The position numbers and the translations under genes were made by a program. From Methanoregula sp. (lineage in GTDB: Archaea; Halobacteriota; Methanomicrobia; Methanomicrobiales; Methanospirillaceae), in the NCBI GenBank assembly GCA_030694985.1, contig JAUYTV010000040.1:1-64000 (forward strand): a DNA stretch of 64,000 nucleotides, written 5' to 3'. The notes under the pieces were generated by a model. That model worked only from the letters and a program-made list of their open reading frames with translations, made no database searches and was not told the DNA's origin. Shown here in pieces: positions 1-64,000 of this stretch (the stretch's first letter is position 1; each line of letters begins with the position of its first letter).

Positions 1-2
1 CG

Positions 3-125
3 TCTCTCAAATCGGGTTATAAAGTCTCACTGAGCGCCAGCAATAATGAGTGGGATGTACATGTGCCACTCGAACCAAAACAGAACGATATTCTCAAAGC
101 GATTGGCGTAGTGTATAAAAAGTAG
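3..125 (+). CDS. C-terminal end of an unrecognised protein (cut by window start)
   Basis: An open frame runs from the window edge to a TAG at 123-125 and gives the last 40 residues of a protein. It has a soluble, mixed composition ending in a lysine-rich tail. I do not recognise the family. A degenerate transposase on the other strand begins only a few bases beyond the stop, so this gene lies at the edge of the insertion and its last codons may have been altered by it. Coding is inferred only from the uninterrupted frame and plausible composition. Confidence 0.4.
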   Translation, partial: SLKSGYKVSLSASNNEWDVHVPLEPKQNDILKAIGVVYKK

Positions 126-129
126 GGAA

Positions 130-1144
130 AACTTAAGTGATCAATGACGGCACGAGCATCCGACTCACAGGCAAATCCTTTCGAGCAGAGTTTTTTCAAC
201 GCCGTTTTATCTTTCTTCAGTTGCCTTTCCATTCGGGTTCTGAACGTTGCATTGATACGGTTCTGCTGTTCAGCGGAGTGAAACAGAACCCATTTCTGCG
301 GGATCTCTCCGTATGAGTTCTCATATATCGCATACTTGTACCGGATATCCTTGCAGGCAGCCCAAGCGACTTCCGACGACACCAGGGTTTTGGCTTCTGT
401 TATCGTTAATGGAACATGACTGATCCAATGGCACTGCCGACCAAGATTCCGGATATTATCTTCGGTATAAAACGCTGAATCGGCCATGTGGTAAATCTTC
501 TGATTCGTGACCAGGTTCTCTCTAACCGCCTGAATCGATTTGAGGAGACTCTTTTTGTCCGACATATTGCCGGATAAGGGTTCCATGAACACGGGGATCC
601 CATGCTGATTTGTCACCAGCGAGATGACAAATTGTTTGAGATCATCCCGATGATCTTTGCTGTGGCCGCGCACGATCTCTATGAGCCGGGTACGACTCTC
701 GTTATCGTAGTCTCCGGTTACATTGATTGACGTCGTGTCATGATGCAGGCGCTGAATCCCCAGGGGCATGTTTTTCATCATGCGCAATACGATGCCGGTG
801 AATAGTCGAGTCGGCCCATACGCCGCTATCGCGTCCAGCGTTTCTCCTAATGCGTATTCATTCAGATGCTCCGGCCGGACTCCTGCCCCAAGGAGCCGCT
901 CGGTTGCGATATCTTCGTAAAATTCGGGAACCAGTGACAACCGGCTTTCGGTATACCCCAGTCCGTTTAGCGTCAGGGCTTATACTGCCGTCCCATGGCT
1001 GATATGGTGATGCCGGGTCTTGGGTAACTCTTCATCGATATACTTGCCTATCTCTAATTTGTCAAACATTCCGGCTACTATGCCCAAATGTCCGATCGTT
1101 ATATTCGATCCGACATTCCGCAGATGCCCGAACAAAGTAAACAT
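130..1144 (-). pseudogene. Degenerate IS1634/IS4-type transposase (nonsense and 3' truncated)
   Basis: Read leftward from an ATG at 1144, this frame closely matches about the first 320 residues of the intact transposase at 1179-2774. It keeps the first catalytic Asp region (HHDTTS) and the second (MADSAFYTEDN). Two defects are visible: an in-frame TAA at 982-980, and loss of homology after the ACESDAR segment near position 150, so the third catalytic residue (Glu) and the C-terminus are missing. The ATG lies only 34 bp from the start of the intact copy, giving a head-to-head pair. It is a dead relic, diverged from its neighbour rather than a recent duplicate. Confidence 0.85.
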
Positions 1145-1178
1145 TTTTAGCTAACCTCAGCAAAACTTCTAAGGCAGA

Positions 1179-2774
1179 ATGAAACTCTCATCTGCATATC
1201 TGGGACACCATGGCTTGGTATCTGGGCTCTACGATGAACTTGGAATTGGGGATATAATCGACCAAAACCTACCCAAACAAGGACAACACAAGTTACCGCA
1301 CTCTGTCGCCGTAAAGGCGATGATAATCAATGCACTCGGGTTCAACGAGAGACGGTTGTATATGTTCCCGGAATTTTTCGAAAATCTTGACACCGAGCGA
1401 CTGCTGGGAACCGGAGTTGTTCCGGCAGACATTAACGATGATGTATTAGGACGGACTCTGGACCGGATCTACGATGGTGATCCAACCGAGCTCTTTCTCA
1501 AGATCGTCCTCAACGTAATGGAGAAAGTACCGTTTGGCACTCAACTTCTCCATGCCGATACAACCAGCGTAAGTGTCCATGGAGATTATGAACACATCGA
1601 CGGCAGTCGGGCGATAGAGATCACCTATGGCCATACGAAGGATAACCGGCCGGATCTCAAGCAATTTGTCATGAGCATGATAACCAACCAGCACGGAATC
1701 CCGCTCTTTATTCAGACCTACTCCGGTAACAAATCCGACAAGAAGAGTATCATTGAATCGATCCAACGGCTGCGAAAAAGGATCTGCATTCCTGATGCGT
1801 ACGTTATTGCGGATAGTGCGATATACACCGAAGAAAATATCTGGAAACTGAGCACGGATGCCCAGTGGATAACCCACGTACCTGCAACCATCGGTGAAGC
1901 AAACCAATTACTCATCGCAGAAATTTCGCTGAAATCAAGCAGCAACGATCCGAGATATTCATTCTATGAGACAGCCTCGAACTATGGTGGAATCCCTCAA
2001 AAATGGATTGTTGTTCACTCTCGGGATATGCAGAAGCGGAAAGAGCAGACATTTGAGCGGAATCTGGAAAAACTGGATCTCAAGACTCGAAAATCTTTGA
2101 AAAAACTCAAGGCGGTTGAGTTTGCCTGTGAGCCGGATGCACGACAGGCCGCGGAACAATGGATTGCTGCAAATCCGGGGTATATCTTTCAGGACTTCAG
2201 TATTTCAACGTCGTCACGGAAAGCCAATTTAAAACGCGGCCGACCAAAATTTGATGAGGACCTGAAAACAGTATACTCAGTTGTCACAAGTATTACCAGA
2301 GATGAAGAGAAGATCCGGACCGAGAAAGAAAAACTCGGCAGATTTATTCTTGCAACCAATGATCGTTCACTCGAACCGGAATCTATGCTCGGTTTCTACA
2401 AACAGCAGAGCCATGTCGAAAGAATGTTCCGGTTCCTGAAAGACCGTAGTTTCCGGATTTCTGAAGTTTACTTAAAAAAGCCGGAACGGATTGAAGCGCT
2501 TTCTATGGTGATGGTGCTTACCCTGCTGGTGTACTCTATCCTGGAATATCTGATCAGGAAACGCATGAAAGAGCAGGGAATATTTATTCCGAACCAAGTC
2601 AGGAAACCTACCCAGAATCCTTCCCTGAAATGGATCTTTACGAAGTTCGCCGGAGTTACGGTTGTGTCTGCTGATATCGACGGTACAATACATCGGCAAA
2701 TTTCACACGTTAACGAGTCGGTGGAGAAAATTGTTGGGATCCTGGGGCCGAGTTGTAAGAATTGTTATGCATGA
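1179..2774 (+). CDS. IS1634-family (IS4 superfamily) DDE transposase
   Basis: This 531-residue protein has the features of IS1634-type transposases: an N-terminal targeting region, a first catalytic Asp in HADTTS (about D127), a second in IADSAIYTEEN (about D212), a long insertion domain, and a late Glu in SHVERMFRFLKDR (about E413). The frame is intact and an upstream in-frame TAA supports the ATG chosen. It would cut and paste its own element. I could not define the terminal inverted repeats. A short stretch at 2788-2805 resembles the 5' part of the degenerate copy, suggesting more IS debris downstream. Confidence 0.9.
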   Translation: MKLSSAYLGHHGLVSGLYDELGIGDIIDQNLPKQGQHKLPHSVAVKAMIINALGFNERRLYMFPEFFENLDTERLLGTGVVPADINDDVLGRTLDRIYDGDPTELFLKIVLNVMEKVPFGTQLLHADTTSVSVHGDYEHIDGSRAIEITYGHTKDNRPDLKQFVMSMITNQHGIPLFIQTYSGNKSDKKSIIESIQRLRKRICIPDAYVIADSAIYTEENIWKLSTDAQWITHVPATIGEANQLLIAEISLKSSSNDPRYSFYETASNYGGIPQKWIVVHSRDMQKRKEQTFERNLEKLDLKTRKSLKKLKAVEFACEPDARQAAEQWIAANPGYIFQDFSISTSSRKANLKRGRPKFDEDLKTVYSVVTSITRDEEKIRTEKEKLGRFILATNDRSLEPESMLGFYKQQSHVERMFRFLKDRSFRISEVYLKKPERIEALSMVMVLTLLVYSILEYLIRKRMKEQGIFIPNQVRKPTQNPSLKWIFTKFAGVTVVSADIDGTIHRQISHVNESVEKIVGILGPSCKNCYA

Positions 2775-2920
2775 AAGAGAGATCTGCGGAATGTCGGTTC
2801 GATCCTTCTATCAGCGTCATACGGCGATAGTTTCTGGTTGGATCTCTTCCGGTATAATTCTATGTACAAAATTAATAATATTCCCCGGATTTTTTACTGC
2901 CGAAAGTCGGGTAAATAATG

Positions 2921-3015
2921 GCTCTGTTGAAACCCTCAGATAAAACCGCTATAAATTATCCTTTACATCAATCCAAGCCATTTATGCATGATTTGTGAAG
3001 GGTTTCAACAGAGGC
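2921..3015. mobile_element. 95-bp MITE-like element, copy 1 of 2
   Basis: The two ends are inverted repeats of about 16 bp (GCTCTGTTGAAACCCT at the left; the right end, read in reverse, is GCCTCTGTTGAAACCCT). The element is flanked by a perfect 9-bp direct repeat, TAAATAATG, at 2912-2920 and 3016-3024, which is a target-site duplication. It has no coding capacity. A second copy in the opposite orientation lies at 19688-19782 and differs at only about two terminal positions. It is presumably mobilised in trans by a transposase with the same ends; none of the transposases in this window obviously fits. Confidence 0.85.
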
Positions 3016-3027
3016 TAAATAATGTTT

Positions 3028-3936
3028 TCATTGGCCCTTTTCATGGGACTGCATCTCTCTTTTTACTTCATTGAGGCAGTCCAGCAGCCCCTCGTTTATG
3101 TCAATGTATTGCGTGAGGTTGATCCTGATGGGGACATCACGGTCAAATGAGTAGGGGGTCCGCACATAATGGGTTTGCTGGCTGTCGGGAGAATAGTGAA
3201 TTTTTACGTCCTCCCCAAGGATTTCTTGGATTGTATCGAAGAGTTCCCGCATTTTCATCCGCTGGTGCCCGGTGAGCAGGACTGATTTGTTGCTATACGC
3301 CGGGTCCATGGCGATTCTGACGGTTTCGCGGGCTGCATCGTGGATATGGATGTATTCCCTGACCGCATCCGGTGAACTCCGGTACACATACTCCCCTGTA
3401 GTGAGCAGAGATTTGATCACATTATACATGAAATTCCAGTGATTTGCCTCTCTTCCATAGAGACTGCCATACCGCAATATTGTGTATTCGAGGGAAAATT
3501 CTTCGAAAAAAGTTTTACAGAGTTCTTCAGCAGCAGCTTTTGAAACGCGATAGAAATTGCCCCGTTTACCGGATGCATAGACGGAACTTGCCAACATGAA
3601 ACGCTTTGCACCGGCATCTCGTGCACATTCAAGACAATTTGCGGTTCCGACAACATTGACTGCCATGGTCTCCCGGGGAATTTTTCGGGTGATATTCACA
3701 TCTGCGATGGCAGCAGTATGAAAAATAACATCGCAGCCCTGCATTGCATTCTTCAGTGCTTCGAAATCGAGAATATCTCCCTGGATATATTCGTAAATCC
3801 CAGGATCATACCCGGCATTTTTTTTTTTGGAAGGCAATGCGGCATCGAATATCACCGTTGAAATGCGGTTTTTTTGCAATTCATTGACAATGTATTGTCC
3901 AAGAAAACCGGAACCCCCTGTGACCAGCGCTTTCAT
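3028..3936 (-). CDS. NAD-dependent sugar epimerase/dehydratase (extended SDR)
   Basis: This 302-residue extended short-chain dehydrogenase binds NAD(P) through an N-terminal TGGSGFLG Rossmann motif (residues 6-13) and carries the YxxxK active-site pair at Y129 and K133. Such proteins epimerise, dehydrate or reduce nucleotide sugars in the cytoplasm; the substrate cannot be read from sequence. Its ATG overlaps the stop of the upstream dehydrogenase gene by 4 bp, so the two are translationally coupled. It is the last gene of the leftward pair and lies just inside the left MITE copy. Confidence 0.85.
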   Translation of the reverse strand: MKALVTGGSGFLGQYIVNELQKNRISTVIFDAALPSKKKNAGYDPGIYEYIQGDILDFEALKNAMQGCDVIFHTAAIADVNITRKIPRETMAVNVVGTANCLECARDAGAKRFMLASSVYASGKRGNFYRVSKAAAEELCKTFFEEFSLEYTILRYGSLYGREANHWNFMYNVIKSLLTTGEYVYRSSPDAVREYIHIHDAARETVRIAMDPAYSNKSVLLTGHQRMKMRELFDTIQEILGEDVKIHYSPDSQQTHYVRTPYSFDRDVPIRINLTQYIDINEGLLDCLNEVKREMQSHEKGQ

Positions 3937-4868
3937 GATTCTCTCCCCCTGAGTGCAGAAATCAGGTTCTGAACCGCTTCCCGCTCCATCTCTCCTCTTG
4001 ATTCAACGGTATTTGATGCGATATGCGGAGTCATAATAACCTCGGGAAAATTCTCAAGTGGGCCCGAATAGGGTTCTTTAACAAATACATCAAGCCCAAG
4101 TGCCCGGATTTTTCTCGCCTTCAGTCCCTTGATCAAGATCTCTTCGTCAATAAGTGATCCTCTAGCGGTATTGATAATGATAACTCCTTCCTTACACAGA
4201 GGTAATGTTCTTCTGCTTATTATCCGTTCACCTCCCTTAAGGGACGGTGTATGCAGGGTAAGTATATCCGATGCAGCAATGATCTCATCGAGAGTACCCG
4301 CCTTTTGCATTTCGGGTATCTCTTCTTTTATGTAAGGATCGAAATAGATTACTTTGCAGCCGAATGCAAGGAGAATGACGGCAACTCTTTTGCCGATCCT
4401 TCCCATCCCAATTATGCCGCAGACTTTATCCTTCAGCATCAGACCTGGAGGAATTCCCGTTGTAACATTATGTATTCGTGCTGCCGAATTGTACCTGCAA
4501 ATATTTTTCAGGCAGCAAAGAATAAGGGTGAGCGTATGTTCCGCTACTGCGTCAGCCGGAGCTATTGGGGTATTCACAATGGAAATTCCTGCTTTTCTGG
4601 CAGCTTCCTTATCGATATTGTCCGTACCCACGCCAACACGTGATATTACCTTTAAATCAGCTGAAGACCGAATCACTTTTTCGGTATATCGTTCAGTTCC
4701 AGCAATGACTCCGTGGGCGCCACGCATTGCAATTGCAAGTTCCTCTTCAGAAAGCCTGAGTCCGTTGGTATTCTGATAACTGATGGTAAAGTGTGTTTTG
4801 AGTTTTTCCAGGCAATCCGGGTCAGTCCCGAATGACCGAATTGTAATGGCGATCTTTTGCTGCTTCAT
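3933..4868 (-). CDS. D-2-hydroxyacid dehydrogenase (phosphoglycerate dehydrogenase-like)
   Basis: This 311-residue enzyme has the catalytic and NAD-binding domains of the D-isomer 2-hydroxyacid dehydrogenase family: GMGRIG nucleotide-binding motif at 154-159, catalytic Arg in NTARG (R236), Glu in VKEP (E265) and His in TPHIAS (H282). It lacks the C-terminal ACT and intervening domains of a full SerA (about 525 residues), so it is probably not the housekeeping serine enzyme. Coupled to the epimerase by a 4-bp overlap, it may oxidise or reduce an acid precursor used in the glycan locus; the substrate is unknown. Confidence 0.85.
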   Translation of the reverse strand: MKQQKIAITIRSFGTDPDCLEKLKTHFTISYQNTNGLRLSEEELAIAMRGAHGVIAGTERYTEKVIRSSADLKVISRVGVGTDNIDKEAARKAGISIVNTPIAPADAVAEHTLTLILCCLKNICRYNSAARIHNVTTGIPPGLMLKDKVCGIIGMGRIGKRVAVILLAFGCKVIYFDPYIKEEIPEMQKAGTLDEIIAASDILTLHTPSLKGGERIISRRTLPLCKEGVIIINTARGSLIDEEILIKGLKARKIRALGLDVFVKEPYSGPLENFPEVIMTPHIASNTVESRGEMEREAVQNLISALRGRES

Positions 4869-5008
4869 TTTTTCCGGATATTTGAGATATTGTACCCTAT
4901 TCTTTTTTTTACAAAAATAGGTTTGCAGTATTTCTATAAAAATCCGGACTCCCGATATTATTGCATGTCAACAAAAAATACGGCAGATCATTCGAGGATG
5001 GGGATGAA

Positions 5009-6841
5009 TTAGTCCATAGTTTGTTCATGATGAAAAAATATTTCTACAATCTTTTCATCAACCGGTGCAAAAAATGCGGTAACCGTTTCGTCAAATGCAA
5101 AATTTTCAGTACCTGATGGAGATAACAATTCCGTGGCTTTTACCCGGATCTCTTCAGGTGTCCTCACGGAACTGACAAAAGAAATGCCCTCAAAAAGGTT
5201 CATGTCAATACGAAAATCTGATTTAATGTGAAGAATCGGGATATGTCTCGCGAGTGCTTCGATCGAAACGGCAGTTTCTGAAAAGAGGAGCAGGTCTGTT
5301 CTGTCCAGAAGCGTCTCAACGGGTTCCTGAGAGAATGAAAAATTTTCTGGGAGGGTAGAAAAATTCTTCATTATCGTGTCTGCAGGAATCGTTGGGTGGA
5401 GTTTAATTATCAGACGCAGGTTCCCCGATCCTTCAAATGCCTGAAGCACTTTCGTGATCAGTTCAACCGTTTCGTTAAAGCCTGATGCCGGAATTACCAG
5501 AATTACCTTGTCGCTACCAGGAGTTGTTCCATGGCTCCTGACATTTTTAAGGTATTCATACCGCAATGCTCCACTGATATGAAGTTTCCCGCTGTCTAAT
5601 CCGGCTGCGACCAGCCGGTCCCTGGCAAGGCTCCCGTTGACCAGTATGTAATCTGGTAATGGTACGATATCACGTTCTAAATCTGCAAGGGAATAGAAAA
5701 GGTACATGGGACTGATTACAGAATGGGCATATCCGATTAATTTTACGGACTCCGGGGATTTGCGGATTCCGGCGCATAGCATTTTTTCCCACATATGATT
5801 TTCGAATGTATAGATCAATGTTTTAAGATCTCCATGGAGAGCCATTCTCATACCTGCATAATAGTGCAGCAATGCTGTTTCCGAACGGGATGATTCAAAC
5901 CGATCCTTATGGATCTCTTCCTTAATAACTGAAGATAATTCAATACTATCAAGCGGTGGAATTTCTGTGGGTGATGATAATTTTACCAGGATTGAAAAAA
6001 CAGAGCGAAATACGTCCCCAAAAGATAAAAACTCCTCAAAAAGGAAAACCTTATCATTGCACCTGGTAAGTTTCATAACCGCTTCAGGGTAGAAAATTGT
6101 GGGTAATACATAACTGATAATGAAAAAATCCGAGTTATGCTTCTTAATCCTGGATCCCAGATCACCGAAATATGCATCCCGGAATTTTCCTCTGGAAGCA
6201 AAAGACCTGCCATCGGTCCATGAATGTAGCGCGTTTTTTTTCTGACCGACTCTAAAACCTCGCGATCCTTTCATCAGTGCGAAACATTTTGCCACACTAA
6301 TTCGGCAGATAAATCTGATGATAAAAAAACCTTTTTTCACAATTCCCAAAACACGTCGTGAGACCTGATGGGTCATTTGGGATATCCGACTGTCCACTAC
6401 CCGGATTGTAAAATCCGGACGGCTGGAAAATGTATGCCGGGCAGCGTTAATGAGAGAATCGGAATCACAAATAATTACCAGGTTATCGGATGAACCGGTG
6501 AATTTTTCAATAATCTTAAGGTAACAGAAATTGAGAAAAACCGTTGAAACAAACGGATTTTTTTCTGAAACAGATGTCAGCCACCAGGAAAGGGAATTAT
6601 TCCGGACGGATAATGATCCGATATAGTCGATGAAATCCTGTCGGTGGTTATGGGCGATTTTCTGGAGTATCTCCCCGGTATCGGCAAACGTAAAATCAGC
6701 AGGAAGGGTGGTTTGGAGTTTGGTAAAAAATGTTACATCTTTTGAGAGGTACAACCAGGAAAAGACCCTAAATTCCGGATTTTCGCGATAAAAATTCTGA
6801 ATCAAATGGAAATTTGCAGGGATGAGGATGATAGTTGGCAC
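5009..6841 (-). CDS. Large GT-B-like protein of surface polysaccharide type, function unknown
   Basis: This 610-residue protein has no close family I can name. The C-terminal third resembles GT-B glycosyltransferases and CDP-glycerol/capsule transferases: an alternating fold with an LIIKLHPT-type segment near residue 470, then a TDLLLFSETAVSIEALA stretch typical of the nucleotide-sugar or phosphate binding edge. The N-terminal half looks like a divergent Rossmann region. No signal peptide or clear membrane span is visible, so it is probably cytoplasmic or peripheral. It is transcribed alone, leftward, 140 bp upstream of the dehydrogenase pair. Glycosyl or glycerol-phosphate transfer is an inference. 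Confidence 0.6.
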   Translation of the reverse strand: MPTIILIPANFHLIQNFYRENPEFRVFSWLYLSKDVTFFTKLQTTLPADFTFADTGEILQKIAHNHRQDFIDYIGSLSVRNNSLSWWLTSVSEKNPFVSTVFLNFCYLKIIEKFTGSSDNLVIICDSDSLINAARHTFSSRPDFTIRVVDSRISQMTHQVSRRVLGIVKKGFFIIRFICRISVAKCFALMKGSRGFRVGQKKNALHSWTDGRSFASRGKFRDAYFGDLGSRIKKHNSDFFIISYVLPTIFYPEAVMKLTRCNDKVFLFEEFLSFGDVFRSVFSILVKLSSPTEIPPLDSIELSSVIKEEIHKDRFESSRSETALLHYYAGMRMALHGDLKTLIYTFENHMWEKMLCAGIRKSPESVKLIGYAHSVISPMYLFYSLADLERDIVPLPDYILVNGSLARDRLVAAGLDSGKLHISGALRYEYLKNVRSHGTTPGSDKVILVIPASGFNETVELITKVLQAFEGSGNLRLIIKLHPTIPADTIMKNFSTLPENFSFSQEPVETLLDRTDLLLFSETAVSIEALARHIPILHIKSDFRIDMNLFEGISFVSSVRTPEEIRVKATELLSPSGTENFAFDETVTAFFAPVDEKIVEIFFHHEQTMD

Positions 6842-7116
6842 GTTCTTCCCGGTCCTTCGTATAAATAATTCATTGGTGTTTTCACAGATAAACCCATAGC
6901 GATTGGAACGGTAATAGTTCTTGCCAAGATAATGTTATTATCCCATTATCTTGAAGCTGACGAAACAAGGCCCGGATAATTGCTTTCCGGACTCTAAAAA
7001 TAATAATAGCATCATCTGTCGGATTATACCTGATTTTTTTATAAATGTAAATGAAACCGGAATCCAGTTAAGGATTAATTGTATGATGTGATATGTACTA
7101 AACGGAGTATCCGGCT

Positions 7117-9063
7117 TTGATAAAAAATAGCGAGAATATGGGAGAAAACGTTGTTGTCTTTGAACAAATAGGGTACTTCTCCACTCCTCTGTTACTTTAT
7201 TATCACCTGACCGGAAATGCGATCTTTTATCTGAACTCGGATAAAAGGATCGAAAATTCATTTTTATTTAAGCATTTATCAAAATCCCGTGAAAATAAGA
7301 AGCTCAAACTTGGCGAGGTCCCTCTTAGTGAAAGATCCGATACCCATGAGAGAGTTCTCAAGGATGAAAAACTTGAACGTCAATTGACCAGAGACCTAGA
7401 TTCCCTCCTGGTCTCATACCTGGAGTCTGAGAATGTTTACCGGGCATTCCTGAAAAAAACATCAATTGGTGCTTGGAGATATATTGAAGCGAGGCTTCCA
7501 ATCGAGAATCTAGTCAACCAGGTTCCAGAAAATGTTCGTATAACTGTTATTTGCGGGCTTGATTCAAATTCGGTTCTTGGGCAGAAATATTATTCACATT
7601 ATGATAAGTATCCTCAGAAAATTTCAATCGGGATCTGGGGGACGATATTTGCATGCACCAGAGAAACGATCAAAAAAACCAGACAAATTGCATTATTAGC
7701 CGGATTTCCGTTCTGGGTACTATTCCAGTTATTGCAACGGGGTACGGAAGCTAACGATAAACGGATATATCTCATTGGCATGAGGGTGTACGATAATGAT
7801 CTCGCATTTTTTCAGAAGTTGCGCTCGATTGATTTTTTAATCGATGGGAAAACAATCACTCCCGATGACGTTCTTTTCTGTCTGGAAACCGAGATCTCCC
7901 CGGATTATCAGCATGAACTCGTGGCAAGGAGGTATCATACCGCTCATGTCCGGAGCTGTTTTAAAAATAGCAGCATATCCGCACTCACGAGAATTTTAAA
8001 AAAGGGCTTTCTTAAAACATGGGTTTCTGCACTCATCCGATCGCTGTTTGCTTCACCGGATGCAATACACATGACCTCCGAAGCTTTGTACTCATACCTG
8101 ACCTGGGTGTGTTTCTGCGGACAATATCGCATCAAAAATTATGTTGTATACAATGATACAATACCCGTTCACATAATCCGAAATCTGGTCCTCTCACGCG
8201 AGGGCATACAAACCTGGTATTTTTTACATTCCTCGAATGTCCATATATATTACAAGCCTCCGGTTAAAGAGCATTACCGCCATATCTATGTTTCACACTT
8301 GTGTTATGATCATCTCGTCTCTTGGAGTGAATCATTAACAAGGTGGTATGCATCCCATCCCAACGGTATTGGAAAATTCCAAAATTTTGGGTGCTTATGG
8401 TCTGAAAATGTTTGTCTGCTGAGTCAAACCCCTGAGTCGAATGTTATTCTCCAGAACGCTTTAGACCGGTTCACCATTAATGGCAATTCCCGCCCGGAGA
8501 AAATCATCGGGGTTTTTGACACTACATTCGGGGGTGAGACAATCTTAACTGTCGATGATATCATCGCATTTATCCGTGGAATTATTCAGTTGCTGGACGA
8601 CATTCCGGAAATCGGTGTAATCGTCAAGATGAAATGGACTTTAGAGGAGTTCACTGGTTTTGACTCCCAGATTCTGGAATCTTATACCCACCTAAAGGAT
8701 CACCCCAGATGTTATCTCGTTGATGAAATGTATGCTAGTACATCCGAGGTGAATGCTGCAGCGGATCTTGTCATATCCGCATGTTTTACATCAACGACTC
8801 TTGAATCACTTGGGGCCCGAAGAAAAGCAATTTACTTCGATGCTCTGGGGAAATTCAACGGGTTTTTTTTCGACGGGTACCCCCGTTTGGTCGCCCACTC
8901 TTACAGCTCACTTTTGTCCATGACCCGTTGGTGGCTGTTTGATGCAAGTGATAGGGAATTCGAAAGGTATCTTGATGAATATGTCAAGGGAGAAATTGAT
9001 TCGCAGGCTGATGGTATGGCGATAACCCGTTTCCGGGAGTATTTAAAAAACCAGAAATCTTAA
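7117..9063 (+). CDS. Large GT-B-like surface polysaccharide protein, function unknown
   Basis: This 648-residue protein is divergently oriented to the 610-residue one. Its C-terminus has the same type of signature: an ILTVDDIIAFI...VIVKMKW segment and an AADLVISACFTSTTLESLGAR stretch, as in capsule and surface-carbohydrate GT-B-like proteins. The start is uncertain: TTG at 7117 gives the longest form, while ATG at 7138 removes seven residues. No signal peptide is visible. The same architecture recurs in the 622-residue protein at 38296-40164, suggesting a family specific to such glycan loci. A role as glycosyl or polyol-phosphate transferase is inferred only. Confidence 0.6.
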   Translation: MIKNSENMGENVVVFEQIGYFSTPLLLYYHLTGNAIFYLNSDKRIENSFLFKHLSKSRENKKLKLGEVPLSERSDTHERVLKDEKLERQLTRDLDSLLVSYLESENVYRAFLKKTSIGAWRYIEARLPIENLVNQVPENVRITVICGLDSNSVLGQKYYSHYDKYPQKISIGIWGTIFACTRETIKKTRQIALLAGFPFWVLFQLLQRGTEANDKRIYLIGMRVYDNDLAFFQKLRSIDFLIDGKTITPDDVLFCLETEISPDYQHELVARRYHTAHVRSCFKNSSISALTRILKKGFLKTWVSALIRSLFASPDAIHMTSEALYSYLTWVCFCGQYRIKNYVVYNDTIPVHIIRNLVLSREGIQTWYFLHSSNVHIYYKPPVKEHYRHIYVSHLCYDHLVSWSESLTRWYASHPNGIGKFQNFGCLWSENVCLLSQTPESNVILQNALDRFTINGNSRPEKIIGVFDTTFGGETILTVDDIIAFIRGIIQLLDDIPEIGVIVKMKWTLEEFTGFDSQILESYTHLKDHPRCYLVDEMYASTSEVNAAADLVISACFTSTTLESLGARRKAIYFDALGKFNGFFFDGYPRLVAHSYSSLLSMTRWWLFDASDREFERYLDEYVKGEIDSQADGMAITRFREYLKNQKS

Positions 9064-9122
9064 GATAGTATTCGGGATGTAAAAAAAATTATTTTTTCTT
9101 CGGTTTCCTTTCATTCAGATGA

Positions 9123-9674
9123 TTATTTTTTTAAATATTCGTCCCTGAGAATACCAAATTCGATCACATCGATGTATTGACCATCTTTAAAAACAGCCTC
9201 TTTTCTCCGTCCCTCTTCCTTCATTCCAATTGACAGGGCGAGGTGTATCATTCCTTCATTGCTTCCGAAAGTACCACATGCAACACGGTGGAGATTCAGG
9301 GTTCTGAATGCATGATCGCACATCAGCCGTACCGCTTCGAGACCGTATCCTTTACCCCATGCTGATTTCTCCCCGATAATGATGGAAAGTTCTGCTGATC
9401 GGTATACCGGGTGGATACGCTGAAGCGCGATATTGCCGATATGCTGGTTGTTGGTTTTTTTATCAATTGCCAGTATCAGATCGTCTTTTGAACGGTGTGA
9501 ATAAGAAATGTATTCACTTGCTACAGCTTCTGTGAACGGGAAGACATGATGCGAGTTCCCACGGCATACTTCTTCATCATTGAACCAGTTCAGGTACGGG
9601 CCTGTTGTGTCATCGGGATGTAGCGGCCGCAGGACAATACTGTCTCCTTTCAGGAATACAGGTCTCAGTGCCAT
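9123..9674 (-). CDS. GNAT N-acetyltransferase (RimJ/PseH-like)
   Basis: This 183-residue GNAT-fold acetyltransferase has the acetyl-CoA pyrophosphate-binding region in EKSAWGKGYGLEA (about residues 101-113) and the NEG..H..S.GM.EEGR ending typical of the RimJ/RimL and PseH groups. It is the last gene of a tight leftward operon, starting 2 bp after the DegT aminotransferase stop. That position suggests it N-acetylates the amino group the aminotransferase installs on a nucleotide sugar. The protein-N-terminal acetylation activity of RimJ homologues is an alternative but fits the neighbours less well. Confidence 0.8.
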   Translation of the reverse strand: MALRPVFLKGDSIVLRPLHPDDTTGPYLNWFNDEEVCRGNSHHVFPFTEAVASEYISYSHRSKDDLILAIDKKTNNQHIGNIALQRIHPVYRSAELSIIIGEKSAWGKGYGLEAVRLMCDHAFRTLNLHRVACGTFGSNEGMIHLALSIGMKEEGRRKEAVFKDGQYIDVIEFGILRDEYLKK

Positions 9675-9676
9675 TC

Positions 9677-10951
9677 TTAAAGCCTTCCGATAGAATCAGT
9701 TACTTTCTCAACAGCGGTAACAACATCCTTCAGATCTTTGTGGGAAACATTCGCGTGACAGACATCTGTGAGCATGAGTTCCCTGTAATACATCTGCTCA
9801 CAGACCGGGCATATACCCGGGTTATAATCAACCTTCCCATGGTAACCTGGATAGGTGAATGGGAAACCATCTTTGCCAAATGCAATCCGCTGCTGGTAGA
9901 GTGGTTCCAGATAAATCGGTTCAGTATATCCGTTTGTCATGGGAATTCCTTCAGCGTTAAGTGCTTCGACAAATTTTTCTCTTGGTACACCGGCTTTTTT
10001 TTTGTCGTATCGTATTGGGTAGACATAATACCCGTGGCGCACACCTTTTCTTACCTTTGGCGGTGTCAGGAATGGAGCAATACCAGGAAGCGATTTTGAG
10101 AGAAAATCTGCAGCGTCAATCCGTTTTTTCAGGAGACCCGCGAGCTTTTTCAGCTGGACTGAAGCTATCGCAGCCTCAATTTCTGTCATCCGATAGTTCC
10201 ACCCCACCATGTTGACGAGATCCTTGACCCCGCGGGGTTTTACAGCACCTTCAGCGTGGTTTCTGATCATTTGAAGACGCTCAGCTAGGACATCGTCATC
10301 TGTCGCTATGACCCCTCCCTCCCCGCAGTGAATGGTCTTATGGTAATTCAGGCTGAAAACCCCCATATGGGCGAGTGTTCCGGCATACTTACCGTTTAAG
10401 GTTGCACCGGGTGCCTGAGCAGCATCCTCGATCACAATAAGATCATGCTCATCGGCAATTTCCATGGTTTCCTTCATGTCTGCTGGGTGGCCAAAAATAT
10501 CTACCGTGATAATCGCTTTTGTACTTGGCGTGATCAATTTCCGGATGGATTCCGGAGTTATACAGAATATTTCAGGATCAATATCGGCAAACACCGGAAT
10601 TGCACCATAAATGAGGGCAGCTGTTGCAGATGCTGACATTGTATACGGAGATACAATTACCTCATCGCCAGGGCCTACTCCTGCTGCCCCAACTGCAGCA
10701 TAAAGTCCCGAAGTGGCAGAGTTCACGCTTATCGCGTTTTTCGTTTTAAAATACTTTGCCCAATCCTGTTCAAGGGCCTGAACTTTTGGTCCTCCAAAAA
10801 AATCCGGTGACCATTTCGCGAGAAACTTTGAAAGAACAGTACTATCCAGAACCTCTATTACTGCTTTCTTTTCCTCTTCACCAATAGTGACATACTTGGG
10901 GAATGGCTCCTTTCGGACTGGGCTGCCCCCTTTTATCGCAAGGTTTTCCAT
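9677..10951 (-). CDS. DegT/DnrJ/EryC1-family sugar aminotransferase
   Basis: This 424-residue PLP-dependent sugar aminotransferase carries its Schiff-base lysine in SLNYHKTIHCGEGG (about K205), the fold-type I DAAQAPGA segment near 176-183 and the NSATSGLYAA phosphate-binding stretch. It would transfer an amino group, usually from glutamate, to a keto-sugar nucleotide. The start overlaps the preceding gene by 19 bp. With the Gfo/Idh oxidoreductase (keto-sugar former) upstream and the acetyltransferase downstream it resembles an oxidise-aminate-acetylate cassette like WbpB-WbpE-WbpD. A C-terminal insertion around 365-400 contains CPVCEQMYY, which is unusual but not diagnostic. Confidence 0.9.
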   Translation of the reverse strand: MENLAIKGGSPVRKEPFPKYVTIGEEEKKAVIEVLDSTVLSKFLAKWSPDFFGGPKVQALEQDWAKYFKTKNAISVNSATSGLYAAVGAAGVGPGDEVIVSPYTMSASATAALIYGAIPVFADIDPEIFCITPESIRKLITPSTKAIITVDIFGHPADMKETMEIADEHDLIVIEDAAQAPGATLNGKYAGTLAHMGVFSLNYHKTIHCGEGGVIATDDDVLAERLQMIRNHAEGAVKPRGVKDLVNMVGWNYRMTEIEAAIASVQLKKLAGLLKKRIDAADFLSKSLPGIAPFLTPPKVRKGVRHGYYVYPIRYDKKKAGVPREKFVEALNAEGIPMTNGYTEPIYLEPLYQQRIAFGKDGFPFTYPGYHGKVDYNPGICPVCEQMYYRELMLTDVCHANVSHKDLKDVVTAVEKVTDSIGRL

Positions 10952-12102
10952 ATCTTGTTCTCCTTTATAGATCGTTCTTTTAGCATTTGCTCTACCAGAT
11001 GAACTACGTTGGATGCAGATCTCCCCCCAGGTCGGAACTGCTTGGTATTACGGCGGATCTCATCTTTCGATTTTTCATCAAAGAGAAGTTCTTCTAGTAT
11101 AGGTTTTATTTCTTCTATCGAATAAACTGCACGACTGAGACCAAGCCTGTTGGTTGGCAGTGGGTCCTGTACGGCAAGACCCGGCTGGAGGCTCGCCACC
11201 AGACATCCGAGATAACATGCCTCCACTAGGAGTTCGGTATTCATTCCGGTAACAAGATCTGCCGCTTGAACGATATCGTGTGCATCACCTTCTGATGTCA
11301 CCAAAATCCCGATTTTCTGGCTTTTAAACTTTCGATAATCCTCCGGTCGTTCCCGTGGATGTGGCCGGATCACGAGAGTAATTGGTTGTTTCCTTTTTTG
11401 ATAGATCTGTTCGAGTGCGTTAACCAGTTTCGGGAGAACGGTTTTTTCTGTAAAACCCGGATGATGCGGTTTTGTGCAGTCTTCGCCATAAATCATTGTG
11501 AATGGTTGGGAAACGAAGAGAACGAAAATGCTGTCATCCGGAATCGCCAGCATATGGCGTATTCGCGTTTTCTCCTCATCTGTGGAACGATTAGATCTTT
11601 CTAAAAGTGCGTCAAAAGCAGGTTGTCCTGTAACAACGATCCGGTCGAGTGGAAATCCCTCTGCAATCATCGATTCACAAGCAAGTTCATCCATTACCGC
11701 AATACGATCGGTGAGGTAGACAAGGTTTCCCTGCATGTCCCCAAATCTCTGGACATAGTTCGACCAGAAATCGATGACAGCGACACTCGGGATATGCAGA
11801 TCCCGGGCTGCAGCAATAAATTTTTTTTCCAGACATGCCGGGTTGTTTGATGTTGCTGTGAGTAGGAGATCAACAGATTCCCTGCGAAGGATTTCCTCAG
11901 CGTCACTTACCGTTGTAGTTTCCTCAAGGCACTGAGGTTTTAGTCCCTTTTCATGCATAATTCTGCACGCTTCCCGGTAAGCTAGCGGCAGCAGGATATA
12001 CTTTTTTTCCTTAGCAAGTAGACTGATTACCGGTGCAAGAGCCTGTGCGCCACCAGGATCCCCCGCAATTGAAACTACTACCGGACTGTGTTGTCCATGC
12101 AT
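10933..12102 (-). CDS. GT-B-fold protein (CDP-glycerol/epimerase-like), substrate unknown
   Basis: This 389-residue protein has a two-domain GT-B-like pattern: an N-terminal SIAGDPGGAQAL segment with strand-helix repeats, then LVIRPHPRERPEDY in the second domain (about residue 260), then ADLVTGMNTELLVEACYLG. RPHPRE-type segments occur in CDP-glycerol transferase, UDP-GlcNAc 2-epimerase and lipid-A-disaccharide-synthase-like folds. It sits between an oxidoreductase and a DegT gene with a 19-bp overlap and a 1-bp gap, so it belongs to the same sugar operon. It could be a glycosyltransferase or a PseG/NeuC-like hydrolase; sequence alone does not decide. Confidence 0.65.
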   Translation of the reverse strand: MHGQHSPVVVSIAGDPGGAQALAPVISLLAKEKKYILLPLAYREACRIMHEKGLKPQCLEETTTVSDAEEILRRESVDLLLTATSNNPACLEKKFIAAARDLHIPSVAVIDFWSNYVQRFGDMQGNLVYLTDRIAVMDELACESMIAEGFPLDRIVVTGQPAFDALLERSNRSTDEEKTRIRHMLAIPDDSIFVLFVSQPFTMIYGEDCTKPHHPGFTEKTVLPKLVNALEQIYQKRKQPITLVIRPHPRERPEDYRKFKSQKIGILVTSEGDAHDIVQAADLVTGMNTELLVEACYLGCLVASLQPGLAVQDPLPTNRLGLSRAVYSIEEIKPILEELLFDEKSKDEIRRNTKQFRPGGRSASNVVHLVEQMLKERSIKENKIWKTLR

Positions 12103-12103
12103 A

Positions 12104-13108
12104 TCAGACTCCTGTATCGACCGGAATCGATCTTCCTCTCTTTACCGATGTACCAACTGCTTTCGCAATACGGAGTGCTTCAACACCATCAGATCCTGAA
12201 CAGGCAGGGGATGACCCGTTTTTCAGGCACCCCACGAGATCCTCAACAGCATGCAGCATCGTATCATGCATGCCATTGCTGAATGATTCTTTCAATCCCA
12301 GGTGATGGTACCCTGAATAAAACGGGCTGTCTTCAACAGCGAACCGCTCTGCACGATGTCCTGACTCATGGATCCAGATTCTGCCTTTGGTTCCAATAAT
12401 ATCCATTTCAAAAATACTGAATACGTTGTTGTCACATCCATGAAGATAGCCCCTGATCCCTGAAAAGAATTCTATCTTCACGTCATATGTTGGGTCCGGG
12501 CCCCCCTCGCGAAGAACATCATCTCCCCGCACTGAATCAATCTCTCCAATAAGGAACCTGGCCAGATCGAACCAGTGTGTTCCGGAATGCATAGTACCTT
12601 TTGTGTAATACCCGCTTACTGCCTGAATGCTGCCAATAGTACCGGTATCAATAAGGGATCTCATTTTCCGGTGCATCTCCGAGTGCCTGCGTGAATAATT
12701 CACTGCAAGGATGATTCCCCGCCCTTTAGCGATTCTTACGAGTTCTTGGGCCTCTCTCACTGTCAATGCCAGTGGTTTCTCCGCAAGAACTGCCCTTGTT
12801 GCCTCTGATTCAAGGACTTTTTTAATTATTGGGTAATGAGTCGGATCTGGAGTACAGATGCTGATAATCTCCGGTTCCTTTTCCAGGAGGAGTTTTTCGT
12901 AATCTGTAAAAAAACAAGGAATCTTCCAAAAGCGGGCACATTTTTCAGCTTTTTCTCTGAATGCATCACAGACAGCTACAATCTCAGTATCCTTACAGGC
13001 TGTATATGCTCCGGCATGGGTGTAAATATCCTTGATTTTCGGATCTTCTGCGAATTCACTTCCAATCTTGCCGCATCCGATAACTGCTACGCGATAAACC
13101 ATACTCAC
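12104..13108 (-). CDS. Gfo/Idh/MocA-family NAD(P)-dependent sugar oxidoreductase
   Basis: This 334-residue enzyme has the N-terminal Rossmann motif GCGKIG (11-16), the CTPDPTHY segment and the family hallmark EKP (110-112), followed by the C-terminal substrate domain. The family oxidises or reduces sugar hydroxyls or ketones, including C3 of UDP-GlcNAcA (WbpB). It overlaps the upstream cytidylyltransferase by 4 bp and is followed after 1 bp by the GT-B-like gene. In this operon it most likely makes the keto-sugar used by the DegT aminotransferase; the exact position oxidised is unknown. Confidence 0.88.
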   Translation of the reverse strand: MSMVYRVAVIGCGKIGSEFAEDPKIKDIYTHAGAYTACKDTEIVAVCDAFREKAEKCARFWKIPCFFTDYEKLLLEKEPEIISICTPDPTHYPIIKKVLESEATRAVLAEKPLALTVREAQELVRIAKGRGIILAVNYSRRHSEMHRKMRSLIDTGTIGSIQAVSGYYTKGTMHSGTHWFDLARFLIGEIDSVRGDDVLREGGPDPTYDVKIEFFSGIRGYLHGCDNNVFSIFEMDIIGTKGRIWIHESGHRAERFAVEDSPFYSGYHHLGLKESFSNGMHDTMLHAVEDLVGCLKNGSSPACSGSDGVEALRIAKAVGTSVKRGRSIPVDTGV

Positions 13109-13839
13109 CGTACCTTCTTCTGTTGAATATGTCGATTGATATTTAAAAAATCCTTTTTTTCTTCAAGAAGCGCGAGAATATCCTTTGTCGAAAATGCCGG
13201 ATTTGCCGGGTATAATTCTTCAAAAATGGCGTTTATGAGGGTAAAATCCTCGATGGTATCAACTGTCAGGCGGATATCCCAGAACTTTTTAGGCAGATCC
13301 GATTCCAGATTATAAAGTCTGAACGTCTCGGGGTGCTCGTGAATATAATATGAAACATGTTCATGATCCACGGGATCCTGGGTCAAGCGGTTTACTTCTT
13401 CGAGAGCTTTTGTACTGAACACCTGAGTATCAAGCCCGCGGGGATACGTCCGCGTGAGAACATTACTGACATAATCATAGGATTTATTCCTGAATATTCC
13501 AACCAGGACATCAACGAGTTCAGGGTCGATAAGGGGACAGTCCCCGGTAATCTCAACTATCGTATCAACATTATATTTGTGGGCTGCTTTCAGGACACGA
13601 TCGAGCACATCATCCTCACTGCCCCGGAAACAGCCGACACCGAGTCGTTTTGTCAAATCCTCAACGGGATCATCCGTCTTGTTGTCCGTTGTTGCGACAA
13701 TTATCTGGTCGAGTGTACGGGCGCGACCGAGACGTTCAATGAGTAGTTCAAGCGTTGGCCTGTTGAGAATCGGGCGGAGTATCTTTCCCGGAAGCCGGGT
13801 TGATGTCATCCGCGCCTCGATAATGGCGGCAGTCTTCAT
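13105..13839 (-). CDS. SpsF/NeuA-type cytidylyltransferase (CMP-sugar synthetase-like), second copy
   Basis: This 244-residue nucleotidyltransferase has the N-terminal EARMTSTRLPGK loop (8-19) that binds the nucleotide, a FRGSEDDVLDR segment and EITGDCPLIDP for metal and sugar binding. This is the signature of SpsF/PseF-type enzymes that activate nonulosonic acids or other acid sugars with CTP. It is a diverged paralogue of the pseF gene at 15433-16164. It opens a leftward operon, 87 bp downstream of pseG-pseH, with Gfo/Idh, GT-B-like, DegT and GNAT genes. A CMP-linked product distinct from pseudaminate is inferred. Confidence 0.85.
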   Translation of the reverse strand: MKTAAIIEARMTSTRLPGKILRPILNRPTLELLIERLGRARTLDQIIVATTDNKTDDPVEDLTKRLGVGCFRGSEDDVLDRVLKAAHKYNVDTIVEITGDCPLIDPELVDVLVGIFRNKSYDYVSNVLTRTYPRGLDTQVFSTKALEEVNRLTQDPVDHEHVSYYIHEHPETFRLYNLESDLPKKFWDIRLTVDTIEDFTLINAIFEELYPANPAFSTKDILALLEEKKDFLNINRHIQQKKVR

Positions 13840-13926
13840 GATCCTTACCTTGTTAATTCTGATGTTCAGATGAATATATCTTCGTCAGGTTATCCGGAAC
13901 AATCTCGCATTTTTGGTTTTTCTCCA

Positions 13927-15432
13927 TCATAACGCCAGGTATGTCAGTCGTATCGCGTTGAGTTTCCGGTCTTCATGAGGGGTAGACTGCCGGAAACCTG
14001 CCCGTTCGAATGATCGGATAGAGGAAATATTTTCCGGTTTGATGAGAGAATAATATCCACGCGGTTTATGCGTATGATAATGCTGGCGAATTCCTGTCCT
14101 GATTATGGAAGCTCCACGACCTTTTCCCCGGTGTTTTGGATCTACACTCACATCAATATTGACATACCCGGAATCATCGGTATCAAACCGGATCTGTCCT
14201 ATCGCTTCTCCGTGCATGTCAGATGCAATATACTGGACACAGGATGGATCTGCTTGTTTTTGGGTAAACCAGCTGATATGATCTTCAAAAGAGATGATAT
14301 CGGTATTGAATGCGGATGCCCGGACGACCGGGTCATTTACCCAGAGCCACAACCGTTTACAATCGTCAGCGACAGCCGGTTGCAGCCTGATCCAGGTCTC
14401 GGTAATCTTCCGGATCGCCCGGCATGCCCCTTGACCATCAATAAGTGTGATCGCATTATCCGCCAGTGTCTGCCGTAAGGATCTGTTATGAATCAGGTCA
14501 GACACAATCTCCTGGATATTGTCGGCCGTAATGCTGGATTTATCGCCAAGTGATACCGCGGCGGACCGTGAATAGAGGCTGTTACTGACCGGAATCTGAT
14601 TATCTGATGTGGTGATCAGGGCCATGGGGGTGCCCATATACGCTAGTTCGCAGGCTGTTGTACCTGCTGCGGAAACTGCAATATCAGCCCATGCCATTAA
14701 TTCCGGCATATTTTTTGCATCAAAAAAAACTTCGAGATTTTCAAGATGTTTTTCTGCATAATCACGGATCTCCCCGATGTGCGGGTTTCCGGCGCCGATC
14801 ACTACCCGAACCCTGCAATCATCGGGGATACCCGGTAGAATTGCATTAAGCACCTTCATTGTCAGATTATCAGGGTCGCTTGCTCCCAATGTCAGGAGAA
14901 TGTTTTTTGCGATTTTCGCAATTTTTTTCTTCCGATCCGGCCAAAGCCTGAACTCTTCCCTGATTAAATAAAATTTGGATCCCAGGAGCAGCTGAGTGTA
15001 TCTTTCACTGGAGGTGTAATTCTTGTCGCTTGCGAAAATGTTCTGGTTGATGACAAAGTCAGAATAATTATGAGATGCATGCCCATAGTCATCGAAAAGT
15101 ACGGTTACTGCTCCGGATTCCCGGATTTTCCGGACATATACGGAATCAAACCGATACCCATCCATTACAATACATTCAGCCCCTGAATCGCGGAGGAAGT
15201 GCAGTGTCTCTGCTGTATCGGCTGCACTGCCGGCAACACTGTTGCAGCAGGAAAAACCGATACCATTCCGGGATAAGTGGTCCGCGTAGGGAAGTCCATC
15301 CGGACTGATCAGGAACATGACGGAACACCCCTCTTTCTTCCACTGCTGTGCAAGGGCTAGGCACCGCATCAGGTGGCCACCACCAATTAATGTATCGGCA
15401 TCTGGATGGAATACGATGAGGGGTTCTGGGAT
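13927..15432 (-). CDS. pseG-pseH: PseG-PseH fusion: UDP-sugar hydrolase plus N-acetyltransferase (noncanonical start)
   Basis: Two pseudaminate enzymes are fused. The N-terminal part (about residues 1-320) matches PseG, which removes UDP from 2,4-diacetamido-trideoxy-altrose; its GGGHLMRCLALA motif carries the family's catalytic His. The C-terminal part (about 345-500) is a GNAT domain matching PseH, with HRGKGRGASI for acetyl-CoA. The first ATG (15369) falls inside the PseG motif and would lose the first beta strand (PLIVFHPDAD). Upstream, the frame runs back only to the pseF stop TAG and contains no ATG, GTG or TTG. An AGGTGAT ribosome site at 15443-15437 points to the ATC at 15432-15430. 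Confidence 0.8.
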   Translation of the reverse strand: MPEPLIVFHPDADTLIGGGHLMRCLALAQQWKKEGCSVMFLISPDGLPYADHLSRNGIGFSCCNSVAGSAADTAETLHFLRDSGAECIVMDGYRFDSVYVRKIRESGAVTVLFDDYGHASHNYSDFVINQNIFASDKNYTSSERYTQLLLGSKFYLIREEFRLWPDRKKKIAKIAKNILLTLGASDPDNLTMKVLNAILPGIPDDCRVRVVIGAGNPHIGEIRDYAEKHLENLEVFFDAKNMPELMAWADIAVSAAGTTACELAYMGTPMALITTSDNQIPVSNSLYSRSAAVSLGDKSSITADNIQEIVSDLIHNRSLRQTLADNAITLIDGQGACRAIRKITETWIRLQPAVADDCKRLWLWVNDPVVRASAFNTDIISFEDHISWFTQKQADPSCVQYIASDMHGEAIGQIRFDTDDSGYVNIDVSVDPKHRGKGRGASIIRTGIRQHYHTHKPRGYYSLIKPENISSIRSFERAGFRQSTPHEDRKLNAIRLTYLAL

Positions 15433-16164
15433 CTATATCACCTTTTGCTGGATATTTCGGTTTATTTCCAACAGTTCGGGATGAAGCCTGATAAACTCGA
15501 GTGCTTCTTTCCACGAGAAGTCATCGGAACCGAAATGTCCGTATATCTTCTGGACAAGCAGGAAATCTTCAGGAGTATCGACAGTCCATCTCATGTGTGA
15601 ATAATCCTTGTCATTCATTACCCCGTGAATCCGGAATCTGTCAGGATTCTTAAGGATATACTGTGTAACATGCTCGCGATATGCCGGATTCCGATCATCT
15701 TCCCATGATTCCTTCAGAGCGTCAAATGAGAATACTTCAGTATCAAGTCCCCGTGGATATGTTCTCTCCGGCAGGAAATTACATGCATAATCAATATGCG
15801 GTCTCCTTTTTTGATATTCCCGGATTACCAGGTCAGTTGTTTCCGGCTCGATAAGCGGACAATCGGATGTAATCCTTACTACTGGATCTGCATCAAATAC
15901 GCATGCGGCCTGATAATAGCGGTCGAGCACATCGTTTTCTGATCCCCGGAAACAGTTCCATCCCCTATCAGAGCATAATTTTACGATGACATCGTCGGCC
16001 GGTTTAGTAGTGGTTGCAATCACGATATCATCAATCAAAGAAGATCTCTTAACACGATTCATTTGCCGTACTATCATGGGCAGGCCAAGAAGATCCTTCA
16101 TTACCTTGCCCGGAAGGCGGGTGCTTCCCATCCGTGTCTGGATAATCGCAACAGTACGTGTCAT
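15433..16164 (-). CDS. pseF: Pseudaminic acid cytidylyltransferase
   Basis: This 243-residue enzyme would join CTP and pseudaminic acid to CMP-pseudaminate in the cytoplasm. It has the QTRMGSTRLPGK nucleotide loop (8-19), FRGSENDVLDRY and RITSDCPLIEP motifs of the SpsF/PseF group. Its ATG overlaps the pseC stop by 4 bp and it is followed directly by pseG-pseH in the same reading frame, separated by one TAG codon. Neighbouring pseB, pseC, pseG, pseH and pseI make this copy, rather than the one at 13105, the better pseF candidate. Confidence 0.85.
   Translation of the reverse strand: MTRTVAIIQTRMGSTRLPGKVMKDLLGLPMIVRQMNRVKRSSLIDDIVIATTTKPADDVIVKLCSDRGWNCFRGSENDVLDRYYQAACVFDADPVVRITSDCPLIEPETTDLVIREYQKRRPHIDYACNFLPERTYPRGLDTEVFSFDALKESWEDDRNPAYREHVTQYILKNPDRFRIHGVMNDKDYSHMRWTVDTPEDFLLVQKIYGHFGSDDFSWKEALEFIRLHPELLEINRNIQQKVI
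15437..15443 (-). promoter_or_regulatory. Ribosome-binding site selecting an ATC start for pseG-pseH
   Basis: AGGTGAT, complementary to the archaeal 16S rRNA 3' end, lies within the last codons of pseF. Six bases separate GGTG from the ATC at 15432-15430, the usual spacing. The intervening codon in that frame is the pseF stop TAG, so initiation must be at or after the ATC. Confidence 0.55.
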
Positions 16165-17351
16165 GGAAATGCGCCGGTGACTTTCAGAACTGCGGTAATT
16201 ACATCCTGAATATCCCCGTCACTCATCCGGGGATACATCGGGATCGTAATAATACTCTCATATGCATGTTCTGCGGACGGGCAGAGGCCCGGTCCGGTCC
16301 CAAACCGGGTGCGGTAAAACGGGTGCATGTGGACCGGAATGTAGTGTACATTGACCCCTATTCCTTCAGCTCGTAGTGCTGAGAAGATAACGTTACGTTC
16401 TGCCCCAATTTTTTCAGTATCGAGGTGTATGACATACAGGTGGTATGCATGGGAGACACCCTCCCGGACTGTAAGCGGGCGTACGTATTCGGATCCTGAA
16501 AATGCCTTATCGTATATACGGGCGATCTCCTGCCTTTTCCGGATCCATAACATGAGTTTCTTCAACTGGCTGATACCCAGCGCACACTGGAAATCTGTGA
16601 TTCGGTAGTTATACCCGAGATCGACCATCTCGTAAAACCACGATCCCATACTCTCCCGCTGGCGGTGATCCGTGGTAATCCCATGTGCCCGGAATAACCG
16701 GGCTTTATTAGCAAACAACGGGTTGTCAGTTGTGACCATGCCCCCTTCGCCAGATGTAATATGCTTTACCGGATGGAGGCTGAATGCACTGATGTCTGCA
16801 AGAGAGCCAACCGGTGCATTATTCAGGCTTCCCCCAAGGGCATGGCAGGCATCGGCAATCAGGATGAGATCATGTTCATCGGCAATCTCCCTCAGGACCG
16901 GATAATCACAAGCCTGCCCGGCATAATCCACTGCTATGATCGCACGTGTTTTTTCAGTGATTCTCTCTTCCACAGACTTGGGATCGATAAGAAGTGTCGA
17001 TTCGTCAACATCCGCAAAGACTGGTGTCGCGCCCTGATAAACAACACAATTTGCCGATGCCGCAAACGTCATCGAAGGGACGATTACCTCATCTCCTAGT
17101 TTTATCCCAACCGCGTAGGTAATCGCGTGGAGTGCAGCAGTCCCGTTGCTCACGGCAACTGCGTTGCGTGTCCCGGCTACGATGGCAAACGCAGTTTCAA
17201 ACTCCTGTATCATTGGCCCGGTTGTGAGCCAGTCCGATCGCAGAACGCGTGCGACTGCTTCAATGTCCTCTTCGCCAATCCACTGTTTCCCATAGGGAAG
17301 TATCGATTGCCGCACCGGGGTTCCGCCATACAGCGCAAGCGTGTTTTTCAT
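16161..17351 (-). CDS. pseC: UDP-4-amino-4,6-dideoxy-N-acetyl-beta-L-altrosamine transaminase
   Basis: This 396-residue DegT-family PLP enzyme aminates C4 of the PseB product. The PLP lysine lies in SLHPVKHITSGEGG (about K196); the DACHALGG segment and the N-terminal LYGGTPVRQSILPYGKQWI opening are typical of PseC. It starts 7 bp after the pseB stop and overlaps pseF by 4 bp, the classic pseB-C-F order. A generic DegT sugar transaminase is the alternative, but the neighbourhood makes PseC likely. Confidence 0.88.
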   Translation of the reverse strand: MKNTLALYGGTPVRQSILPYGKQWIGEEDIEAVARVLRSDWLTTGPMIQEFETAFAIVAGTRNAVAVSNGTAALHAITYAVGIKLGDEVIVPSMTFAASANCVVYQGATPVFADVDESTLLIDPKSVEERITEKTRAIIAVDYAGQACDYPVLREIADEHDLILIADACHALGGSLNNAPVGSLADISAFSLHPVKHITSGEGGMVTTDNPLFANKARLFRAHGITTDHRQRESMGSWFYEMVDLGYNYRITDFQCALGISQLKKLMLWIRKRQEIARIYDKAFSGSEYVRPLTVREGVSHAYHLYVIHLDTEKIGAERNVIFSALRAEGIGVNVHYIPVHMHPFYRTRFGTGPGLCPSAEHAYESIITIPMYPRMSDGDIQDVITAVLKVTGAFP

Positions 17352-17358
17352 CGTTGTA

Positions 17359-18333
17359 TCAACATTCGTTAATTAATCCTTTCAGATCATACAGAGAAAG
17401 CCAGTGGTCATTCTGATCGCTGGTGTAGCTGAAATTATCGGAAACCTTTCTGCCTTTATCCCAGTTGGAATTGCTCCACCACGGGTGGGCAGGAAGGATT
17501 ACATATTTATCCCCAACATCTATCGTCTGAAGGGCCTCATCTGCCGATATAAGAGCTTCGTGGATCTTCTCTCCTGGTCGGATCCCGATATAATCGATGG
17601 CACAATCCGGTGCAATGGCCTTTGCAAGATCCATGATATTCATGCTCGGGATCTTGGGTATAAACACTTCTCCCCCATGCATCTCTTCAAGGGATTTCAT
17701 AACAAACCTGACCCCCTGATCAAGCGTGATCCAGAATCTCGTCATCCGGGAATCCGTAATAGTAATCTTTCCATTCTTAGCCTGCTCAAGGAAGACCGGT
17801 ATCACACTCCCTCTGCTACCGACAACATTTCCGTAACGGGTGCAGCTGAACGAGGTATCACTGTCCCCGGAATACGCATTTCCCTGAATAAAGAGTTTTT
17901 CCGCACAGAGTTTGGTTGCGCCATAGAGATTGATGGGATTCACAGCCTTGTCAGTACTGATTGCCATAACCTTTTCAACGCCATTATCGATCGCAGCATT
18001 GATTATATTCTGAGATCCGATGACATTTGTCAGGATAGCCTCGAACGGGTTATATTCACACGCTGGAACCTGTTTGAGTGCTGCTGCATGGACAACGATA
18101 TCTGCGTTGTGCATGGCACGACTGACCCGTTTTTCATCCCTGACATCTCCGATAAAGAACCGTATCCGGCTATCGGTGAACTGGCTCCGCATTTCCATCT
18201 GGAGGAGTTCTCCGCGGGACAGAATCCTGACGGCCTTTGGATTATGTTCACTTAATAAAATGTTAGTGAACTTCTTTCCAAAAGACCCGGTTCCCCCGGA
18301 AATCAGAATTGTTTTTCCATCAAATATTGACAA
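17359..18333 (-). CDS. pseB: UDP-N-acetylglucosamine 4,6-dehydratase (inverting)
   Basis: This 324-residue SDR catalyses the first pseudaminate step, making UDP-2-acetamido-2,6-dideoxy-beta-L-arabino-hexos-4-ulose. Visible hallmarks are the SGGTGSFGKKF cofactor motif (12-22), AALKQVP, and the catalytic STDKAVNPINLYGATK stretch containing D128, K129, Y137 and K141, which match the Asp-Lys-Tyr set of inverting dehydratases. Length is normal for PseB. It heads the leftward pse operon and is divergent from pseI, with 222 bp of intergenic DNA between the two starts. Confidence 0.92.
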   Translation of the reverse strand: MSIFDGKTILISGGTGSFGKKFTNILLSEHNPKAVRILSRGELLQMEMRSQFTDSRIRFFIGDVRDEKRVSRAMHNADIVVHAAALKQVPACEYNPFEAILTNVIGSQNIINAAIDNGVEKVMAISTDKAVNPINLYGATKLCAEKLFIQGNAYSGDSDTSFSCTRYGNVVGSRGSVIPVFLEQAKNGKITITDSRMTRFWITLDQGVRFVMKSLEEMHGGEVFIPKIPSMNIMDLAKAIAPDCAIDYIGIRPGEKIHEALISADEALQTIDVGDKYVILPAHPWWSNSNWDKGRKVSDNFSYTSDQNDHWLSLYDLKGLINEC

Positions 18334-18528
18334 CGTCTCATCTCCAGATTACCGATATATATTGTCTGCTCTTGATAATAAGAATATCTTACAAAACATC
18401 TACTTTTTGGTTATGCGGGGGAATTTGAAGTTCTTTTGATCCGGTTCGTTCGGGTCTTCCGTTTCAAACTAACGGGAAGTGTTCGTACTGTGTAATTCTG
18501 GCTTCTGACTCATCTGTTTTTTATTAAG

Positions 18529-18540
18529 GGAATATATACC
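18529..18540 (+). promoter_or_regulatory. Possible TATA box for pseI
   Basis: GGAATATATACC lies about 25 bp before the pseI ATG at 18556 in the A+T-rich pseB-pseI divergent spacer. The spacing would allow only a very short leader, although GGAG sits just before the ATG. Pattern match only. Confidence 0.3.
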
Positions 18541-18555
18541 ATATATGGAGTACTT

Positions 18556-19611
18556 ATGGAGATCTCAATCGGAAATCGAAAAATTGGGCCTGGACATCCG
18601 TGTTTTATTATTGCTGAAATGTCGGCAAATCACCTGCAGAATTTTGATCTTGCCGTAAAAATAATCCGGGAAGCAGCAAAATGTGGCGCAGATGCGATTA
18701 AACTTCAAACCTTTACTCCCGACACCCTGACAATCGATTGTGACCGTGATTGTTTTACTATCTCCCAAGGTACTGTCTGGGATGGCCGGACCCTTTACGA
18801 TCTCTATAGCGAAGCCTGTTCTCCTTGGGAATGGCAGCCGGAACTCAAGAAAATTGCTGAAGAAGAGGGGCTGGTGTGTTTCTCGACACCTTATGACCAG
18901 ACTGCTGTTGAGTTCCTCGAGAAGATGAACGTGCCGGCCTATAAGGTTGCATCATTTGAGATCCTCGATGTCCCTCTGATAGAATGTGTTGCATCAAAAA
19001 ACAAACCAGTCATCATTTCAACCGGAATATCAACAATTTCCGAGATTGCTGAAGCGGTGGCAACATGCCGGAATGCCGGTAATAATGACATCATATTATT
19101 GAAATGTACAAGTGCATACCCTGCACCGCCGGATGAGATAAACCTTAAAACTATCAAAAATCTTGCTGAGACTTTCGGTGTGATTGCCGGTTTGTCAGAT
19201 CACACTGCAGGAATCTCCGTGCCTGTCGGTGCAGTTGCGCTTGGTGCATGTGTCATTGAAAAACATTTCACCCTCAGCAGGGACAATGGTGGTCCAGATG
19301 CCGGATTTTCACTTGAACCTGATGAATTCAACCGGATGGTGAAATCGATCCGTGAGGTTGAAAAAGCCATTGGATCTGTCACATACGAACTTTCCGCGAC
19401 ATCGAAACGGAATCGTGCCTTTGCCCGCTCTCTCTTTGCAGTCCGCGACATCCCGGCTGGAGAAACCTTATCTTCCCAGAATATCCGTTCAATCAGGCCG
19501 GGTTTCGGGCTTCCTCCAAAGTATCTCAAACAACTCATAGGAAAAAAATCCTCCAAAATGATCCTGCGTGGCACTCCCCTTTCATGGGATATGGTTGAAC
19601 GGTCAGAATAA
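18556..19611 (+). CDS. pseI: Pseudaminic acid synthase
   Basis: This 351-residue NeuB-family enzyme condenses 6-deoxy-AltdiNAc with phosphoenolpyruvate to form pseudaminic acid. The N-terminal TIM-barrel shows IAEMSANH, ADAIKLQTFTPDTLT, VASFEI and GLSDHT; CVIEKHFTLSRDNGGPDAGFSLEP is characteristic of PseI. A C-terminal SAF (antifreeze-like) domain covers about residues 290-351. GGAG before the ATG supports the start. It is divergent from pseB-C-F-GH and completes the pathway. A second NeuB paralogue at 45820 has AEAGVNHNG instead, typical of the sialic/legionaminic type. Confidence 0.92.
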   Translation: MEISIGNRKIGPGHPCFIIAEMSANHLQNFDLAVKIIREAAKCGADAIKLQTFTPDTLTIDCDRDCFTISQGTVWDGRTLYDLYSEACSPWEWQPELKKIAEEEGLVCFSTPYDQTAVEFLEKMNVPAYKVASFEILDVPLIECVASKNKPVIISTGISTISEIAEAVATCRNAGNNDIILLKCTSAYPAPPDEINLKTIKNLAETFGVIAGLSDHTAGISVPVGAVALGACVIEKHFTLSRDNGGPDAGFSLEPDEFNRMVKSIREVEKAIGSVTYELSATSKRNRAFARSLFAVRDIPAGETLSSQNIRSIRPGFGLPPKYLKQLIGKKSSKMILRGTPLSWDMVERSE

Positions 19612-19687
19612 CGAAAAGCCCGGGCATTGTCCGGCGATTTTTTTTAAGTGGATATAATTCTGGAAGGGATATTTTTCATGATTATTG

Positions 19688-19782
19688 GGCTATGTTGAAA
19701 CCCTTCACAAATCATGCATAAATGGCTTGGATTGATGTAAAGGATAATTTATAGCGGTTTTATCTGAGGGTTTCAACAGAGC
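19688..19782. mobile_element. 95-bp MITE-like element, copy 2 of 2 (inverted)
   Basis: This is the reverse-complement copy of the element at 2921-3015, with about two differences at one tip. It is flanked by its own perfect 9-bp duplication, TGATTATTG, at 19679-19687 and 19783-19791, so it inserted independently. It lies 76 bp after the pseI stop and shortly before the ATP-grasp gene. With copy 1 it brackets the whole 3.0-19.6 kb sugar block in inverted orientation. Confidence 0.85.
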
Positions 19783-19848
19783 TGATTATTGAATATTTCC
19801 CATCGTTGCACAGTTTTATAAAACATTAGATGAGATAGTACAAATCGG

Positions 19849-20823
19849 ATGAAAAATATTCTCATATCTCCCGCCGGAGGTCAGGCCATTTCCGGCATTA
19901 TTGAATATTTCAAAAAAAACGGGTATGCTGTTACAGGTATTGACAGCAACCCAAATGCCATCGGGAAATTTTTTTGTGACAGGTTCTGTACTGTTCCCCG
20001 CGTCCAGGATTCTGGTTACAGGGAGGCAGTCCTCGATATAGTTTCTGGTGAAAACATTGATCTCTTTATCAGCTGGCTCGATCCTGAGATCCAGTTCTGG
20101 AATGAACTGTTTTTCCGGGATAAGATTCCGGAATCTGTAAAAGGATGTTTTGCTTTAAATTTCCGAAGGGACCTGCAATTTCTCTACGATAAATATTCAC
20201 TGTGCAAGCTGCTTGAAAAAAATGCTGTCAGGACACCGGAAACAAAGCTCTTAAGTTCCCTGAATCCTGACAGAGACGGAAAAACTTCACTCCCGTTTCC
20301 GGTTGTGGTTAAACCGCGGATCGGTTTTGGATCCCGCGAAATGTATATTGCAAAAACCCATGAAGATTTATCCTGCCATTTCAGAAAATTGATCCAGTGT
20401 AATGTGTCCCCGGAAAACTTCCTTATCCAGGAATTTATCCCCGGTACTGAATACACCATAGATTTTTTTGCAACAGGAGGTCAGATTGATAATCTTGTTG
20501 TAAGAAATCGTCTTGAACAGCGTGGCGTGAGTCTTCGCGGAGAGATCATTTTTGATGATACGATAGAAACCATAGTCCGGAAAACCTGCAAAGTGCTGGA
20601 ACTGGATGGACTGAACAACCTGCAGCTTATAAAAAAGGAAAACACCTGTTTTGTCACTGATATCAATCTGCGACCAAGCGGTACAATCATTTTCTCAATT
20701 GAGGCAGGAATTGATATGCTTCGAAACGTTATGGAACGTTCACAGGGAATGGAAATCACCCGTTTTGGCAAACCCCGCTCACTCAGGATGATACGGTATC
20801 TGCGTGAACACTACTATGAATAA
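19849..20823 (+). CDS. ATP-grasp protein (carbamoyl-phosphate-synthase-like)
   Basis: This 324-residue ATP-grasp enzyme has an N-terminal pre-ATP domain, then LPFPVVVKPRIGFGSREMYI (about residues 144-163, the ATP-binding Lys and Gly-rich loop), FLIQEFIPGTEYTID and a late TDINLRPSG metal-binding motif. The family ligates carboxylates to amines or thiols through acyl phosphates. It overlaps the HAD gene by 20 bp and, through it, the LmbE gene, forming a three-gene unit. A role in adding an amino-acid or amide group to a surface sugar is possible but unproven. Confidence 0.8.
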   Translation: MKNILISPAGGQAISGIIEYFKKNGYAVTGIDSNPNAIGKFFCDRFCTVPRVQDSGYREAVLDIVSGENIDLFISWLDPEIQFWNELFFRDKIPESVKGCFALNFRRDLQFLYDKYSLCKLLEKNAVRTPETKLLSSLNPDRDGKTSLPFPVVVKPRIGFGSREMYIAKTHEDLSCHFRKLIQCNVSPENFLIQEFIPGTEYTIDFFATGGQIDNLVVRNRLEQRGVSLRGEIIFDDTIETIVRKTCKVLELDGLNNLQLIKKENTCFVTDINLRPSGTIIFSIEAGIDMLRNVMERSQGMEITRFGKPRSLRMIRYLREHYYE

Positions 20824-21469
20824 AACCAGGGCAATTTTCTATGATTTGGACAATACACTCTACCCTCAGGAGTCAGACATAATCCAGCGAATCGATCACT
20901 GTATCCGACATTTCTCTCTTGAGCCTCATGAGAAAATCCGGCAGTTCTGGATCAATGAATGGAAAGATAATGGACCAAAAAAACCCCGGTTAATTGAAAC
21001 CGTCGTTGACACATTTTCTCTCCCTGTAGATGCAGATTTGGTGATCGGGCAGTACCGATCCTTCGTTACGCATCTTTCATTGCCGGATTCATCCAGTGAT
21101 TTTTTGCTAGAGTGTAAAAAGCGAGGGCTCCTGCAATTCCTGATCACAAATGGGAATTTTGTAACACAACAAAACAAAATCAAGGCCCTGCAGCTTGAAC
21201 AATTTTTTAATCAGATAATTGTCGCTAATGGTGAATATGCAAAACCATCCTCGTTCTGGTTCGACCATCTGCTTACGATAAACAACCTTGATCCAGGATC
21301 ATGTATCAGTGTCGGTGACTGGTTTGAGATTGACGGAATCGCTTCGGAAGCGACAGGTATTTGTTTTTTCTGGATAAATACAGGACCTGTACATGAGACG
21401 GTTCACGGGAATGCGAAAATGATTCAAAAACTAGCTGATCTTTCGAGGTACATTAATTATGACATTTAA
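20804..21469 (+). CDS. HAD-superfamily hydrolase
   Basis: This 221-residue haloacid-dehalogenase-type phosphatase has the nucleophile motif FYDLDNTLYP near the N-terminus (DxDxT), motif II ITNG, and motif III/IV SVGDWFEIDGIASEATG. It resembles the pyrimidine nucleotidase/YjjG-like group. It would hydrolyse a small phosphorylated metabolite in the cytoplasm, possibly a sugar phosphate given its neighbours. It overlaps ATP-grasp upstream by 20 bp and LmbE downstream by 11 bp, so the three are very likely co-translated. Confidence 0.82.
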   Translation: MNTTMNKTRAIFYDLDNTLYPQESDIIQRIDHCIRHFSLEPHEKIRQFWINEWKDNGPKKPRLIETVVDTFSLPVDADLVIGQYRSFVTHLSLPDSSSDFLLECKKRGLLQFLITNGNFVTQQNKIKALQLEQFFNQIIVANGEYAKPSSFWFDHLLTINNLDPGSCISVGDWFEIDGIASEATGICFFWINTGPVHETVHGNAKMIQKLADLSRYINYDI

Positions 21470-22139
21470 AAAAATTCTCACGGTTGCATCTCATCCGGAT
21501 GACGAAATTCTTGGATGTGGTGGAACAATAAAAAAATTTACTGAATCCGGTAGTGAGGTATGTACTGTTATTCTTGGCGAGGGGATGCTCTCAAGAGGGG
21601 ATGCCAATGCGAATGCTGTCGGGAAACTGCAAAAACATTGTAAAAAAGCCAATGAGATTATCGGTGTGAAGGATTTACGGGAATTTTCATTCCCTGACAA
21701 TGCATTCGATTCAGTGCCTCTTCTGAATATTGTGAAAGTGGTAGAAGATACGATCGACGACTTCAAACCGGACGTCATATTCACTCATCATGGGGGAGAC
21801 CTTAACATCGATCACCGGCTTACGTTTCAGGCTGTCCTTACCGGTTGCAGGCCACAAGGCTTCAAAAAGAGTCCTGAGATCTATTCGTTTTTTATCCCGT
21901 CTTCAACAGACTGGACTGACGGGTACGTACTGAACCATTTCATGCCGACAATGTATGTGGATGTTTCCGATCAAATCGAGTCCAAAATTGCAGCGCTGTC
22001 AGAATACAAGACAGAGATGCGGGAATATCCTCATTCGCGTTCGCTTGAGTCGGTGAGAATCATATCACAGTACTGGGGAAACAGGGTTGGGCTTCATTTC
22101 GCTGAGCCGTTCACACTTATCCGGAGAATTCTGTACTGA
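21459..22139 (+). CDS. PIG-L/LmbE-family N-acetyl sugar deacetylase
   Basis: This 226-residue LmbE-like zinc hydrolase has the metal and catalytic motif ASHPDDEILGCGG (residues 10-22) and a second metal ligand in HHGGDLNIDHR. The family removes N-acetyl groups from GlcNAc-containing substrates. In a locus full of N-acetylated sugars it may expose an amine for later modification, perhaps by the adjoining ATP-grasp enzyme. It is the last gene of the overlapping three-gene unit; a 114-bp MITE follows 136 bp downstream. Confidence 0.85.
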   Translation: MTFKKILTVASHPDDEILGCGGTIKKFTESGSEVCTVILGEGMLSRGDANANAVGKLQKHCKKANEIIGVKDLREFSFPDNAFDSVPLLNIVKVVEDTIDDFKPDVIFTHHGGDLNIDHRLTFQAVLTGCRPQGFKKSPEIYSFFIPSSTDWTDGYVLNHFMPTMYVDVSDQIESKIAALSEYKTEMREYPHSRSLESVRIISQYWGNRVGLHFAEPFTLIRRILY

Positions 22140-22275
22140 TCCTGACATGGGTTGCACGCAAAACAACTTTTCGTTCCCTAATACACGATAACCTTCCGGA
22201 ACCATCAAACGAATGGCAATATTTCAATCCCCGTACCTGTACATTGGTAATAATTACTTCAAATCGCAAATGTAA

Positions 22276-22389
22276 TAGGAGTTACGCAAAATGATTCCAG
22301 ATATTAAGATATGGAAATGTCCAAATGTAAATCGATACCCAGAGTCAATTAAATCCAGTTATTAAAAACTCTGAACTGCGTAAGTCCTA
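22276..22389. mobile_element. 114-bp MITE-like element, copy A
   Basis: The ends are inverted repeats (TAGGAGTTACGCA at the left; TAGGACTTACGCA reading in from the right) and the element is flanked by a 5-bp direct repeat TGTAA at 22271-22275 and 22390-22394. There is no coding capacity. An inverted copy at 23683-23796 is identical over all 114 bases as far as I can read. It fills most of the 297-bp gap between the LmbE and methyltransferase genes. Confidence 0.85.
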
Positions 22390-22436
22390 TGTAAGAAAGG
22401 ATCCACCCGGTTTAATCAAAACAGGAGAACAATACA

Positions 22437-23564
22437 ATGGACTGTCCCTATTGCGGAAACAAAGAGACCCTCTTATATTTTAAAAGCCGGTTGCCCGGTA
22501 TCCTTTCTGCCTGCCCAAAAAAAAAGTTATCTGAGGTAAAGGCTTTTCCGATCGAAGTAAGGCTTTGTACTTCCTGCGGCCTTGGTTTTAATGCTACTCC
22601 CCTTGACGGTAATGAGTTAAAAGACATTTATGAGAATTACCTATATCTCTCACCGGCACACAATGTCGGCCAGTCGATCTATAAAGATATGGCAGAATTT
22701 ATCCGGCACTATTGTTCCGTGGAAGATGCCATTGTCGAGATCGGGTGCTCTGAAGGTTTTCTCCTCAAGGAATTAAATCTGGCGGGATTCAAACGACTTA
22801 CCGGCATTGAGCCCGGGCCACAAGCGGATGTTGCGCGAGCAGCAGGACTTTCCATTATTAAAGAGTATTTTGAAGAATCCACGGTGAAGCCCGGCAGTGT
22901 GGATGTCTTTCTCCTGACTCATGTCTTTGAACATTTCAACGACCCGTTTTCCATGCTTGACTCCATGAAAAAAGGGCTGTCTGGACGAGGCCGGATTATC
23001 ATCATTGTCCCCAATTTTAGTGGTTACCATCACCAGCACCTGTTCTATTATAACAAATTTTTTTTCCAGAGGTTATGCAATGATAAAGAACTGGAAATTG
23101 TTGAAATGGTCTCGACCGGATCGGAACTCCGTTGCGTATTCGCCGTCCCATCAAAAGAGGACAAGCGTGAAAAATCAGTAAAAACTTTTTCTGTTGAAGA
23201 TGTCATAAGCCGCGCCCGTAGTATTCAGACTGAGTTTACTGGGAAGGTAAAGAAAATGGAGGATCTTCTTGCAGCCCATAACGGTAAAACCATATTCTGG
23301 TGGGGAGCCGGCAGCGCTTCTACTATCATCCTTAACCAGATATCAGAAAACCTTCTGGAAAACACAAATCTCATAGTTGTGGATTCAGACCGATCAAAAA
23401 AGGGGTATTTTATTCCAGGAACCGACTTGGAAGTCCGGTCTCCCGATGATCTTCATGGTTCGGAACCGGAACTGGTTATCATTGCATCATCTTTGTTCCG
23501 GGAAATAGAGACAACAATGAAGCAAAAAAATATTCATCCATCTCATGTGGAAATCGTTTATTAA
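22437..23564 (+). CDS. SAM-dependent C-methyltransferase with N-terminal zinc ribbon
   Basis: This 375-residue protein has the three-part layout of NDP-sugar C-3-methyltransferase-like enzymes: an N-terminal zinc-binding part (CPYCGN and CTSCGLGF), a class I SAM domain with VEIGCSEGFLLKEL (about residues 100-113), and a C-terminal GHMP/Rossmann-like part with FWWGAGSAST. It would methylate a nucleotide sugar or polyketide-like carbon; a sugar substrate fits the region. It is enclosed by two identical inverted MITEs, 48 bp upstream of its start and about 120 bp beyond its stop. That raises the possibility of movement or expression effects. Confidence 0.83.
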   Translation: MDCPYCGNKETLLYFKSRLPGILSACPKKKLSEVKAFPIEVRLCTSCGLGFNATPLDGNELKDIYENYLYLSPAHNVGQSIYKDMAEFIRHYCSVEDAIVEIGCSEGFLLKELNLAGFKRLTGIEPGPQADVARAAGLSIIKEYFEESTVKPGSVDVFLLTHVFEHFNDPFSMLDSMKKGLSGRGRIIIIVPNFSGYHHQHLFYYNKFFFQRLCNDKELEIVEMVSTGSELRCVFAVPSKEDKREKSVKTFSVEDVISRARSIQTEFTGKVKKMEDLLAAHNGKTIFWWGAGSASTIILNQISENLLENTNLIVVDSDRSKKGYFIPGTDLEVRSPDDLHGSEPELVIIASSLFREIETTMKQKNIHPSHVEIVY

Positions 23565-23682
23565 CCGTTATCCCCATTTTTCCTCATGTTTAGTGGCAGA
23601 TCCCAAAAAGGTTTTTTGTAAATATCACATTTCTCCTCAATCTAGTGCCCTATGCAACGGCTCTAGGGAAAAGAATCAAGGT

Positions 23683-23796
23683 TAGGACTTACGCAGTTCA
23701 GAGTTTTTAATAACTGGATTTAATTGACTCTGGGTATCGATTTACATTTGGACATTTCCATATCTTAATATCTGGAATCATTTTGCGTAACTCCTA
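23683..23796. mobile_element. 114-bp MITE-like element, copy B (inverted)
   Basis: This is the reverse complement of the element at 22276-22389, identical along its length. It is flanked by its own 5-bp duplication AAGGT at 23678-23682 and 23797-23801, which shows a separate insertion event. It lies 66 bp upstream of the radical SAM gene start and could influence that promoter. Confidence 0.85.
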
Positions 23797-23861
23797 AAGG
23801 TAATGAAAAAAACCGTATTCCAATATTTTTTAAGGCAGGATTACTGTATAGTACTACGGAT

Positions 23862-25520
23862 ATGGGCCCAAGTATTCTTTTTGTAAATCTTCCTCCCCGC
23901 CCGATCGAGGATCTCGATGCCGCGATCAGGAATAAGGATCTGCTTGTTTCAGTCGAACATGAGATCACCATGCCACTTGGCATTATGTACCTCTCATCAT
24001 ATGTAAAAAAAAATAATAACGTAGGTGATGTCAGACTTCTTGACTATGTCATTGAGCTGAAAAATATCCACTCTTATAATGATATTGATGAATTCATTGA
24101 AAAACCGGTATTAAATGCAGCTGGATTTACTCCGGATATTATTTCGATATCGCTGATTTTTTCGACATCGTATCATTTTTTCCAGAAGTTCATCAGGAAA
24201 GCCCGGGAATTATGGCCATCCTCATACATAATCGTTGGCGGAACTCATGCAACAAGCAGTTATCAGCTGCTGCTGAAAGATACCTCCATAAACGCAGTTA
24301 TCCGTGGAGAGGGAGAGCTCCCGCTTTCGGATCTTGTAGGGAAATTCCCTGACCACAACTCTCGGAACATCCAGGGATTGATCACTATAGATGACCTTGA
24401 CCAGATGACGGAAAACGGGATTGCGGAATTCATTACCGATCTTGATTTAATTCCGTTCCCTGACAGGGGGCTTGTGGATATGGAATCCTACGTGAATGCC
24501 CGTGGTTCGCGATGGGAAGTAGGAAATGCAGCCGCTGCACGGATGGCGGTTCTTGTAACTACCCGTGGATGCCCGTACAGGTGTACTTTCTGCTCATCCC
24601 ATACGGTACATGGACGCAGACTGCGGAGAAGGTCTATTGGAAATGTGATCGCAGAAATCACTGAACTTCACGATAAATATGGTGTAACCCTGTTCATTCC
24701 ATGGGATGATATGTTCACGGCTGGCAAGAAGAGGACCCTTGACCTCCTTTCACAAATCCGCAGCCTCGATATCCCGGACCTCCAGATCCAGTTTCAGAAC
24801 GGTCTTTCAATAAATTCCCTCGATGAGGATATCGTCGACTCTCTGGTTTTAACCGGAATGCCGATGACTGCGCTGGCAATTGAATCCGGTAGTGAATTTA
24901 CCCAGAAATACCTTATCAAGAAACACTGTAACCTTGAAAAGGCGCGAAAGATCGTTGCGTATATGAAAAGCAGGAATGTCTTTGTCCGGTGCCTGTACAT
25001 CCTTGGTTTTCCTAGAGAAACAAAAGAACTCATGCAGGAGACCATTAGCTACGCTCGTTCCGTTCAGGCCGACTGGAGCGTATTCTCCATAGCAAGTCCC
25101 CTGTTAGGATCGGAGATGTACAACCAGTTCGTCGGAATGGGCGTTATCGAAGATACTCCCTCAACATGGGGCAGATCTACCTATAGCGAACGGACGTTCG
25201 ATATGCCGGAAATCTCTGCACAGGAACTGAATGACCTCGCGTACCGTGCCAATCTTGAGTGTAATTTCCTCTTTAATCCCAATTTTTTGAAAGGGGATTA
25301 TGATCGGGCCCTCAAGTTATACACGGATATTACCTTCAAGTTCCCGTTCCATGTTGTAGCATGGTATTGCATCCTGCGTTGTTACAAAAAGATGGGACAA
25401 ACAAGGGAAGCGGCCGAAATTGAGGCAAAGTTGCGAGCCCTCACCCTGCACAATTCAGTCGGTAAAGAGATGTTCCTCAAGTATAAGGATCTGATGCCGG
25501 AAATCAATTTCACAACATGA
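23862..25520 (+). CDS. B12-binding-type radical SAM protein
   Basis: This 552-residue protein has an N-terminal cobalamin-binding-like domain (about 1-160, with IIVGGTHATSS), then a radical SAM core with the CxxxCxxC iron-sulphur motif at C237, C241 and C244 and an elongated barrel. The C-terminus (about 470-550) looks like TPR helices. Such proteins methylate or rearrange unreactive carbons or tailor lipids and sugars. It is downstream of the C-methyltransferase and MITE B, and 30 bp upstream of an IS. The substrate is not predictable. Confidence 0.85.
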   Translation: MGPSILFVNLPPRPIEDLDAAIRNKDLLVSVEHEITMPLGIMYLSSYVKKNNNVGDVRLLDYVIELKNIHSYNDIDEFIEKPVLNAAGFTPDIISISLIFSTSYHFFQKFIRKARELWPSSYIIVGGTHATSSYQLLLKDTSINAVIRGEGELPLSDLVGKFPDHNSRNIQGLITIDDLDQMTENGIAEFITDLDLIPFPDRGLVDMESYVNARGSRWEVGNAAAARMAVLVTTRGCPYRCTFCSSHTVHGRRLRRRSIGNVIAEITELHDKYGVTLFIPWDDMFTAGKKRTLDLLSQIRSLDIPDLQIQFQNGLSINSLDEDIVDSLVLTGMPMTALAIESGSEFTQKYLIKKHCNLEKARKIVAYMKSRNVFVRCLYILGFPRETKELMQETISYARSVQADWSVFSIASPLLGSEMYNQFVGMGVIEDTPSTWGRSTYSERTFDMPEISAQELNDLAYRANLECNFLFNPNFLKGDYDRALKLYTDITFKFPFHVVAWYCILRCYKKMGQTREAAEIEAKLRALTLHNSVGKEMFLKYKDLMPEINFTT

Positions 25521-25550
25521 TTTCCTGTGAATCGCAATTTTTTTAACTGT

Positions 25551-27239
25551 AGAGGACGTTGCCTAACTAACAAAAAGAGTAATTTGGGTTAATGAAATAT
25601 TCCGGGAATGAAAATTTTCCCTGAAAAAGATCAATCAATCCGGAGAAAGAACGTACACCCTCACAAAAAGCCCTATTTTTCGTCTTCATTATTACCGTCT
25701 TAAGTTTACTCCACCCTCCTCTTGTGATAACAGTCCGTAGATTTTGAGTTATGCAAATCAACTTCCACTCGTTGTCACATTGAATCGTCCCTCTGCGCTG
25801 AAACTTTCGGATACCCCTATTCTCCTTAATCCAACCAAAAGGCGGTTCAATAATCGTTTTTCTCCGGGAATATTTTCTTTTCATGGGGGTCGGTTCCATT
25901 TTGGTTTCCATAATTTTCCTTGTGATTGTTTCCGGAGAAGCTACCTCATTTTCTGAAAACATATGCCTGAAGAACCAATCTCCACACGCCGCCAGGACGG
26001 CTTGACATGAGTGATAATTCCCGGAACAAATATCTTCAACATCCAGCAAAGTTCTGGGTGAGCCACGGGTCAAAAATACATCCCTTTCATGCCGGGTAGA
26101 ACAAAGAAACTGACAAGGGTGATTTATCATAACGAGATAGTTTTGATAACTCCAATATCCCGCATCAGCAAGAACCAGAATATTCATTAAGGAAATTCCG
26201 GTTTGTTCTGCTACATCAAAGAGTTCCTGCATCATGGGATCCAACTGATTATAATCGGCAGCTGAATTGGTGACTGAGGCTGCCAGAATTATACCGTCCT
26301 GATTTGCAAAAGCCTGAGCGTTATACCCTTGGATGTGTGAAGTTCCGCTTTTCATAATTGAACTGTCAGGATCTGTTGTGTTTGCGACTTTCTCAGGAGC
26401 CGGTGTTTTCTGGGGGGGTTTCGGTTTCCGACCACGTTTTTTTCTGCCGGTTTCCATCTCTTCTTCTTCACGAGACCGAATTTTCTCTTTTGCGTCTTCA
26501 GATTGTATTTTTTGTTCATCGTCGAGTCTTTGTTTCGCCGCACGTAACCGACGAAGTCTCTCATCTCGCGTCCGAAGACAATCCGGTACCTCATCACCAC
26601 TTCGATCCGAACCGTAGAGTGCATCTTCTTCTATATCTTTTGAGAGGATCTCATTGATTCGGGAAGTTATTGCCGTCTCTAACTTCTCATAGGTCATATT
26701 CGCACTCAAGGATGCATTTGCTTTTATTTTTGTACCGTCGAGAGCGAGGACTTTGTTTGATAATATTCCGGCTTCGTTCATCAGACGGAGTATCTGGACG
26801 AACAGACTCCCTAAGGTTGACCCATATTTATGAAAAAATCGCGATATTGTTGTGTGATCCGGGTAACTGTTCCGACTTACAATCCGATAACCTACATCAT
26901 ATTTGCATAGTCGTTCGATCTCACGGCTCGAACGTGCGCCCCGAACATAAGAGTAGAGGGTTATCCCGGTCATGATTTCCGGGTAATAAAATGCGGCGCC
27001 CTGTCCATCTTCCCGATGGGCTGAATAGACTTCGCTCAGATCGAGAACGGATACTATGTCGATTATTATATGACTAAAATCATCTTCCATTAACTATTCC
27101 TTGATGTTGACGGGAAGGAGGTATTGTTGTTCGAGGTCGCGACCCTTCGTATGATACATTATCCATTGGTTGTACGTTCTCCGGTAAAGTACTTTCGGTT
27201 TATTTTAAAGGGGTTGGCGGGAGTTATGCAACAGCCTCT
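25551..27239 (-). mobile_element. IS1182/IS5-like insertion sequence
   Basis: Imperfect terminal inverted repeats of about 18 bp bound the element: AGAGGACGTTGCCTAACT at 25551-25568 and, read in reverse, AGAGGCTGTTGCATAACT at 27239-27222 (15 of 18 match). It encodes one leftward transposase. The right end directly abuts an IS481-like element, so its target duplication cannot be read. It inserted about 30 bp after the radical SAM gene stop. Confidence 0.75.
25567..27090 (-). CDS. IS1182/IS5-type DDE transposase
   Basis: This 507-residue transposase has an N-terminal DUF772-like domain (SREIERLCKYDVGYRIVS, then HTTISRF), a first catalytic Asp in LALDGTKIKANAS (about D119), a basic linker of about residues 200-235 rich in Arg, Lys and Glu, a second Asp in ILVLADAGYWS, and a third acidic residue in IIEPPFGWIKENRG. 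The frame is intact, so the element may still be active. The stop lies inside the left terminal repeat. Confidence 0.88.
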   Translation of the reverse strand: MEDDFSHIIIDIVSVLDLSEVYSAHREDGQGAAFYYPEIMTGITLYSYVRGARSSREIERLCKYDVGYRIVSRNSYPDHTTISRFFHKYGSTLGSLFVQILRLMNEAGILSNKVLALDGTKIKANASLSANMTYEKLETAITSRINEILSKDIEEDALYGSDRSGDEVPDCLRTRDERLRRLRAAKQRLDDEQKIQSEDAKEKIRSREEEEMETGRKKRGRKPKPPQKTPAPEKVANTTDPDSSIMKSGTSHIQGYNAQAFANQDGIILAASVTNSAADYNQLDPMMQELFDVAEQTGISLMNILVLADAGYWSYQNYLVMINHPCQFLCSTRHERDVFLTRGSPRTLLDVEDICSGNYHSCQAVLAACGDWFFRHMFSENEVASPETITRKIMETKMEPTPMKRKYSRRKTIIEPPFGWIKENRGIRKFQRRGTIQCDNEWKLICITQNLRTVITRGGWSKLKTVIMKTKNRAFCEGVRSFSGLIDLFQGKFSFPEYFINPNYSFC

Positions 27240-27788
27240 GTAGAGTGCCACAATTAATGTCCGTTTTGTTGACAGAGTTTATGTCCGCTTTGGATATATT
27301 TTCGGTCTTTGTTGAAATTGATTTCGTTATGGTAAACTGATGTCGGAGTCATCCATCCCAGGATCTCCTGCTTGCGCCAGCTGTTGTATTGCTGGTCAAA
27401 GTTCCAGAGTTCACGTTTGAAGTGGCTTAACGAGGGGAACACCTTGAGGGCGATGAGTTCCTGGTAGAGGGTCCTATGATAGCGTTCGATCTTGCCGCGA
27501 CCTCTCGGATTGTACGGCCGACCGAAGATAAGTTTAATTCCATGTTTCTGCGCTTCAGCTTTGAAAACCTTGGCGACGAATTGTTTTCCATTATCGAGAT
27601 AGATTTCATGCGGAACTCGTCCGGAGCGAAGTGCCCAGTGAAGTGCATTGACTGCTGATGCAGCATCTTTGTGAAGGTATACCTTGCTTTTCACTCGATA
27701 ACGTGAGCAGTCATCAGTGAAACCGGTTACATAAACCTTACCGACTCCCCGGATACGAAACTGAAATGTATCTCCTTGCCACATGCTG

Positions 27789-29049
27789 AGGTAGTGTACA
27801 CGAAGTGTTGTAAAATATGAAGATGCCCTGTATCCAACAGTGAATTGGAAAACAAAGAGGAACAGGGCAATGAATCTAAGGGACATCGTACTAAATTACC
27901 TTACCGATAACGAGAAGGGAATACAACAACTCATCACATGGTTTCTGAACGATGTGATGAATGAGGAAGTATCGCAACAGGCAGGAGTACCGCGATACGC
28001 GAGATCGAGTTCGACAAGAGCACATCGGAATGGATATCGGACCCGGTCTCTGAAGACACGATTCGGAGACCTCGTTCTCCAGAAACCGCAATTACGAGAG
28101 ATGCCGTTTGAAACAAAAGTCTTCGAACGATACTCACGGACCGAGAGGGCTCTCGTGAATGTGATCATCGAATCATACTTGCAGGGAGTCTCGACAAGAA
28201 ATGTTGAGAACGTAATCTCACATTTAGGTGTCAATCAGCTTTCGGCATCCTACGTCTCGAAAGTGGCTCAGGAACTCGATGTAAAAGTGAATGAGTTTGT
28301 GGAAAGAACCATTGACTCTTACATTCCGTATCTTTTCGTTGATGCATCAAACTTCAAAGTGAGAGATGGAGCCAAGTATGTCAACAAAGCTCTTCTTGTC
28401 GTTGCAGGAGTGAGAATTGACGGATATCGTGAGATCCTTGCAGCTCGCGTCGCTGATGCAGAACACGAATTAACCTGGGAAGGGATATTCTCTGATCTTA
28501 AGGAGCGAGGACTCGACAAGGTTGATCTCATCATCTCTGATGGCCATACAGGGATCCAATCTGCCTCCATGAGAATGTTCCCGGGCTCCTCGTGGCAGAT
28601 GTGTCATGTTCACTTTATCCGGGCGGTTCTCAGAAAAGTCCCTCGTTAACATCACAAGGAGATCGCAGAGATCCTGAAAGAATGCCTGAGTGATTCCGGC
28701 AGATTGTTGGATTTTGCAGATCAACTCGAAACTCGGGGTCTCACTCGTGCAGCGGATACTATTCACCGGTTTCATCAAGGGTTGATGAATTATAGATCAT
28801 TTCCTCCGGAATTCTGGATAAAGATCCGGACTACCAATCTCCTGGAACGAGTTAATAAAGAACTCAAACGCCGAAGCAGAAAGATCGGGGCCTTTCCGAA
28901 TGATGCCTCATTACTCAGGCTCGCCGGTTCGATCCGCATTGACATTAATGAGGAATGGATTACGAGTAACCGATATTTATCATTGAAGAGTGAAATGATC
29001 TCTTTGGATACAGGTTGTGCTGATATTACAGCATTATAGAGACACTACC
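27789..29049 (+). mobile_element. IS256-family insertion sequence nested in the IS481-like element
   Basis: The terminal repeats begin GGTAGTGT at the left (27790) and, read in reverse, GGGTAGTGT at the right (29050). A 7-bp direct repeat, CATGCTG, lies at 27782-27788 and 29050-29056, consistent with the short target duplications of IS256. The element is about 1.26 kb and carries one rightward transposase gene with a premature stop. It sits antisense inside the IS481-type transposase. Confidence 0.82.
27870..29039 (+). pseudogene. IS256-family (mutator-type) transposase with in-frame TAA
   Basis: From ATG 27870 the frame encodes a typical IS256 transposase: GVPRYARS, then GYRTRSLKTRFGDL, the catalytic VDASNFKVR and ISDGHTGIQSA segments, and CHVHFIRAVL. 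At 28647-28649 a TAA interrupts it after KVPR. The same frame then continues as HHKEIAEILKECL and on through RTTNLLERVNKELKRRSRKIGAFP, containing the last catalytic Glu. Without the stop it would be about 389 residues, normal for the family. It is a point-mutated, probably inactive copy. Confidence 0.85.
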
Positions 29050-29653
29050 CATGCTGTCAACGTGTTGACGTTGAAATCGCTTACCGGCGGGTTGGGGTTT
29101 AGCTTTAACACGAATGAGAAGTCCATGTCGTTTGAGAATCCGATGAACGGTTCGCCATGAGCAAGGTAGATCAAACTGGTGCTTGATACGACGGGCTCCC
29201 CATGCAGGATATTTCTCTTTGAGCCTGATTATTCGTCGTTCCAATGCCAGGGATATTGCACGCGGAGACCGTTTAGGCGCGGTCTTTTTTGCTTGTAATC
29301 CGTTCTCCTGATCCTTACTATGGGCCTTTGCCCATCGCCTCACTGTCCTTTCAGAGAGGCTTTATAATTCTCCGATCTCCTTGGCAGTTCGTATACCTTC
29401 TTCATAGAATACGACCGCTTTTGTCCTGATCTCCATTGTCGCTTTCACCCGCAAGCACCTGATCGGTGCTCTTGAAAGCGGACATAAATACTGTCACTAT
29501 TTTCGGACAGAAACTCTGGCACGCTACAGGTAATGAAACAAATTCCGGGATCTGTATCAATCTATCCTACAGCTCCAGATACCCTGAACGTATGGATTTG
29601 CATGGTGGGGGAAATCCCCCCAGATTACAAAAAAACAGGCAATGATCAGGTCC

Positions 29654-30367
29654 CTATTCCGGTCTTACTCTTCTGAAGACCATAAGAGAGTCCACCTGGA
29701 CAGGATCACGGATCCTGTCTGTATTCCCGTCAGATGAGGTAATGCATTTCACCAGGCAGAATCCATTCCGATTGAACTCATATTCCCAGAACCTCGGGTA
29801 CGCATGACCCCAGAGACTGATGATAAAAACAATATATTCATCTGATAATTCACAGACATACCTGATGACATCAAAGGAGGGGTGGACGAGCTCTACGGTA
29901 GCTCCAACCGTATAAACAAGCTGGAATTTTCGCCCCTCGAAAACAAGCCGGGGCAGGACCTCATCAAAGCTCCCGACGATCATTTCCACATCTGATAATC
30001 CCAGCTCTTTTTTGCCATATTCAATTGCATTTCCGCAGATATCCGTCCCGGAGATGCGGGTAAAACCCTGCTCTTTCAGCCGGCGCAGGTAATTGCCACA
30101 ATTACATCCCAAATCCAGTATTGAGGCGTCTTTTGGGACCAGCCTGCTGATCTCCGGCAGGATTATTTTTGTGGCCGGGTGCTCCCCGCAATATTTGTCA
30201 TATCCGTGAATATCCCCGGCTGTCTGCCCTTTCCAGTGACTGTTTGCCCAAGACTTTTTAGGAGACAATCGAAGGATGATTCGCGGGCAGAATGTATTGA
30301 TGACCTTTTGCAGGTACTGTTTTTTCGAAAACAATGGTTTTCCATTCATAACAGACAGAATCCTCAC
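29654..30367 (-). CDS. Class I SAM-dependent methyltransferase
   Basis: This 237-residue protein has motif I in ILDLGCNCGNYLRRL (about residues 82-96) and a following ISGTDICGNAIEYGKK segment with the acidic ribose-binding residue. The N-terminal 60 residues are basic and could contact a membrane or glycan. It lies 60 bp downstream of the ABC exporter on the same strand, so they may be co-transcribed. It is probably an O- or N-methyltransferase of the glycan locus; the target is unknown. Confidence 0.78.
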   Translation of the reverse strand: MRILSVMNGKPLFSKKQYLQKVINTFCPRIILRLSPKKSWANSHWKGQTAGDIHGYDKYCGEHPATKIILPEISRLVPKDASILDLGCNCGNYLRRLKEQGFTRISGTDICGNAIEYGKKELGLSDVEMIVGSFDEVLPRLVFEGRKFQLVYTVGATVELVHPSFDVIRYVCELSDEYIVFIISLWGHAYPRFWEYEFNRNGFCLVKCITSSDGNTDRIRDPVQVDSLMVFRRVRPE

Positions 30368-30427
30368 TTCTAATGTTCTGTATTTTTTTGTATGTTTGAT
30401 GGTATTAAAGCAACTGCCGGATCTGTT

Positions 30428-32242
30428 TCAGGTATCCAGGTCCAAAGAATCCTGCTCCGGAGAATTCGGTTTGCCGCGCTGAATATTCTGATACCTTGCA
30501 TACACTCCGCCCCGTCGTATGAGATCCTCATGATTGCCGGATTCAGCAATGGCTCCGTTTTCGATAACAATTACAAGATCTGCATTTTCAATCGTGGAGA
30601 GGCGGTGAGCAATTGCAAGAATCGTGAATTTCTGTTTGATCTTGTCGATAGAATCCTGAATTATTTTTTCGGATTCCGAGTCAAGAGAACTGGTTGCTTC
30701 ATCAAGAATTAGTATTTCCGGATTTCGGTAGATCGCTCTTGCGAGGGCAATACGCTGTTTCTGTCCCCCGGAAATCTTCACACCTCTTTCACCTAATTCT
30801 GTATCATACCCCTTGGGGAGACTGCAGATAAACTCATGTGCATTGGCAATCCTTGCAGCTTCCATTGCCCGCTCAAGCGATTTCTCATCAGATCCGTAAC
30901 AGACATTCTCCAGAATTGAAGCATTGAAAATATAACTATCCTGACTGACAAACCCTATTTTACTATGATACTCCCGAATATCAAAATCCCTGATATCCGT
31001 ACCATCGATAGAAATGCTACCGGAACCGGGTTCGATAAGCCGGATGATCAGGTCAACAATTGTGGATTTCCCCCCACCGGATGCGCCTACAAGTGCGACC
31101 ATCTCATTTTTCCGGATACTGAAACTGATTTCTTTGAGCACGGGAATGGATTCTGAATACGAAAAATTCACGTGACTGATCTCGATCCGGTCGTTGACCG
31201 TGTCAAATTTCCTGATCCCATTGATGATTTTCTTGTGTTCTGCCGTTTCACGTAATGTCCGATCGATCATTTCCAGGCTCGCGACCTGGCCCCCGAGATC
31301 ATGGCGCTTGGTATTTATCTGGCGGAGTGGATCCGTGAGGCGAACGAGAATAAATATGAAAACAAGGAGCATCGCAAGAGGGAGGTTCAGCATTACTGTC
31401 GAAATGTACAGAATACTAAGAGCGAGGGTGAAGATGATAATCTGAAACGCGGTCTCGATCTTAACCCCATTCATCCAGAAGTTGGTGTTATTCGTTGTAT
31501 ACTGGTCAGTAATTTTTTTTAACTTATCAGCTTCCTCTCTTTCAGTCGAGAAAATCTTAATGAGTTTGAGGAGACCCAGCCTCTCGGTGACAAATTCATT
31601 CATCCTTATATTCGTATTATTACAAAGCAGCCCGATCTGTTTTGATCGTTTTATCAAAAAATTCAGGAAATAGAGTGTTGAAAGGGCAATAATGAGACAG
31701 ATGATAGTCAGTTCAACTGATATATACAGTAAAATGACCGCATATACAAGGATAAAGAAAATATTTGAAAGGATTTCCGTTATGGAGAAAACCGATGTCG
31801 TGGAATATTCGGCCTGGCGGTTGAGAATATCAATAAACTTGCCCGACTTTTGCGAATAGTGGTAACTGATATCCGTAGTAAGGAGTTGTCCGAACAGGGC
31901 ATTTTTAAGATCGGCACTGAAGGTGAACCAGAGATTTGCCTGAAGCCTTTTCTTACGATAAAGGATTGCTTGGCCTGTCAGGAATACAATTCCTATCACA
32001 ATTAGAAGGTTTACAAAATTCAGTTCAATGAAAAAAAAACCAAAGACTTTTTTCAATGAATCCCAAAACATCCCCCCAGGATCGGTAGGGCTGCTTAACA
32101 ACTGCAGGAGTGGTACGAGCGCCCCGATGTTCACCGCTTCGAAGAAAGCACCAATTATCACTAACAGGGAGATCTTTCCGATATGGAGTTTGTAGGGGCG
32201 TAGATAGTGTAAAAATAATTCTGCATCTTTTCGTGAAATCAT
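30428..32242 (-). CDS. ABC exporter (MsbA/lipid-linked glycan flippase type)
   Basis: This 604-residue half-transporter has an N-terminal membrane domain of about six spans (residues 20-310) and a C-terminal ATPase: Walker A VGASGGGKST (about 385), Q-loop GFVSQDSYIF, signature KISGGQKQR, Walker B ILILDEATSSLD and the H-loop IAHRLST. The arrangement is that of homodimeric exporters such as MsbA, PglK and WlaB, which flip lipid-linked sugars or lipids. In this location it is the likely flippase for a glycan made by the surrounding enzymes. That role is inferred from context. Confidence 0.88.
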   Translation of the reverse strand: MISRKDAELFLHYLRPYKLHIGKISLLVIIGAFFEAVNIGALVPLLQLLSSPTDPGGMFWDSLKKVFGFFFIELNFVNLLIVIGIVFLTGQAILYRKKRLQANLWFTFSADLKNALFGQLLTTDISYHYSQKSGKFIDILNRQAEYSTTSVFSITEILSNIFFILVYAVILLYISVELTIICLIIALSTLYFLNFLIKRSKQIGLLCNNTNIRMNEFVTERLGLLKLIKIFSTEREEADKLKKITDQYTTNNTNFWMNGVKIETAFQIIIFTLALSILYISTVMLNLPLAMLLVFIFILVRLTDPLRQINTKRHDLGGQVASLEMIDRTLRETAEHKKIINGIRKFDTVNDRIEISHVNFSYSESIPVLKEISFSIRKNEMVALVGASGGGKSTIVDLIIRLIEPGSGSISIDGTDIRDFDIREYHSKIGFVSQDSYIFNASILENVCYGSDEKSLERAMEAARIANAHEFICSLPKGYDTELGERGVKISGGQKQRIALARAIYRNPEILILDEATSSLDSESEKIIQDSIDKIKQKFTILAIAHRLSTIENADLVIVIENGAIAESGNHEDLIRRGGVYARYQNIQRGKPNSPEQDSLDLDT

Positions 32243-32377
32243 AATACTCCGTCACAATCGAAGCGCAGTTAATTACAATTTTGATATGATCCTGAAATTC
32301 AAGATTTTTCTGGTTTTCGCGCTATCAGTGTTTTCTAGTACTCTTCATTTATGTATTTGCTCTCACATCTGTCACAA

Positions 32378-32385
32378 TTTTATAT
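32378..32385 (+). promoter_or_regulatory. Possible TATA box for the rfbF operon
   Basis: TTTATATC, preceded by an A-rich stretch, lies about 26 bp before the rfbF ATG. That would place transcription start at or next to the start codon, so the message may be leaderless. Pattern match only. Confidence 0.35.
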
Positions 32386-32407
32386 CTTGCTATTCAATAC
32401 ATGATTA

Positions 32408-33199
32408 ATGCCGGAGAAAGCGTCAATAAACGATGTTGTTGTTTTTTGTGGGGGACGTGGCACGCGCATGAGCGAAAAGACTCGCGAGATGCCAAAACCG
32501 CTCATTGAGCTCGGGGAGTTCCCGATCCTCTGGCACATCATGAAAAATTATTCGCATTTTCATGCAAAACACTTCATCCTGACCCTTGGCTATAAAGGCG
32601 ATATGATTATTGATTATTTTCTTCACCGTCATCCACTCATGCAGGATTTTTCCGTGGTTCTTGACAATATCCAGGTCCCCCGGAACAAGGAAGACTGGGA
32701 ATTATCTTTTATCCAGACCGGCACCAATACTCTCACGGCTAAGAGACTGCTCCAATGCAGGGATTCCGTGAGGGAATTCCCGTTTATGGCAACGTATGGT
32801 GATGGTGTTGCAGATATGGATATCCGGGCGCTTATCGAGCGACATACTGACCTAAAGAAAAAACACGGCGTGATTGCAACAATTACCATTACCCGGCCTT
32901 TCTCCAAGTACGGGATCCTGAAACTTGGAGGGGATCTCGTGGAATCATTCCGTGAAAAACCCCAGATGGATGAGTTTGTCAATGTCGGGTACATGGTGCT
33001 GGAAAAGGAGGTCTTTGATTATATCAACCCGGATGAGGATGTGATGTTTGAAGAGACCCTTGCAGATATTGCGGCGGATGGGAAACTGGGTTATTACATA
33101 CATGAGGGATTCTGGCATCCCATGGATACCTACAAGGACTATGTTGATTTGAACAAAATGTGGAGGGAGAGTCCGAAATGGAAGATCTGGACCGAGTAA
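32408..33199 (+). CDS. rfbF: Glucose-1-phosphate cytidylyltransferase
   Basis: This 263-residue enzyme makes CDP-glucose from CTP and glucose-1-phosphate. The N-terminal FCGGRGTRMSEKTREMPKPL signature (residues 11-30) is that of RfbF/AscA, and YGDGVADMD provides the metal-binding Asp region. Length matches the family (about 257). Next on the strand is a CDP-glucose 4,6-dehydratase whose start overlaps this gene by 22 bp, making the assignment firm. It opens a rightward operon of four sugar genes plus a glycosyltransferase. Confidence 0.93.
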   Translation: MPEKASINDVVVFCGGRGTRMSEKTREMPKPLIELGEFPILWHIMKNYSHFHAKHFILTLGYKGDMIIDYFLHRHPLMQDFSVVLDNIQVPRNKEDWELSFIQTGTNTLTAKRLLQCRDSVREFPFMATYGDGVADMDIRALIERHTDLKKKHGVIATITITRPFSKYGILKLGGDLVESFREKPQMDEFVNVGYMVLEKEVFDYINPDEDVMFEETLADIAADGKLGYYIHEGFWHPMDTYKDYVDLNKMWRESPKWKIWTE

Positions 33200-34179
33200 A
33201 TTTCTGGAAAGGCAAACGGGTTTTTGTAACCGGTTCCACCGGTGTCGTAGGCCTGAACCTTGTCAATCGCCTTGTTTCCTATGGCGCCGAAGTAACGGCT
33301 CTTGTGCGGGATTGGGTACCCCAGGCAACACATCTGGGAGGATGGTTATCTGCAGATTCTGACGTAAACATTGTTCGGGGAGAACTTGAGGATTATTTTT
33401 TTATCCAGAGGGTAATTTCCGAGTACGAAATACAGAATATCTTCCATCTGGGGGCCCAGACGATCGTCAATGTTGGTAATGTTTCGCCGGTAACAACATT
33501 CAAAGCAAATATTGAGGGTACCTGGAATCTGCTGGAAGCCGTCCGGGTCCTCAAGGGATACTCCGGTACAGTAGATTCCGTCTGCGTTGCTTCATCGGAC
33601 AAGGCATACGGTTCAAGTAAGATTCTCCCTTACACAGAAGATATGCCCCTGTGTGGTGAGCATCCCTATGATGTGTCCAAGAGCTGCACCGATCTCATTG
33701 CACAAAGCTATGGAAAGACCTACTCCCTCCCCGTCTCCATTGCGAGGATGGGCAATATCTATGGTCCCGGTGACCTGAATTTCTCCCGGATTATTCCGGG
33801 TACCATCCGGAGTATTCTTGAAGAGAAGGTGCCGGAAATACGGAGCAACGGCACACCCATCCGGGAGTACTTCTTTGTTGAAGATGCCGTGAATGCGTAC
33901 CTTTCCATGGCCGAGAATACCCGCACCATGAATCGTTATGGGGAAGCATTCAATTTCAGCAGTGGAGAAAAAATGAGTGTTACTGATGTTGTCCATCGCA
34001 TCATGACAACGATGGGCTTACAAGGTGAGCCGGTAATCCGGAATACCGGGAGGAATGAAATCCAGGACCAGTACCTTTCAATTAAGAAAGCACAGGATGT
34101 TATGGGATGGCAACCTGAATACTCCTTTGAAAAGGGACTCGTAAAAACTATCGACTGGTACAGGAGACTCCTTGCATGA
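33178..34179 (+). CDS. rfbG: CDP-glucose 4,6-dehydratase
   Basis: This extended SDR converts CDP-glucose to CDP-4-dehydro-6-deoxyglucose. It has the TGSTGVVGLNL cofactor motif near the N-terminus, SDKAYG and HPYDVSKSCTDLI with the catalytic Tyr and Lys, typical of RfbG. I chose ATG 33178 because GGAGGG lies just upstream; a longer form from 33160 is possible. It starts inside rfbF and overlaps the next gene by 4 bp. The resulting 333 residues are slightly shorter than most RfbG (about 357). Confidence 0.88.
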   Translation: MEDLDRVNFWKGKRVFVTGSTGVVGLNLVNRLVSYGAEVTALVRDWVPQATHLGGWLSADSDVNIVRGELEDYFFIQRVISEYEIQNIFHLGAQTIVNVGNVSPVTTFKANIEGTWNLLEAVRVLKGYSGTVDSVCVASSDKAYGSSKILPYTEDMPLCGEHPYDVSKSCTDLIAQSYGKTYSLPVSIARMGNIYGPGDLNFSRIIPGTIRSILEEKVPEIRSNGTPIREYFFVEDAVNAYLSMAENTRTMNRYGEAFNFSSGEKMSVTDVVHRIMTTMGLQGEPVIRNTGRNEIQDQYLSIKKAQDVMGWQPEYSFEKGLVKTIDWYRRLLA

Positions 34180-34625
34180 TTGACGGTGTGACAGTAACCC
34201 CCCTTAAGACAATCCTTGATGAGCGCGGTCTTGTACGACACATGATGAGGTCTACAGATCCCCATTTCCGACAATTCGGTGAGATCTACTTTTCCCAGAT
34301 CTTTCCCAATGCGATAAAAGCCTGGCATGTACACCGGAAGATGGAATTGAATTATGCCGTGATTTCAGGAAATATCAAACTTGTCCTGTACGATGATCGT
34401 CGGGAATCCAGGACCTATAAAGAGCTTCAGGAGATCTTTATGGGAGAGGATAACTACGTAATGGTGACCGTCCCCCCCCATGTTATCAATGGCTTCAAGG
34501 CGATCGGGAACCAGAAAGCCATCGTTGCCAACTGTGCCACCATTCCTCATGACCCGGAGGAGATCGAGCGGTTTGATCCATTCGATAAGAGGATAGGATA
34601 CAACTGGGATATCCGGCAGGGATAA
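34176..34625 (+). CDS. RmlC-like cupin (sugar 3,5-epimerase type)
   Basis: This 149-residue cupin is related to dTDP-4-dehydrorhamnose 3,5-epimerase: IYFSQIFPNAIKAWHVHRKMELNYAVISGNI carries the catalytic-type His and the conserved sheet, followed by VPPHVINGFKAI. In this operon it should act on CDP-4-dehydro-6-deoxyglucose, epimerising C3, C5 or both before reduction. Its ATG overlaps the rfbG stop by 4 bp. It is shorter than RmlC (about 180 residues), as are several specialised 3- or 5-epimerases. Confidence 0.82.
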   Translation: MIDGVTVTPLKTILDERGLVRHMMRSTDPHFRQFGEIYFSQIFPNAIKAWHVHRKMELNYAVISGNIKLVLYDDRRESRTYKELQEIFMGEDNYVMVTVPPHVINGFKAIGNQKAIVANCATIPHDPEEIERFDPFDKRIGYNWDIRQG

Positions 34626-34642
34626 ACCGGGATCCGCTGACC

Positions 34643-35593
34643 ATGACGATAAAAAAGATTCTCGTAACCGGCGCGACAGGTTTCATCGGAAGGCACTTGG
34701 TATCCCGGTTACTTTCTGAAGGATACCTGGTAGGTGCACTGGTTCGTCCGGCACCAGCACCCCAAAAAACCGGCAGAGCCGAAGGGGTCTCCTACTTACC
34801 CGGAGATATCCGGAATTATGATGAACTCAGGACCGCATTTTCGGCCTTTCAACCAGATGCTGTTATCCATCTTGTCACCTATTATGCCGTGATGCACCAG
34901 GCCGATGAGATTGGCGTGATGCTGGATACGAATGTGAAAGGGACCATAAATCTTCTGGAAGCAGCAAAAGAATCTGGCTGTGTCAGACTGTTCATCAACA
35001 CGAGCTCGTGTGCTGTGTATGAAGAGAAGCCACAGCGCATCAGGGAAGATGATACTATCCGGCCCCAGAACCTTTATGCAATGACCAAACTCCAGGCAGA
35101 AGAGGCGTGCAGTTACTATGCCGATGCATTCAAGCTTCCCTGTGTCACTCTCCGCCTGTTTCCTCCCTACGGGCCCGGTGACCATGAACGGCGTCTCATC
35201 CCCTATGTAATAGGGAGCATCCTGAAACAGACTCCTCCCAACCTGACAACCGGGAAACAGGAATGGGATTTTGTCTATGTCGATGATATTGTGGAAGCTT
35301 ACCTGGCAGTATTGAAATCGTATCCTTTCATGGATAAACATGCATTCTTCAATATCGGCACCGGCGAGGCAATTTCCATCCGCTCCGTAGTAGAAAAAAT
35401 ACGGGGGGATCTTTCTTCAGATATGGATCTACCCTGGGGATCTGTTGCACACAGGTCCAATGAAGTCTGGCACAATTCGGCAGATATCACCAAAGCACAA
35501 ACCGTACTCCACTGGTCGCCAAACACCGGTATTGATGAAGGTATTAAAAAGACGGTTGCATGGTTCAGGAATTATTTCCAGATAATTCGTTGA
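34643..35593 (+). CDS. NAD-dependent epimerase/reductase (extended SDR) of the CDP-sugar operon
   Basis: This 316-residue SDR has TGATGFIGRHLV (residues 9-20), a Thr/Ser-rich NTSSCAVYEE region and the YAMTK catalytic pair. Following a CDP-glucose dehydratase and a 3,5-epimerase-like cupin, it is best read as the 4-keto reductase that finishes a CDP-6-deoxyhexose; epimerase activity is the alternative. It starts 17 bp after the cupin stop. No 3-dehydrase (RfbH/AscC) or its reductase (AscD) is present, so a 3,6-dideoxy sugar is not expected from these genes alone. Confidence 0.82.
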   Translation: MTIKKILVTGATGFIGRHLVSRLLSEGYLVGALVRPAPAPQKTGRAEGVSYLPGDIRNYDELRTAFSAFQPDAVIHLVTYYAVMHQADEIGVMLDTNVKGTINLLEAAKESGCVRLFINTSSCAVYEEKPQRIREDDTIRPQNLYAMTKLQAEEACSYYADAFKLPCVTLRLFPPYGPGDHERRLIPYVIGSILKQTPPNLTTGKQEWDFVYVDDIVEAYLAVLKSYPFMDKHAFFNIGTGEAISIRSVVEKIRGDLSSDMDLPWGSVAHRSNEVWHNSADITKAQTVLHWSPNTGIDEGIKKTVAWFRNYFQIIR

Positions 35594-35635
35594 GGAATAT
35601 GCGTTTTTTCCATACGGTACCCGGAGAAATGAACC

Positions 35636-36649
35636 ATGCCTGATAATCCTCTTGTCTCTATCTGTATCCCTACGTATAATCGGGCGGGAATGATCCACCG
35701 GGCAATAGAAAGTGCACTGGGTCAGACCTACGGGAATATCGAGGTGATTGTCGTGGATAATGCATCAACTGATTCCACCGAAGAGGTTGTACGGAAATTC
35801 AAAGACAACAGGCTTCACTTTCACAGAAACTCCACAAACCTTGGCCTTTTTGGAAATTTCAACAAATGTGTTGAGTTAGCATCTGGGGAATTCATCCACA
35901 TCCTTCATTCAGATGATTATATCGATTCCGATTTCACTATCACCTGCATACGGTTTTTTTTGGACCATCCGCATGTCGATCTTACATTTACTTCCGTAAA
36001 AATTCAGGCCGGAAATCAAGAAACAGATCTCTCATTTTCGGACAAGGATGAGATATTCATCGCACCTGAAGGATTCCGTCGCATTCTGACAAATCGCTCT
36101 TTTATTATCTGTCCATCTGTTATGATGAAACGAAGTGTCTATGAACGGCATGGTAATTATTCTCTCGAATTTCCCTATTCTTCTGATTTAAACCAATGGC
36201 TGAAAATTACACGGGTTCATGATATCGGTTTTGTCAGAAATGCTTGGGTGTATTATTGTCAAGGTGAACATTCAGAATCCTATCACCTCCTTTTCACAAA
36301 TGCAACCGGTTACCTTGACACACTCAAAATTTATTCACAACTCATCCAATCACTCGGTAAAGAGAGTTCCTCATACAATACAGAGTTGAATATAATGTTC
36401 CGGCGTTTTGCACTGGATTGTCTTTATGCCGGGTTTACCCGTATCGATACCATGACTGGATTCAAGCCATCCTTTTTTTCCGGTACTGCAATTTCTTCAT
36501 GGAGTATGATACGGTCAGTATCTATTCGTGACTTAATGACCAAATGGGCATTATTATTCATCCTTCTGTCAGCAGGCTGTATTATGGTAATCACCCCGTT
36601 GCGTTTACTTTTTAAAAAACTATTACTCATGAAATCAATCCAGTATTAG
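35636..36649 (+). CDS. Family 2 glycosyltransferase with C-terminal membrane anchor
   Basis: This 337-residue GT-A enzyme opens with SICIPTYNRAGMIHRAIESALGQTYGNIEVIVVDNAS, the GT2 nucleotide-sugar binding pattern, and has HILHSDDYID with the metal-binding acidic pair (about residues 88-97). A hydrophobic segment near the C-terminus (about 305-330) would anchor it to the cytoplasmic membrane. It is the last gene of the rfbFG operon and may transfer the CDP-derived 6-deoxyhexose, although the actual donor is not evident from sequence. Confidence 0.87.
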   Translation: MPDNPLVSICIPTYNRAGMIHRAIESALGQTYGNIEVIVVDNASTDSTEEVVRKFKDNRLHFHRNSTNLGLFGNFNKCVELASGEFIHILHSDDYIDSDFTITCIRFFLDHPHVDLTFTSVKIQAGNQETDLSFSDKDEIFIAPEGFRRILTNRSFIICPSVMMKRSVYERHGNYSLEFPYSSDLNQWLKITRVHDIGFVRNAWVYYCQGEHSESYHLLFTNATGYLDTLKIYSQLIQSLGKESSSYNTELNIMFRRFALDCLYAGFTRIDTMTGFKPSFFSGTAISSWSMIRSVSIRDLMTKWALLFILLSAGCIMVITPLRLLFKKLLLMKSIQY

Positions 36650-36848
36650 CATCGGTCTAACCGATTTCCGTTAATTTTGAGACAAAAAAAAGGTAGTATT
36701 TCTGATAAACCCTGTTACTTAAGGTAGTCTTTTAATAGACTATAGCCAAAATTATACCCATAAACAAATGAAGGAAAACAGAGTATTTTCTGTCGTTGGG
36801 GTTCATTTGTGCTAAATGCCACAATTCTGAATATCTGGTTGAATTGCT

Positions 36849-37604
36849 ATGCCTTTACGTATTATCGCACGTCTGGATGTAAAGCCCCCTACCGTTGTGA
36901 AACCCATTCGTTTTGAAGGAAACCGACAAATCGGTAACCCAAGGGAATTAGCACGAAAGTATTACGATCAGGGCGCTGATGAAATTTTTTACCTGGACAT
37001 TGTTGCAAGTCTCTATCAAAGAAATATTATCATCGAAGGGGTGACTGATACTTCAGAAGACCTTTTCATTCCCTTTGCTGCGGGTGGTGGAGTAAGAACT
37101 ATTTCAGATTTTGAGCTCCTTCTGCATCATGGTGTTGACAACGTAGTGATCAACACGTATGCGCTACAGCAAGACCCCACTATTATCGAAAGAGCGGCAA
37201 TGATTTTTGGTTCTCAAGCCGTTGTAGTCCACATAGAAGCGAAAAAAATGGGCAGTCGATGGGAATGTTACAGTGACTGCGGTAGATCACGCAGTGGAAA
37301 AGATGTTCTCGACTGGGTTGAAGAGATACAGGATTTGGGTGCAGGGGAAATTTTTGTGAGTTCCGTTGATGCTGATGGACTACAACAAGGGTTCGATATT
37401 GCATTGATTAAAGAGGTTGTCAGCGCAGCTAATGTTCCTGTTGTAGCCGGCAGTGGTGCTGGGTCTCTTGAGCACATACATGCAATGATCCTACAGGCAA
37501 AACCGGATGCGGTTGCTATTGCAAGTATTCTTCACTACGATATAACAACCATTTCAGAGATCAAACATTATCTGCATGATCATGGTATTGAGGTGACATT
37601 ATAA
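36849..37604 (+). CDS. hisF: HisF-like cyclase subunit, amidotransferase partner (D130E)
   Basis: This 251-residue (beta-alpha)8 barrel is clearly related to imidazole-glycerol-phosphate synthase HisF: LDVKPPTVVK, FYLDIVAS, AAGGGVRT, VINTYA and SSVDADG. The first catalytic Asp (D10, matching D11 of the Thermotoga enzyme) is kept. The second, in the IDAK motif, is Glu here (HIEAKK, E130), and the usual DGT is DGL. That suggests it no longer makes histidine precursors and instead delivers ammonia with HisH to the nearby sugar amidotransferase, as HisH2/HisF2 do with WbpG. Its TAA overlaps the proposed hisH ATA start. Confidence 0.85.
   Translation: MPLRIIARLDVKPPTVVKPIRFEGNRQIGNPRELARKYYDQGADEIFYLDIVASLYQRNIIIEGVTDTSEDLFIPFAAGGGVRTISDFELLLHHGVDNVVINTYALQQDPTIIERAAMIFGSQAVVVHIEAKKMGSRWECYSDCGRSRSGKDVLDWVEEIQDLGAGEIFVSSVDADGLQQGFDIALIKEVVSAANVPVVAGSGAGSLEHIHAMILQAKPDAVAIASILHYDITTISEIKHYLHDHGIEVTL
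37590..37596 (+). promoter_or_regulatory. Ribosome-binding site selecting an ATA start for hisH
   Basis: GAGGTGA sits in the last codons of hisF, with GGTG five bases before the ATA at 37601-37603. The hisH frame is closed upstream by TGA at 37589-37591, and the only near-cognate codons after it are ATT (37598) and ATA (37601). No ATG, GTG or TTG occurs before 37703. Confidence 0.55.
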
Positions 37605-38197
37605 CCCAGACTGTTGGTCTCCTCAGTTATGGGGAATCTGCTAACACCTATAGTGTTAAAAAAGCTCTTGAAAAAGTAGGATCTCAAGTACGTCCAATTG
37701 AAGTGAGGAGCGACTTCTCATTAGTTGATAAGCTTTTACTGCCTGGGGTCGGCGGTTTTAAAGATGCGATGCACCACATTGAAGGGATCTCATCATTCCT
37801 TGTTGATGAAATGCTCGAAAAACCCACCCTTGGAATATGCCTCGGAATGCAGATACTTGCAAAAACCGGTTATGAGTATGGGTTAACTGCCGGACTGGGA
37901 TTGATTCATGCTGATGTGAAAAAGATGAATGTTAATGGTAAAGTCCCTCACCTCGGGTGGGCTCCACTGACTATTGTTCATCCCGCTCCTATCTTTGACG
38001 GAATAACCCCTGCTGACAATTTCTATTTTATGCATTCCTATGAAGTCGTTAACACCGAATCTGTTGCGCTATCAAGATATTGCGATCACATGTTCATTTC
38101 TGCGATACGGAAGGGGGACATTTACGGAGTCCAGTTTCATCCGGAAAAGAGCCGAGAACAGGGTTTGAAAATTCTAACGAATTTTATTAATTTGTGA
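37601..38197 (+). CDS. hisH: HisH-like glutamine amidotransferase subunit (noncanonical ATA start)
   Basis: This class I glutaminase of about 198 residues has the triad segments GICLGMQIL (Cys nucleophile) and GVQFHPEKSREQG (His and Glu). The N-terminus TVGLLSYGESANTYSV aligns with the first strand of HisH but lies upstream of the first ATG (37703), which would remove 34 needed residues. The best start is ATA at 37601, overlapping the hisF TAA as ATAA and preceded by GAGGTGA. It would supply ammonia from glutamine to the HisF-like partner and, through it, to the sugar amidotransferase. Confidence 0.82.
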   Translation: MTQTVGLLSYGESANTYSVKKALEKVGSQVRPIEVRSDFSLVDKLLLPGVGGFKDAMHHIEGISSFLVDEMLEKPTLGICLGMQILAKTGYEYGLTAGLGLIHADVKKMNVNGKVPHLGWAPLTIVHPAPIFDGITPADNFYFMHSYEVVNTESVALSRYCDHMFISAIRKGDIYGVQFHPEKSREQGLKILTNFINL

Positions 38198-38295
38198 TTG
38201 TGGAATCTTTGAAGTGGGTTTTTTCCGGTTCAAATCCCGACTGAATATTGTTGTTGCGTTTTTTCCGTTATACAGAATTAAAATTGTTATTACCA

Positions 38296-40164
38296 TTATC
38301 CATCTGTAATCAGAGAATCAAGAACAGATTCAAATTGTTCCGGTCTTCGGCCTTTGTTTCCCGAATCGACGAATTTTTCTCTAAGACCTTTTTTATTCTG
38401 GCAATAAAAAATTCCTTTCTGGAGGTAATCTGCAAGATTGGAGCAGAAATCCTCCAAATCGGAACTGAAGACCAGATGCTCCCTGAAGAGGTCCTTTGTG
38501 TTGCTCGTTAAATCTGTATCGTCAAACAGGCAAATATCTGCATCCGTATACATACTCTGGAAAAATGTGGTGCTTACCCAACTGAATATATGCAGGTCTG
38601 CCTCAACCAGTGTGTCCGAAAACGGTCGTTCATTGCGGATATACCTGATATTTACTGCGCCTGAATCACGAATGACTTCGGGCCACATTTCCACTTGTTG
38701 GGAGTTGGGATAATCTTTGACGATGATATCATAAGTATTCTCGAATTTTACAAGTTCTTCAAGAATACGTTTGTGAATTCTCCATATGGACAATTCAGAA
38801 TTCACCCTGTTGTGACCAAAATAGAATTGGTTATGGTGGTAATAATTTCCAATGGAAAACAGGATTTTTTTCCTCTGGTTATCAGGTCTTTTGTAATCTG
38901 AATATAACCTTTCAAAAAAAGGTGATCCCATAACATTTATTTTCTTTAAACGATCTGTATAGCCAATCTTATGTATAATCCAATTGGGGTCAGAAGGAAG
39001 ATCCGCCAAAACCTGACCGTAAACAAAATGCTGATGACTGAGACGATAATCAGTAACATCATAGCCCTGTAAGGATTCGTAGGCTCCATACCCCCCGTGC
39101 ATCCAGCATGAGAAAGGAATCTTTCGTTCCCTGCACCATTTAAAAATAATCACGTTTGGGAGATACAAAGGAGCCATTGTCTGAAAAACTACAAAATCTA
39201 TTTTTTTATGGTCAAGATAATTGCATACTTTTTTGTATTCTTTCAGCACCATCTCAAGTTTATCAGATAAAAACCCGATACAGCGAAGGATCAGATTTGT
39301 GAGATTTGCACCCTTATAGAATAATTGCTGGTTCACAACTTCGTCGTTTTTTACGTAATCGAGGAAGTTTTTCATGTGTGGCCAGTTATTACAACGTCCG
39401 GTATACTCCATGAATGGTGAAAATTTTATCAAATTCGTCTTATGAAACCGGGTGGCATCCAGCGCATCAACTTCTTTGCAGCCGACCGAAATTACCGTTT
39501 GGTATGTGCCCGATTTCTGTAATCTGAACAGCAAGGCAAATTTCAGGTTACACAGTACACTGTAGATACTATCCGTGCTGAACATTTTTTTATACGTTAC
39601 AGGCTGACCAAAAGATATCAAATAAGATGATAACGATTTTATTTGTGGGGGTTGTGTGTGAATCTCCAAAACAGGACTTGTACTCCCAAATGAACGGACG
39701 ATCTCCGGAATAATACTTTTCTCTGATACAAACAGGCCATATAGATCCATTTCAGGCCCGCCATTATCCGCGCAGGCAATGGTATCCACACCCAAATCAA
39801 TCAATTCGCGAATAAGATGAGCAAAATATATCGATTGATCATGTGTGACCTTGAGCATATAACTCAATCTGTCGAAAATCGGAAAGTCCAGTTCTTCAAA
39901 ACGAGGATCTATTTCCCAGAGAATTTCATCTAGTCTGTTTGTTAATAAAAAAAAATTGTAAATTAGGTTTGGATAGTTTTCCCAAAGTTCCTGATGATTG
40001 CAGATTTCACTACATTCTTTGAATGAAAATTCGCATTTACTAAGCTCATAACTCATTTCGGGGCTGATTGAGATAAGCAATGCTTCTGGCTCATTTTTTA
40101 TATAATTCATTTGCCAGAGGTATTCGCAGATTATTGCCTTCATGACGCCCCGTGTAAAATTCAA
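38296..40164 (-). CDS. Large unrecognised GT-B-like glycan protein
   Basis: This 622-residue protein belongs to no family I can name. Its C-terminal third (SIWRIHKRILEELVKFENTYDIIVKDYPNS, later VEADLHIFSWVSTTFFQSMY) follows the pattern of the other large GT-B-like proteins at 5009 and 7117. The longest form starts at a TTG (40164) that overlaps the amidotransferase stop; an ATG at 40143 preceded by GGGG is an alternative. It is translationally coupled to that gene and convergent with hisFH. A transferase acting on the amidinated sugar is a guess from location. Confidence 0.55.
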   Translation of the reverse strand: MNFTRGVMKAIICEYLWQMNYIKNEPEALLISISPEMSYELSKCEFSFKECSEICNHQELWENYPNLIYNFFLLTNRLDEILWEIDPRFEELDFPIFDRLSYMLKVTHDQSIYFAHLIRELIDLGVDTIACADNGGPEMDLYGLFVSEKSIIPEIVRSFGSTSPVLEIHTQPPQIKSLSSYLISFGQPVTYKKMFSTDSIYSVLCNLKFALLFRLQKSGTYQTVISVGCKEVDALDATRFHKTNLIKFSPFMEYTGRCNNWPHMKNFLDYVKNDEVVNQQLFYKGANLTNLILRCIGFLSDKLEMVLKEYKKVCNYLDHKKIDFVVFQTMAPLYLPNVIIFKWCRERKIPFSCWMHGGYGAYESLQGYDVTDYRLSHQHFVYGQVLADLPSDPNWIIHKIGYTDRLKKINVMGSPFFERLYSDYKRPDNQRKKILFSIGNYYHHNQFYFGHNRVNSELSIWRIHKRILEELVKFENTYDIIVKDYPNSQQVEMWPEVIRDSGAVNIRYIRNERPFSDTLVEADLHIFSWVSTTFFQSMYTDADICLFDDTDLTSNTKDLFREHLVFSSDLEDFCSNLADYLQKGIFYCQNKKGLREKFVDSGNKGRRPEQFESVLDSLITDG

Positions 40165-41360
40165 CGAACCTGTTCGCGAAGCTTCCAGTCACAATTTTCC
40201 TGTTTCCAGATATGTGGCAGGCGATACTTATTCACGGTTTTCAAGAATTGCTCTTCAGTAATACCTAAGTGTTCTAAAAATATTTTATAGGTCTTTGCAG
40301 GGAATTCCCCATCGTATCTGTGTACAAGCGCCACACCCTCTTCACGGGTAATCCGGCCTTCACGGATTTCATGAGCTGCATCTGATGTTGCCCGGCCAAA
40401 ACCATACTTTACAAACATCATATAATAAAGGAAAGAATCGGTAAGATCGTCTAATTGGGCGTAATTGGAATATGTTCCTTCTAACCGTCCTTCTGGGTTT
40501 GACTGGAAACCGGTATGCTTGCTGGCGTAGTAGTAATGCTCCTGGGGTTCCCAGAATGTGTAGTAACCAAACCAATGCATCTGAATATCGAGATCTTTGA
40601 GTTTTTCGATAGGTGGCAGCCGGAAAATATCCAGATCATGCGGTTGTATGTTGGGAACGTATCCCAGCTCCTTGGCAAGCCTGGCCATTTCATCTAGATT
40701 TTCGGAATAATATACTTTTTCAAATGCTTCCCATGGTAATCCAGGCGATTCATTATAATCACTTGTGCCGCCGTATTCCGCTTCACCATTTTCACCATAC
40801 ATAACAAGGCTTACATTATGCTCAACGGCTGCCCGGAACGGTGCAGACATTTGCCCCCGATCAAAAATTTCATTATGATCCCCGTAGAGTTCAAAGCACA
40901 TTCTGCCTAGGGCGCGATATAAATCCCCAGCGGGTGAAACCAGATAATGGTGGAATCCGGAGTCAATGAACCTGCGCAGGTTCTTCCAGCCAATATCGGT
41001 ATATTGGGGTGGAGAGAATGTTACACATAAGGGATGCATGCTATATTCAACTTTTAGTCGATGGGCAATCATTGAAGAATCTTTACCGCCGCTGCATGGG
41101 ACTATAACATCAAAAGATCCATCTTTGCTGCGATATTTATCGCATAACCTTTTTAATTCCTGTTTTCTTTTATCCCAATCAATTGTTTTTTTATATTCTG
41201 CGTAACGGCAGGCACTGCAAACTCCTTCCTTATTGAAGGTAATGCGTGGCCGCTGGTTGCTCATAACGCATCTCGTACAAAATTTTACTTCTTTCGGCAA
41301 ATTAAGGATCTGCCGGTCAACAATCTTTTCTTTTAAGTCTTCATTTTCTTCTACCATCAA
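40161..41360 (-). CDS. N-acetyl sugar amidotransferase (PseA/WbpG-like)
   Basis: This 399-residue PP-loop ATP pyrophosphatase has the SGGKDS motif (about residues 89-94) and an upstream four-cysteine cluster, FCTRCVMS and CSACRYAEY (about 27-52), as in the PseA/WbpG/LegA-type family. These enzymes activate an N-acetyl group with ATP and replace its oxygen with ammonia, giving an acetamidino sugar. Ammonia would come from the HisH/HisF pair encoded 2-3 kb away in convergent orientation. The target may be pseudaminate, the second nonulosonate or a diacetamido sugar, since candidates for all three pathways are in this window. Confidence 0.88.
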   Translation of the reverse strand: MMVEENEDLKEKIVDRQILNLPKEVKFCTRCVMSNQRPRITFNKEGVCSACRYAEYKKTIDWDKRKQELKRLCDKYRSKDGSFDVIVPCSGGKDSSMIAHRLKVEYSMHPLCVTFSPPQYTDIGWKNLRRFIDSGFHHYLVSPAGDLYRALGRMCFELYGDHNEIFDRGQMSAPFRAAVEHNVSLVMYGENGEAEYGGTSDYNESPGLPWEAFEKVYYSENLDEMARLAKELGYVPNIQPHDLDIFRLPPIEKLKDLDIQMHWFGYYTFWEPQEHYYYASKHTGFQSNPEGRLEGTYSNYAQLDDLTDSFLYYMMFVKYGFGRATSDAAHEIREGRITREEGVALVHRYDGEFPAKTYKIFLEHLGITEEQFLKTVNKYRLPHIWKQENCDWKLREQVR

Positions 41361-41375
41361 TAATCACACCCTCTT

Positions 41376-42011
41376 CTATATTTTTCCATATACAGAGATC
41401 ATGCCTTCACGCTGCTTATCTGTCACATGGTAGCGCACTATCTCTATGATCTCGAAGGGAAATTTGGCGATAAATTCATCTGGGCCATCAAAAATATCCT
41501 TACCATATGTTTGGTTGTCATAAAATGACAGTTCTACAATAATATGACGGTCTTTGTACTTTTCTTTAAGATGGTAACAGAATGTTTGCCATTGATCCAG
41601 AAAATACCAAGTGGTTTCCCGAATTACGATGAGATCGAAATTAAAATCATGATTAGGAAACTCTGCAACATCCATTATGTGTGTAGTGATGTTTGGAAAG
41701 TTCTTGTTGCATATACCTACAGCCGTTGGGGATACCTCACATCCTTCAACAATAATCTGCGGACATTTCTTGAGTAGCCAGTTGAGATGCATTCCTTTAC
41801 CACTGCCAACACTGAATATCCGTTTATACTCATTACGATTGATAATCAGAGGAGTACGGGAAGAGGTAGGCAAAAACTCCAGATCGTCTTCCGTTTCTGG
41901 CCATGGATTATCGCAATTGCGGTACATCTCCTCAAAACGGCCAACCATCTTGCCGTTTTTAATCACATAATCATGGTAATCTATCGATTCGATGGTTTGT
42001 TCCTTTGTCAT
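41376..42011 (-). CDS. Small SAM-dependent methyltransferase
   Basis: This 211-residue protein has motif I in FSVGSGKGMHLNWL (about residues 66-79) and VEGCEVSPTAVGI with the acidic ribose ligand, which places it among class I methyltransferases. It lies 15 bp upstream of the amidotransferase on the same strand and about 70 bp after the next SDR gene, so it is part of the leftward glycan operon. The methyl acceptor is unknown. Confidence 0.75.
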   Translation of the reverse strand: MTKEQTIESIDYHDYVIKNGKMVGRFEEMYRNCDNPWPETEDDLEFLPTSSRTPLIINRNEYKRIFSVGSGKGMHLNWLLKKCPQIIVEGCEVSPTAVGICNKNFPNITTHIMDVAEFPNHDFNFDLIVIRETTWYFLDQWQTFCYHLKEKYKDRHIIVELSFYDNQTYGKDIFDGPDEFIAKFPFEIIEIVRYHVTDKQREGMISVYGKI

Positions 42012-42079
42012 GGAAATCCACCTCTCATGTCATATCCGCTAGTTTATGAAAAAAATTCATAGCATCCCTTTTTTTTTGG

Positions 42080-42970
42080 TTAAACCATCTCTTCTGTAAT
42101 TATCCTTTTCATAAATTCATTTGAATTGTGAGGTTCAAAATCGAGAAGAATTCGAGCGAGAGTGATATCCGCGATGGAATCATACATTGTGAAATCTGCT
42201 TGTTTCTCTTCCCATTTTGCATTTGGGAATAATTCACAGACCATGTTGAGAATTTCCCGTATCTGAACCCCTTTTCCGGAACCAATATTGATCACACGGT
42301 TCACTGACTTCTCATATGCCACTGCGTGATATACTGCTTCCGCAACATCCCCGGCATAAATAAAATCCCTGTACTGGTACGGGCCGAAACTTTCGATAAT
42401 TTCACCTTTCTTTGCTTTATCGATAAAGATGCCGATTACTCCTTCATTTCCTTTTCCGTATACGTTAAAAAAACGTAAGATTACATAATTTATGCCATAA
42501 TTTTTTTGGTAGGATTGGACCATTTTTTCACACAGGATCTTGTGCCAGGAATAGATATTCGTCGGTTGCGGCGTGAAATTTTCTTTGATGGGCAGATCCT
42601 CTGTTATTCCGTAAATTGCTGCAGAGGACGGGAAGACAATTTTTTTATTTCCCGATATCCTACAGGCTTCAAGGATATTCTGAAGTGAAAGAACGTTAAG
42701 TTGAAAACTTTTCATTGGGTTTTTCTGAGCAACATTTGAATCAGCCAATCCTACTAGATGGACGACAACATCGTTCCGCTCAACAACCTTTTGTAAGGAG
42801 GACAGATCAAAAATATCCCCCTGTATATATGATGTATTTGCATTGAGGGGAAACCTCGGTTCAATGATGTCAAAAATGGTGACTGTATTGTTGTTTTCTG
42901 AAAATTTCTTCACCATGTGACTGCCGACAAACCCAGAACCCCCGGTGATTAGGATATTTTGTTTTTTCAT
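42080..42970 (-). CDS. NAD-dependent epimerase/dehydratase (extended SDR)
   Basis: This 296-residue SDR has TGGSGFVGSHMV near the N-terminus (residues 8-19), VFPSSAAIYG and the catalytic YSWHK. It resembles UDP-glucose/GlcNAc 4-epimerase-like enzymes more than the 4,6-dehydratases. It starts 3 bp after the DegT gene stop, so the two act together. It could produce the keto-sugar that the aminotransferase uses, or adjust its stereochemistry. Confidence 0.83.
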   Translation of the reverse strand: MKKQNILITGGSGFVGSHMVKKFSENNNTVTIFDIIEPRFPLNANTSYIQGDIFDLSSLQKVVERNDVVVHLVGLADSNVAQKNPMKSFQLNVLSLQNILEACRISGNKKIVFPSSAAIYGITEDLPIKENFTPQPTNIYSWHKILCEKMVQSYQKNYGINYVILRFFNVYGKGNEGVIGIFIDKAKKGEIIESFGPYQYRDFIYAGDVAEAVYHAVAYEKSVNRVINIGSGKGVQIREILNMVCELFPNAKWEEKQADFTMYDSIADITLARILLDFEPHNSNEFMKRIITEEMV

Positions 42971-42973
42971 GGA

Positions 42974-44101
42974 TTATCTCCGTTTGGAGAATTTGCCGAT
43001 CTGTTCGGCCATCAAATCCATCTCATCTTTTGTCAGCTGTGGGTACATGGGAAGAGTCAGGCACCGTGAAGCCAGTTTCTCTGTCATCGGCAGCGAGGGA
43101 GAGTATTTCAGAACGTTCCTGTAGAAGTGCGACAGGTGAACGGGTGGGAAGTACAGCTTTGCCATGATGCCCGCATCGCCAAGTGCCTTCATCAGGGCAT
43201 CGCGGTCTTCGGACTCGATGGTGTACATCTGGAAGAGGTGGAAGCGATCCTTAGAAGGGCTCGGGGTCTTTACTGCCCCTCCGGCCTTCTTGATGGCCTT
43301 TGTTAAGTATTCTGCATTCTTCCGGCGGATGCTGATGATTTTGTCGAGCTTGTCCATCTGTGCAACACCAAGGGCTGCCGTAATGTTAGACATCCGGAAA
43401 TTGTACCCGAGGCTGATGTAGTCCAGATATTCATTGGTGGAGAAGTAATCCTTGGTGTCTGCTCTCCCGTGGGAGCGTAGCAGCTTGATCTTCTCGTAGA
43501 TGTCCTTTGAATCGGTTACTATAACCCCGCCTTCCCCGGTGGTTATGACCTTAGGCCCGCAGAAGGAGAACATCGAGGACTCCCCAAAGGTCCCAACCAT
43601 TTTGTTGTTGACTTTTGCCCCCAGGGATTCTGCTGCGTCTTCAAAGAGGAGAATCCCGTGGTCATCGGCAATCTCCCTGAGTTCCTCAATCTTGCAGGCA
43701 TATCCGCCGACATGGACGGGCATGATTGCCTTGGTCTTCTTGGTGATACATTCTTTGACGGACTCGGGATCAAGACCATAGTAATCTTTCTCGATATCGG
43801 CAAATTTCGGTTTGGCACCAACAAAGAACGGGCAGTTGGCTGTTGCAATGAAGGTGAATGACGGGACAATGACTTCATCCCCTTTACCGATCCCGTGAGC
43901 AAGGAGCTGTGCATGGAGGGCTGATGTGCCGGAATTGAGCGTGACTGCATATTTTGTGCCGACATAGTCGGCAACTCTGCTTTCAAGTTCATTGACTTTT
44001 GGCCCGGTTGCCCAGTTCATCCCTGAACGGATGACTTCAGCAACCTGGTCGACATCATTATCATCTGAGTATATTTTGAAAAGCGGTATTTTCCAGTTCA
44101 T
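42974..44101 (-). CDS. DegT-family sugar aminotransferase (LegC/PglE-like)
   Basis: This 375-residue PLP enzyme has the Schiff-base lysine in SFCGPKVITTGEGG (about K184), EDAAESLGAKVNNKMVG and the NSGTSALHAQL stretch, typical of LegC, PglE and perosamine synthase-like 4-aminotransferases. Its start overlaps the stop of the acetyltransferase gene by 4 bp. With that acetyltransferase it would install and acetylate a C4 amine on a UDP-4-keto-6-deoxy sugar. No matching 4,6-dehydratase lies next to it; pseB is far away and inverting. Confidence 0.88.
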   Translation of the reverse strand: MNWKIPLFKIYSDDNDVDQVAEVIRSGMNWATGPKVNELESRVADYVGTKYAVTLNSGTSALHAQLLAHGIGKGDEVIVPSFTFIATANCPFFVGAKPKFADIEKDYYGLDPESVKECITKKTKAIMPVHVGGYACKIEELREIADDHGILLFEDAAESLGAKVNNKMVGTFGESSMFSFCGPKVITTGEGGVIVTDSKDIYEKIKLLRSHGRADTKDYFSTNEYLDYISLGYNFRMSNITAALGVAQMDKLDKIISIRRKNAEYLTKAIKKAGGAVKTPSPSKDRFHLFQMYTIESEDRDALMKALGDAGIMAKLYFPPVHLSHFYRNVLKYSPSLPMTEKLASRCLTLPMYPQLTKDEMDLMAEQIGKFSKRR

Positions 44102-44526
44102 TGAATTTCCTCCTCCATTTTTGCGATTTCATCTGGTGTGAGGGTTCTGATGACCCGTACCGGTACACCAAATGCCACAACATTTTTCGGAATATCTTTA
44201 GTCACATAACTGAATGCACCGACAATGGTATTTTCCCCGACTGTCACGTTGGGCATCACAGCGCTATGCGTTCCAATACGGCAATTTTTTTTCAATACTA
44301 CTGGGCCTTCCCTGCTGTCAATAGTGGAAAGCGAGTAGATGGAACAATGCGAACCAATCTGCACAAAATCTTCAAGGATTACTCCATGTTTTGCATTGAT
44401 GTAACTGAATGCACCAATGTCAGTTCTGTCCCCGAGTGTGAGGTTCTCTTTGTACTGAACGAGCCAGTTGTATTTGGTTGGTTTCCCATTTTCAATCTCG
44501 GGAGCAACCCAGTTTGGGAACCTCAT
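44098..44526 (-). CDS. Left-handed beta-helix acetyltransferase (WbbJ-like)
   Basis: This 142-residue hexapeptide-repeat protein shows repeats such as LTLGDRTDIGAFSYI, VILEDFVQIGSHCSI and VTVGENTIVGAFSYV, with the family's conserved loop KNVVAFGVPVRVIR near the end. Such trimeric enzymes transfer acetyl groups from acetyl-CoA to sugars. Overlap with the DegT gene by 4 bp suggests acetylation of the amino group made there, as LegH or PglD would do. The upstream 148 bp to neuC shows no further gene. Confidence 0.85.
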   Translation of the reverse strand: MRFPNWVAPEIENGKPTKYNWLVQYKENLTLGDRTDIGAFSYINAKHGVILEDFVQIGSHCSIYSLSTIDSREGPVVLKKNCRIGTHSAVMPNVTVGENTIVGAFSYVTKDIPKNVVAFGVPVRVIRTLTPDEIAKMEEEIQ

Positions 44527-44674
44527 GGACGTGATAATATTTTTGTTGTTATCCCTTTAAAACATTCCTGACGGTGAAAAATCCCATTTTGTCACCGGGT
44601 TATCAACCCCCATGGTTATTATGGTCGTGATGTGTTCAGGGAAAAAAGATTGTGGTCGAACCTGTGAGAAAATG

Positions 44675-45823
44675 TCAATAGAAGTTTTTCTTCTGGATAC
44701 AGGTTTTTGTGAAATCCACCTGCCGGAGCACCTCAACGATCCTTTTCGAGCTGTCACCCTTTCCATAGGGATTTTTACAGCGACGGACTTTATCTAGGAA
44801 GTCTGTGTCAGAGAGTGCCTTTTCGATAGAGGCTGCAATCTCATGTCTGGTGTATCCTGTGTTAATGACATTTCCCGAACGCTCCCGGCCTTCCTGGCGG
44901 GTGCCAATGTTAACCACAGGCAGGTGGAATGAGGGTGCTTCGATGATGCCGCTGCTTGAGTTCCCGATAAGGACGGAGGCGATCTTCAGAAGGCCGAGAT
45001 AATCGTCATGGGGGAGATTTTTGTGAGCTTGTACTGAGCCCTGTTTCCAGCTGAACTCTTCAATGACAACAATCATCTTTCTTCCCCCTGCATCTGCGTT
45101 CGGGTATACCACAAGTACCTGGACCGGCAGGTCGGATACTGCCTCAAGTGTTGCCAGCATCTGCCCTGCCGCATTGGCAACCTCGGCCGAGACAGGGTGC
45201 TGCACAACAAGAACGAGTGGTTTGTCAGGAGTGATCCTATATTTCCTGACCAGCTCCTCCATGGGAGTGAACGTTCCCGAAAGGATGGGTTCAAGCCCCG
45301 GTGCCCCGACAACATGCACCCATGACGGGTCCTCACCCATGCGGATGATCCTCCGGGCACTCTTTCTGGTTGCCGGCAGGTGGAGGTGAGCAAGTTTTGT
45401 TATCGCATGGCGGACGGGCTCATCCACCGTTGAGGTGACTTCCCCGCCATGGAGGTGGGCAACCGGGATCCCGGCATATGTTCCGACAATTGCCCCGGCA
45501 AGCATCTCCCCGCGGTCGCCAAGGAGCAGTATGAGGTCCGGGCGAATCTTCTGAACTTTTTTTGTCAGGGCAACGATGAGATTTCCGATAAAAGTCGCCA
45601 TTGATTCCCGGGTATCCTCCTCGTGCAGGACCGGGATGCGGTGAAGGGTAAAGCCATCGGCAACAATCTCATCAACCGAGTTGCCGAAGTCCGGCATAAG
45701 GTGCATACCGGTGGCGATGATCTCCAGCTCAAGGTCAGGAGCCTCATGGATCCTGGAGAGTACGGATCGCATTAGTCCATAATCCGCGCGTGTCCCGCTG
45801 ATGTACAGAATTTTCTTTGTCAT
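44675..45823 (-). CDS. neuC: UDP-N-acetylglucosamine 2-epimerase, hydrolysing (NeuC/LegG type)
   Basis: This 382-residue GT-B-fold enzyme would release UDP and form ManNAc or a 4-substituted relative. Hallmarks are ISGTRADYGLM (residues 8-18), LLLGDRGEMLAGA, HLHGGEVTSTVDEPVRHAITKLAHLHL and IGNSSSGIIEAP. I chose the ATG at 45823, which forms an ATGA overlap with the neuB stop; the frame extends five codons further upstream. LegG (acting on a diacetamido sugar) cannot be told apart from NeuC by eye. The nearby aminotransferase and acetyltransferase argue mildly for LegG. Confidence 0.88.
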   Translation of the reverse strand: MTKKILYISGTRADYGLMRSVLSRIHEAPDLELEIIATGMHLMPDFGNSVDEIVADGFTLHRIPVLHEEDTRESMATFIGNLIVALTKKVQKIRPDLILLLGDRGEMLAGAIVGTYAGIPVAHLHGGEVTSTVDEPVRHAITKLAHLHLPATRKSARRIIRMGEDPSWVHVVGAPGLEPILSGTFTPMEELVRKYRITPDKPLVLVVQHPVSAEVANAAGQMLATLEAVSDLPVQVLVVYPNADAGGRKMIVVIEEFSWKQGSVQAHKNLPHDDYLGLLKIASVLIGNSSSGIIEAPSFHLPVVNIGTRQEGRERSGNVINTGYTRHEIAASIEKALSDTDFLDKVRRCKNPYGKGDSSKRIVEVLRQVDFTKTCIQKKNFY

Positions 45824-46869
45824 TCCAACATTTCCCACTGGAGGACGGTGTCCTTTTTTATGGTTTTTCCTGCCCGTTTTCCAATGACAGAAGCCAGGTG
45901 TTTTGTTTCAATGCCTGTACCTGGTCGTTTCGTATCGATCATATCCCGGGTTACCTGTGTTCCTTTGGGAATCACCGTTGCCGCGACAAGGCTTTTCCGT
46001 GCGATCTTACGGATTGCTGCCTCGGTCTTTCCGATATGCTTCACGCCATCGCCCATTGCAGATTCCGCCAAACGGACTTGCCTGATAAGTTTGGTAAGTT
46101 CGGCCGGTTCAAGGGATGCCTTGTGGTCCGGCCCCGGCAGGCGCCGGTCAAGGGTAAAGTGTTTCTCGATGACACAGGCACCAAGGGCGCGGGCAAGCAC
46201 GGAAGCTATAACTCCCTCAGTATGATCGGAAAAACCTACGGGGAGGTCAAATTCCTTTTCAAGGGTCGGGATCATCAGGAGATTAGCTGATTCCAGCGGT
46301 GCAGGATAACTGGTTACACAGTGGAGGAGAACGATCTTCTTCGATCCTCCGCGGTGGATGGCGCCAATCCCTTCGCGTATCTCCTCCATGTCTGCCATGC
46401 CCGTTGAAATAATAACGGGTTTGTTGTAACTCGCAATCTGTTCAAGTAGGGGAATGTTCGTAAGCTCTCCGGATGGGATCTTGTACGCCCGGACCCCCAT
46501 GGATTCGAGAAGTTCGGCGCTTTTTCGATCAAAGGGTGAGGAGAGGAATTCGATGCCGCACTTCCCGGCATACTCCGAAAGGACGACAAATGCATCACGG
46601 GAGAGTTCAAGGCGTTTGAGCATTTCGTACTGAGTTTCAGTGGCGTCCGAGGTCCTTTTCTGGTAAGCTGCTTTTTGTGCAGTCTTTGTGGCAATGGAAT
46701 CTGTCAAGAAGGTCTGAAACTTGACGGCATCAGCGCCGGCTTTAGCTGCGGCCTTCACCAGTTTTTTTGCCAACCCAAGTTCCCCATTATGGTTTACCCC
46801 AGCCTCGGCAATGATATAACAGGGTCGGTCCTTTCCGATAATCCGATTTCCGATCGTAATCCATTTCAT
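45820..46869 (-). CDS. neuB: N-acetylneuraminate/legionaminate synthase
   Basis: This 349-residue NeuB-family enzyme condenses a ManNAc-type sugar with phosphoenolpyruvate to form a nonulosonic acid. It shows IAEAGVNHNGELG (residues 20-32), ADAVKFQTF, IPSGELTNIP, GFSDHTEGVIAS and IEKHFTLDRRLPGPDHKASLEP, the sialate/legionaminate type rather than the PseI type. A SAF domain occupies about residues 290-349. It is coupled by 4-bp overlaps to neuA upstream and neuC downstream. Confidence 0.92.
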   Translation of the reverse strand: MKWITIGNRIIGKDRPCYIIAEAGVNHNGELGLAKKLVKAAAKAGADAVKFQTFLTDSIATKTAQKAAYQKRTSDATETQYEMLKRLELSRDAFVVLSEYAGKCGIEFLSSPFDRKSAELLESMGVRAYKIPSGELTNIPLLEQIASYNKPVIISTGMADMEEIREGIGAIHRGGSKKIVLLHCVTSYPAPLESANLLMIPTLEKEFDLPVGFSDHTEGVIASVLARALGACVIEKHFTLDRRLPGPDHKASLEPAELTKLIRQVRLAESAMGDGVKHIGKTEAAIRKIARKSLVAATVIPKGTQVTRDMIDTKRPGTGIETKHLASVIGKRAGKTIKKDTVLQWEMLE

Positions 46870-47504
46870 TGGGCAGACTCCGGGTTCTGTTTTCGTAAGA
46901 TATGATCATTTAGCCAGAAATCAAATTCATCATCGATCTCGAAACTACACTCACGGTCAACTATCAGTGTCTCCCGTTTTCCGGCAAAGAGATCCCCGTT
47001 GATGATATTTTTTGCTCTAACAACATAGACATTGCCGTCATCATGGAAGAATGGTTGCAGTTCCTGTCGGCGTGCGGAGTAGGTGCCCCACTCAAATAGG
47101 TCGCAGAGATATCCGGTGGCAAGTGCATCTGCGCCGGATTTCTGGAATTTCTCAACGCACCGGTCGATCAGCCCTGGTGTACGGACCGGGGAAGTACACT
47201 GGAGCAGGACCACAATATTTGGGTCGATTTTGGTGATAAGATCCTGGAGGACGGCTAGCGTTGTTGCCGTATCGGTTGCAAGATCTGCTGGCCGGTCTAT
47301 CACCTCCGCTCCAAAGGAACGCGAGATGCCAGCGATCTCTGCATCTTCGGTGGAAACAATAAACCGGTCTAGGTGTTTGGATTGCATGGCGGCTTCTATG
47401 GTCCATACTATCAGGGGCTTCCCGCAGATCGGTTTGATATTTTTTTTGGGTATTCCCTTGCTCCCGCCGCGTGCCGGGATAACGCCAAGGATCATCTGCT
47501 TCAC
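46866..47504 (-). CDS. neuA: CMP-nonulosonate (acylneuraminate) cytidylyltransferase
   Basis: This 212-residue enzyme has the NeuA signature PARGGSKGIPKKN (residues 10-22), STEDAEIA, LLQCTSPVR with the metal-binding region, and DIDDEFDF-like EIDDEFDFWL at the C-terminus. It would form the CMP-activated sugar of the second nonulosonate pathway. Its ends overlap the KdnA-like gene and neuB by 4 bp each. It is a different subfamily from the two SpsF/PseF-type enzymes at 13105 and 15433. Confidence 0.9.
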   Translation of the reverse strand: MKQMILGVIPARGGSKGIPKKNIKPICGKPLIVWTIEAAMQSKHLDRFIVSTEDAEIAGISRSFGAEVIDRPADLATDTATTLAVLQDLITKIDPNIVVLLQCTSPVRTPGLIDRCVEKFQKSGADALATGYLCDLFEWGTYSARRQELQPFFHDDGNVYVVRAKNIINGDLFAGKRETLIVDRECSFEIDDEFDFWLNDHILRKQNPESAQ

Positions 47505-48670
47505 ATCTGCCTGATGCAGTCGTGAACTGCTTTCACTGTTTTCTCGATCTGCGCATCCGGCATATTGACAAAAATCGGGAGGGCCACAGCTCTTCGGAGC
47601 AGGTCATCGGACTGAGCAAAGACCTTAAGCAGGTCTTTTCCTTTATACTTCGGGAAGTGCTCCAGCATGTGGTCCCACGTACCGGCAAAATGCCAGTTGA
47701 TGGCATCGGGAAGGTTCTTGGTCCCGAATCCTTTTGCCGTCCAGAGTTTCATGAACGCTTTGGTCTCATCCCGGCTGGAGAACGAGAAGATGATGCTGTC
47801 CCCGGTATCCCCTTCAGGGTTCGGGACATCCCGGAAGGTAATTTCGGGGATGTCTGAGAGGGCCTTTTTAATTCGGGACTTGTTCTCCCGCTGCCGCCCG
47901 ATGATGTAATCCATCTTTTTGATCTGGGCGAGACCGATCGCTCCCTGCAGTTCGTTCATCTTGAGGTTGATCCCGCTGATCATGCGGGTGTCTTCGCCCC
48001 GGGGAAAATTGGGGTTCAGTTCGTGGCCATGGTCCGAGTATTCCCGTGCCCGTTTGAAGATAGCCTCGTTGTTGGTGATGATCATCCCACCTTCGCCGGT
48101 TGTCAGCACCTTGCCAAAATCGAAACTGGTGATGCTGGCATCACCAAGCGTGCCGAGCTTCTTTTTCTTGTAGGTCCCGCCACAGCATTGGGCATTGTCC
48201 TCAAGAACCGGGATCTTGTGGGCGCGTGCGATTTTCAGGATCTCGTTCATCCGGGCTGAAACTCCCATCATGTGGACGGGGATGATGGTTTTTGTCTTTT
48301 TCGTGATCTTCTTTTCAAGATCGGCCGGGTCCATGTTGAGGGAAGCATCGACTTCGGTAATGACCGGCGTTGCCCCTACTTCGACAATTGCCTCAACCGT
48401 TGCAATGAAAGTGTGGCTCTGGGTGATGACCTCGTCACCACGGGAGATCCCCATGGCCTTAAGTGCTGCAATGAGAGCACCGGTCCCTGAACTCACGGCA
48501 AGAGCGTGTTTTATGCCCATCCGTTCTGCAAATACCCGTTCGAATTCGTCTACCCGAAAGATGTTCTCCCGCTTGTCGGCCCAACCGTAGCGGTACAATA
48601 CTGCACCATGATCAAACACGTCGTTAACGGCGGCCCGTTCTTCTTCACCTATTAGCTCCCATCCTGGCAT
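47501..48670 (-). CDS. DegT aminotransferase resembling KdnA (8-amino-Kdo transaminase)
   Basis: This 389-residue PLP enzyme has lysine K187 in SFDFGKVLTTGEGG. Its opening, MPGWELIGEEERAAVNDV followed by VLYRYG, is of the kind seen in KdnA, which aminates the 8-keto form of Kdo in Shewanella. The neighbour upstream is an iron-containing alcohol dehydrogenase, the partner type of KdnB. Here the pair sits in a neuA-neuB-neuC operon, so the substrate may be a nonulosonate (C9) rather than Kdo. The KdnA match is from memory of the family's N-terminus and needs a search. Confidence 0.75.
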   Translation of the reverse strand: MPGWELIGEEERAAVNDVFDHGAVLYRYGWADKRENIFRVDEFERVFAERMGIKHALAVSSGTGALIAALKAMGISRGDEVITQSHTFIATVEAIVEVGATPVITEVDASLNMDPADLEKKITKKTKTIIPVHMMGVSARMNEILKIARAHKIPVLEDNAQCCGGTYKKKKLGTLGDASITSFDFGKVLTTGEGGMIITNNEAIFKRAREYSDHGHELNPNFPRGEDTRMISGINLKMNELQGAIGLAQIKKMDYIIGRQRENKSRIKKALSDIPEITFRDVPNPEGDTGDSIIFSFSSRDETKAFMKLWTAKGFGTKNLPDAINWHFAGTWDHMLEHFPKYKGKDLLKVFAQSDDLLRRAVALPIFVNMPDAQIEKTVKAVHDCIRQM

Positions 48671-48686
48671 TTTTTTACCTCTGATA

Positions 48687-49877
48687 TTATGGAGTCATGC
48701 TCATGACCAGTCTCTTTCCATCCTCAACCGTGAAGGGCACCGGGTTCTGTGCAAATGCCCGTTCCAGCGAGTCGATTTCGTGAAGGAATAGGTGTACATT
48801 GCCGGAATTCACCCCAAACCCGCCAAGTTTCTCCGGCACCTCGAGTCTTTTGCAGAGTGCAAATATCTTCTCACTAAACTGTTCATTCTTGACTTTCTTC
48901 GGTAGGGTACGGTCCACACCGTCAATGAGATCATACAGCTCGCTATAGTCATAGCCGGTTTTCACATTATGCTTTATGACATGGGCGATAAAAACTGCTC
49001 CGGCAATCCCGTGGGGTACCTTGAAGTGCACGCCAAGGGGGTATGACAAGGCTCCCGCGATCCCAGACCCTGAATTGATAAGGGAGATGCCGGCAAGGTA
49101 TGCTCCGTACTGTATCTTTGCCCGGACTTCAACATCGCCGGGATTGTCCTTGACGAGGTAGAGGTTGTTGAAGACCATGGAGAAGGCTTCCCGGGCAAAG
49201 ATCCGGCTCATCGGGTTTGACTGCACGGCCATATAGCTCTCAAGGGTGTGGACAAGGGCGTCCATACCGGAGGAGACAGTGACCGACATCGGACTGTTGA
49301 CCGTGAAGAGGGGGTCAAGGACTGCAAGCGTCGGATAGTTATTGCGGGTGTTGATGCCAAGCTTCTTCACCGCATCATTGTCTGTGAAGACGGCATTGTA
49401 CGTGACTTCGCTTCCGGTTCCGGCTGTTGTCGGGAGGGCAATTGTGGGAAGTGATGGGACGATGCCGGTCGGGAAACCCTTATACTGCACTGCTTTTCCC
49501 GGATTGACGACAACAGTTGCGAGCCCTTTTGCAAAATCGAGGACGCTCCCACCACCGATCCCGATAAAACAGTCCGTGACCGGTCTGTCAGATGCATCAA
49601 GGAACATCGTCTTGATCCGATCGAGCGAGTCATAGTCCGGTTCGTGCCGGAGGTCATAGATCCAGATCTTTACGGTTAGGCCCGGTTCCTTTTCCAAGGC
49701 TGCAAGAACGTTTTTGGTGTATTCAAGCCCGGCAATCCCGCCGTCAACAATGACGCCGGGTCTGGTGAGCGAGAGTTCTTTGAGGTATTGAGCAAGCCGG
49801 AGGGCTTTTTTCGCACCGAACTTTGCATTGGTTTTGAGATTGAAATCAAAATCCATAGAACCTTTCGAATTTTGCAT
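48687..49877 (-). CDS. Iron-containing alcohol dehydrogenase, possible KdnB counterpart
   Basis: This 396-residue group III (iron) alcohol dehydrogenase has the GIGGGSVLDFAKG NAD-binding loop (about residues 101-113), LPTTAGTGSEVT, and metal ligands Asp and His in SSGMDALVHTLESY plus His residues in KVPHGIAGAVFIAHVIKHN. It opens the leftward operon, 16 bp ahead of the KdnA-like transaminase. In the Kdo8N pathway KdnB oxidises the terminal hydroxyl before transamination, and the same logic here would create an aldehyde on a nonulosonate or precursor. A general fermentative alcohol dehydrogenase is unlikely in this location. Confidence 0.82.
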   Translation of the reverse strand: MQNSKGSMDFDFNLKTNAKFGAKKALRLAQYLKELSLTRPGVIVDGGIAGLEYTKNVLAALEKEPGLTVKIWIYDLRHEPDYDSLDRIKTMFLDASDRPVTDCFIGIGGGSVLDFAKGLATVVVNPGKAVQYKGFPTGIVPSLPTIALPTTAGTGSEVTYNAVFTDNDAVKKLGINTRNNYPTLAVLDPLFTVNSPMSVTVSSGMDALVHTLESYMAVQSNPMSRIFAREAFSMVFNNLYLVKDNPGDVEVRAKIQYGAYLAGISLINSGSGIAGALSYPLGVHFKVPHGIAGAVFIAHVIKHNVKTGYDYSELYDLIDGVDRTLPKKVKNEQFSEKIFALCKRLEVPEKLGGFGVNSGNVHLFLHEIDSLERAFAQNPVPFTVEDGKRLVMSMTP

Positions 49878-50018
49878 AAAATCCTTAAAACTGTTATTTT
49901 ATCCGAGTATTAATAATGGTGGTCGGAAGAAAACCCCCATCCTGCTCCAAGAAAAAACCGGTTGTTCCGGATTAGATGGTATCTCTTTTATGACATGAAA
50001 AATGAAAAATGAAAAAAA

Positions 50019-50090
50019 GCCTCAGCCGTGATTTGAACACGGGACCTGCTGATTACAAGTCAGCCGCTCTGCCAACTAAGCCACTGAGGC
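50019..50090 (-). tRNA. tRNA-Thr (anticodon TGT)
   Basis: The 72-nt cloverleaf is read on the minus strand: acceptor GCCTCAG pairs with CTGAGGC, the anticodon arm GCTGA-CTTGTAA-TCAGC gives TGT, and the T arm CCGTG-TTCAAAT-CACGG is perfect. No CCA is encoded. It lies between the divergent iron-alcohol dehydrogenase and mmp10 genes, at the right edge of the glycan locus, a typical junction between accessory and core DNA. Confidence 0.95.
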
Positions 50091-50257
50091 GCCATATACT
50101 ATAGGAATTTACTGGTAAAAAAGGTGGTGCTGATTCTAAAATCTTTACGGATAGGATTGAGCGTTCAACACCAGTTATGCCAGGGTGCGCCGCATAATTA
50201 ATCGATAGTACATTTCCAAACACATTTTATCCCCAACAACGGAGATCTCATACACAG

Positions 50258-51484
50258 ATGGCTTACCTGACTGTTGACATCGGAGGAAGCCCGGGAGTTA
50301 ACTGCCGGGGGTTCTGCGAATACTGCTACTTCAAAAACGTCAAGGGTGTCAAGCCACTCGGTTGCAGGTATTGCCTCCCATTCAAGAAAGGATGCGATTA
50401 CTGCACTCGTGGCATCAAGGAAGAGTACAGCGGATTTAAGGATCTAAAAACCATTGCTGACGAAACTCTTGCAAACCTCCAGACCAAAAGGGGGGATATC
50501 GAACGGATCACCATCAGCGGGGGAGGCGATCCCAGCTGCTATCCCCGCTTCACTGAACTCATCGAACTGCTTGGCAGTATGGAGGTACCGCTCCACATTG
50601 GATATACCAGTGGCAAAGGCTGGGATGATCCTGCAGTTGCCGATCTCCTGATCGATAATGGCCTTTCAGAAATATCGTTTACGGTTTTTGCATCAGACCC
50701 GGCTCTTCGTAAGCGTTATATGCATGATCCCACTCCAGAAACCTCGTTAAATATTGTTGAAAGATTGTGTGAATCTGCTGATGTATATGCGGCGGCAGTT
50801 ATCCTTCCTGGGATCAATGATGGAGTAATACTTGAACAAACTTGCGAATGGCTGGATGCCAGTGGAGCTAAAGGATTAATTCTGATGCGGTTTGCAAATG
50901 CAACTGAACAGGGTTTGATTCTGGGAAATGGCCCGATTATCAAAAACCAGCAGGTCCAGACCGTGGAATCATTCCGGGATCTTATCGCGGATTTGAGTGG
51001 GAAGTTCGATATGAAAATCTCCGGAACCCCTCTTTGGGATCCGGATATTGGATCGCCATTTGCAATTATCAGCGAACCGGAACTCGTGCAGAAGCTCCCC
51101 CGGGTAAACCGGAGGGCAACAGTTATTAGCGGGAGTGTGGCAGCACCTTATATTGAAAAAATTCTCTCTGCCTGTGGCTCCAAAGTTCCCGTTGTTCCCT
51201 TGAGAAAGGAGATCGCATGTCTTATAACGTTAGCAGATCTTCAGCACCTCAACTTATCTGCGCTTGAACACGCGGTTATCATCCCAGGGCGGGCATTTGT
51301 CTTTGACACTGAAGCGCAGGAAATACTATCAGCAGATGGTGTGGAGCGGGAGTTGATCCGTGGGCCGGATCAGCTGACTGCGGATGCCGAAACCAGTATG
51401 GGTATGACCCGCGATCAGGTGCTCTTTATGGAGATGGAAGGCTTTGCTGAGCTTATCCAGACGATAAACCGGTACGGAAGTTAA
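50258..51484 (+). CDS. mmp10: Methanogenesis marker protein 10 (MCR arginine C-methyltransferase)
   Basis: This 408-residue radical SAM protein matches Mmp10, the cobalamin-dependent enzyme that C-methylates an arginine in the alpha subunit of methyl-coenzyme M reductase. It has CxxxCxxC at C16, C20 and C23, a second cysteine cluster (C36, C39, C46 and C49) characteristic of Mmp10, then ITISGGGDPSCYP. GGAG about 12 bp before the ATG supports the start. It is restricted to methane-metabolising archaea, so it identifies the host as a methanogen or relative. Confidence 0.9.
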   Translation: MAYLTVDIGGSPGVNCRGFCEYCYFKNVKGVKPLGCRYCLPFKKGCDYCTRGIKEEYSGFKDLKTIADETLANLQTKRGDIERITISGGGDPSCYPRFTELIELLGSMEVPLHIGYTSGKGWDDPAVADLLIDNGLSEISFTVFASDPALRKRYMHDPTPETSLNIVERLCESADVYAAAVILPGINDGVILEQTCEWLDASGAKGLILMRFANATEQGLILGNGPIIKNQQVQTVESFRDLIADLSGKFDMKISGTPLWDPDIGSPFAIISEPELVQKLPRVNRRATVISGSVAAPYIEKILSACGSKVPVVPLRKEIACLITLADLQHLNLSALEHAVIIPGRAFVFDTEAQEILSADGVERELIRGPDQLTADAETSMGMTRDQVLFMEMEGFAELIQTINRYGS

Positions 51485-51643
51485 GGAAAACGGCAGGTAA
51501 CTTATATTCGAGATTAAAAAAAGGTCATGGCAAATCAAAATAGTTTTGATTGGTTAAGTGTCATTTGCAGTGATAGTTTTCCCCTTTAAAAAAAATTATA
51601 AATAAAAATCCCCGGGTTTTATCAAGGATCTAAAAATAGTATA

Positions 51644-52144
51644 TTATACAATTGCCGCTGTAATACCAATAACTCCGGACTGGATAATGACTGCAACAGC
51701 GATAATAACGCCGGCCATCTCGATTGCTACTGCAATATTACCCTTCTTAAGTTCTTCAAATTCCTCAACACCTGTTGTCAGTTTGTCAAGGATATAGAGT
51801 GAAAGGTAGATCGCCCCGACAGCGAGGATAATGCCAAGGATAAGCTGGACGAATGCGATACCGATTGCAAGCAGCCCATCAACAGATAAGATGCCTATGC
51901 TTACGGCCTTATTGATTCCAACGGAAAGTCCGGATACACCTGACTGAACAACAAGCGCAATGGCAACAAAGACTGATGCAACAAGGATGCCCACTGCGAC
52001 ATTTCCTTTTGCGAGTTCCTTTTCCTCATTAAGATCTTTGGTGATCTTACTGAGCACCGCAAATCCGATATACAGTGCCACAACGGCAAAGATAATGGAA
52101 ATAACCAACTGGACCAAGCCAACAACCACGTTTGCAAAAAGCAT
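51644..52144 (-). CDS. Membrane protein with two DUF350-like repeats
   Basis: This hydrophobic protein of about 166 residues has two matching halves. Each has a leading helix (LVISIIFAVVALYIG; LILGIILAVGAIYLS), a polar loop with an acidic run and KGN.AVAI, and a second helix ending in IQSGV or VQSGV. That is a tandem duplication of the DUF350 unit, giving four membrane spans. Function is unknown. I take the ATG at 52144 because GGTG lies five bases before it; the preceding ATG (52147) or a longer frame to 52270 is possible. Confidence 0.75.
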   Translation of the reverse strand: MLFANVVVGLVQLVISIIFAVVALYIGFAVLSKITKDLNEEKELAKGNVAVGILVASVFVAIALVVQSGVSGLSVGINKAVSIGILSVDGLLAIGIAFVQLILGIILAVGAIYLSLYILDKLTTGVEEFEELKKGNIAVAIEMAGVIIAVAVIIQSGVIGITAAIV

Positions 52145-52183
52145 CATTTCACCTGAATTAACAGATGATGTTTGATTAAACGG

Positions 52184-52196
52184 TAAATAAATATAT
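52184..52196 (-). promoter_or_regulatory. Probable TATA box for the DUF350 gene
   Basis: Read leftward, the stretch ATATATTTATTTACC lies about 40 bp before the proposed start, a good archaeal TATA-box match at a normal distance for a short leader containing the AGGTGA site. Confidence 0.4.
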
Positions 52197-52293
52197 CGCC
52201 ACATAAAAACAGAAAAGTGAAAATTCACTGCATATTTGCCAATCAGAATAAGAAATGAGCGTGTTATCAAGAAAAAACAGCAAAAAAACAGTA

Positions 52294-52409
52294 TGCTGCG
52301 GGAGGGTTACGATCCCCCGATCTCCAGATGTCTCAAAGTCCGAACGCAATGAAAAACGTTCTTGTAAACCCTATGAGTCTGGCGCCCTAACCGGCTAGGC
52401 CACCGCAGC
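52294..52409 (-). tRNA. Elongator tRNA-Met (CAT) with a 42-nt intron
   Basis: The minus strand gives acceptor GCTGCGG paired with CCGCAGC, D arm GCC...GGC, anticodon arm CCAGA-CTCATA-A-TCTGG and T arm GGGGG-ATCGTAA-CCCTC. Exon 1 is 52409-52372, the intron 52371-52330 and exon 2 52329-52294, placing the intron after position 37 as is usual for archaeal tRNA-Met. The anticodon stem lacks the three G-C pairs of the initiator, so this is the elongator. The intron would be removed by the splicing endonuclease and joined by RtcB, which is encoded 8 kb away. Confidence 0.92.
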
Positions 52410-52476
52410 ACAAATTTGCATAATGAAAACGCCGTAAAAACTATTAAAGGTTCTGATACACCGTTTTAATCGTGCA

Positions 52477-53952
52477 TTATTCCTTTTTTCGCTGCATGTA
52501 CTGGTTGACTGCAACAGTTATTGCAGCTACTTTTTTTCCCTGCTCAAAAGATCCCGCAAGCGTCTGCATACGGTTTTCCTCATCACGGGTATACCGCTCA
52601 AGAGTATCGAAGATATGTTCCTCTTGCAGGAAGTGTGTATGAGTGTTTCCATTTACAAACTGCTGGTTGTTCATGATCGCATAGTGAAGGGGGAGCGTGG
52701 TTTTTATACCGAGAATGATGTATTCGGAGATCGCTCGGCGCATCCTTTTTATTGCCTCTGCTCTGGTGCTGTCCCATGCGCAGAGTTTTGCAATCATAGA
52801 ATCGTAATTTGCTGGTATTGTATAACCCATGTGAATGCCGCTGTCCACCCGGATTCCCGGTCCTCCCGGTGAACGGTAGCGGATAATTTTACCGGGATCC
52901 GCTGCGAAATTGTTGAGCGGGTCTTCTGCATTGACACGGCATTCAATCGCATGACCCCTTATAGAAATATCCTCCTGGCAAAAAGGAAGGGATTCTCCAG
53001 CTGCAACTGCTATCTGCTGCTTGACCAGATCGATTCCAGTGATAAACTCGGTGATCGTATGCTCTACCTGGAGACGGGTGTTCATCTCCATGAAATAGTA
53101 ATTCCCCTGGCTGTAGAGGAATTCAACCGACCCTGCATTGGTGTAGTCTGATACTTCTGATACCTTCAGTGCTGATTTTGACATCCGCTCTCGCAGCTCC
53201 GTAGTCATTATCGGGGAGGGTGCCTCTTCGATTAATTTCTGGTGCCTGCGCTGGATCGAGCATTCCCGGTCAAAGAGATGAACGGCATTGCCGTGCTCAT
53301 CGGCAAGCACCTGAAATTCGATGTGCCTTGGTGTTACTAAGTATTTCTCAATAAATACTGTGGCATCACCAAAGGCAGACTGGGCAATGCGCATGCTTGC
53401 AGTGATGGCATCTTCGAGTGCTTTTTCATCCTGCACAATCTGCATTCCAATGCCCCCACCACCGGCACTTGCCTTGACGATCACCGGGTAGCCAATCTCT
53501 GCGGCAACCTTTTTTGCATCATCAGTATTTTTTATCCCGCCTTCAGTGCCCGGGATAACCGGAACACCGGCCTCCTGCATCATCTGTTTACTGCCAATCT
53601 TCGATCCCATGGCTTTGATAGTCTTCCACCGCGGGCCGACAAAAATAACATTTTCATCATGGCAGAGTTTGGCAAACCGGTAATTTTCCGCTAAAAATCC
53701 ATAACCCGGATGGACTGCCTCTGCCCCGCTTTTTTTGGCAATATCAACAATCCGCTCCATGTTCAGGTAGCTTTTGGAAGGATGGGCATCTCCGACATGG
53801 AATGACTCATCTGCGTATTTGACATGAAGTGCATTTTTGTCAGCAGAAGAGTAGATAGCAACCGTTTCGATGTCAAGCTCGCGGCACGCACGCATGACAC
53901 GGATGGCGATCTCCCCCCGGTTGGCGATTAAAAGTTTTTCAAAAAATTTCAT
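52477..53952 (-). CDS. pycA: Pyruvate carboxylase subunit A (biotin carboxylase)
   Basis: This 491-residue biotin carboxylase uses ATP and bicarbonate to carboxylate the biotin carried on PycB, in the anaplerotic route from pyruvate to oxaloacetate. It opens with [21 protein letters not shown], has the Gly-rich ATP-grasp loop [12 protein letters not shown] (about residues 161-172), and [10 protein letters not shown] with catalytic residues. It overlaps pycB by 4 bp and closes the biotin operon. Confidence 0.95.
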
Positions 53953-55703
53953 TGCACCACCAGCAGGACATCGCCGTTCTGGACGACATCGCCGGTATCA
54001 ACAAAGATCTCCATGACCTTGCCATCGACCGGGCTGTGAATGGGATTTTCCATCTTCATAGCTTCAAGAACGAGCAGCGTGTCTCCTTTTTTAACCGTTG
54101 CTCCACGGCTGACAAGCACCTGCAGTACCATCCCCTGTATGTTGCTCCTGATACCGCCGGCTACTTCACCACGGGGAATCTTTTGTGGAGCAACGCTCGT
54201 CACATTAACGCTGCTCCCCCCCACAGATACGATGCGGACTGAGAATACTTCCCCATCCACCTCCACCTCCATCTGACTGGGTACTTCTGATGTGGATTTT
54301 GTAACCGAATGTTTCTGTGGAATCTCTTCTTTGCTTCTTTCGCCTTTGAGAAACGAAGGGGCAATCGCTGGGTAGAGGATGTACGTCAGGACATCTTCTT
54401 CTTTTTTTATGAGTCCTGTTCGTTCTGCCTCTGCTCTCATGGATTCATAGGCAGGTTCGAGCAGATCGGCAGGACGACCCGTAACGACTTTATCATTGCC
54501 GATGATAAGGGTGCGGATCTCATCACTTTCCGGACCCGGGGACTTGCCATAGAGCCCGTGCATATAGTCCTTGACCTCTTTTGTCACGTTCCGGTATCGC
54601 TGACCATTCACCAGTACATTGAGAACCGCCTGTGTCCCGACAATCTGGCTGGTGGGTGTCACAAGCGGCGGGTAACCGAGATCTTTTCGGACACGGGGGA
54701 TCTCTGCGAGCACTTCATCCATACGGTCAAGTGCGTCTTGCTCCTGCAGCTGGGAAACCAGATTTGAGATCATCCCTCCGGGAAGCTGGTATATGAGCAC
54801 ATCGCTGTCAACACGTTCTGAAATCGGATTTACCAGCGCGGCATATTTTTCACGGACCTGCATACAGATGTTGCGGACGGCCCGGAGTTTGATTAAGTCG
54901 ATTCCGGTCTCTCTTGGGGTGCCTATCAGGGATGCCACCACACTTTCGGTTGGTGGCTGGGAGGTACCCATGGCAAAGGGTGACATGGCCGTATCGAGTA
55001 TGTCAACTCCCGCATCGATTGCTGACTGGTAACTCATAGGAGCAACCCCGCTCGTTGAATGACTGTGCAGGCATATCGGAATGTCCACTGTCTTTTTGAT
55101 TCCTGTGATCAGCTCTCTTGTAGCTGCCGGCATGATGAGACCTGCCATATCCTTGATGCAGATCGAATCGCAATCGTGCGTGTAGAGCTCATGGGCCATA
55201 TCGATAAATGTCCGGGTGGAATGGACTGGACTCGTAGTATAGGAAAGGGTACCCTGAAGGTGTGCTCCGACATTTTTTACCTGATCCATGGAGCGTTTCA
55301 TGTTCCTGATGTCATTTAAGGCATCGAACACACGGAAGATATCCACGCCGTTTTTATGCGCAGCCGAAACGAATTTATCCACAACATCATCCGGGTAGTG
55401 ACGGTAACCGACAAGGTTCTGGCCGCGCAGGAGCATCTGGATTGGCGTGAGTTTAAGTTCGCCTTTTAGTGCGCGCAGGCGATCCCAGGGATCATCGTTT
55501 AAAAACCGTATGCAGGTATCGAAGGTGGCGCCGCCCCAGGCTTCAACCGAAAAAAAACCGCAGTGGTCAATCTCCCGTGCAAGAGGCAGCATATCCTCGG
55601 TCCGGAGCCGTGTTGCAATGAGCGACTGGTGGGCATCCCGTAGGGTGGTATCGGTGATAAGGATCTTTTTTTGAGCGGCAGGGTGCATATGGGTAAACCT
55701 CAA
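53949..55703 (-). CDS. pycB: Pyruvate carboxylase subunit B (carboxyltransferase with biotin carrier)
   Basis: This 584-residue subunit transfers CO2 from biotin to pyruvate. The N-terminal HMGL-like barrel starts with [13 protein letters not shown] and carries metal-binding HSHSTSG. The C-terminal biotinyl domain ends with [10 protein letters not shown], in which K550 is the lysine biotinylated by BirA. The enzyme is the methanogen form with separate A and B subunits. It follows the ECF transporter gene ecfT by 34 bp, so biotin uptake, attachment and use are encoded together. Confidence 0.94.
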
Positions 55704-55737
55704 AAGGCCGGCAGGAATTTATTCAGCCTCTTAAAAT

Positions 55738-56391
55738 TCACCATGTAAGTATTAAAAATTCACTAACGGGAATGAATACAAGAAATCCCACAGCAATTGC
55801 TGCCATTCCTGAAATCAGATCTCTTCTTCTGTGCGAAAACTTCGGACATAGTGAACCTCCGTTGTAAAAACCTCTCACTGCCATCAGTTCTGCAGTACCC
55901 TGCGCCCGGACAAGCGCGTCACTCACCAGAATGAGCCCGGCAGGTACGAGAGTTTTTGCGCCCCACCTTTGTCCTTTGATTTTCAGTGCTATGTGTATAC
56001 GCTCAAGATCTGTTGCAAGAGATTCTGCCATCTGCATGCCCATCTCTGCGATCATGCCCATCTCAAACCCTGTCCTGTTTCCAAACATCCAAACCCCGAG
56101 ATGTAAAAATTCCCCGGTTTTCTGCTCGCTAAAGAGCCAGATCCCGATAAGGATAATTACGATCATTCTGACAAGGTAGGACAATCCATCCCCGCCACCA
56201 GCGGATATGAAGAGTGCTGCAAGTGCGATCATCAGAATTGTTCCGGCAACTATCCGTATTCGCTTAATCTCCTGTAATCGAGGAGTAAAGACAAGCCACC
56301 ACACAAAGACGCCAGCAGCCCCTGGTACACTGAAAAAAGATACAAGAGTTAAGAGTGTTGCAGTCCCAATGCGCATCCTTACGTCCTGCAT
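55738..56391 (-). CDS. ecfT: ECF transporter membrane component
   Basis: This integral membrane protein of 217 residues (about five spans) matches EcfT/CbiQ. The coupling-helix motifs are present late in the protein, with residues such as ALVRAQGTAELMAVRGF. I chose the ATG at 56391, preceded by GGAGG and overlapping the upstream ATPase stop; the frame extends 30 codons upstream without support. With two ATPases and BioY it forms a biotin importer. Confidence 0.83.
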   Translation of the reverse strand: MQDVRMRIGTATLLTLVSFFSVPGAAGVFVWWLVFTPRLQEIKRIRIVAGTILMIALAALFISAGGGDGLSYLVRMIVIILIGIWLFSEQKTGEFLHLGVWMFGNRTGFEMGMIAEMGMQMAESLATDLERIHIALKIKGQRWGAKTLVPAGLILVSDALVRAQGTAELMAVRGFYNGGSLCPKFSHRRRDLISGMAAIAVGFLVFIPVSEFLILTW

Positions 56392-57071
56392 ATAGCCTCC
56401 TGAAGATCCAAATGAGAAATATTTTTCAGACTCTTTCCAGAAGCGATAATTTTTTTTATCAGAGCCGGGGCATGCTCCCACCTGGTAAGTGCATCCGGCA
56501 TCTTCCCGCGGTTGAACAACTCACCCTGCTGTATCTCCCATATGTGATCTACTCTGGGAAAGCAGGACTGTTCATGGGAAAAGATGATTGTTATTCCACC
56601 GGATAGCCGGGACAGGTGCTCACATAATCGTTCTTTTTCTTTGGCATCCAGTGAACTGAATGGTTCATCAAGCAGGAGAAGATCGTATTTTTTCGCAAGT
56701 GCACAGGCCAGATGCAGGCGTTTTAATTCCCCGCGACTCAACGTGAGTGGTGCTACATCACGCTTATCCATGAGATTAATTTCATAAAGAACAGGCTCGC
56801 AATCAAGTCCCCACGATCTGCATTCCTCTGCAACTGTAGCACCCGTAACATGATATTCGGGAAATTGCAAGGAGATCATACTCGATGAGATACCATCCCG
56901 GACTATACTGCCGTCAGCAGGAGACAAAAACCCGGCCATCATCAGCGCAAGGGTTGATTTTCCGCTTCCCACATCACCGCTTACCAGATGAAGTCCCTCA
57001 CTAAACGTTCCGTCAGCAACCAGCGACCAGTTGCCCCGGCATGCGCGGGCTGCATTGAGGTGAAGTTTCAT
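56379..57071 (-). CDS. ecfA2: ECF transporter ATPase, second copy
   Basis: This protein of about 230 residues has Walker A VSGDVGSGKST, signature LTLSRGELKRLHLA, Walker B LLLLDEPFSSLD and H-loop FSHE. The signature is a slightly unusual SRGE rather than SGGQ, as in some EcfA2 proteins. The ATG at 57071 overlaps the ecfA1 stop as ATGA. It pairs with ecfA1 as the asymmetric ATPase of a dedicated biotin ECF transporter. Confidence 0.83.
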   Translation of the reverse strand: MKLHLNAARACRGNWSLVADGTFSEGLHLVSGDVGSGKSTLALMMAGFLSPADGSIVRDGISSSMISLQFPEYHVTGATVAEECRSWGLDCEPVLYEINLMDKRDVAPLTLSRGELKRLHLACALAKKYDLLLLDEPFSSLDAKEKERLCEHLSRLSGGITIIFSHEQSCFPRVDHIWEIQQGELFNRGKMPDALTRWEHAPALIKKIIASGKSLKNISHLDLQEAICRT

Positions 57072-57739
57072 ACCTTGCACCGCCACGATAATGGATAGAA
57101 CGGGGTTTTTTGCAGTGATTCAAAGACATGGGCAGGACTCCCGCTTAACGAAATACAGCCGTTTTCCAGATACAGGAGGTAATTTCCCCGCGCGGCCGCT
57201 TCCATCTGCTGGGTGCAGCGAAGTATATAAGGAACTGCACTGGTTTGTATCAACTGTTCGATATGAGAGCAGCGTGTTTCATCCAGATGTGAGTCATACT
57301 CATCCAGCACAAGGATTTTTGGACGCTGGACAAGGGCGGCTGCAAGAGCAACAAGAACTTTTTCCCCGCCAGATAGTTCCCTCATCGTTCGATCGAGAAG
57401 ATGCATGATATCCATTCTTTCTGCAATAGCGAGCACTGCGCTCTCTGTCTCCCTGCATGGCTGGTGGGAAAAAAAAAGGCAGGATGCGATCTCATCTGAA
57501 ACTCGTGAAAAAAGGATATTTTTATCCGGAAATTCATTTACCCAGCCAACATCAGTCTCTCGTGGTTTTTTGTCATCGATGAATATCTCTCCGGCTTCCG
57601 GCTCAGCAATTCCCGAGCAAAGCTGAAGAAAACTTGTCTTGCCACTCCCGTTTGGTCCGATAATTGAAGTTATTCCGGGGGGTATTGTAAGCGAATCGAT
57701 TCTGATATTACGATACAGGAGCCTTGACAGTTCTATCAT
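57068..57739 (-). CDS. ecfA1: ECF transporter ATPase, first copy
   Basis: Starting from the ATG at 57739, which overlaps the bioY stop as ATGA, this 223-residue ATPase shows Walker A IGPNGSGKTS, signature MRELSGGEKVLVALA and Walker B ILVLDEYDSHLD. The Asp-Glu is followed by Tyr instead of Pro, a modest departure. It energises biotin import together with ecfA2, ecfT and BioY. The frame extends further upstream into bioY but without a ribosome site. Confidence 0.83.
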   Translation of the reverse strand: MIELSRLLYRNIRIDSLTIPPGITSIIGPNGSGKTSFLQLCSGIAEPEAGEIFIDDKKPRETDVGWVNEFPDKNILFSRVSDEIASCLFFSHQPCRETESAVLAIAERMDIMHLLDRTMRELSGGEKVLVALAAALVQRPKILVLDEYDSHLDETRCSHIEQLIQTSAVPYILRCTQQMEAAARGNYLLYLENGCISLSGSPAHVFESLQKTPFYPLSWRCKV

Positions 57740-58245
57740 GGAAGTCTCTTTGCGATCATGTAGACTGCGGATGCTTTGATCACATCTCCCAAAATGAACG
57801 GAAGCATTCCTATTGCCAATGCAGCAGCAATACCCATGCCGGTCGAATATATGAGCCAACAAATACCGCAGGTATAGATGATCAATGTGGCCATGGCCAG
57901 TCCAATCACATGGACCCTTGCAGATTTTGCTTCATATGCCAGACCCGCAATAAGAGCAGCCGGGATAAAACCAATCAGGTAACCCCCGGTGGGTCCCAGA
58001 AGGATTCCGAGACCTGCAATCCCGTTGTGAAAGACCGGTAGCCCCAGCGCGCCCAGCATAAGATACAAGGTGACCGGGATTACTGCATACCTATGCATGA
58101 CTGCACCTGCGAGCAGAACAAAAAGTGTCTGGAGGGTCAGCGGTACAGGAAAAAAGGGTACAGATACCCAGCTGCCCAGTGCAATCATGGCGATAAATGC
58201 CGCAGACAGTGCAATAATTCTGGATCTTTTCAGGTCCCCAAACAT
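57736..58245 (-). CDS. bioY: Biotin transporter substrate-binding membrane protein
   Basis: This 169-residue hydrophobic protein of about six spans is the S component of a biotin ECF transporter. The BioY signature is seen in VPFFPVPLTLQTLFVLLAG and GPTGGYLIGF. It is preceded by birA and coupled by ATGA to the first ATPase gene. The presence of a complete importer suggests the cell relies on external biotin, although biosynthesis genes elsewhere cannot be excluded. Confidence 0.93.
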   Translation of the reverse strand: MFGDLKRSRIIALSAAFIAMIALGSWVSVPFFPVPLTLQTLFVLLAGAVMHRYAVIPVTLYLMLGALGLPVFHNGIAGLGILLGPTGGYLIGFIPAALIAGLAYEAKSARVHVIGLAMATLIIYTCGICWLIYSTGMGIAAALAIGMLPFILGDVIKASAVYMIAKRLP

Positions 58246-58295
58246 CGTCTACCTAAAAAAATTTAGTGGTTGACGATAAAAAATATCGCTTTTCG

Positions 58296-59276
58296 TCACT
58301 GCTGGTAGCAGTCACCAGCAATAACTCGTTCGAGTCTGCCATTCTCTTTTCTAATAATGAGTGCGCCGAACTCATCGATATCTACTGCATCTCCTTCAAA
58401 TGAATTTTTAAGAGTACGAATCTGGACATGGTTTTCAAGTGTGCACGAAAGGCTCTTCCACTCCTGTAATATTGTTTCATATTCACCTTCTTCCAAAAGC
58501 AGGTAACGGCTTTCGAACTCTTTTAAGATTCGTGCAAGGAATGAGGCACGATCAACATCATGACCAACCTCAGCACTTATGGAGGTGATATCCTTCTGGA
58601 GTGCAGGTGAGAAATTGCTGATAGGAACATTTACGTTCACCCCAATTCCCAGCAGACAATAATGCACAGTGTCGGCTTCTGCTTCAAGTTCTAAAAGCAG
58701 TCCTGCAACTTTTTTGTTGCCAATGAAAATATCATTTGGCCATTTGATCAGCGCGCCGAGCTCAAACTCCCTGCGCATGGCCCGCGCAATAGCTATAGAT
58801 CCGGCCATAGTGATCATGAATATATGATCAACAGGAATCTCTGGTTTGAGAATGATGGTTAACCAGATTCCTCCCCCCGGTGAGATCCAGGCCCTCCCCA
58901 TCCTCCCAACAGCCCCGCTCTGTTCTTCAGCAACGATCAGGGTACCGTTAAGTTTCTCAAAATCACCCTCCTGACAAATTTGTTTGCCAACAGCGTTTGT
59001 GGATGGGGTATTTTCTAAATAGCGCATTTTTTTTCCAATAAACTGCGTCCGGAGATTTTTGTGAATTTCGTAAGGCAACAGCTTGTTACTCGTGTGGATG
59101 AGTCTGTATCCCTCTTTCTGTGAGGATGAGATAGTGTAACCCATCTGGCGCAGCTCTTTGATCTGCTTCCAGACTGCTGAGCGGGTGACTCCCAGTTCGT
59201 TGCTGATCGTTTCTCCTGATAACGGTGCAACAGCCCGTTCAAGAATTTCAAGTACTCTGAATGCGGTATCGGGCAT
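58296..59276 (-). CDS. birA: Biotin-protein ligase with DNA-binding domain
   Basis: The 326-residue bifunctional BirA has an N-terminal winged helix (SGETISNELGVTRSAVWKQIKELRQMGY, about residues 18-45) and a catalytic domain with GAVGRMGRAWISPGGGIW (biotinyl-AMP loop) and KWPNDIFIGNKKVAGLL. It attaches biotin to PycB K550 and probably represses this operon when biotin is plentiful. GGTGAT is placed well before the ATG at 59276, so I prefer this to a longer frame reaching 59336 that overlaps the preceding gene. Confidence 0.92.
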   Translation of the reverse strand: MPDTAFRVLEILERAVAPLSGETISNELGVTRSAVWKQIKELRQMGYTISSSQKEGYRLIHTSNKLLPYEIHKNLRTQFIGKKMRYLENTPSTNAVGKQICQEGDFEKLNGTLIVAEEQSGAVGRMGRAWISPGGGIWLTIILKPEIPVDHIFMITMAGSIAIARAMRREFELGALIKWPNDIFIGNKKVAGLLLELEAEADTVHYCLLGIGVNVNVPISNFSPALQKDITSISAEVGHDVDRASFLARILKEFESRYLLLEEGEYETILQEWKSLSCTLENHVQIRTLKNSFEGDAVDIDEFGALIIRKENGRLERVIAGDCYQQ

Positions 59277-59281
59277 ATAAA

Positions 59282-59704
59282 TCACCGTCTGGAACGACTC
59301 TGTTCTGTGGGAAGCGGGCATGGATCTTTGCCACATACCTGTTTTATTATCGCAGACTGGTTTTCCATAAGCGTTGCAAGATCGAAGATACCGGTGATAT
59401 CAACAACTCCTATTGCCCCGATTGCATTTCCATCCCGGTCCCTGATGGGAGTGACGGTTACGGGAACGCCCTTATACGCGCCACTTGAAGGAGTGATCTT
59501 TATCGTGCTGTTTGTCCTGATAGATTCAATAAGGATCGGGCCGTTATAATGGCGATCGATAACCTTTCCCTCTTCTACCCGGATCCCGTCCTTCTCTAAC
59601 GATTTTGCCGTAACGGGAAGACGGTGGATCAGTTCATGGACTGCAATCACTAAAGGTTCCAGATCGCCTGCTTCTGCGCTGCAGGATAAGGTATAGCGGT
59701 GCAT
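59282..59704 (-). CDS. DUF2111-like small methanogen protein
   Basis: This 140-residue cytoplasmic protein resembles the DUF2111 family found mainly in methanogens. The central part, PSSGAYKGVPVTVTPIRDRDGNAIGAIGVVDITGI, has a PAS-like feel (repeating beta strands with a glycine-rich turn), suggesting ligand sensing. It ends with CGKDPCPLP. It lies 5 bp ahead of birA on the same strand, so it may be co-transcribed with the biotin operon. The function is unknown. Confidence 0.65.
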   Translation of the reverse strand: MHRYTLSCSAEAGDLEPLVIAVHELIHRLPVTAKSLEKDGIRVEEGKVIDRHYNGPILIESIRTNSTIKITPSSGAYKGVPVTVTPIRDRDGNAIGAIGVVDITGIFDLATLMENQSAIIKQVCGKDPCPLPTEQSRSRR

Positions 59705-59820
59705 GGAAAGTATCTCATTAAGTCTGGTTACTCTCTATCCAGATGAACATTGTGGATGGGAATTCATTTCTGCCTTAAAGACCTAAAAAAAAGGATATGG
59801 ATTATGAAATATTCATAGCG

Positions 59821-60396
59821 CTAAAAAATTGTAGGTAATCCCGCACAACAAAACGCTTTTAAGAATTTTTTTGCGGGATATTCATGCACACTGGTCACAA
59901 CAATTTTTCCCTTTTCTATCTGCTTTTCAATAATCACATCAGTGTCCTGCGCTCTGCCAACACAAATTCCCTCATGCGAAATGAATGAACCATCGCACTC
60001 AATGCATAAGGGATCATAATCGTCAATCAGGGTTCCCGTATCTGAAGAGGGTATACAATCGATACGGCGAGGATGACAATCGTGTTTGTATGTCACAATG
60101 AACGGAAGCCAGTCGTACACATACGGTTTGTCGGTTGCTGCCCCGTAGACTAACAGGTTCCCGCCGTTCTCAACGAATTTTTTTATCCGCGGTGATGAGG
60201 CCCGGAGTGCCGGAAGAAGATTGGAATAGAGATGATTCCCAAATCCCGTAGGTATGATCAGGCAGTTGAACGTTTTACGATAAAACGGCGCGGCAAGCAT
60301 GTGAGGTGTGACAAGTTCACAAGTAATCCCACAATCCTCGATAAACCGGTTGAAATGCTGGTTGGTTCCCCAAACGAACCCGGCCCGGCAACTCAT
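59821..60396 (-). CDS. Unrecognised glutamine-amidotransferase-like protein
   Basis: This 191-residue protein has a flavodoxin/class I amidotransferase-like pattern: FNCLIIPTGFGNHLYSNLL, then KKFVENGGNLLVYGAA, and a late VVTSVHEYPAKKFL strand. A convincing catalytic Cys-His-Glu triad is not visible, so it may be a non-catalytic member. Its start overlaps the rtcB stop by 4 bp, which ties it to RNA repair or tRNA splicing. I do not know a named function. Confidence 0.6.
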   Translation of the reverse strand: MSCRAGFVWGTNQHFNRFIEDCGITCELVTPHMLAAPFYRKTFNCLIIPTGFGNHLYSNLLPALRASSPRIKKFVENGGNLLVYGAATDKPYVYDWLPFIVTYKHDCHPRRIDCIPSSDTGTLIDDYDPLCIECDGSFISHEGICVGRAQDTDVIIEKQIEKGKIVVTSVHEYPAKKFLKAFCCAGLPTIF

Positions 60397-61826
60397 CCCT
60401 TGATCACACCTAAAGGTGAAAGGCGCGCCACCAGCCGGGAAATTCCCACGTCATGCACAACATTTACTACTTCATCGCTGGACTTGTAGACTTCGGGTGC
60501 TTCATCAGCGATCGCATTCTCACTGTGTGCCCGTACGATTATTCCCGCTTTCAAGAGATTTGCCGTGATATCTTTCCCACTCAGATTTTTCTTTGCCTGT
60601 GTGCGGCTCATGATGCGTCCTGCCCCATGACAGGTGCTGCCGAATGTCTTTTCCATGGCAGTTTTCGTTCCGCGCAGCACAAAGGATGACGTTCCCATGC
60701 TGCCGGGAATGATGACGGGCTGGCCGATCTTTTTCAGTTCAAATGGAATTTCATCTGAATCAGGACCGAACGCGCGGGTAGCACCTTTGCGGTGAACGCA
60801 CACTTTCATGCGCTTTCCATCGACTTCATGCTCTTCGATCTTTGCAATATTATGCGCAACATCATAGATAAGCGGGATATCCTCATAATCGATCCTAAAC
60901 ATCTTTGCAAGAACCTGCCGTGTGGTATGCGTGATGAGCTGACGGTTTGCCCATGCATAATTTGCTGAAGCAGCCATTGCACCAAAATAGTCTTTCCCCT
61001 CCGTTGATGTGATGGGCGCGCAGGCAAGTTGCCGGTCCGGAATGGTGATATGATATTTTTTTGTGGCCATTTCGAGAAGTTTTAAGTGATCAGTACATAC
61101 CTGGTGTCCGAGCCCGCGCGAACCGCAATGGATCATGCAACAGATCTGCCCAAGCCGGATCCCGAATGCCTGTGCTGCTTCAGGATCGAAGATCTCAGAA
61201 ACAAGCTGCATCTCAAGAAAATGGTTTCCGGATCCTAATGTTCCCCCTTGCGGAACACCCCGCTGTCTGGCTTTTGTAGACACGGTGTGGCAATCAGCCT
61301 CTTTCATATATCCGCCATCCTCGCAGCGGATGAGATCGCGTTTGGTACCGTAACCTGAATCTACCGCCCAGCTTGCCCCTTTTATCATCATTCTTTCGAG
61401 ATCCGGCTGAGATATCCTGAGCGAACTCTTACCCCCGACCCCGGTGGGGACTGCCCTGAAGAGTTCCTCGATCAGGTCACGGCGCCCGGAAATATCTTTC
61501 TGTGCAAGTGGTGTGGTGAGCAACCGAACACCGCAGTTGATGTCAAATCCGACACCCCCGGGAGATATTACCCCTTCATCGAGTGAGAATGCCGCAACAC
61601 CTCCAATGGGAAATCCATAGCCCCAGTGAATGTCTGGCATAGCCAGCGAATTCCGGATTATACCGGGCATGGTGGCAACGTTTGCCAGCTGCTGGATTGC
61701 TCCGGACTCAAGACTCTTTCCTAACAATTCCGATAAGAAAAATTTTCCCGGTACCCTCATGCCCGGGACATACCCCACAGGCACTTCCCATTCATTCACA
61801 CCAGTTTGTGAAACCCCTTCAAGCAT
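60393..61826 (-). CDS. rtcB: RNA-splicing ligase RtcB
   Basis: This 477-residue RtcB joins tRNA exons after intron removal, using GTP and Mn2+. The Mn-binding and guanylylation residues lie in GFDINCGVRLL (Asp and Cys), GSGNHFLEMQ, CMIHCGSRGLGHQ and STCHGAGRIMSR, the last carrying the guanylylated His. Length is normal and no intein is present. The archease cofactor is encoded just upstream, and a tRNA-Met gene with an intron at 52294-52409 is a local substrate. Confidence 0.95.
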   Translation of the reverse strand: MLEGVSQTGVNEWEVPVGYVPGMRVPGKFFLSELLGKSLESGAIQQLANVATMPGIIRNSLAMPDIHWGYGFPIGGVAAFSLDEGVISPGGVGFDINCGVRLLTTPLAQKDISGRRDLIEELFRAVPTGVGGKSSLRISQPDLERMMIKGASWAVDSGYGTKRDLIRCEDGGYMKEADCHTVSTKARQRGVPQGGTLGSGNHFLEMQLVSEIFDPEAAQAFGIRLGQICCMIHCGSRGLGHQVCTDHLKLLEMATKKYHITIPDRQLACAPITSTEGKDYFGAMAASANYAWANRQLITHTTRQVLAKMFRIDYEDIPLIYDVAHNIAKIEEHEVDGKRMKVCVHRKGATRAFGPDSDEIPFELKKIGQPVIIPGSMGTSSFVLRGTKTAMEKTFGSTCHGAGRIMSRTQAKKNLSGKDITANLLKAGIIVRAHSENAIADEAPEVYKSSDEVVNVVHDVGISRLVARLSPLGVIKG

Positions 61827-61915
61827 CAGTTTTCACCCACCGTTGTCTGAACTATTGAATAAAAGACCATACTTTTAATCATCCTCATGGTCTTTACCAG
61901 TTTTTCGTGCCATCC

Positions 61916-62323
61916 TTATACATCAAATAAGATGTCCAGCATATATCCGTTCGCATCCTTCTGAATTATTAGTCCTGAATAGGAGATCCCTTTCACTTCA
62001 GTTCCCGATGAATGCCGCAAAGGATCAAACGATTCCCCATATAAAATCGCAGTAAGGTGCAGTCCTTCGATCTTAATATCTGCCCGTAAAAAAACCAGTC
62101 CTTTAACTTCAGCGATAAAAAGCACTTCAGAAAGGAAGTCACATAATAGCGATTCAATATTGTCAGACTCTATTTGGATCTCTTTTACTATTCCCCCTTT
62201 ACGATCGGTTCCATACAATACCTGCATAAGCGCAAGGAAAGCTTCTGAAAAAAGAGCACCCAGCGTCAGTGCCCGGGCCCGTATTTTTACATCCGCCGTG
62301 TGAGAGATCTCTTCAAAACTCAT
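61916..62323 (-). CDS. Archease
   Basis: This 135-residue protein activates RtcB, promoting its guanylylation. It starts MSFEEISHTADVKIRARA, the archease signature with the metal-binding Asp, and ends with DANGYMLDILFDV. It is 89 bp upstream of rtcB and its ATG overlaps the stop of the preceding small gene (TGATG), so the three genes are probably one operon. Confidence 0.92.
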   Translation of the reverse strand: MSFEEISHTADVKIRARALTLGALFSEAFLALMQVLYGTDRKGGIVKEIQIESDNIESLLCDFLSEVLFIAEVKGLVFLRADIKIEGLHLTAILYGESFDPLRHSSGTEVKGISYSGLIIQKDANGYMLDILFDV

Positions 62324-62610
62324 CAGCGCTCATGCCTGATCAAATCGTTATCATCAAAGAATGGGATCATCTCCATATGAATGCTGTGCAGGAAACGTGC
62401 CTGGTGAATGGAGACATATATGGTATGGTCGCCTGCTTTTATGAGCAGGTCTGATTTTTTCGGAGGCTTTATCCGTATTGGCAGAAGAATGGGTCCTCCG
62501 CAGGATGTACTGATACGAAAATCACAGTTACGCTTATTGATAAAATCGATCACTTCTGGAAGAACAGTAACCTCGCTTAAACCCGCGCGGTCATAGGAAT
62601 CGGTATACAT
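62323..62610 (-). CDS. Unrecognised small archaeal protein
   Basis: This 95-residue soluble protein has a CDFRISTSCGGPILLPIRIKPPKKSDL segment containing two cysteines, which could bind a metal, and a C-terminal FDDNDLIRHER tail. No family is recognised. Its stop overlaps the archease ATG (TGATG), so it is translationally linked to the RtcB-archease pair and may have an RNA-related role; that is inference from context only. Confidence 0.65.
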   Translation of the reverse strand: MYTDSYDRAGLSEVTVLPEVIDFINKRNCDFRISTSCGGPILLPIRIKPPKKSDLLIKAGDHTIYVSIHQARFLHSIHMEMIPFFDDNDLIRHER

Positions 62611-62667
62611 GATGCTGTTATTATTGGAAGGCTTTGGTAAAAACGGTTATGGATCAGGAACAATCAA

Positions 62668-62979
62668 TCAGCAGACGCCGACGATCCTGATCACGACATC
62701 AAAATATTTTTCCTTGAGTTCATAGCTGTTCACTCCATCAGCATTTCGCATTGAACTTAGTATACCTATCCGGGAAGCAATGATACCAATCATGGATGCA
62801 ATGGCATGGAATGTTACTACAAACTGCTTTTGCAGTTCAAGAACAATTTCTGCAATAGTGATTGATTTGGTCTTTACCAGGAGTCTCAGTACTTCGCGCC
62901 GGATTCCGGTCCTGTCCCGGGAGAGGTAGGATCGCAGGCGCCCTTCAATGACTCTTCTGATCTCAGTTGGAGATCTCAT
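62668..62979 (-). CDS. DUF2551-like winged-helix protein
   Basis: This 103-residue protein is helical in its first 75 residues (IRREVLRLLVKTKSITIAEIVLELQKQF), then has a short wing-like ending, and resembles the DUF2551 family of methanogens. The pattern suggests a winged helix-turn-helix, perhaps a small regulator. It lies 57 bp ahead of the 95-residue gene and could head the rtcB operon. It is divergent from secF. Confidence 0.65.
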   Translation of the reverse strand: MRSPTEIRRVIEGRLRSYLSRDRTGIRREVLRLLVKTKSITIAEIVLELQKQFVVTFHAIASMIGIIASRIGILSSMRNADGVNSYELKEKYFDVVIRIVGVC

Positions 62980-63235
62980 AGTTTATGTGTCAAAGGTCTG
63001 TGTATATATAATTATTGATTTTGTGCGTTTTTAAATCCCTGAACGGAAATCGGGCTAATTTTAAACAGAACAAGTTTTTTCTGCGAAATAAAAAATTGCT
63101 CTTACTGCCCACCGCACATCATTTACATCTGGACAGGTACAAAAATTTTTTTCCTTTCCTTTGTTGTAAAAGATCTTTTTCAACTCCGGCCAATGATGAC
63201 TCTGGTAACTATTTAATCGTAGATTAACAGATGAT

Positions 63236-64000
63236 ATGGACATGGGATGGATCAAATACGATATTGAAAAATATTCACCAAAACAATTGGTGATAATCCC
63301 GCTTGTACTTCTTCTAATTTCGATAGTACTGCTCTCATTTAACATGATAAATACCGGTATGCCGGTAACCCCGGGTATTGATTTTTCCGGTGGCACAGCA
63401 GTTACGGTAATTACTCCGGATACACGCGAACAGCTCCTGACAACATTTTCAGGATACCCTTTAATCGATGTCGCTGAGGGTGTAAACAACGGGAAATTTT
63501 TGAAATTCAGTTCGATGAATGATGCAAAGTTCCTATCACTCACATCACTGATCACGCAGAAATACCCGGATGCAAAGATCGATCAGATTGGAGAATCCTT
63601 TGGTAAAACCCTGCAATATCAGGCCGTGCTTGCCCTCATCTTTTCCTTTATCGGTATGGCGATTGTTATCTTTTTGGCATTCCGGACATTTGTTCCAGCA
63701 GCTGCAGTCGTTTTTGCCGCGTTTGCAGATATGGTGATGACAGCAGCAGCGATGAACATTATCGGCATTCCCCTGTCCCTTGGAACAGTAGCTGCGCTGC
63801 TCATGCTGATTGGTTACTCTGTTGACAGCGATATCCTTCTCACAAACCGTGTTCTGAAGCGGCAGGGAAAACTCAATGAAAAACTCTCAGGAGCGTTCAC
63901 GACCGGGATGATCATGACATCGACAACTCTCGCTGCAACAGCGGCCTTGTTTATCGTTTCATGGTTTGGTTCGGTACAGATACTTATGGAAATATCTGCA
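63236..64000 (+). CDS. secF: Preprotein translocase subunit SecF (cut by window end)
   Basis: The open frame runs off the window after 255 residues. It starts MDMGWIKYDIEKY, has a first membrane span (about 20-38), the PGIDFSGGTAV motif, a periplasmic-side domain, then a block of membrane spans with SVDSDILLTNRVL and TTLAATAALFIVSWF, the conserved SecF core. SecF works with SecD to drive the later steps of protein export. A second ATG six bases downstream is an alternative start. The secD gene is expected just beyond the window. Confidence 0.92.
   Translation, partial: MDMGWIKYDIEKYSPKQLVIIPLVLLLISIVLLSFNMINTGMPVTPGIDFSGGTAVTVITPDTREQLLTTFSGYPLIDVAEGVNNGKFLKFSSMNDAKFLSLTSLITQKYPDAKIDQIGESFGKTLQYQAVLALIFSFIGMAIVIFLAFRTFVPAAAVVFAAFADMVMTAAAMNIIGIPLSLGTVAALLMLIGYSVDSDILLTNRVLKRQGKLNEKLSGAFTTGMIMTSTTLAATAALFIVSWFGSVQILMEISA

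Follow-up and report, generated by a model that had tools for sequence, protein, structure and literature searches.

The window, i.e., the whole stretch of 64,000 nucleotides from Methanoregula sp. that was analyzed, contains a cassette of five neighboring genes for an iron-containing alcohol dehydrogenase family protein (Fe-ADH), a KdnA-like transaminase of the DegT family and enzymes of the NeuA, NeuB, and NeuC types. This FeADH-KdnA-NeuA-NeuB-NeuC arrangement was confirmed, with all five open reading frames being intact and located on the minus strand (Table 1). A preliminary description of the locus had stated that dehydrogenase and DegT lead with short gaps or overlaps into neuA, neuB, and neuC, which agrees with a 16-bp gap between the first two genes, followed by overlaps of 4 bp (DegT/NeuA), 4 bp (NeuA/NeuB), and 19 bp (NeuB/NeuC). 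Beyond NeuC, the minus strand continues with genes for an acyltransferase, DegT2, an SDR, a methyltransferase and WbuX, in that order. The glycan island of the window also contains other sugar pathways.

Table 1. Positions of the cassette genes, of selected sites within them and of accessory genes in the window.
Feature	Length or residues	Position (strand)	Profile or remark
Group III (Fe-ADH family) dehydrogenase	396 aa	48687-49877 (-)	PF00465/PF25137
Codon of Gly275 of the dehydrogenase		49053-49055 (-)	third metal-ligand His position
KdnA-like PLP transaminase (DegT)	389 aa	47501-48670 (-)	PF01041
Clade-specific stretch GFGTKNLPDAINWHFAGTW of the KdnA-like enzyme	residues 314-332	47675-47731 (-)	
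NeuA-type CMP-nonulosonate synthetase	212 aa	46866-47504 (-)	PF02348
NeuB-family nonulosonate synthase with SAF domain	349 aa	45820-46869 (-)	PF03102
NeuC-type UDP-sugar 2-epimerase	387 aa	44675-45838 (-)	PF02350
Hexapeptide-repeat acyltransferase		44098-44526 (-)	PF00132
DegT2		42974-44101 (-)	
SDR		42080-42970 (-)	
Small methyltransferase		41376-42011 (-)	PF13649; weak NodS match
WbuX-type N-acetyl sugar amidotransferase		40161-41360 (-)	TIGR03573, 345.7 bits (cut-off 203.2)
HisH/WbuY-like glutaminase partner of WbuX		37703-38197 (+)	
HisF/WbuZ-like partner of WbuX		36849-37604 (+)	TIGR00735 and TIGR03572 slightly below cut-off

NeuC and NeuB both exceeded the respective NCBIfam cut-offs (TIGR03568, 427.7 bits vs. 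235.9; TIGR03569, 451.6 bits vs. 399.65). NeuA was assigned by CTP_transf_3 and by its position on the NeuA side of the CMP-synthetase tree (100/100); its nearest solved relatives are CMP-Neu5Ac synthetases, with KdsB being a much weaker match. Judged by these family assignments, the window holds a complete predicted set of the nonulosonate enzymes NeuC, NeuB, and NeuA. The window NeuB shares 44% identity with a LegI and 42% with NeuB of Escherichia coli K1, and a ranking of solved structures, in which SpsE, PseI, and SiaC came out almost equal, was not discriminating. The best solved relatives of NeuC are diacetylbacillosamine 2-epimerases. In the NeuB and NeuC trees, the placement of the window enzymes gives no choice between Neu5Ac and legionaminic acid.

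The KdnA-like transaminase is 39% identical to Shewanella KdnA, and its best solved relative by a wide margin is KdnA 5k8b (292 bits over residues 1-384, with the next relative at 176 bits); 5k8b and 5k8c are the PDB entries for KdnA and KdnB from Shewanella oneidensis. The KdnA-like N-terminus noted earlier is real (MPGWELIGEEE vs. MPGFELFGPEE in KdnA), and the resemblance to KdnA extends over the full length. In the phylogenetic tree, the enzyme falls into a clade of its own (SH-aLRT 100), whose 15 sequences come from nine groups of archaea and bacteria, while Shewanella-type KdnA forms a separate clade of 28. The DegTs used as outgroup, which are nucleotide-sugar transaminases, were placed outside of the window enzyme and KdnA (SH-aLRT 100). 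The phylogeny groups the window DegT with KdnA and apart from the nucleotide-sugar transaminases, and by sequence it is a true KdnA relative. In the alignment, its Lys187 sits in the invariant SxDxxK stretch of the KdnA family, and in the WH...W stretch His327 and Trp332 are invariant and Trp326 is nearly invariant. The window KdnA clade shows the pattern GxG[TF]KNxPDAxxWH[FY]AGTW, as opposed to a FYWYxNNWHYLKNW-type sequence in Shewanella-type KdnA; the FYWYxNN loop of the latter is absent from the window enzyme in this alignment, where a TKNLPDA loop is found instead. Its different loop and its position outside of the Shewanella-type clade set the window DegT apart from KdnA proper, i.e., of the Kdo8N type.

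For the dehydrogenase, structure prediction yielded a confident Fe-ADH fold, and the metal-site residues D206, H210, and H289 are retained. Gly275 occupies the position of a metal-ligand His in other Fe-ADHs, which section 3.7 of a published account gives as His263 in FucO and His330 in human ADHFE1 (PMC5125639). All nine cassette enzymes compared carry Gly at this position, whereas His is found in all 30 other compared enzymes including KdnB, and the alignment revealed no full Asp/His/His/His metal site in the cassette dehydrogenase clade. The dehydrogenase had previously been described as KdnB-like, an assignment that is not supported as it stands, given a weak KdnB match, discordant trees and the loss of a metal-ligand His that KdnB keeps. 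As a match of the window dehydrogenase, KdnB ranked behind ordinary Fe-ADHs. A first Fe-ADH tree united the cassette dehydrogenases (n = 9, including the window enzyme) in their own clade, with KdnB apart from it, and a second one, from which fragmentary or very long rows had been removed, joined KdnB and the window clade weakly (90/86), with a long-branch warning, so that the two trees disagree and neither placement is adopted here. Since the KdnB identity is not supported and one of four metal ligands is missing, the reaction of this dehydrogenase is uncertain.

A NeuB gene was found within 8 kb of KdnA in 12 of the 15 loci of the window KdnA clade but in none of the 66 remaining loci (Fisher p ~6e-12, a statistic that ignores shared descent), and this linkage is not due to chance. 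KdnA directly adjoins NeuA in ten of the 15 loci, including two (L007 and L014) where NeuB is not adjacent. The type of CMP-synthetase tracks the KdnA clade as well, being NeuA-type in the window clade and KdsB-type beside Shewanella-type KdnA. Cassettes of this arrangement are conserved in nine groups of archaea and bacteria, some from distant phyla, with hosts including methanogens, Woesearchaeota, Thermoplasmata, and several phyla of bacteria. The pathway, initially proposed as an archaeal one, is not specific to archaea: many bacteria have the cassette, and a survey of 394 genomes from the host phylum showed a window-type KdnA in just two. Two Bacteroidota loci (L016 and L017) combine a window-type KdnA with a dehydrogenase that is KdnB-type in the Fe-ADH tree and with a NeuB that is 68-69% identical to SiaC of Neisseria meningitidis and groups firmly with it in the NeuB tree. 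SiaC is a Neu5Ac synthase, and its product carries a hydroxyl group at C9. In a further locus (L020), the module adjoins a cluster of the legionaminic type whose LegC exceeds the cut-off, and this context does not fit a substrate with a C9 hydroxyl.

The reading we prefer, at a probability of roughly 0.55, is that the cassette produces a CMP-activated nonulosonic acid with a terminal primary amine at C9, amination of a Neu5Ac-like acid taking place before CMP activation. NeuC would convert UDP-GlcNAc to ManNAc (or a close analogue), which NeuB would condense with PEP to a Neu5Ac-like acid retaining its C9 hydroxyl. The dehydrogenase would then oxidize this hydroxyl to the aldehyde, the KdnA-type enzyme would transaminate the C9 aldehyde to CH2NH2, and NeuA would transfer the C9-amino product into its CMP-linked form for surface-glycan synthesis, with a possible later modification of the amine by accessory acyl-, methyl- or amidotransferases. 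The substrate, the C9 position, the order of steps and the oxidation by the dehydrogenase are what we infer. A terminal amine on a sialic- or legionaminic-like acid had already been suggested for the locus; of this, a terminal amine on a nonulosonic acid is most economical because the KdnA clade travels with NeuA, NeuB, and NeuC rather than with KdsA and KdsB and no KDO8P/DAHP-synthase family match (PF00793) was found in a profile search of the window genome. The legionaminic option is at odds with a C9 amine, with C9 being CH3, and LegB and LegC over cut-off are absent from most of the cassette genomes. We counted for the C9 model the kinship of the transaminase with KdnA, the linkage to NeuB, NeuA in place of KdsB, the archaeal hosts having NeuB but no recognizable KdsA, the scarcity of LegB and LegC, the recurrent genes for amine modification, and the co-occurrence of window-type KdnA, KdnB-type dehydrogenase and SiaC-like NeuB in L016 and L017, and against it the unsupported KdnB identity of the dehydrogenase, its missing metal ligand, the about equal distance of the window NeuB to LegI and K1 NeuB, a near-LegB in the genome and the legionaminic-type cluster of L020.

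C9 of legionaminic acid, which is 6-deoxy-derived, is a methyl group, and this acid is therefore unlikely as substrate of a C9 amination. The pair could nevertheless aminate another carbon (e.g., C8 or C4) of a legionaminic-like product or a different partner sugar in the glycan, and the identities of NeuB, the solved relatives of NeuC and the LegC adjoining the module in L020 point in this direction, as does the near-LegB on contig C37. We regard this as improbable, since LegB and LegC exceeded their cut-offs in only 2/11 and 2/12 of the cassette genomes tested, respectively, and neither did so in the window genome (best LegB 451 of 475 bits, best LegC 275 of 420). Moreover, the operon SDR has SSAAIYG and not the Asp-Glu of dehydratases, DegT2 scores under the LegC cut-off, the synthase of L016 and L017 is Neu5Ac-type, and group III dehydrogenases act mostly on primary alcohols. 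The near-LegB was left out of the pathway, in which it may still take part, since it has a nucleotidyltransferase, a further SDR, and a glycosyltransferase as neighbors but no NeuB. With a similarly small probability, the pair acts before NeuB, so that C6 of UDP-GlcNAc or ManNAc would be oxidized and aminated and the resulting 6-amino-ManNAc condensed to the identical C9-amino product. The genes and the product would be the same, and nucleotide sugars are the usual substrates of DegTs; against this, the nearest relative KdnA uses a free ulosonic acid, the window enzyme lies outside of the nucleotide-sugar transaminases and KdnA adjoins NeuA even where NeuB is not adjacent. Less probable still is a shared glycan island, in which dehydrogenase and DegT would serve another sugar (e.g., a 3- or 4-amino sugar) and merely be co-transcribed with neuABC. 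The other sugar pathways of the island and the missing metal ligand would fit, but not the conservation over nine groups and the tracking of KdnA clade and CMP-synthetase type.

The KdnB/KdnA/KdsB pathway for Kdo8N in S. oneidensis was reportedly described by Gattis et al. in 2013 (cited in PMC5125639). The cassette resembles its operon in uniting an Fe-ADH-family dehydrogenase, a KdnA-family transaminase and a CMP-ulosonate synthetase, and in the proposed conversion of a terminal CH2OH to CH2NH2. That the pair aminates Kdo itself, as the homology of the DegT and the presence of KdsA in some bacterial members of the window KdnA clade might suggest, is very improbable: the WH-adjacent loop of the window KdnA is different, the partner is NeuA and not KdsB, and the archaeal hosts have no recognizable KdsA. 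The cassette further departs from the Shewanella operon in the separate clade of its KdnA, in a dehydrogenase that is not supported as KdnB and misses one metal ligand, and in the additional NeuB and NeuC. KdsA was not recognizable in the five archaeal hosts, all of which have NeuB, and therefore Kdo is not the substrate there; for archaeal hosts, the Kdo8N pathway was rejected.

The cassette shares the NeuC-NeuB-NeuA families in one operon with the bacterial Neu5Ac pathway (E. coli K1, N. meningitidis SiaC), from which it differs in that the window NeuB is just 42% identical to K1 NeuB; neither a KdnA-type transaminase nor a dehydrogenase was found in the K1 neu locus (UTI89). Daptides obtain a terminal amine at the peptide C-terminus by an Fe-ADH-superfamily dehydrogenase acting with a transaminase, a pair similar in outline to the predicted one but with a peptide as substrate, and the daptide dehydrogenase family NF041822 matched the window dehydrogenase weakly (48 bits, cut-off 300). 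A dehydrogenase and a transaminase are named in the published account of daptide biosynthesis (PMC10036551). Among archaea, Halorubrum sp. PV6 likewise has a nonulosonic acid synthase and a CMP-synthetase for surface glycans; its legionaminic acid pathway proceeds via 6-deoxy intermediates and, unlike the window cassette, leads to CH3 at C9 without a KdnA/Fe-ADH step being described (PMC6137143).

A literature search, with subscription papers mostly outside its scope, yielded nothing relevant on natural 9-amino nonulosonic acids. To our knowledge, terminal amination of an ulosonic acid has been described solely for Kdo in Shewanella-type bacteria. At slightly less than even odds, we consider that a mobile cassette, with a sister clade of KdnA and, in the majority of hosts, a dehydrogenase of altered metal site that was recruited to replace KdnB, may generate an undescribed class of natural sialic acids, the 9-amino-9-deoxy-nonulosonic acids, in free, acylated, methylated or amidinated form. 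If true, sialic acids would gain a positively charged outer tip, and their diversity would reach into archaea and uncultured bacteria. The two KdnA clades would further offer a handle on what sets the choice between eight- and nine-carbon substrates.

Genes that might modify an amine are recurrent in the cassettes, namely WbuX, formyltransferase, methyltransferase, and acyltransferase genes. Three cassettes include a WbuX homolog (64-66% identity in L006 and L010, 45% in L016), and in all three of these HisF homologs are present within the cassette and HisH homologs adjoin HisF and WbuX. Acyltransferase homologs with 55-64% identity come after NeuC in four loci (L005, L008, L011, and L012), and an N-acylation step is possible for the window enzyme. 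The methyltransferase is likewise a possible modifier of the amine; a homolog (52%) adjoins WbuX in L010 (L116), and weaker homologs immediately follow KdnA in L013 and L015.

The five genes of the preliminary description were all found, at the positions given there, as undamaged open reading frames whose family names agree with Pfam and NCBIfam profiles. Dehydrogenase and transaminase genes are separated by a 16-bp gap, followed by 4-bp overlaps at the DegT/NeuA and NeuA/NeuB junctions and a 19-bp overlap between NeuB and NeuC. Since this strand continues, 148 bp beyond NeuC, with genes for a hexapeptide acyltransferase, a second DegT protein (DegT2), a GalE-like SDR, a methyltransferase, the amidotransferase WbuX and a 622-residue protein, the transcription unit may extend to 38296. 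Gene order from the dehydrogenase through the SDR is identical in G062, an archaeon of the same order.

Features of the window and of loci on other contigs
Feature	Locus	Positions	Strand	Basis
Dehydrogenase, Fe-ADH family	window	48687-49877	minus	Pfam/NCBIfam
DegT, KdnA-like	window	47501-48670	minus	Pfam/NCBIfam
NeuA	window	46866-47504	minus	Pfam/NCBIfam
NeuB	window	45820-46869	minus	above curated cut-off
NeuC	window	44675-45838	minus	above curated cut-off
WbuX	window	40161-41360
HisF-/HisH-like partners	window	36849-38197
CDP-hexose-like set	window	32408-35593		by eye, translations
Transposase-like ORFs	window	17-2774, 25567-28649		by eye
Pseudaminic pathway	window	13927-19611
PseI	window	18556-19611		passes NCBIfam cut-off
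PseB	window	17359-18333		passes NCBIfam cut-off
PseC	window	16161-17351		passes NCBIfam cut-off
PseG, extra C-terminal part	window	13927-15369		passes NCBIfam cut-off
LmbE-like ORF, formyltransferase	L008 (Woesearchaeota)	10829-12230		by eye; Pfam
Fused NeuB-cytidylyltransferase	L011 (Thermoplasmata)	4059-5801
Split KdnA-like gene	L020 (Elusimicrobia)	7998-9172
Near-LegB 4,6-dehydratase	L109 (window genome G000, contig C37)	2358-3347

Judged by sequence comparison, the DegT protein (TRANSAMINASE) is KdnA-like, as had been proposed. Among all solved structures it matches the Kdo8N-pathway enzyme KdnA best (5k8b; 292 bits at E 6e-86; 39% identity over the whole length), with a perosamine synthetase as runner-up (176 bits). 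A scan of 84,980 species, one genome each, yielded 133 matching loci, of which the best 80 were kept. In a quick tree of these, with long outgroup branches, every DegT outgroup sequence fell outside the KdnA-like set, the window protein belonged to a clade of 15 (SH-aLRT 100), Shewanella-type enzymes formed a separate clade of 28 (SH-aLRT 99), and the Desulfomonile and Desulfarculus enzymes branched outside both. The split is echoed by a motif difference, GxG[TF]KNxPDAxxWH[FY]AGTW in the window clade and FYWYxNNWHYLKNW or a close variant in the Shewanella type; this stretch may touch the substrate.

In the 15 window-clade loci (from the best 80 of 133, some contigs ending too early to judge), NeuB lies within 8 kb of KdnA in 12, a group III dehydrogenase immediately before it in 11 and NeuA immediately after it in 10, whereas none of the 66 remaining loci has NeuB nearby (Fisher p about 6e-12, uncorrected for descent). 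CMP-synthetases beside window-clade KdnA group with E. coli K1 NeuA and the others with KdsB (100/100 on each side), and the closest solved structures to the window NeuA are CMP-Neu5Ac synthetases. A PseF-like synthetase, NeuB and NeuC, which in locus L015 follow KdnA and a methyltransferase, stand in this order on another contig of the genome of L013 as well. The fused ORF of L011, with a divergent NeuB domain, directly follows KdnA; next come two genes for radical-SAM proteins and a NeuB-NeuC pair of the ordinary kind. The KdnA-like gene of L020, in two ORFs through a frameshift or assembly error, adjoins a legionaminic-type cluster with LegC over the cut-off.

Going by gene content, the archaeal cassette hosts are predicted to contain no Kdo. 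PF00793, the family including Kdo-8-phosphate synthase, has no member in the window genome (96% complete) and is present in 11 of 14 control genomes. KdsA over the cut-off was likewise not found in G062 (98% complete), two Woesearchaeota and one Thermoplasmata cassette genomes, all of which possess NeuB. KdsA occurs in 12/12 tested genomes of other KdnA clades, four of them without a NeuB match. Several bacterial window-clade hosts do carry KdsA, so for these the argument is silent.

The preliminary description suggested that a C9 amine may be placed on a sialic- or legionaminic-like acid or its precursor. The legionaminic alternative is unlikely, since legionaminic and pseudaminic acids derive from a 6-deoxy sugar and their C9 is a methyl group offering no alcohol; the sialic-like one appears likely. 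The clearest case on acid identity, on sequence grounds, is provided by the Bacteroidota loci L016 and L017, in which window-clade KdnA is paired with a KdnB-type dehydrogenase (tree 100/99) and NeuB, 68-69% identical to SiaC of the meningococcus, joins that enzyme in the tree at 100/100. The SiaC product, Neu5Ac, has a C9 hydroxyl. The L016 genome also has a separate legionaminic-type cluster (L111). The window NeuB is 42% identical to K1 NeuB and 44% to LegI of that cluster; its product is likely, though not certain, to keep a C9 hydroxyl. LegB exceeds its cut-off in 2/11 other cassette genomes and LegC in 2/12; the best LegB of the window genome is a near-miss on a different contig (451 of 475 bits), and DegT2 scores under the LegC cut-off. 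The operon SDR reads SSAAIYG at the site where dehydratases have Asp-Glu. The near-miss LegB, at L109, bears TSEVYG and adjoins a sugar-1-phosphate nucleotidyltransferase and a glycosyltransferase.

In a scheme modelled on the Shewanella-type conversion of Kdo into Kdo8N and then CMP-Kdo8N, NeuC and NeuB would build a Neu5Ac-like acid, the dehydrogenase would form the C9 aldehyde, the KdnA-type enzyme would add the amine and NeuA would activate the product. The dehydrogenase reaction is the weakest link. This enzyme cannot simply be equated with KdnB: among solved structures, methanol dehydrogenases match it best (1e-41), with KdnB far behind (1e-20), and the nine cassette dehydrogenases form a clade of their own (100/99). 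One tree sets this clade apart from KdnB, and another joins the two at 90/86 under a long-branch warning. Its confidently predicted structure (pLDDT 93.8) is a complete Fe-ADH fold nearest to methanol dehydrogenase, the Shewanella homologue 3rf7 ranking 48th. The third metal-ligand His, which is His330 in human ADHFE1 (PMC5125639, section 3.7), is replaced by Gly in 9/9 cassette enzymes and kept in 30/30 compared enzymes, including KdnB. Its equivalent in FucO is His263. By analogy with maleylacetate reductases, described in the same source as active without metal and having another residue for the ligand Asp, the dehydrogenase may still be active. The name "iron" alcohol dehydrogenase should be dropped. 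Amination at C6 of the hexosamine, before NeuB, would give an identical end product and is the less likely alternative. Recurring amine-modifying genes fit an amine product without proving its position: WbuX with HisF/HisH in the window as in cassettes L006, L010 and L016, the L008 genes between NeuB and NeuC, a methyltransferase directly after KdnA in L013 and L015, and an acyltransferase after NeuC in four loci besides the window. N-formylated legionaminic acid has been reported from Halorubrum PV6 (PMC6137143). In the window, WbuX and its partners make up an acetamidino-forming set on converging strands.

Given the Kdo8N precedent, the proposed C9 amination would be a variant rather than a new kind of chemistry. 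No natural nonulosonic acid with a C9 amine is known to us, and none appeared in the literature searched, which included few subscription papers. Window-clade KdnA spans nine archaeal and bacterial groups (loci from the best 80 of 133) yet occurs in only 2/394 genomes of the window's own phylum, which suggests spread of the cassette by horizontal transfer. Several transposase-like ORFs in and beside the glycan island are in keeping with its patchy occurrence. The window further holds a second nonulosonate pathway, for pseudaminic acid, and four genes resembling a CDP-hexose set (a nucleotidyltransferase, two SDRs and a cupin-like epimerase).
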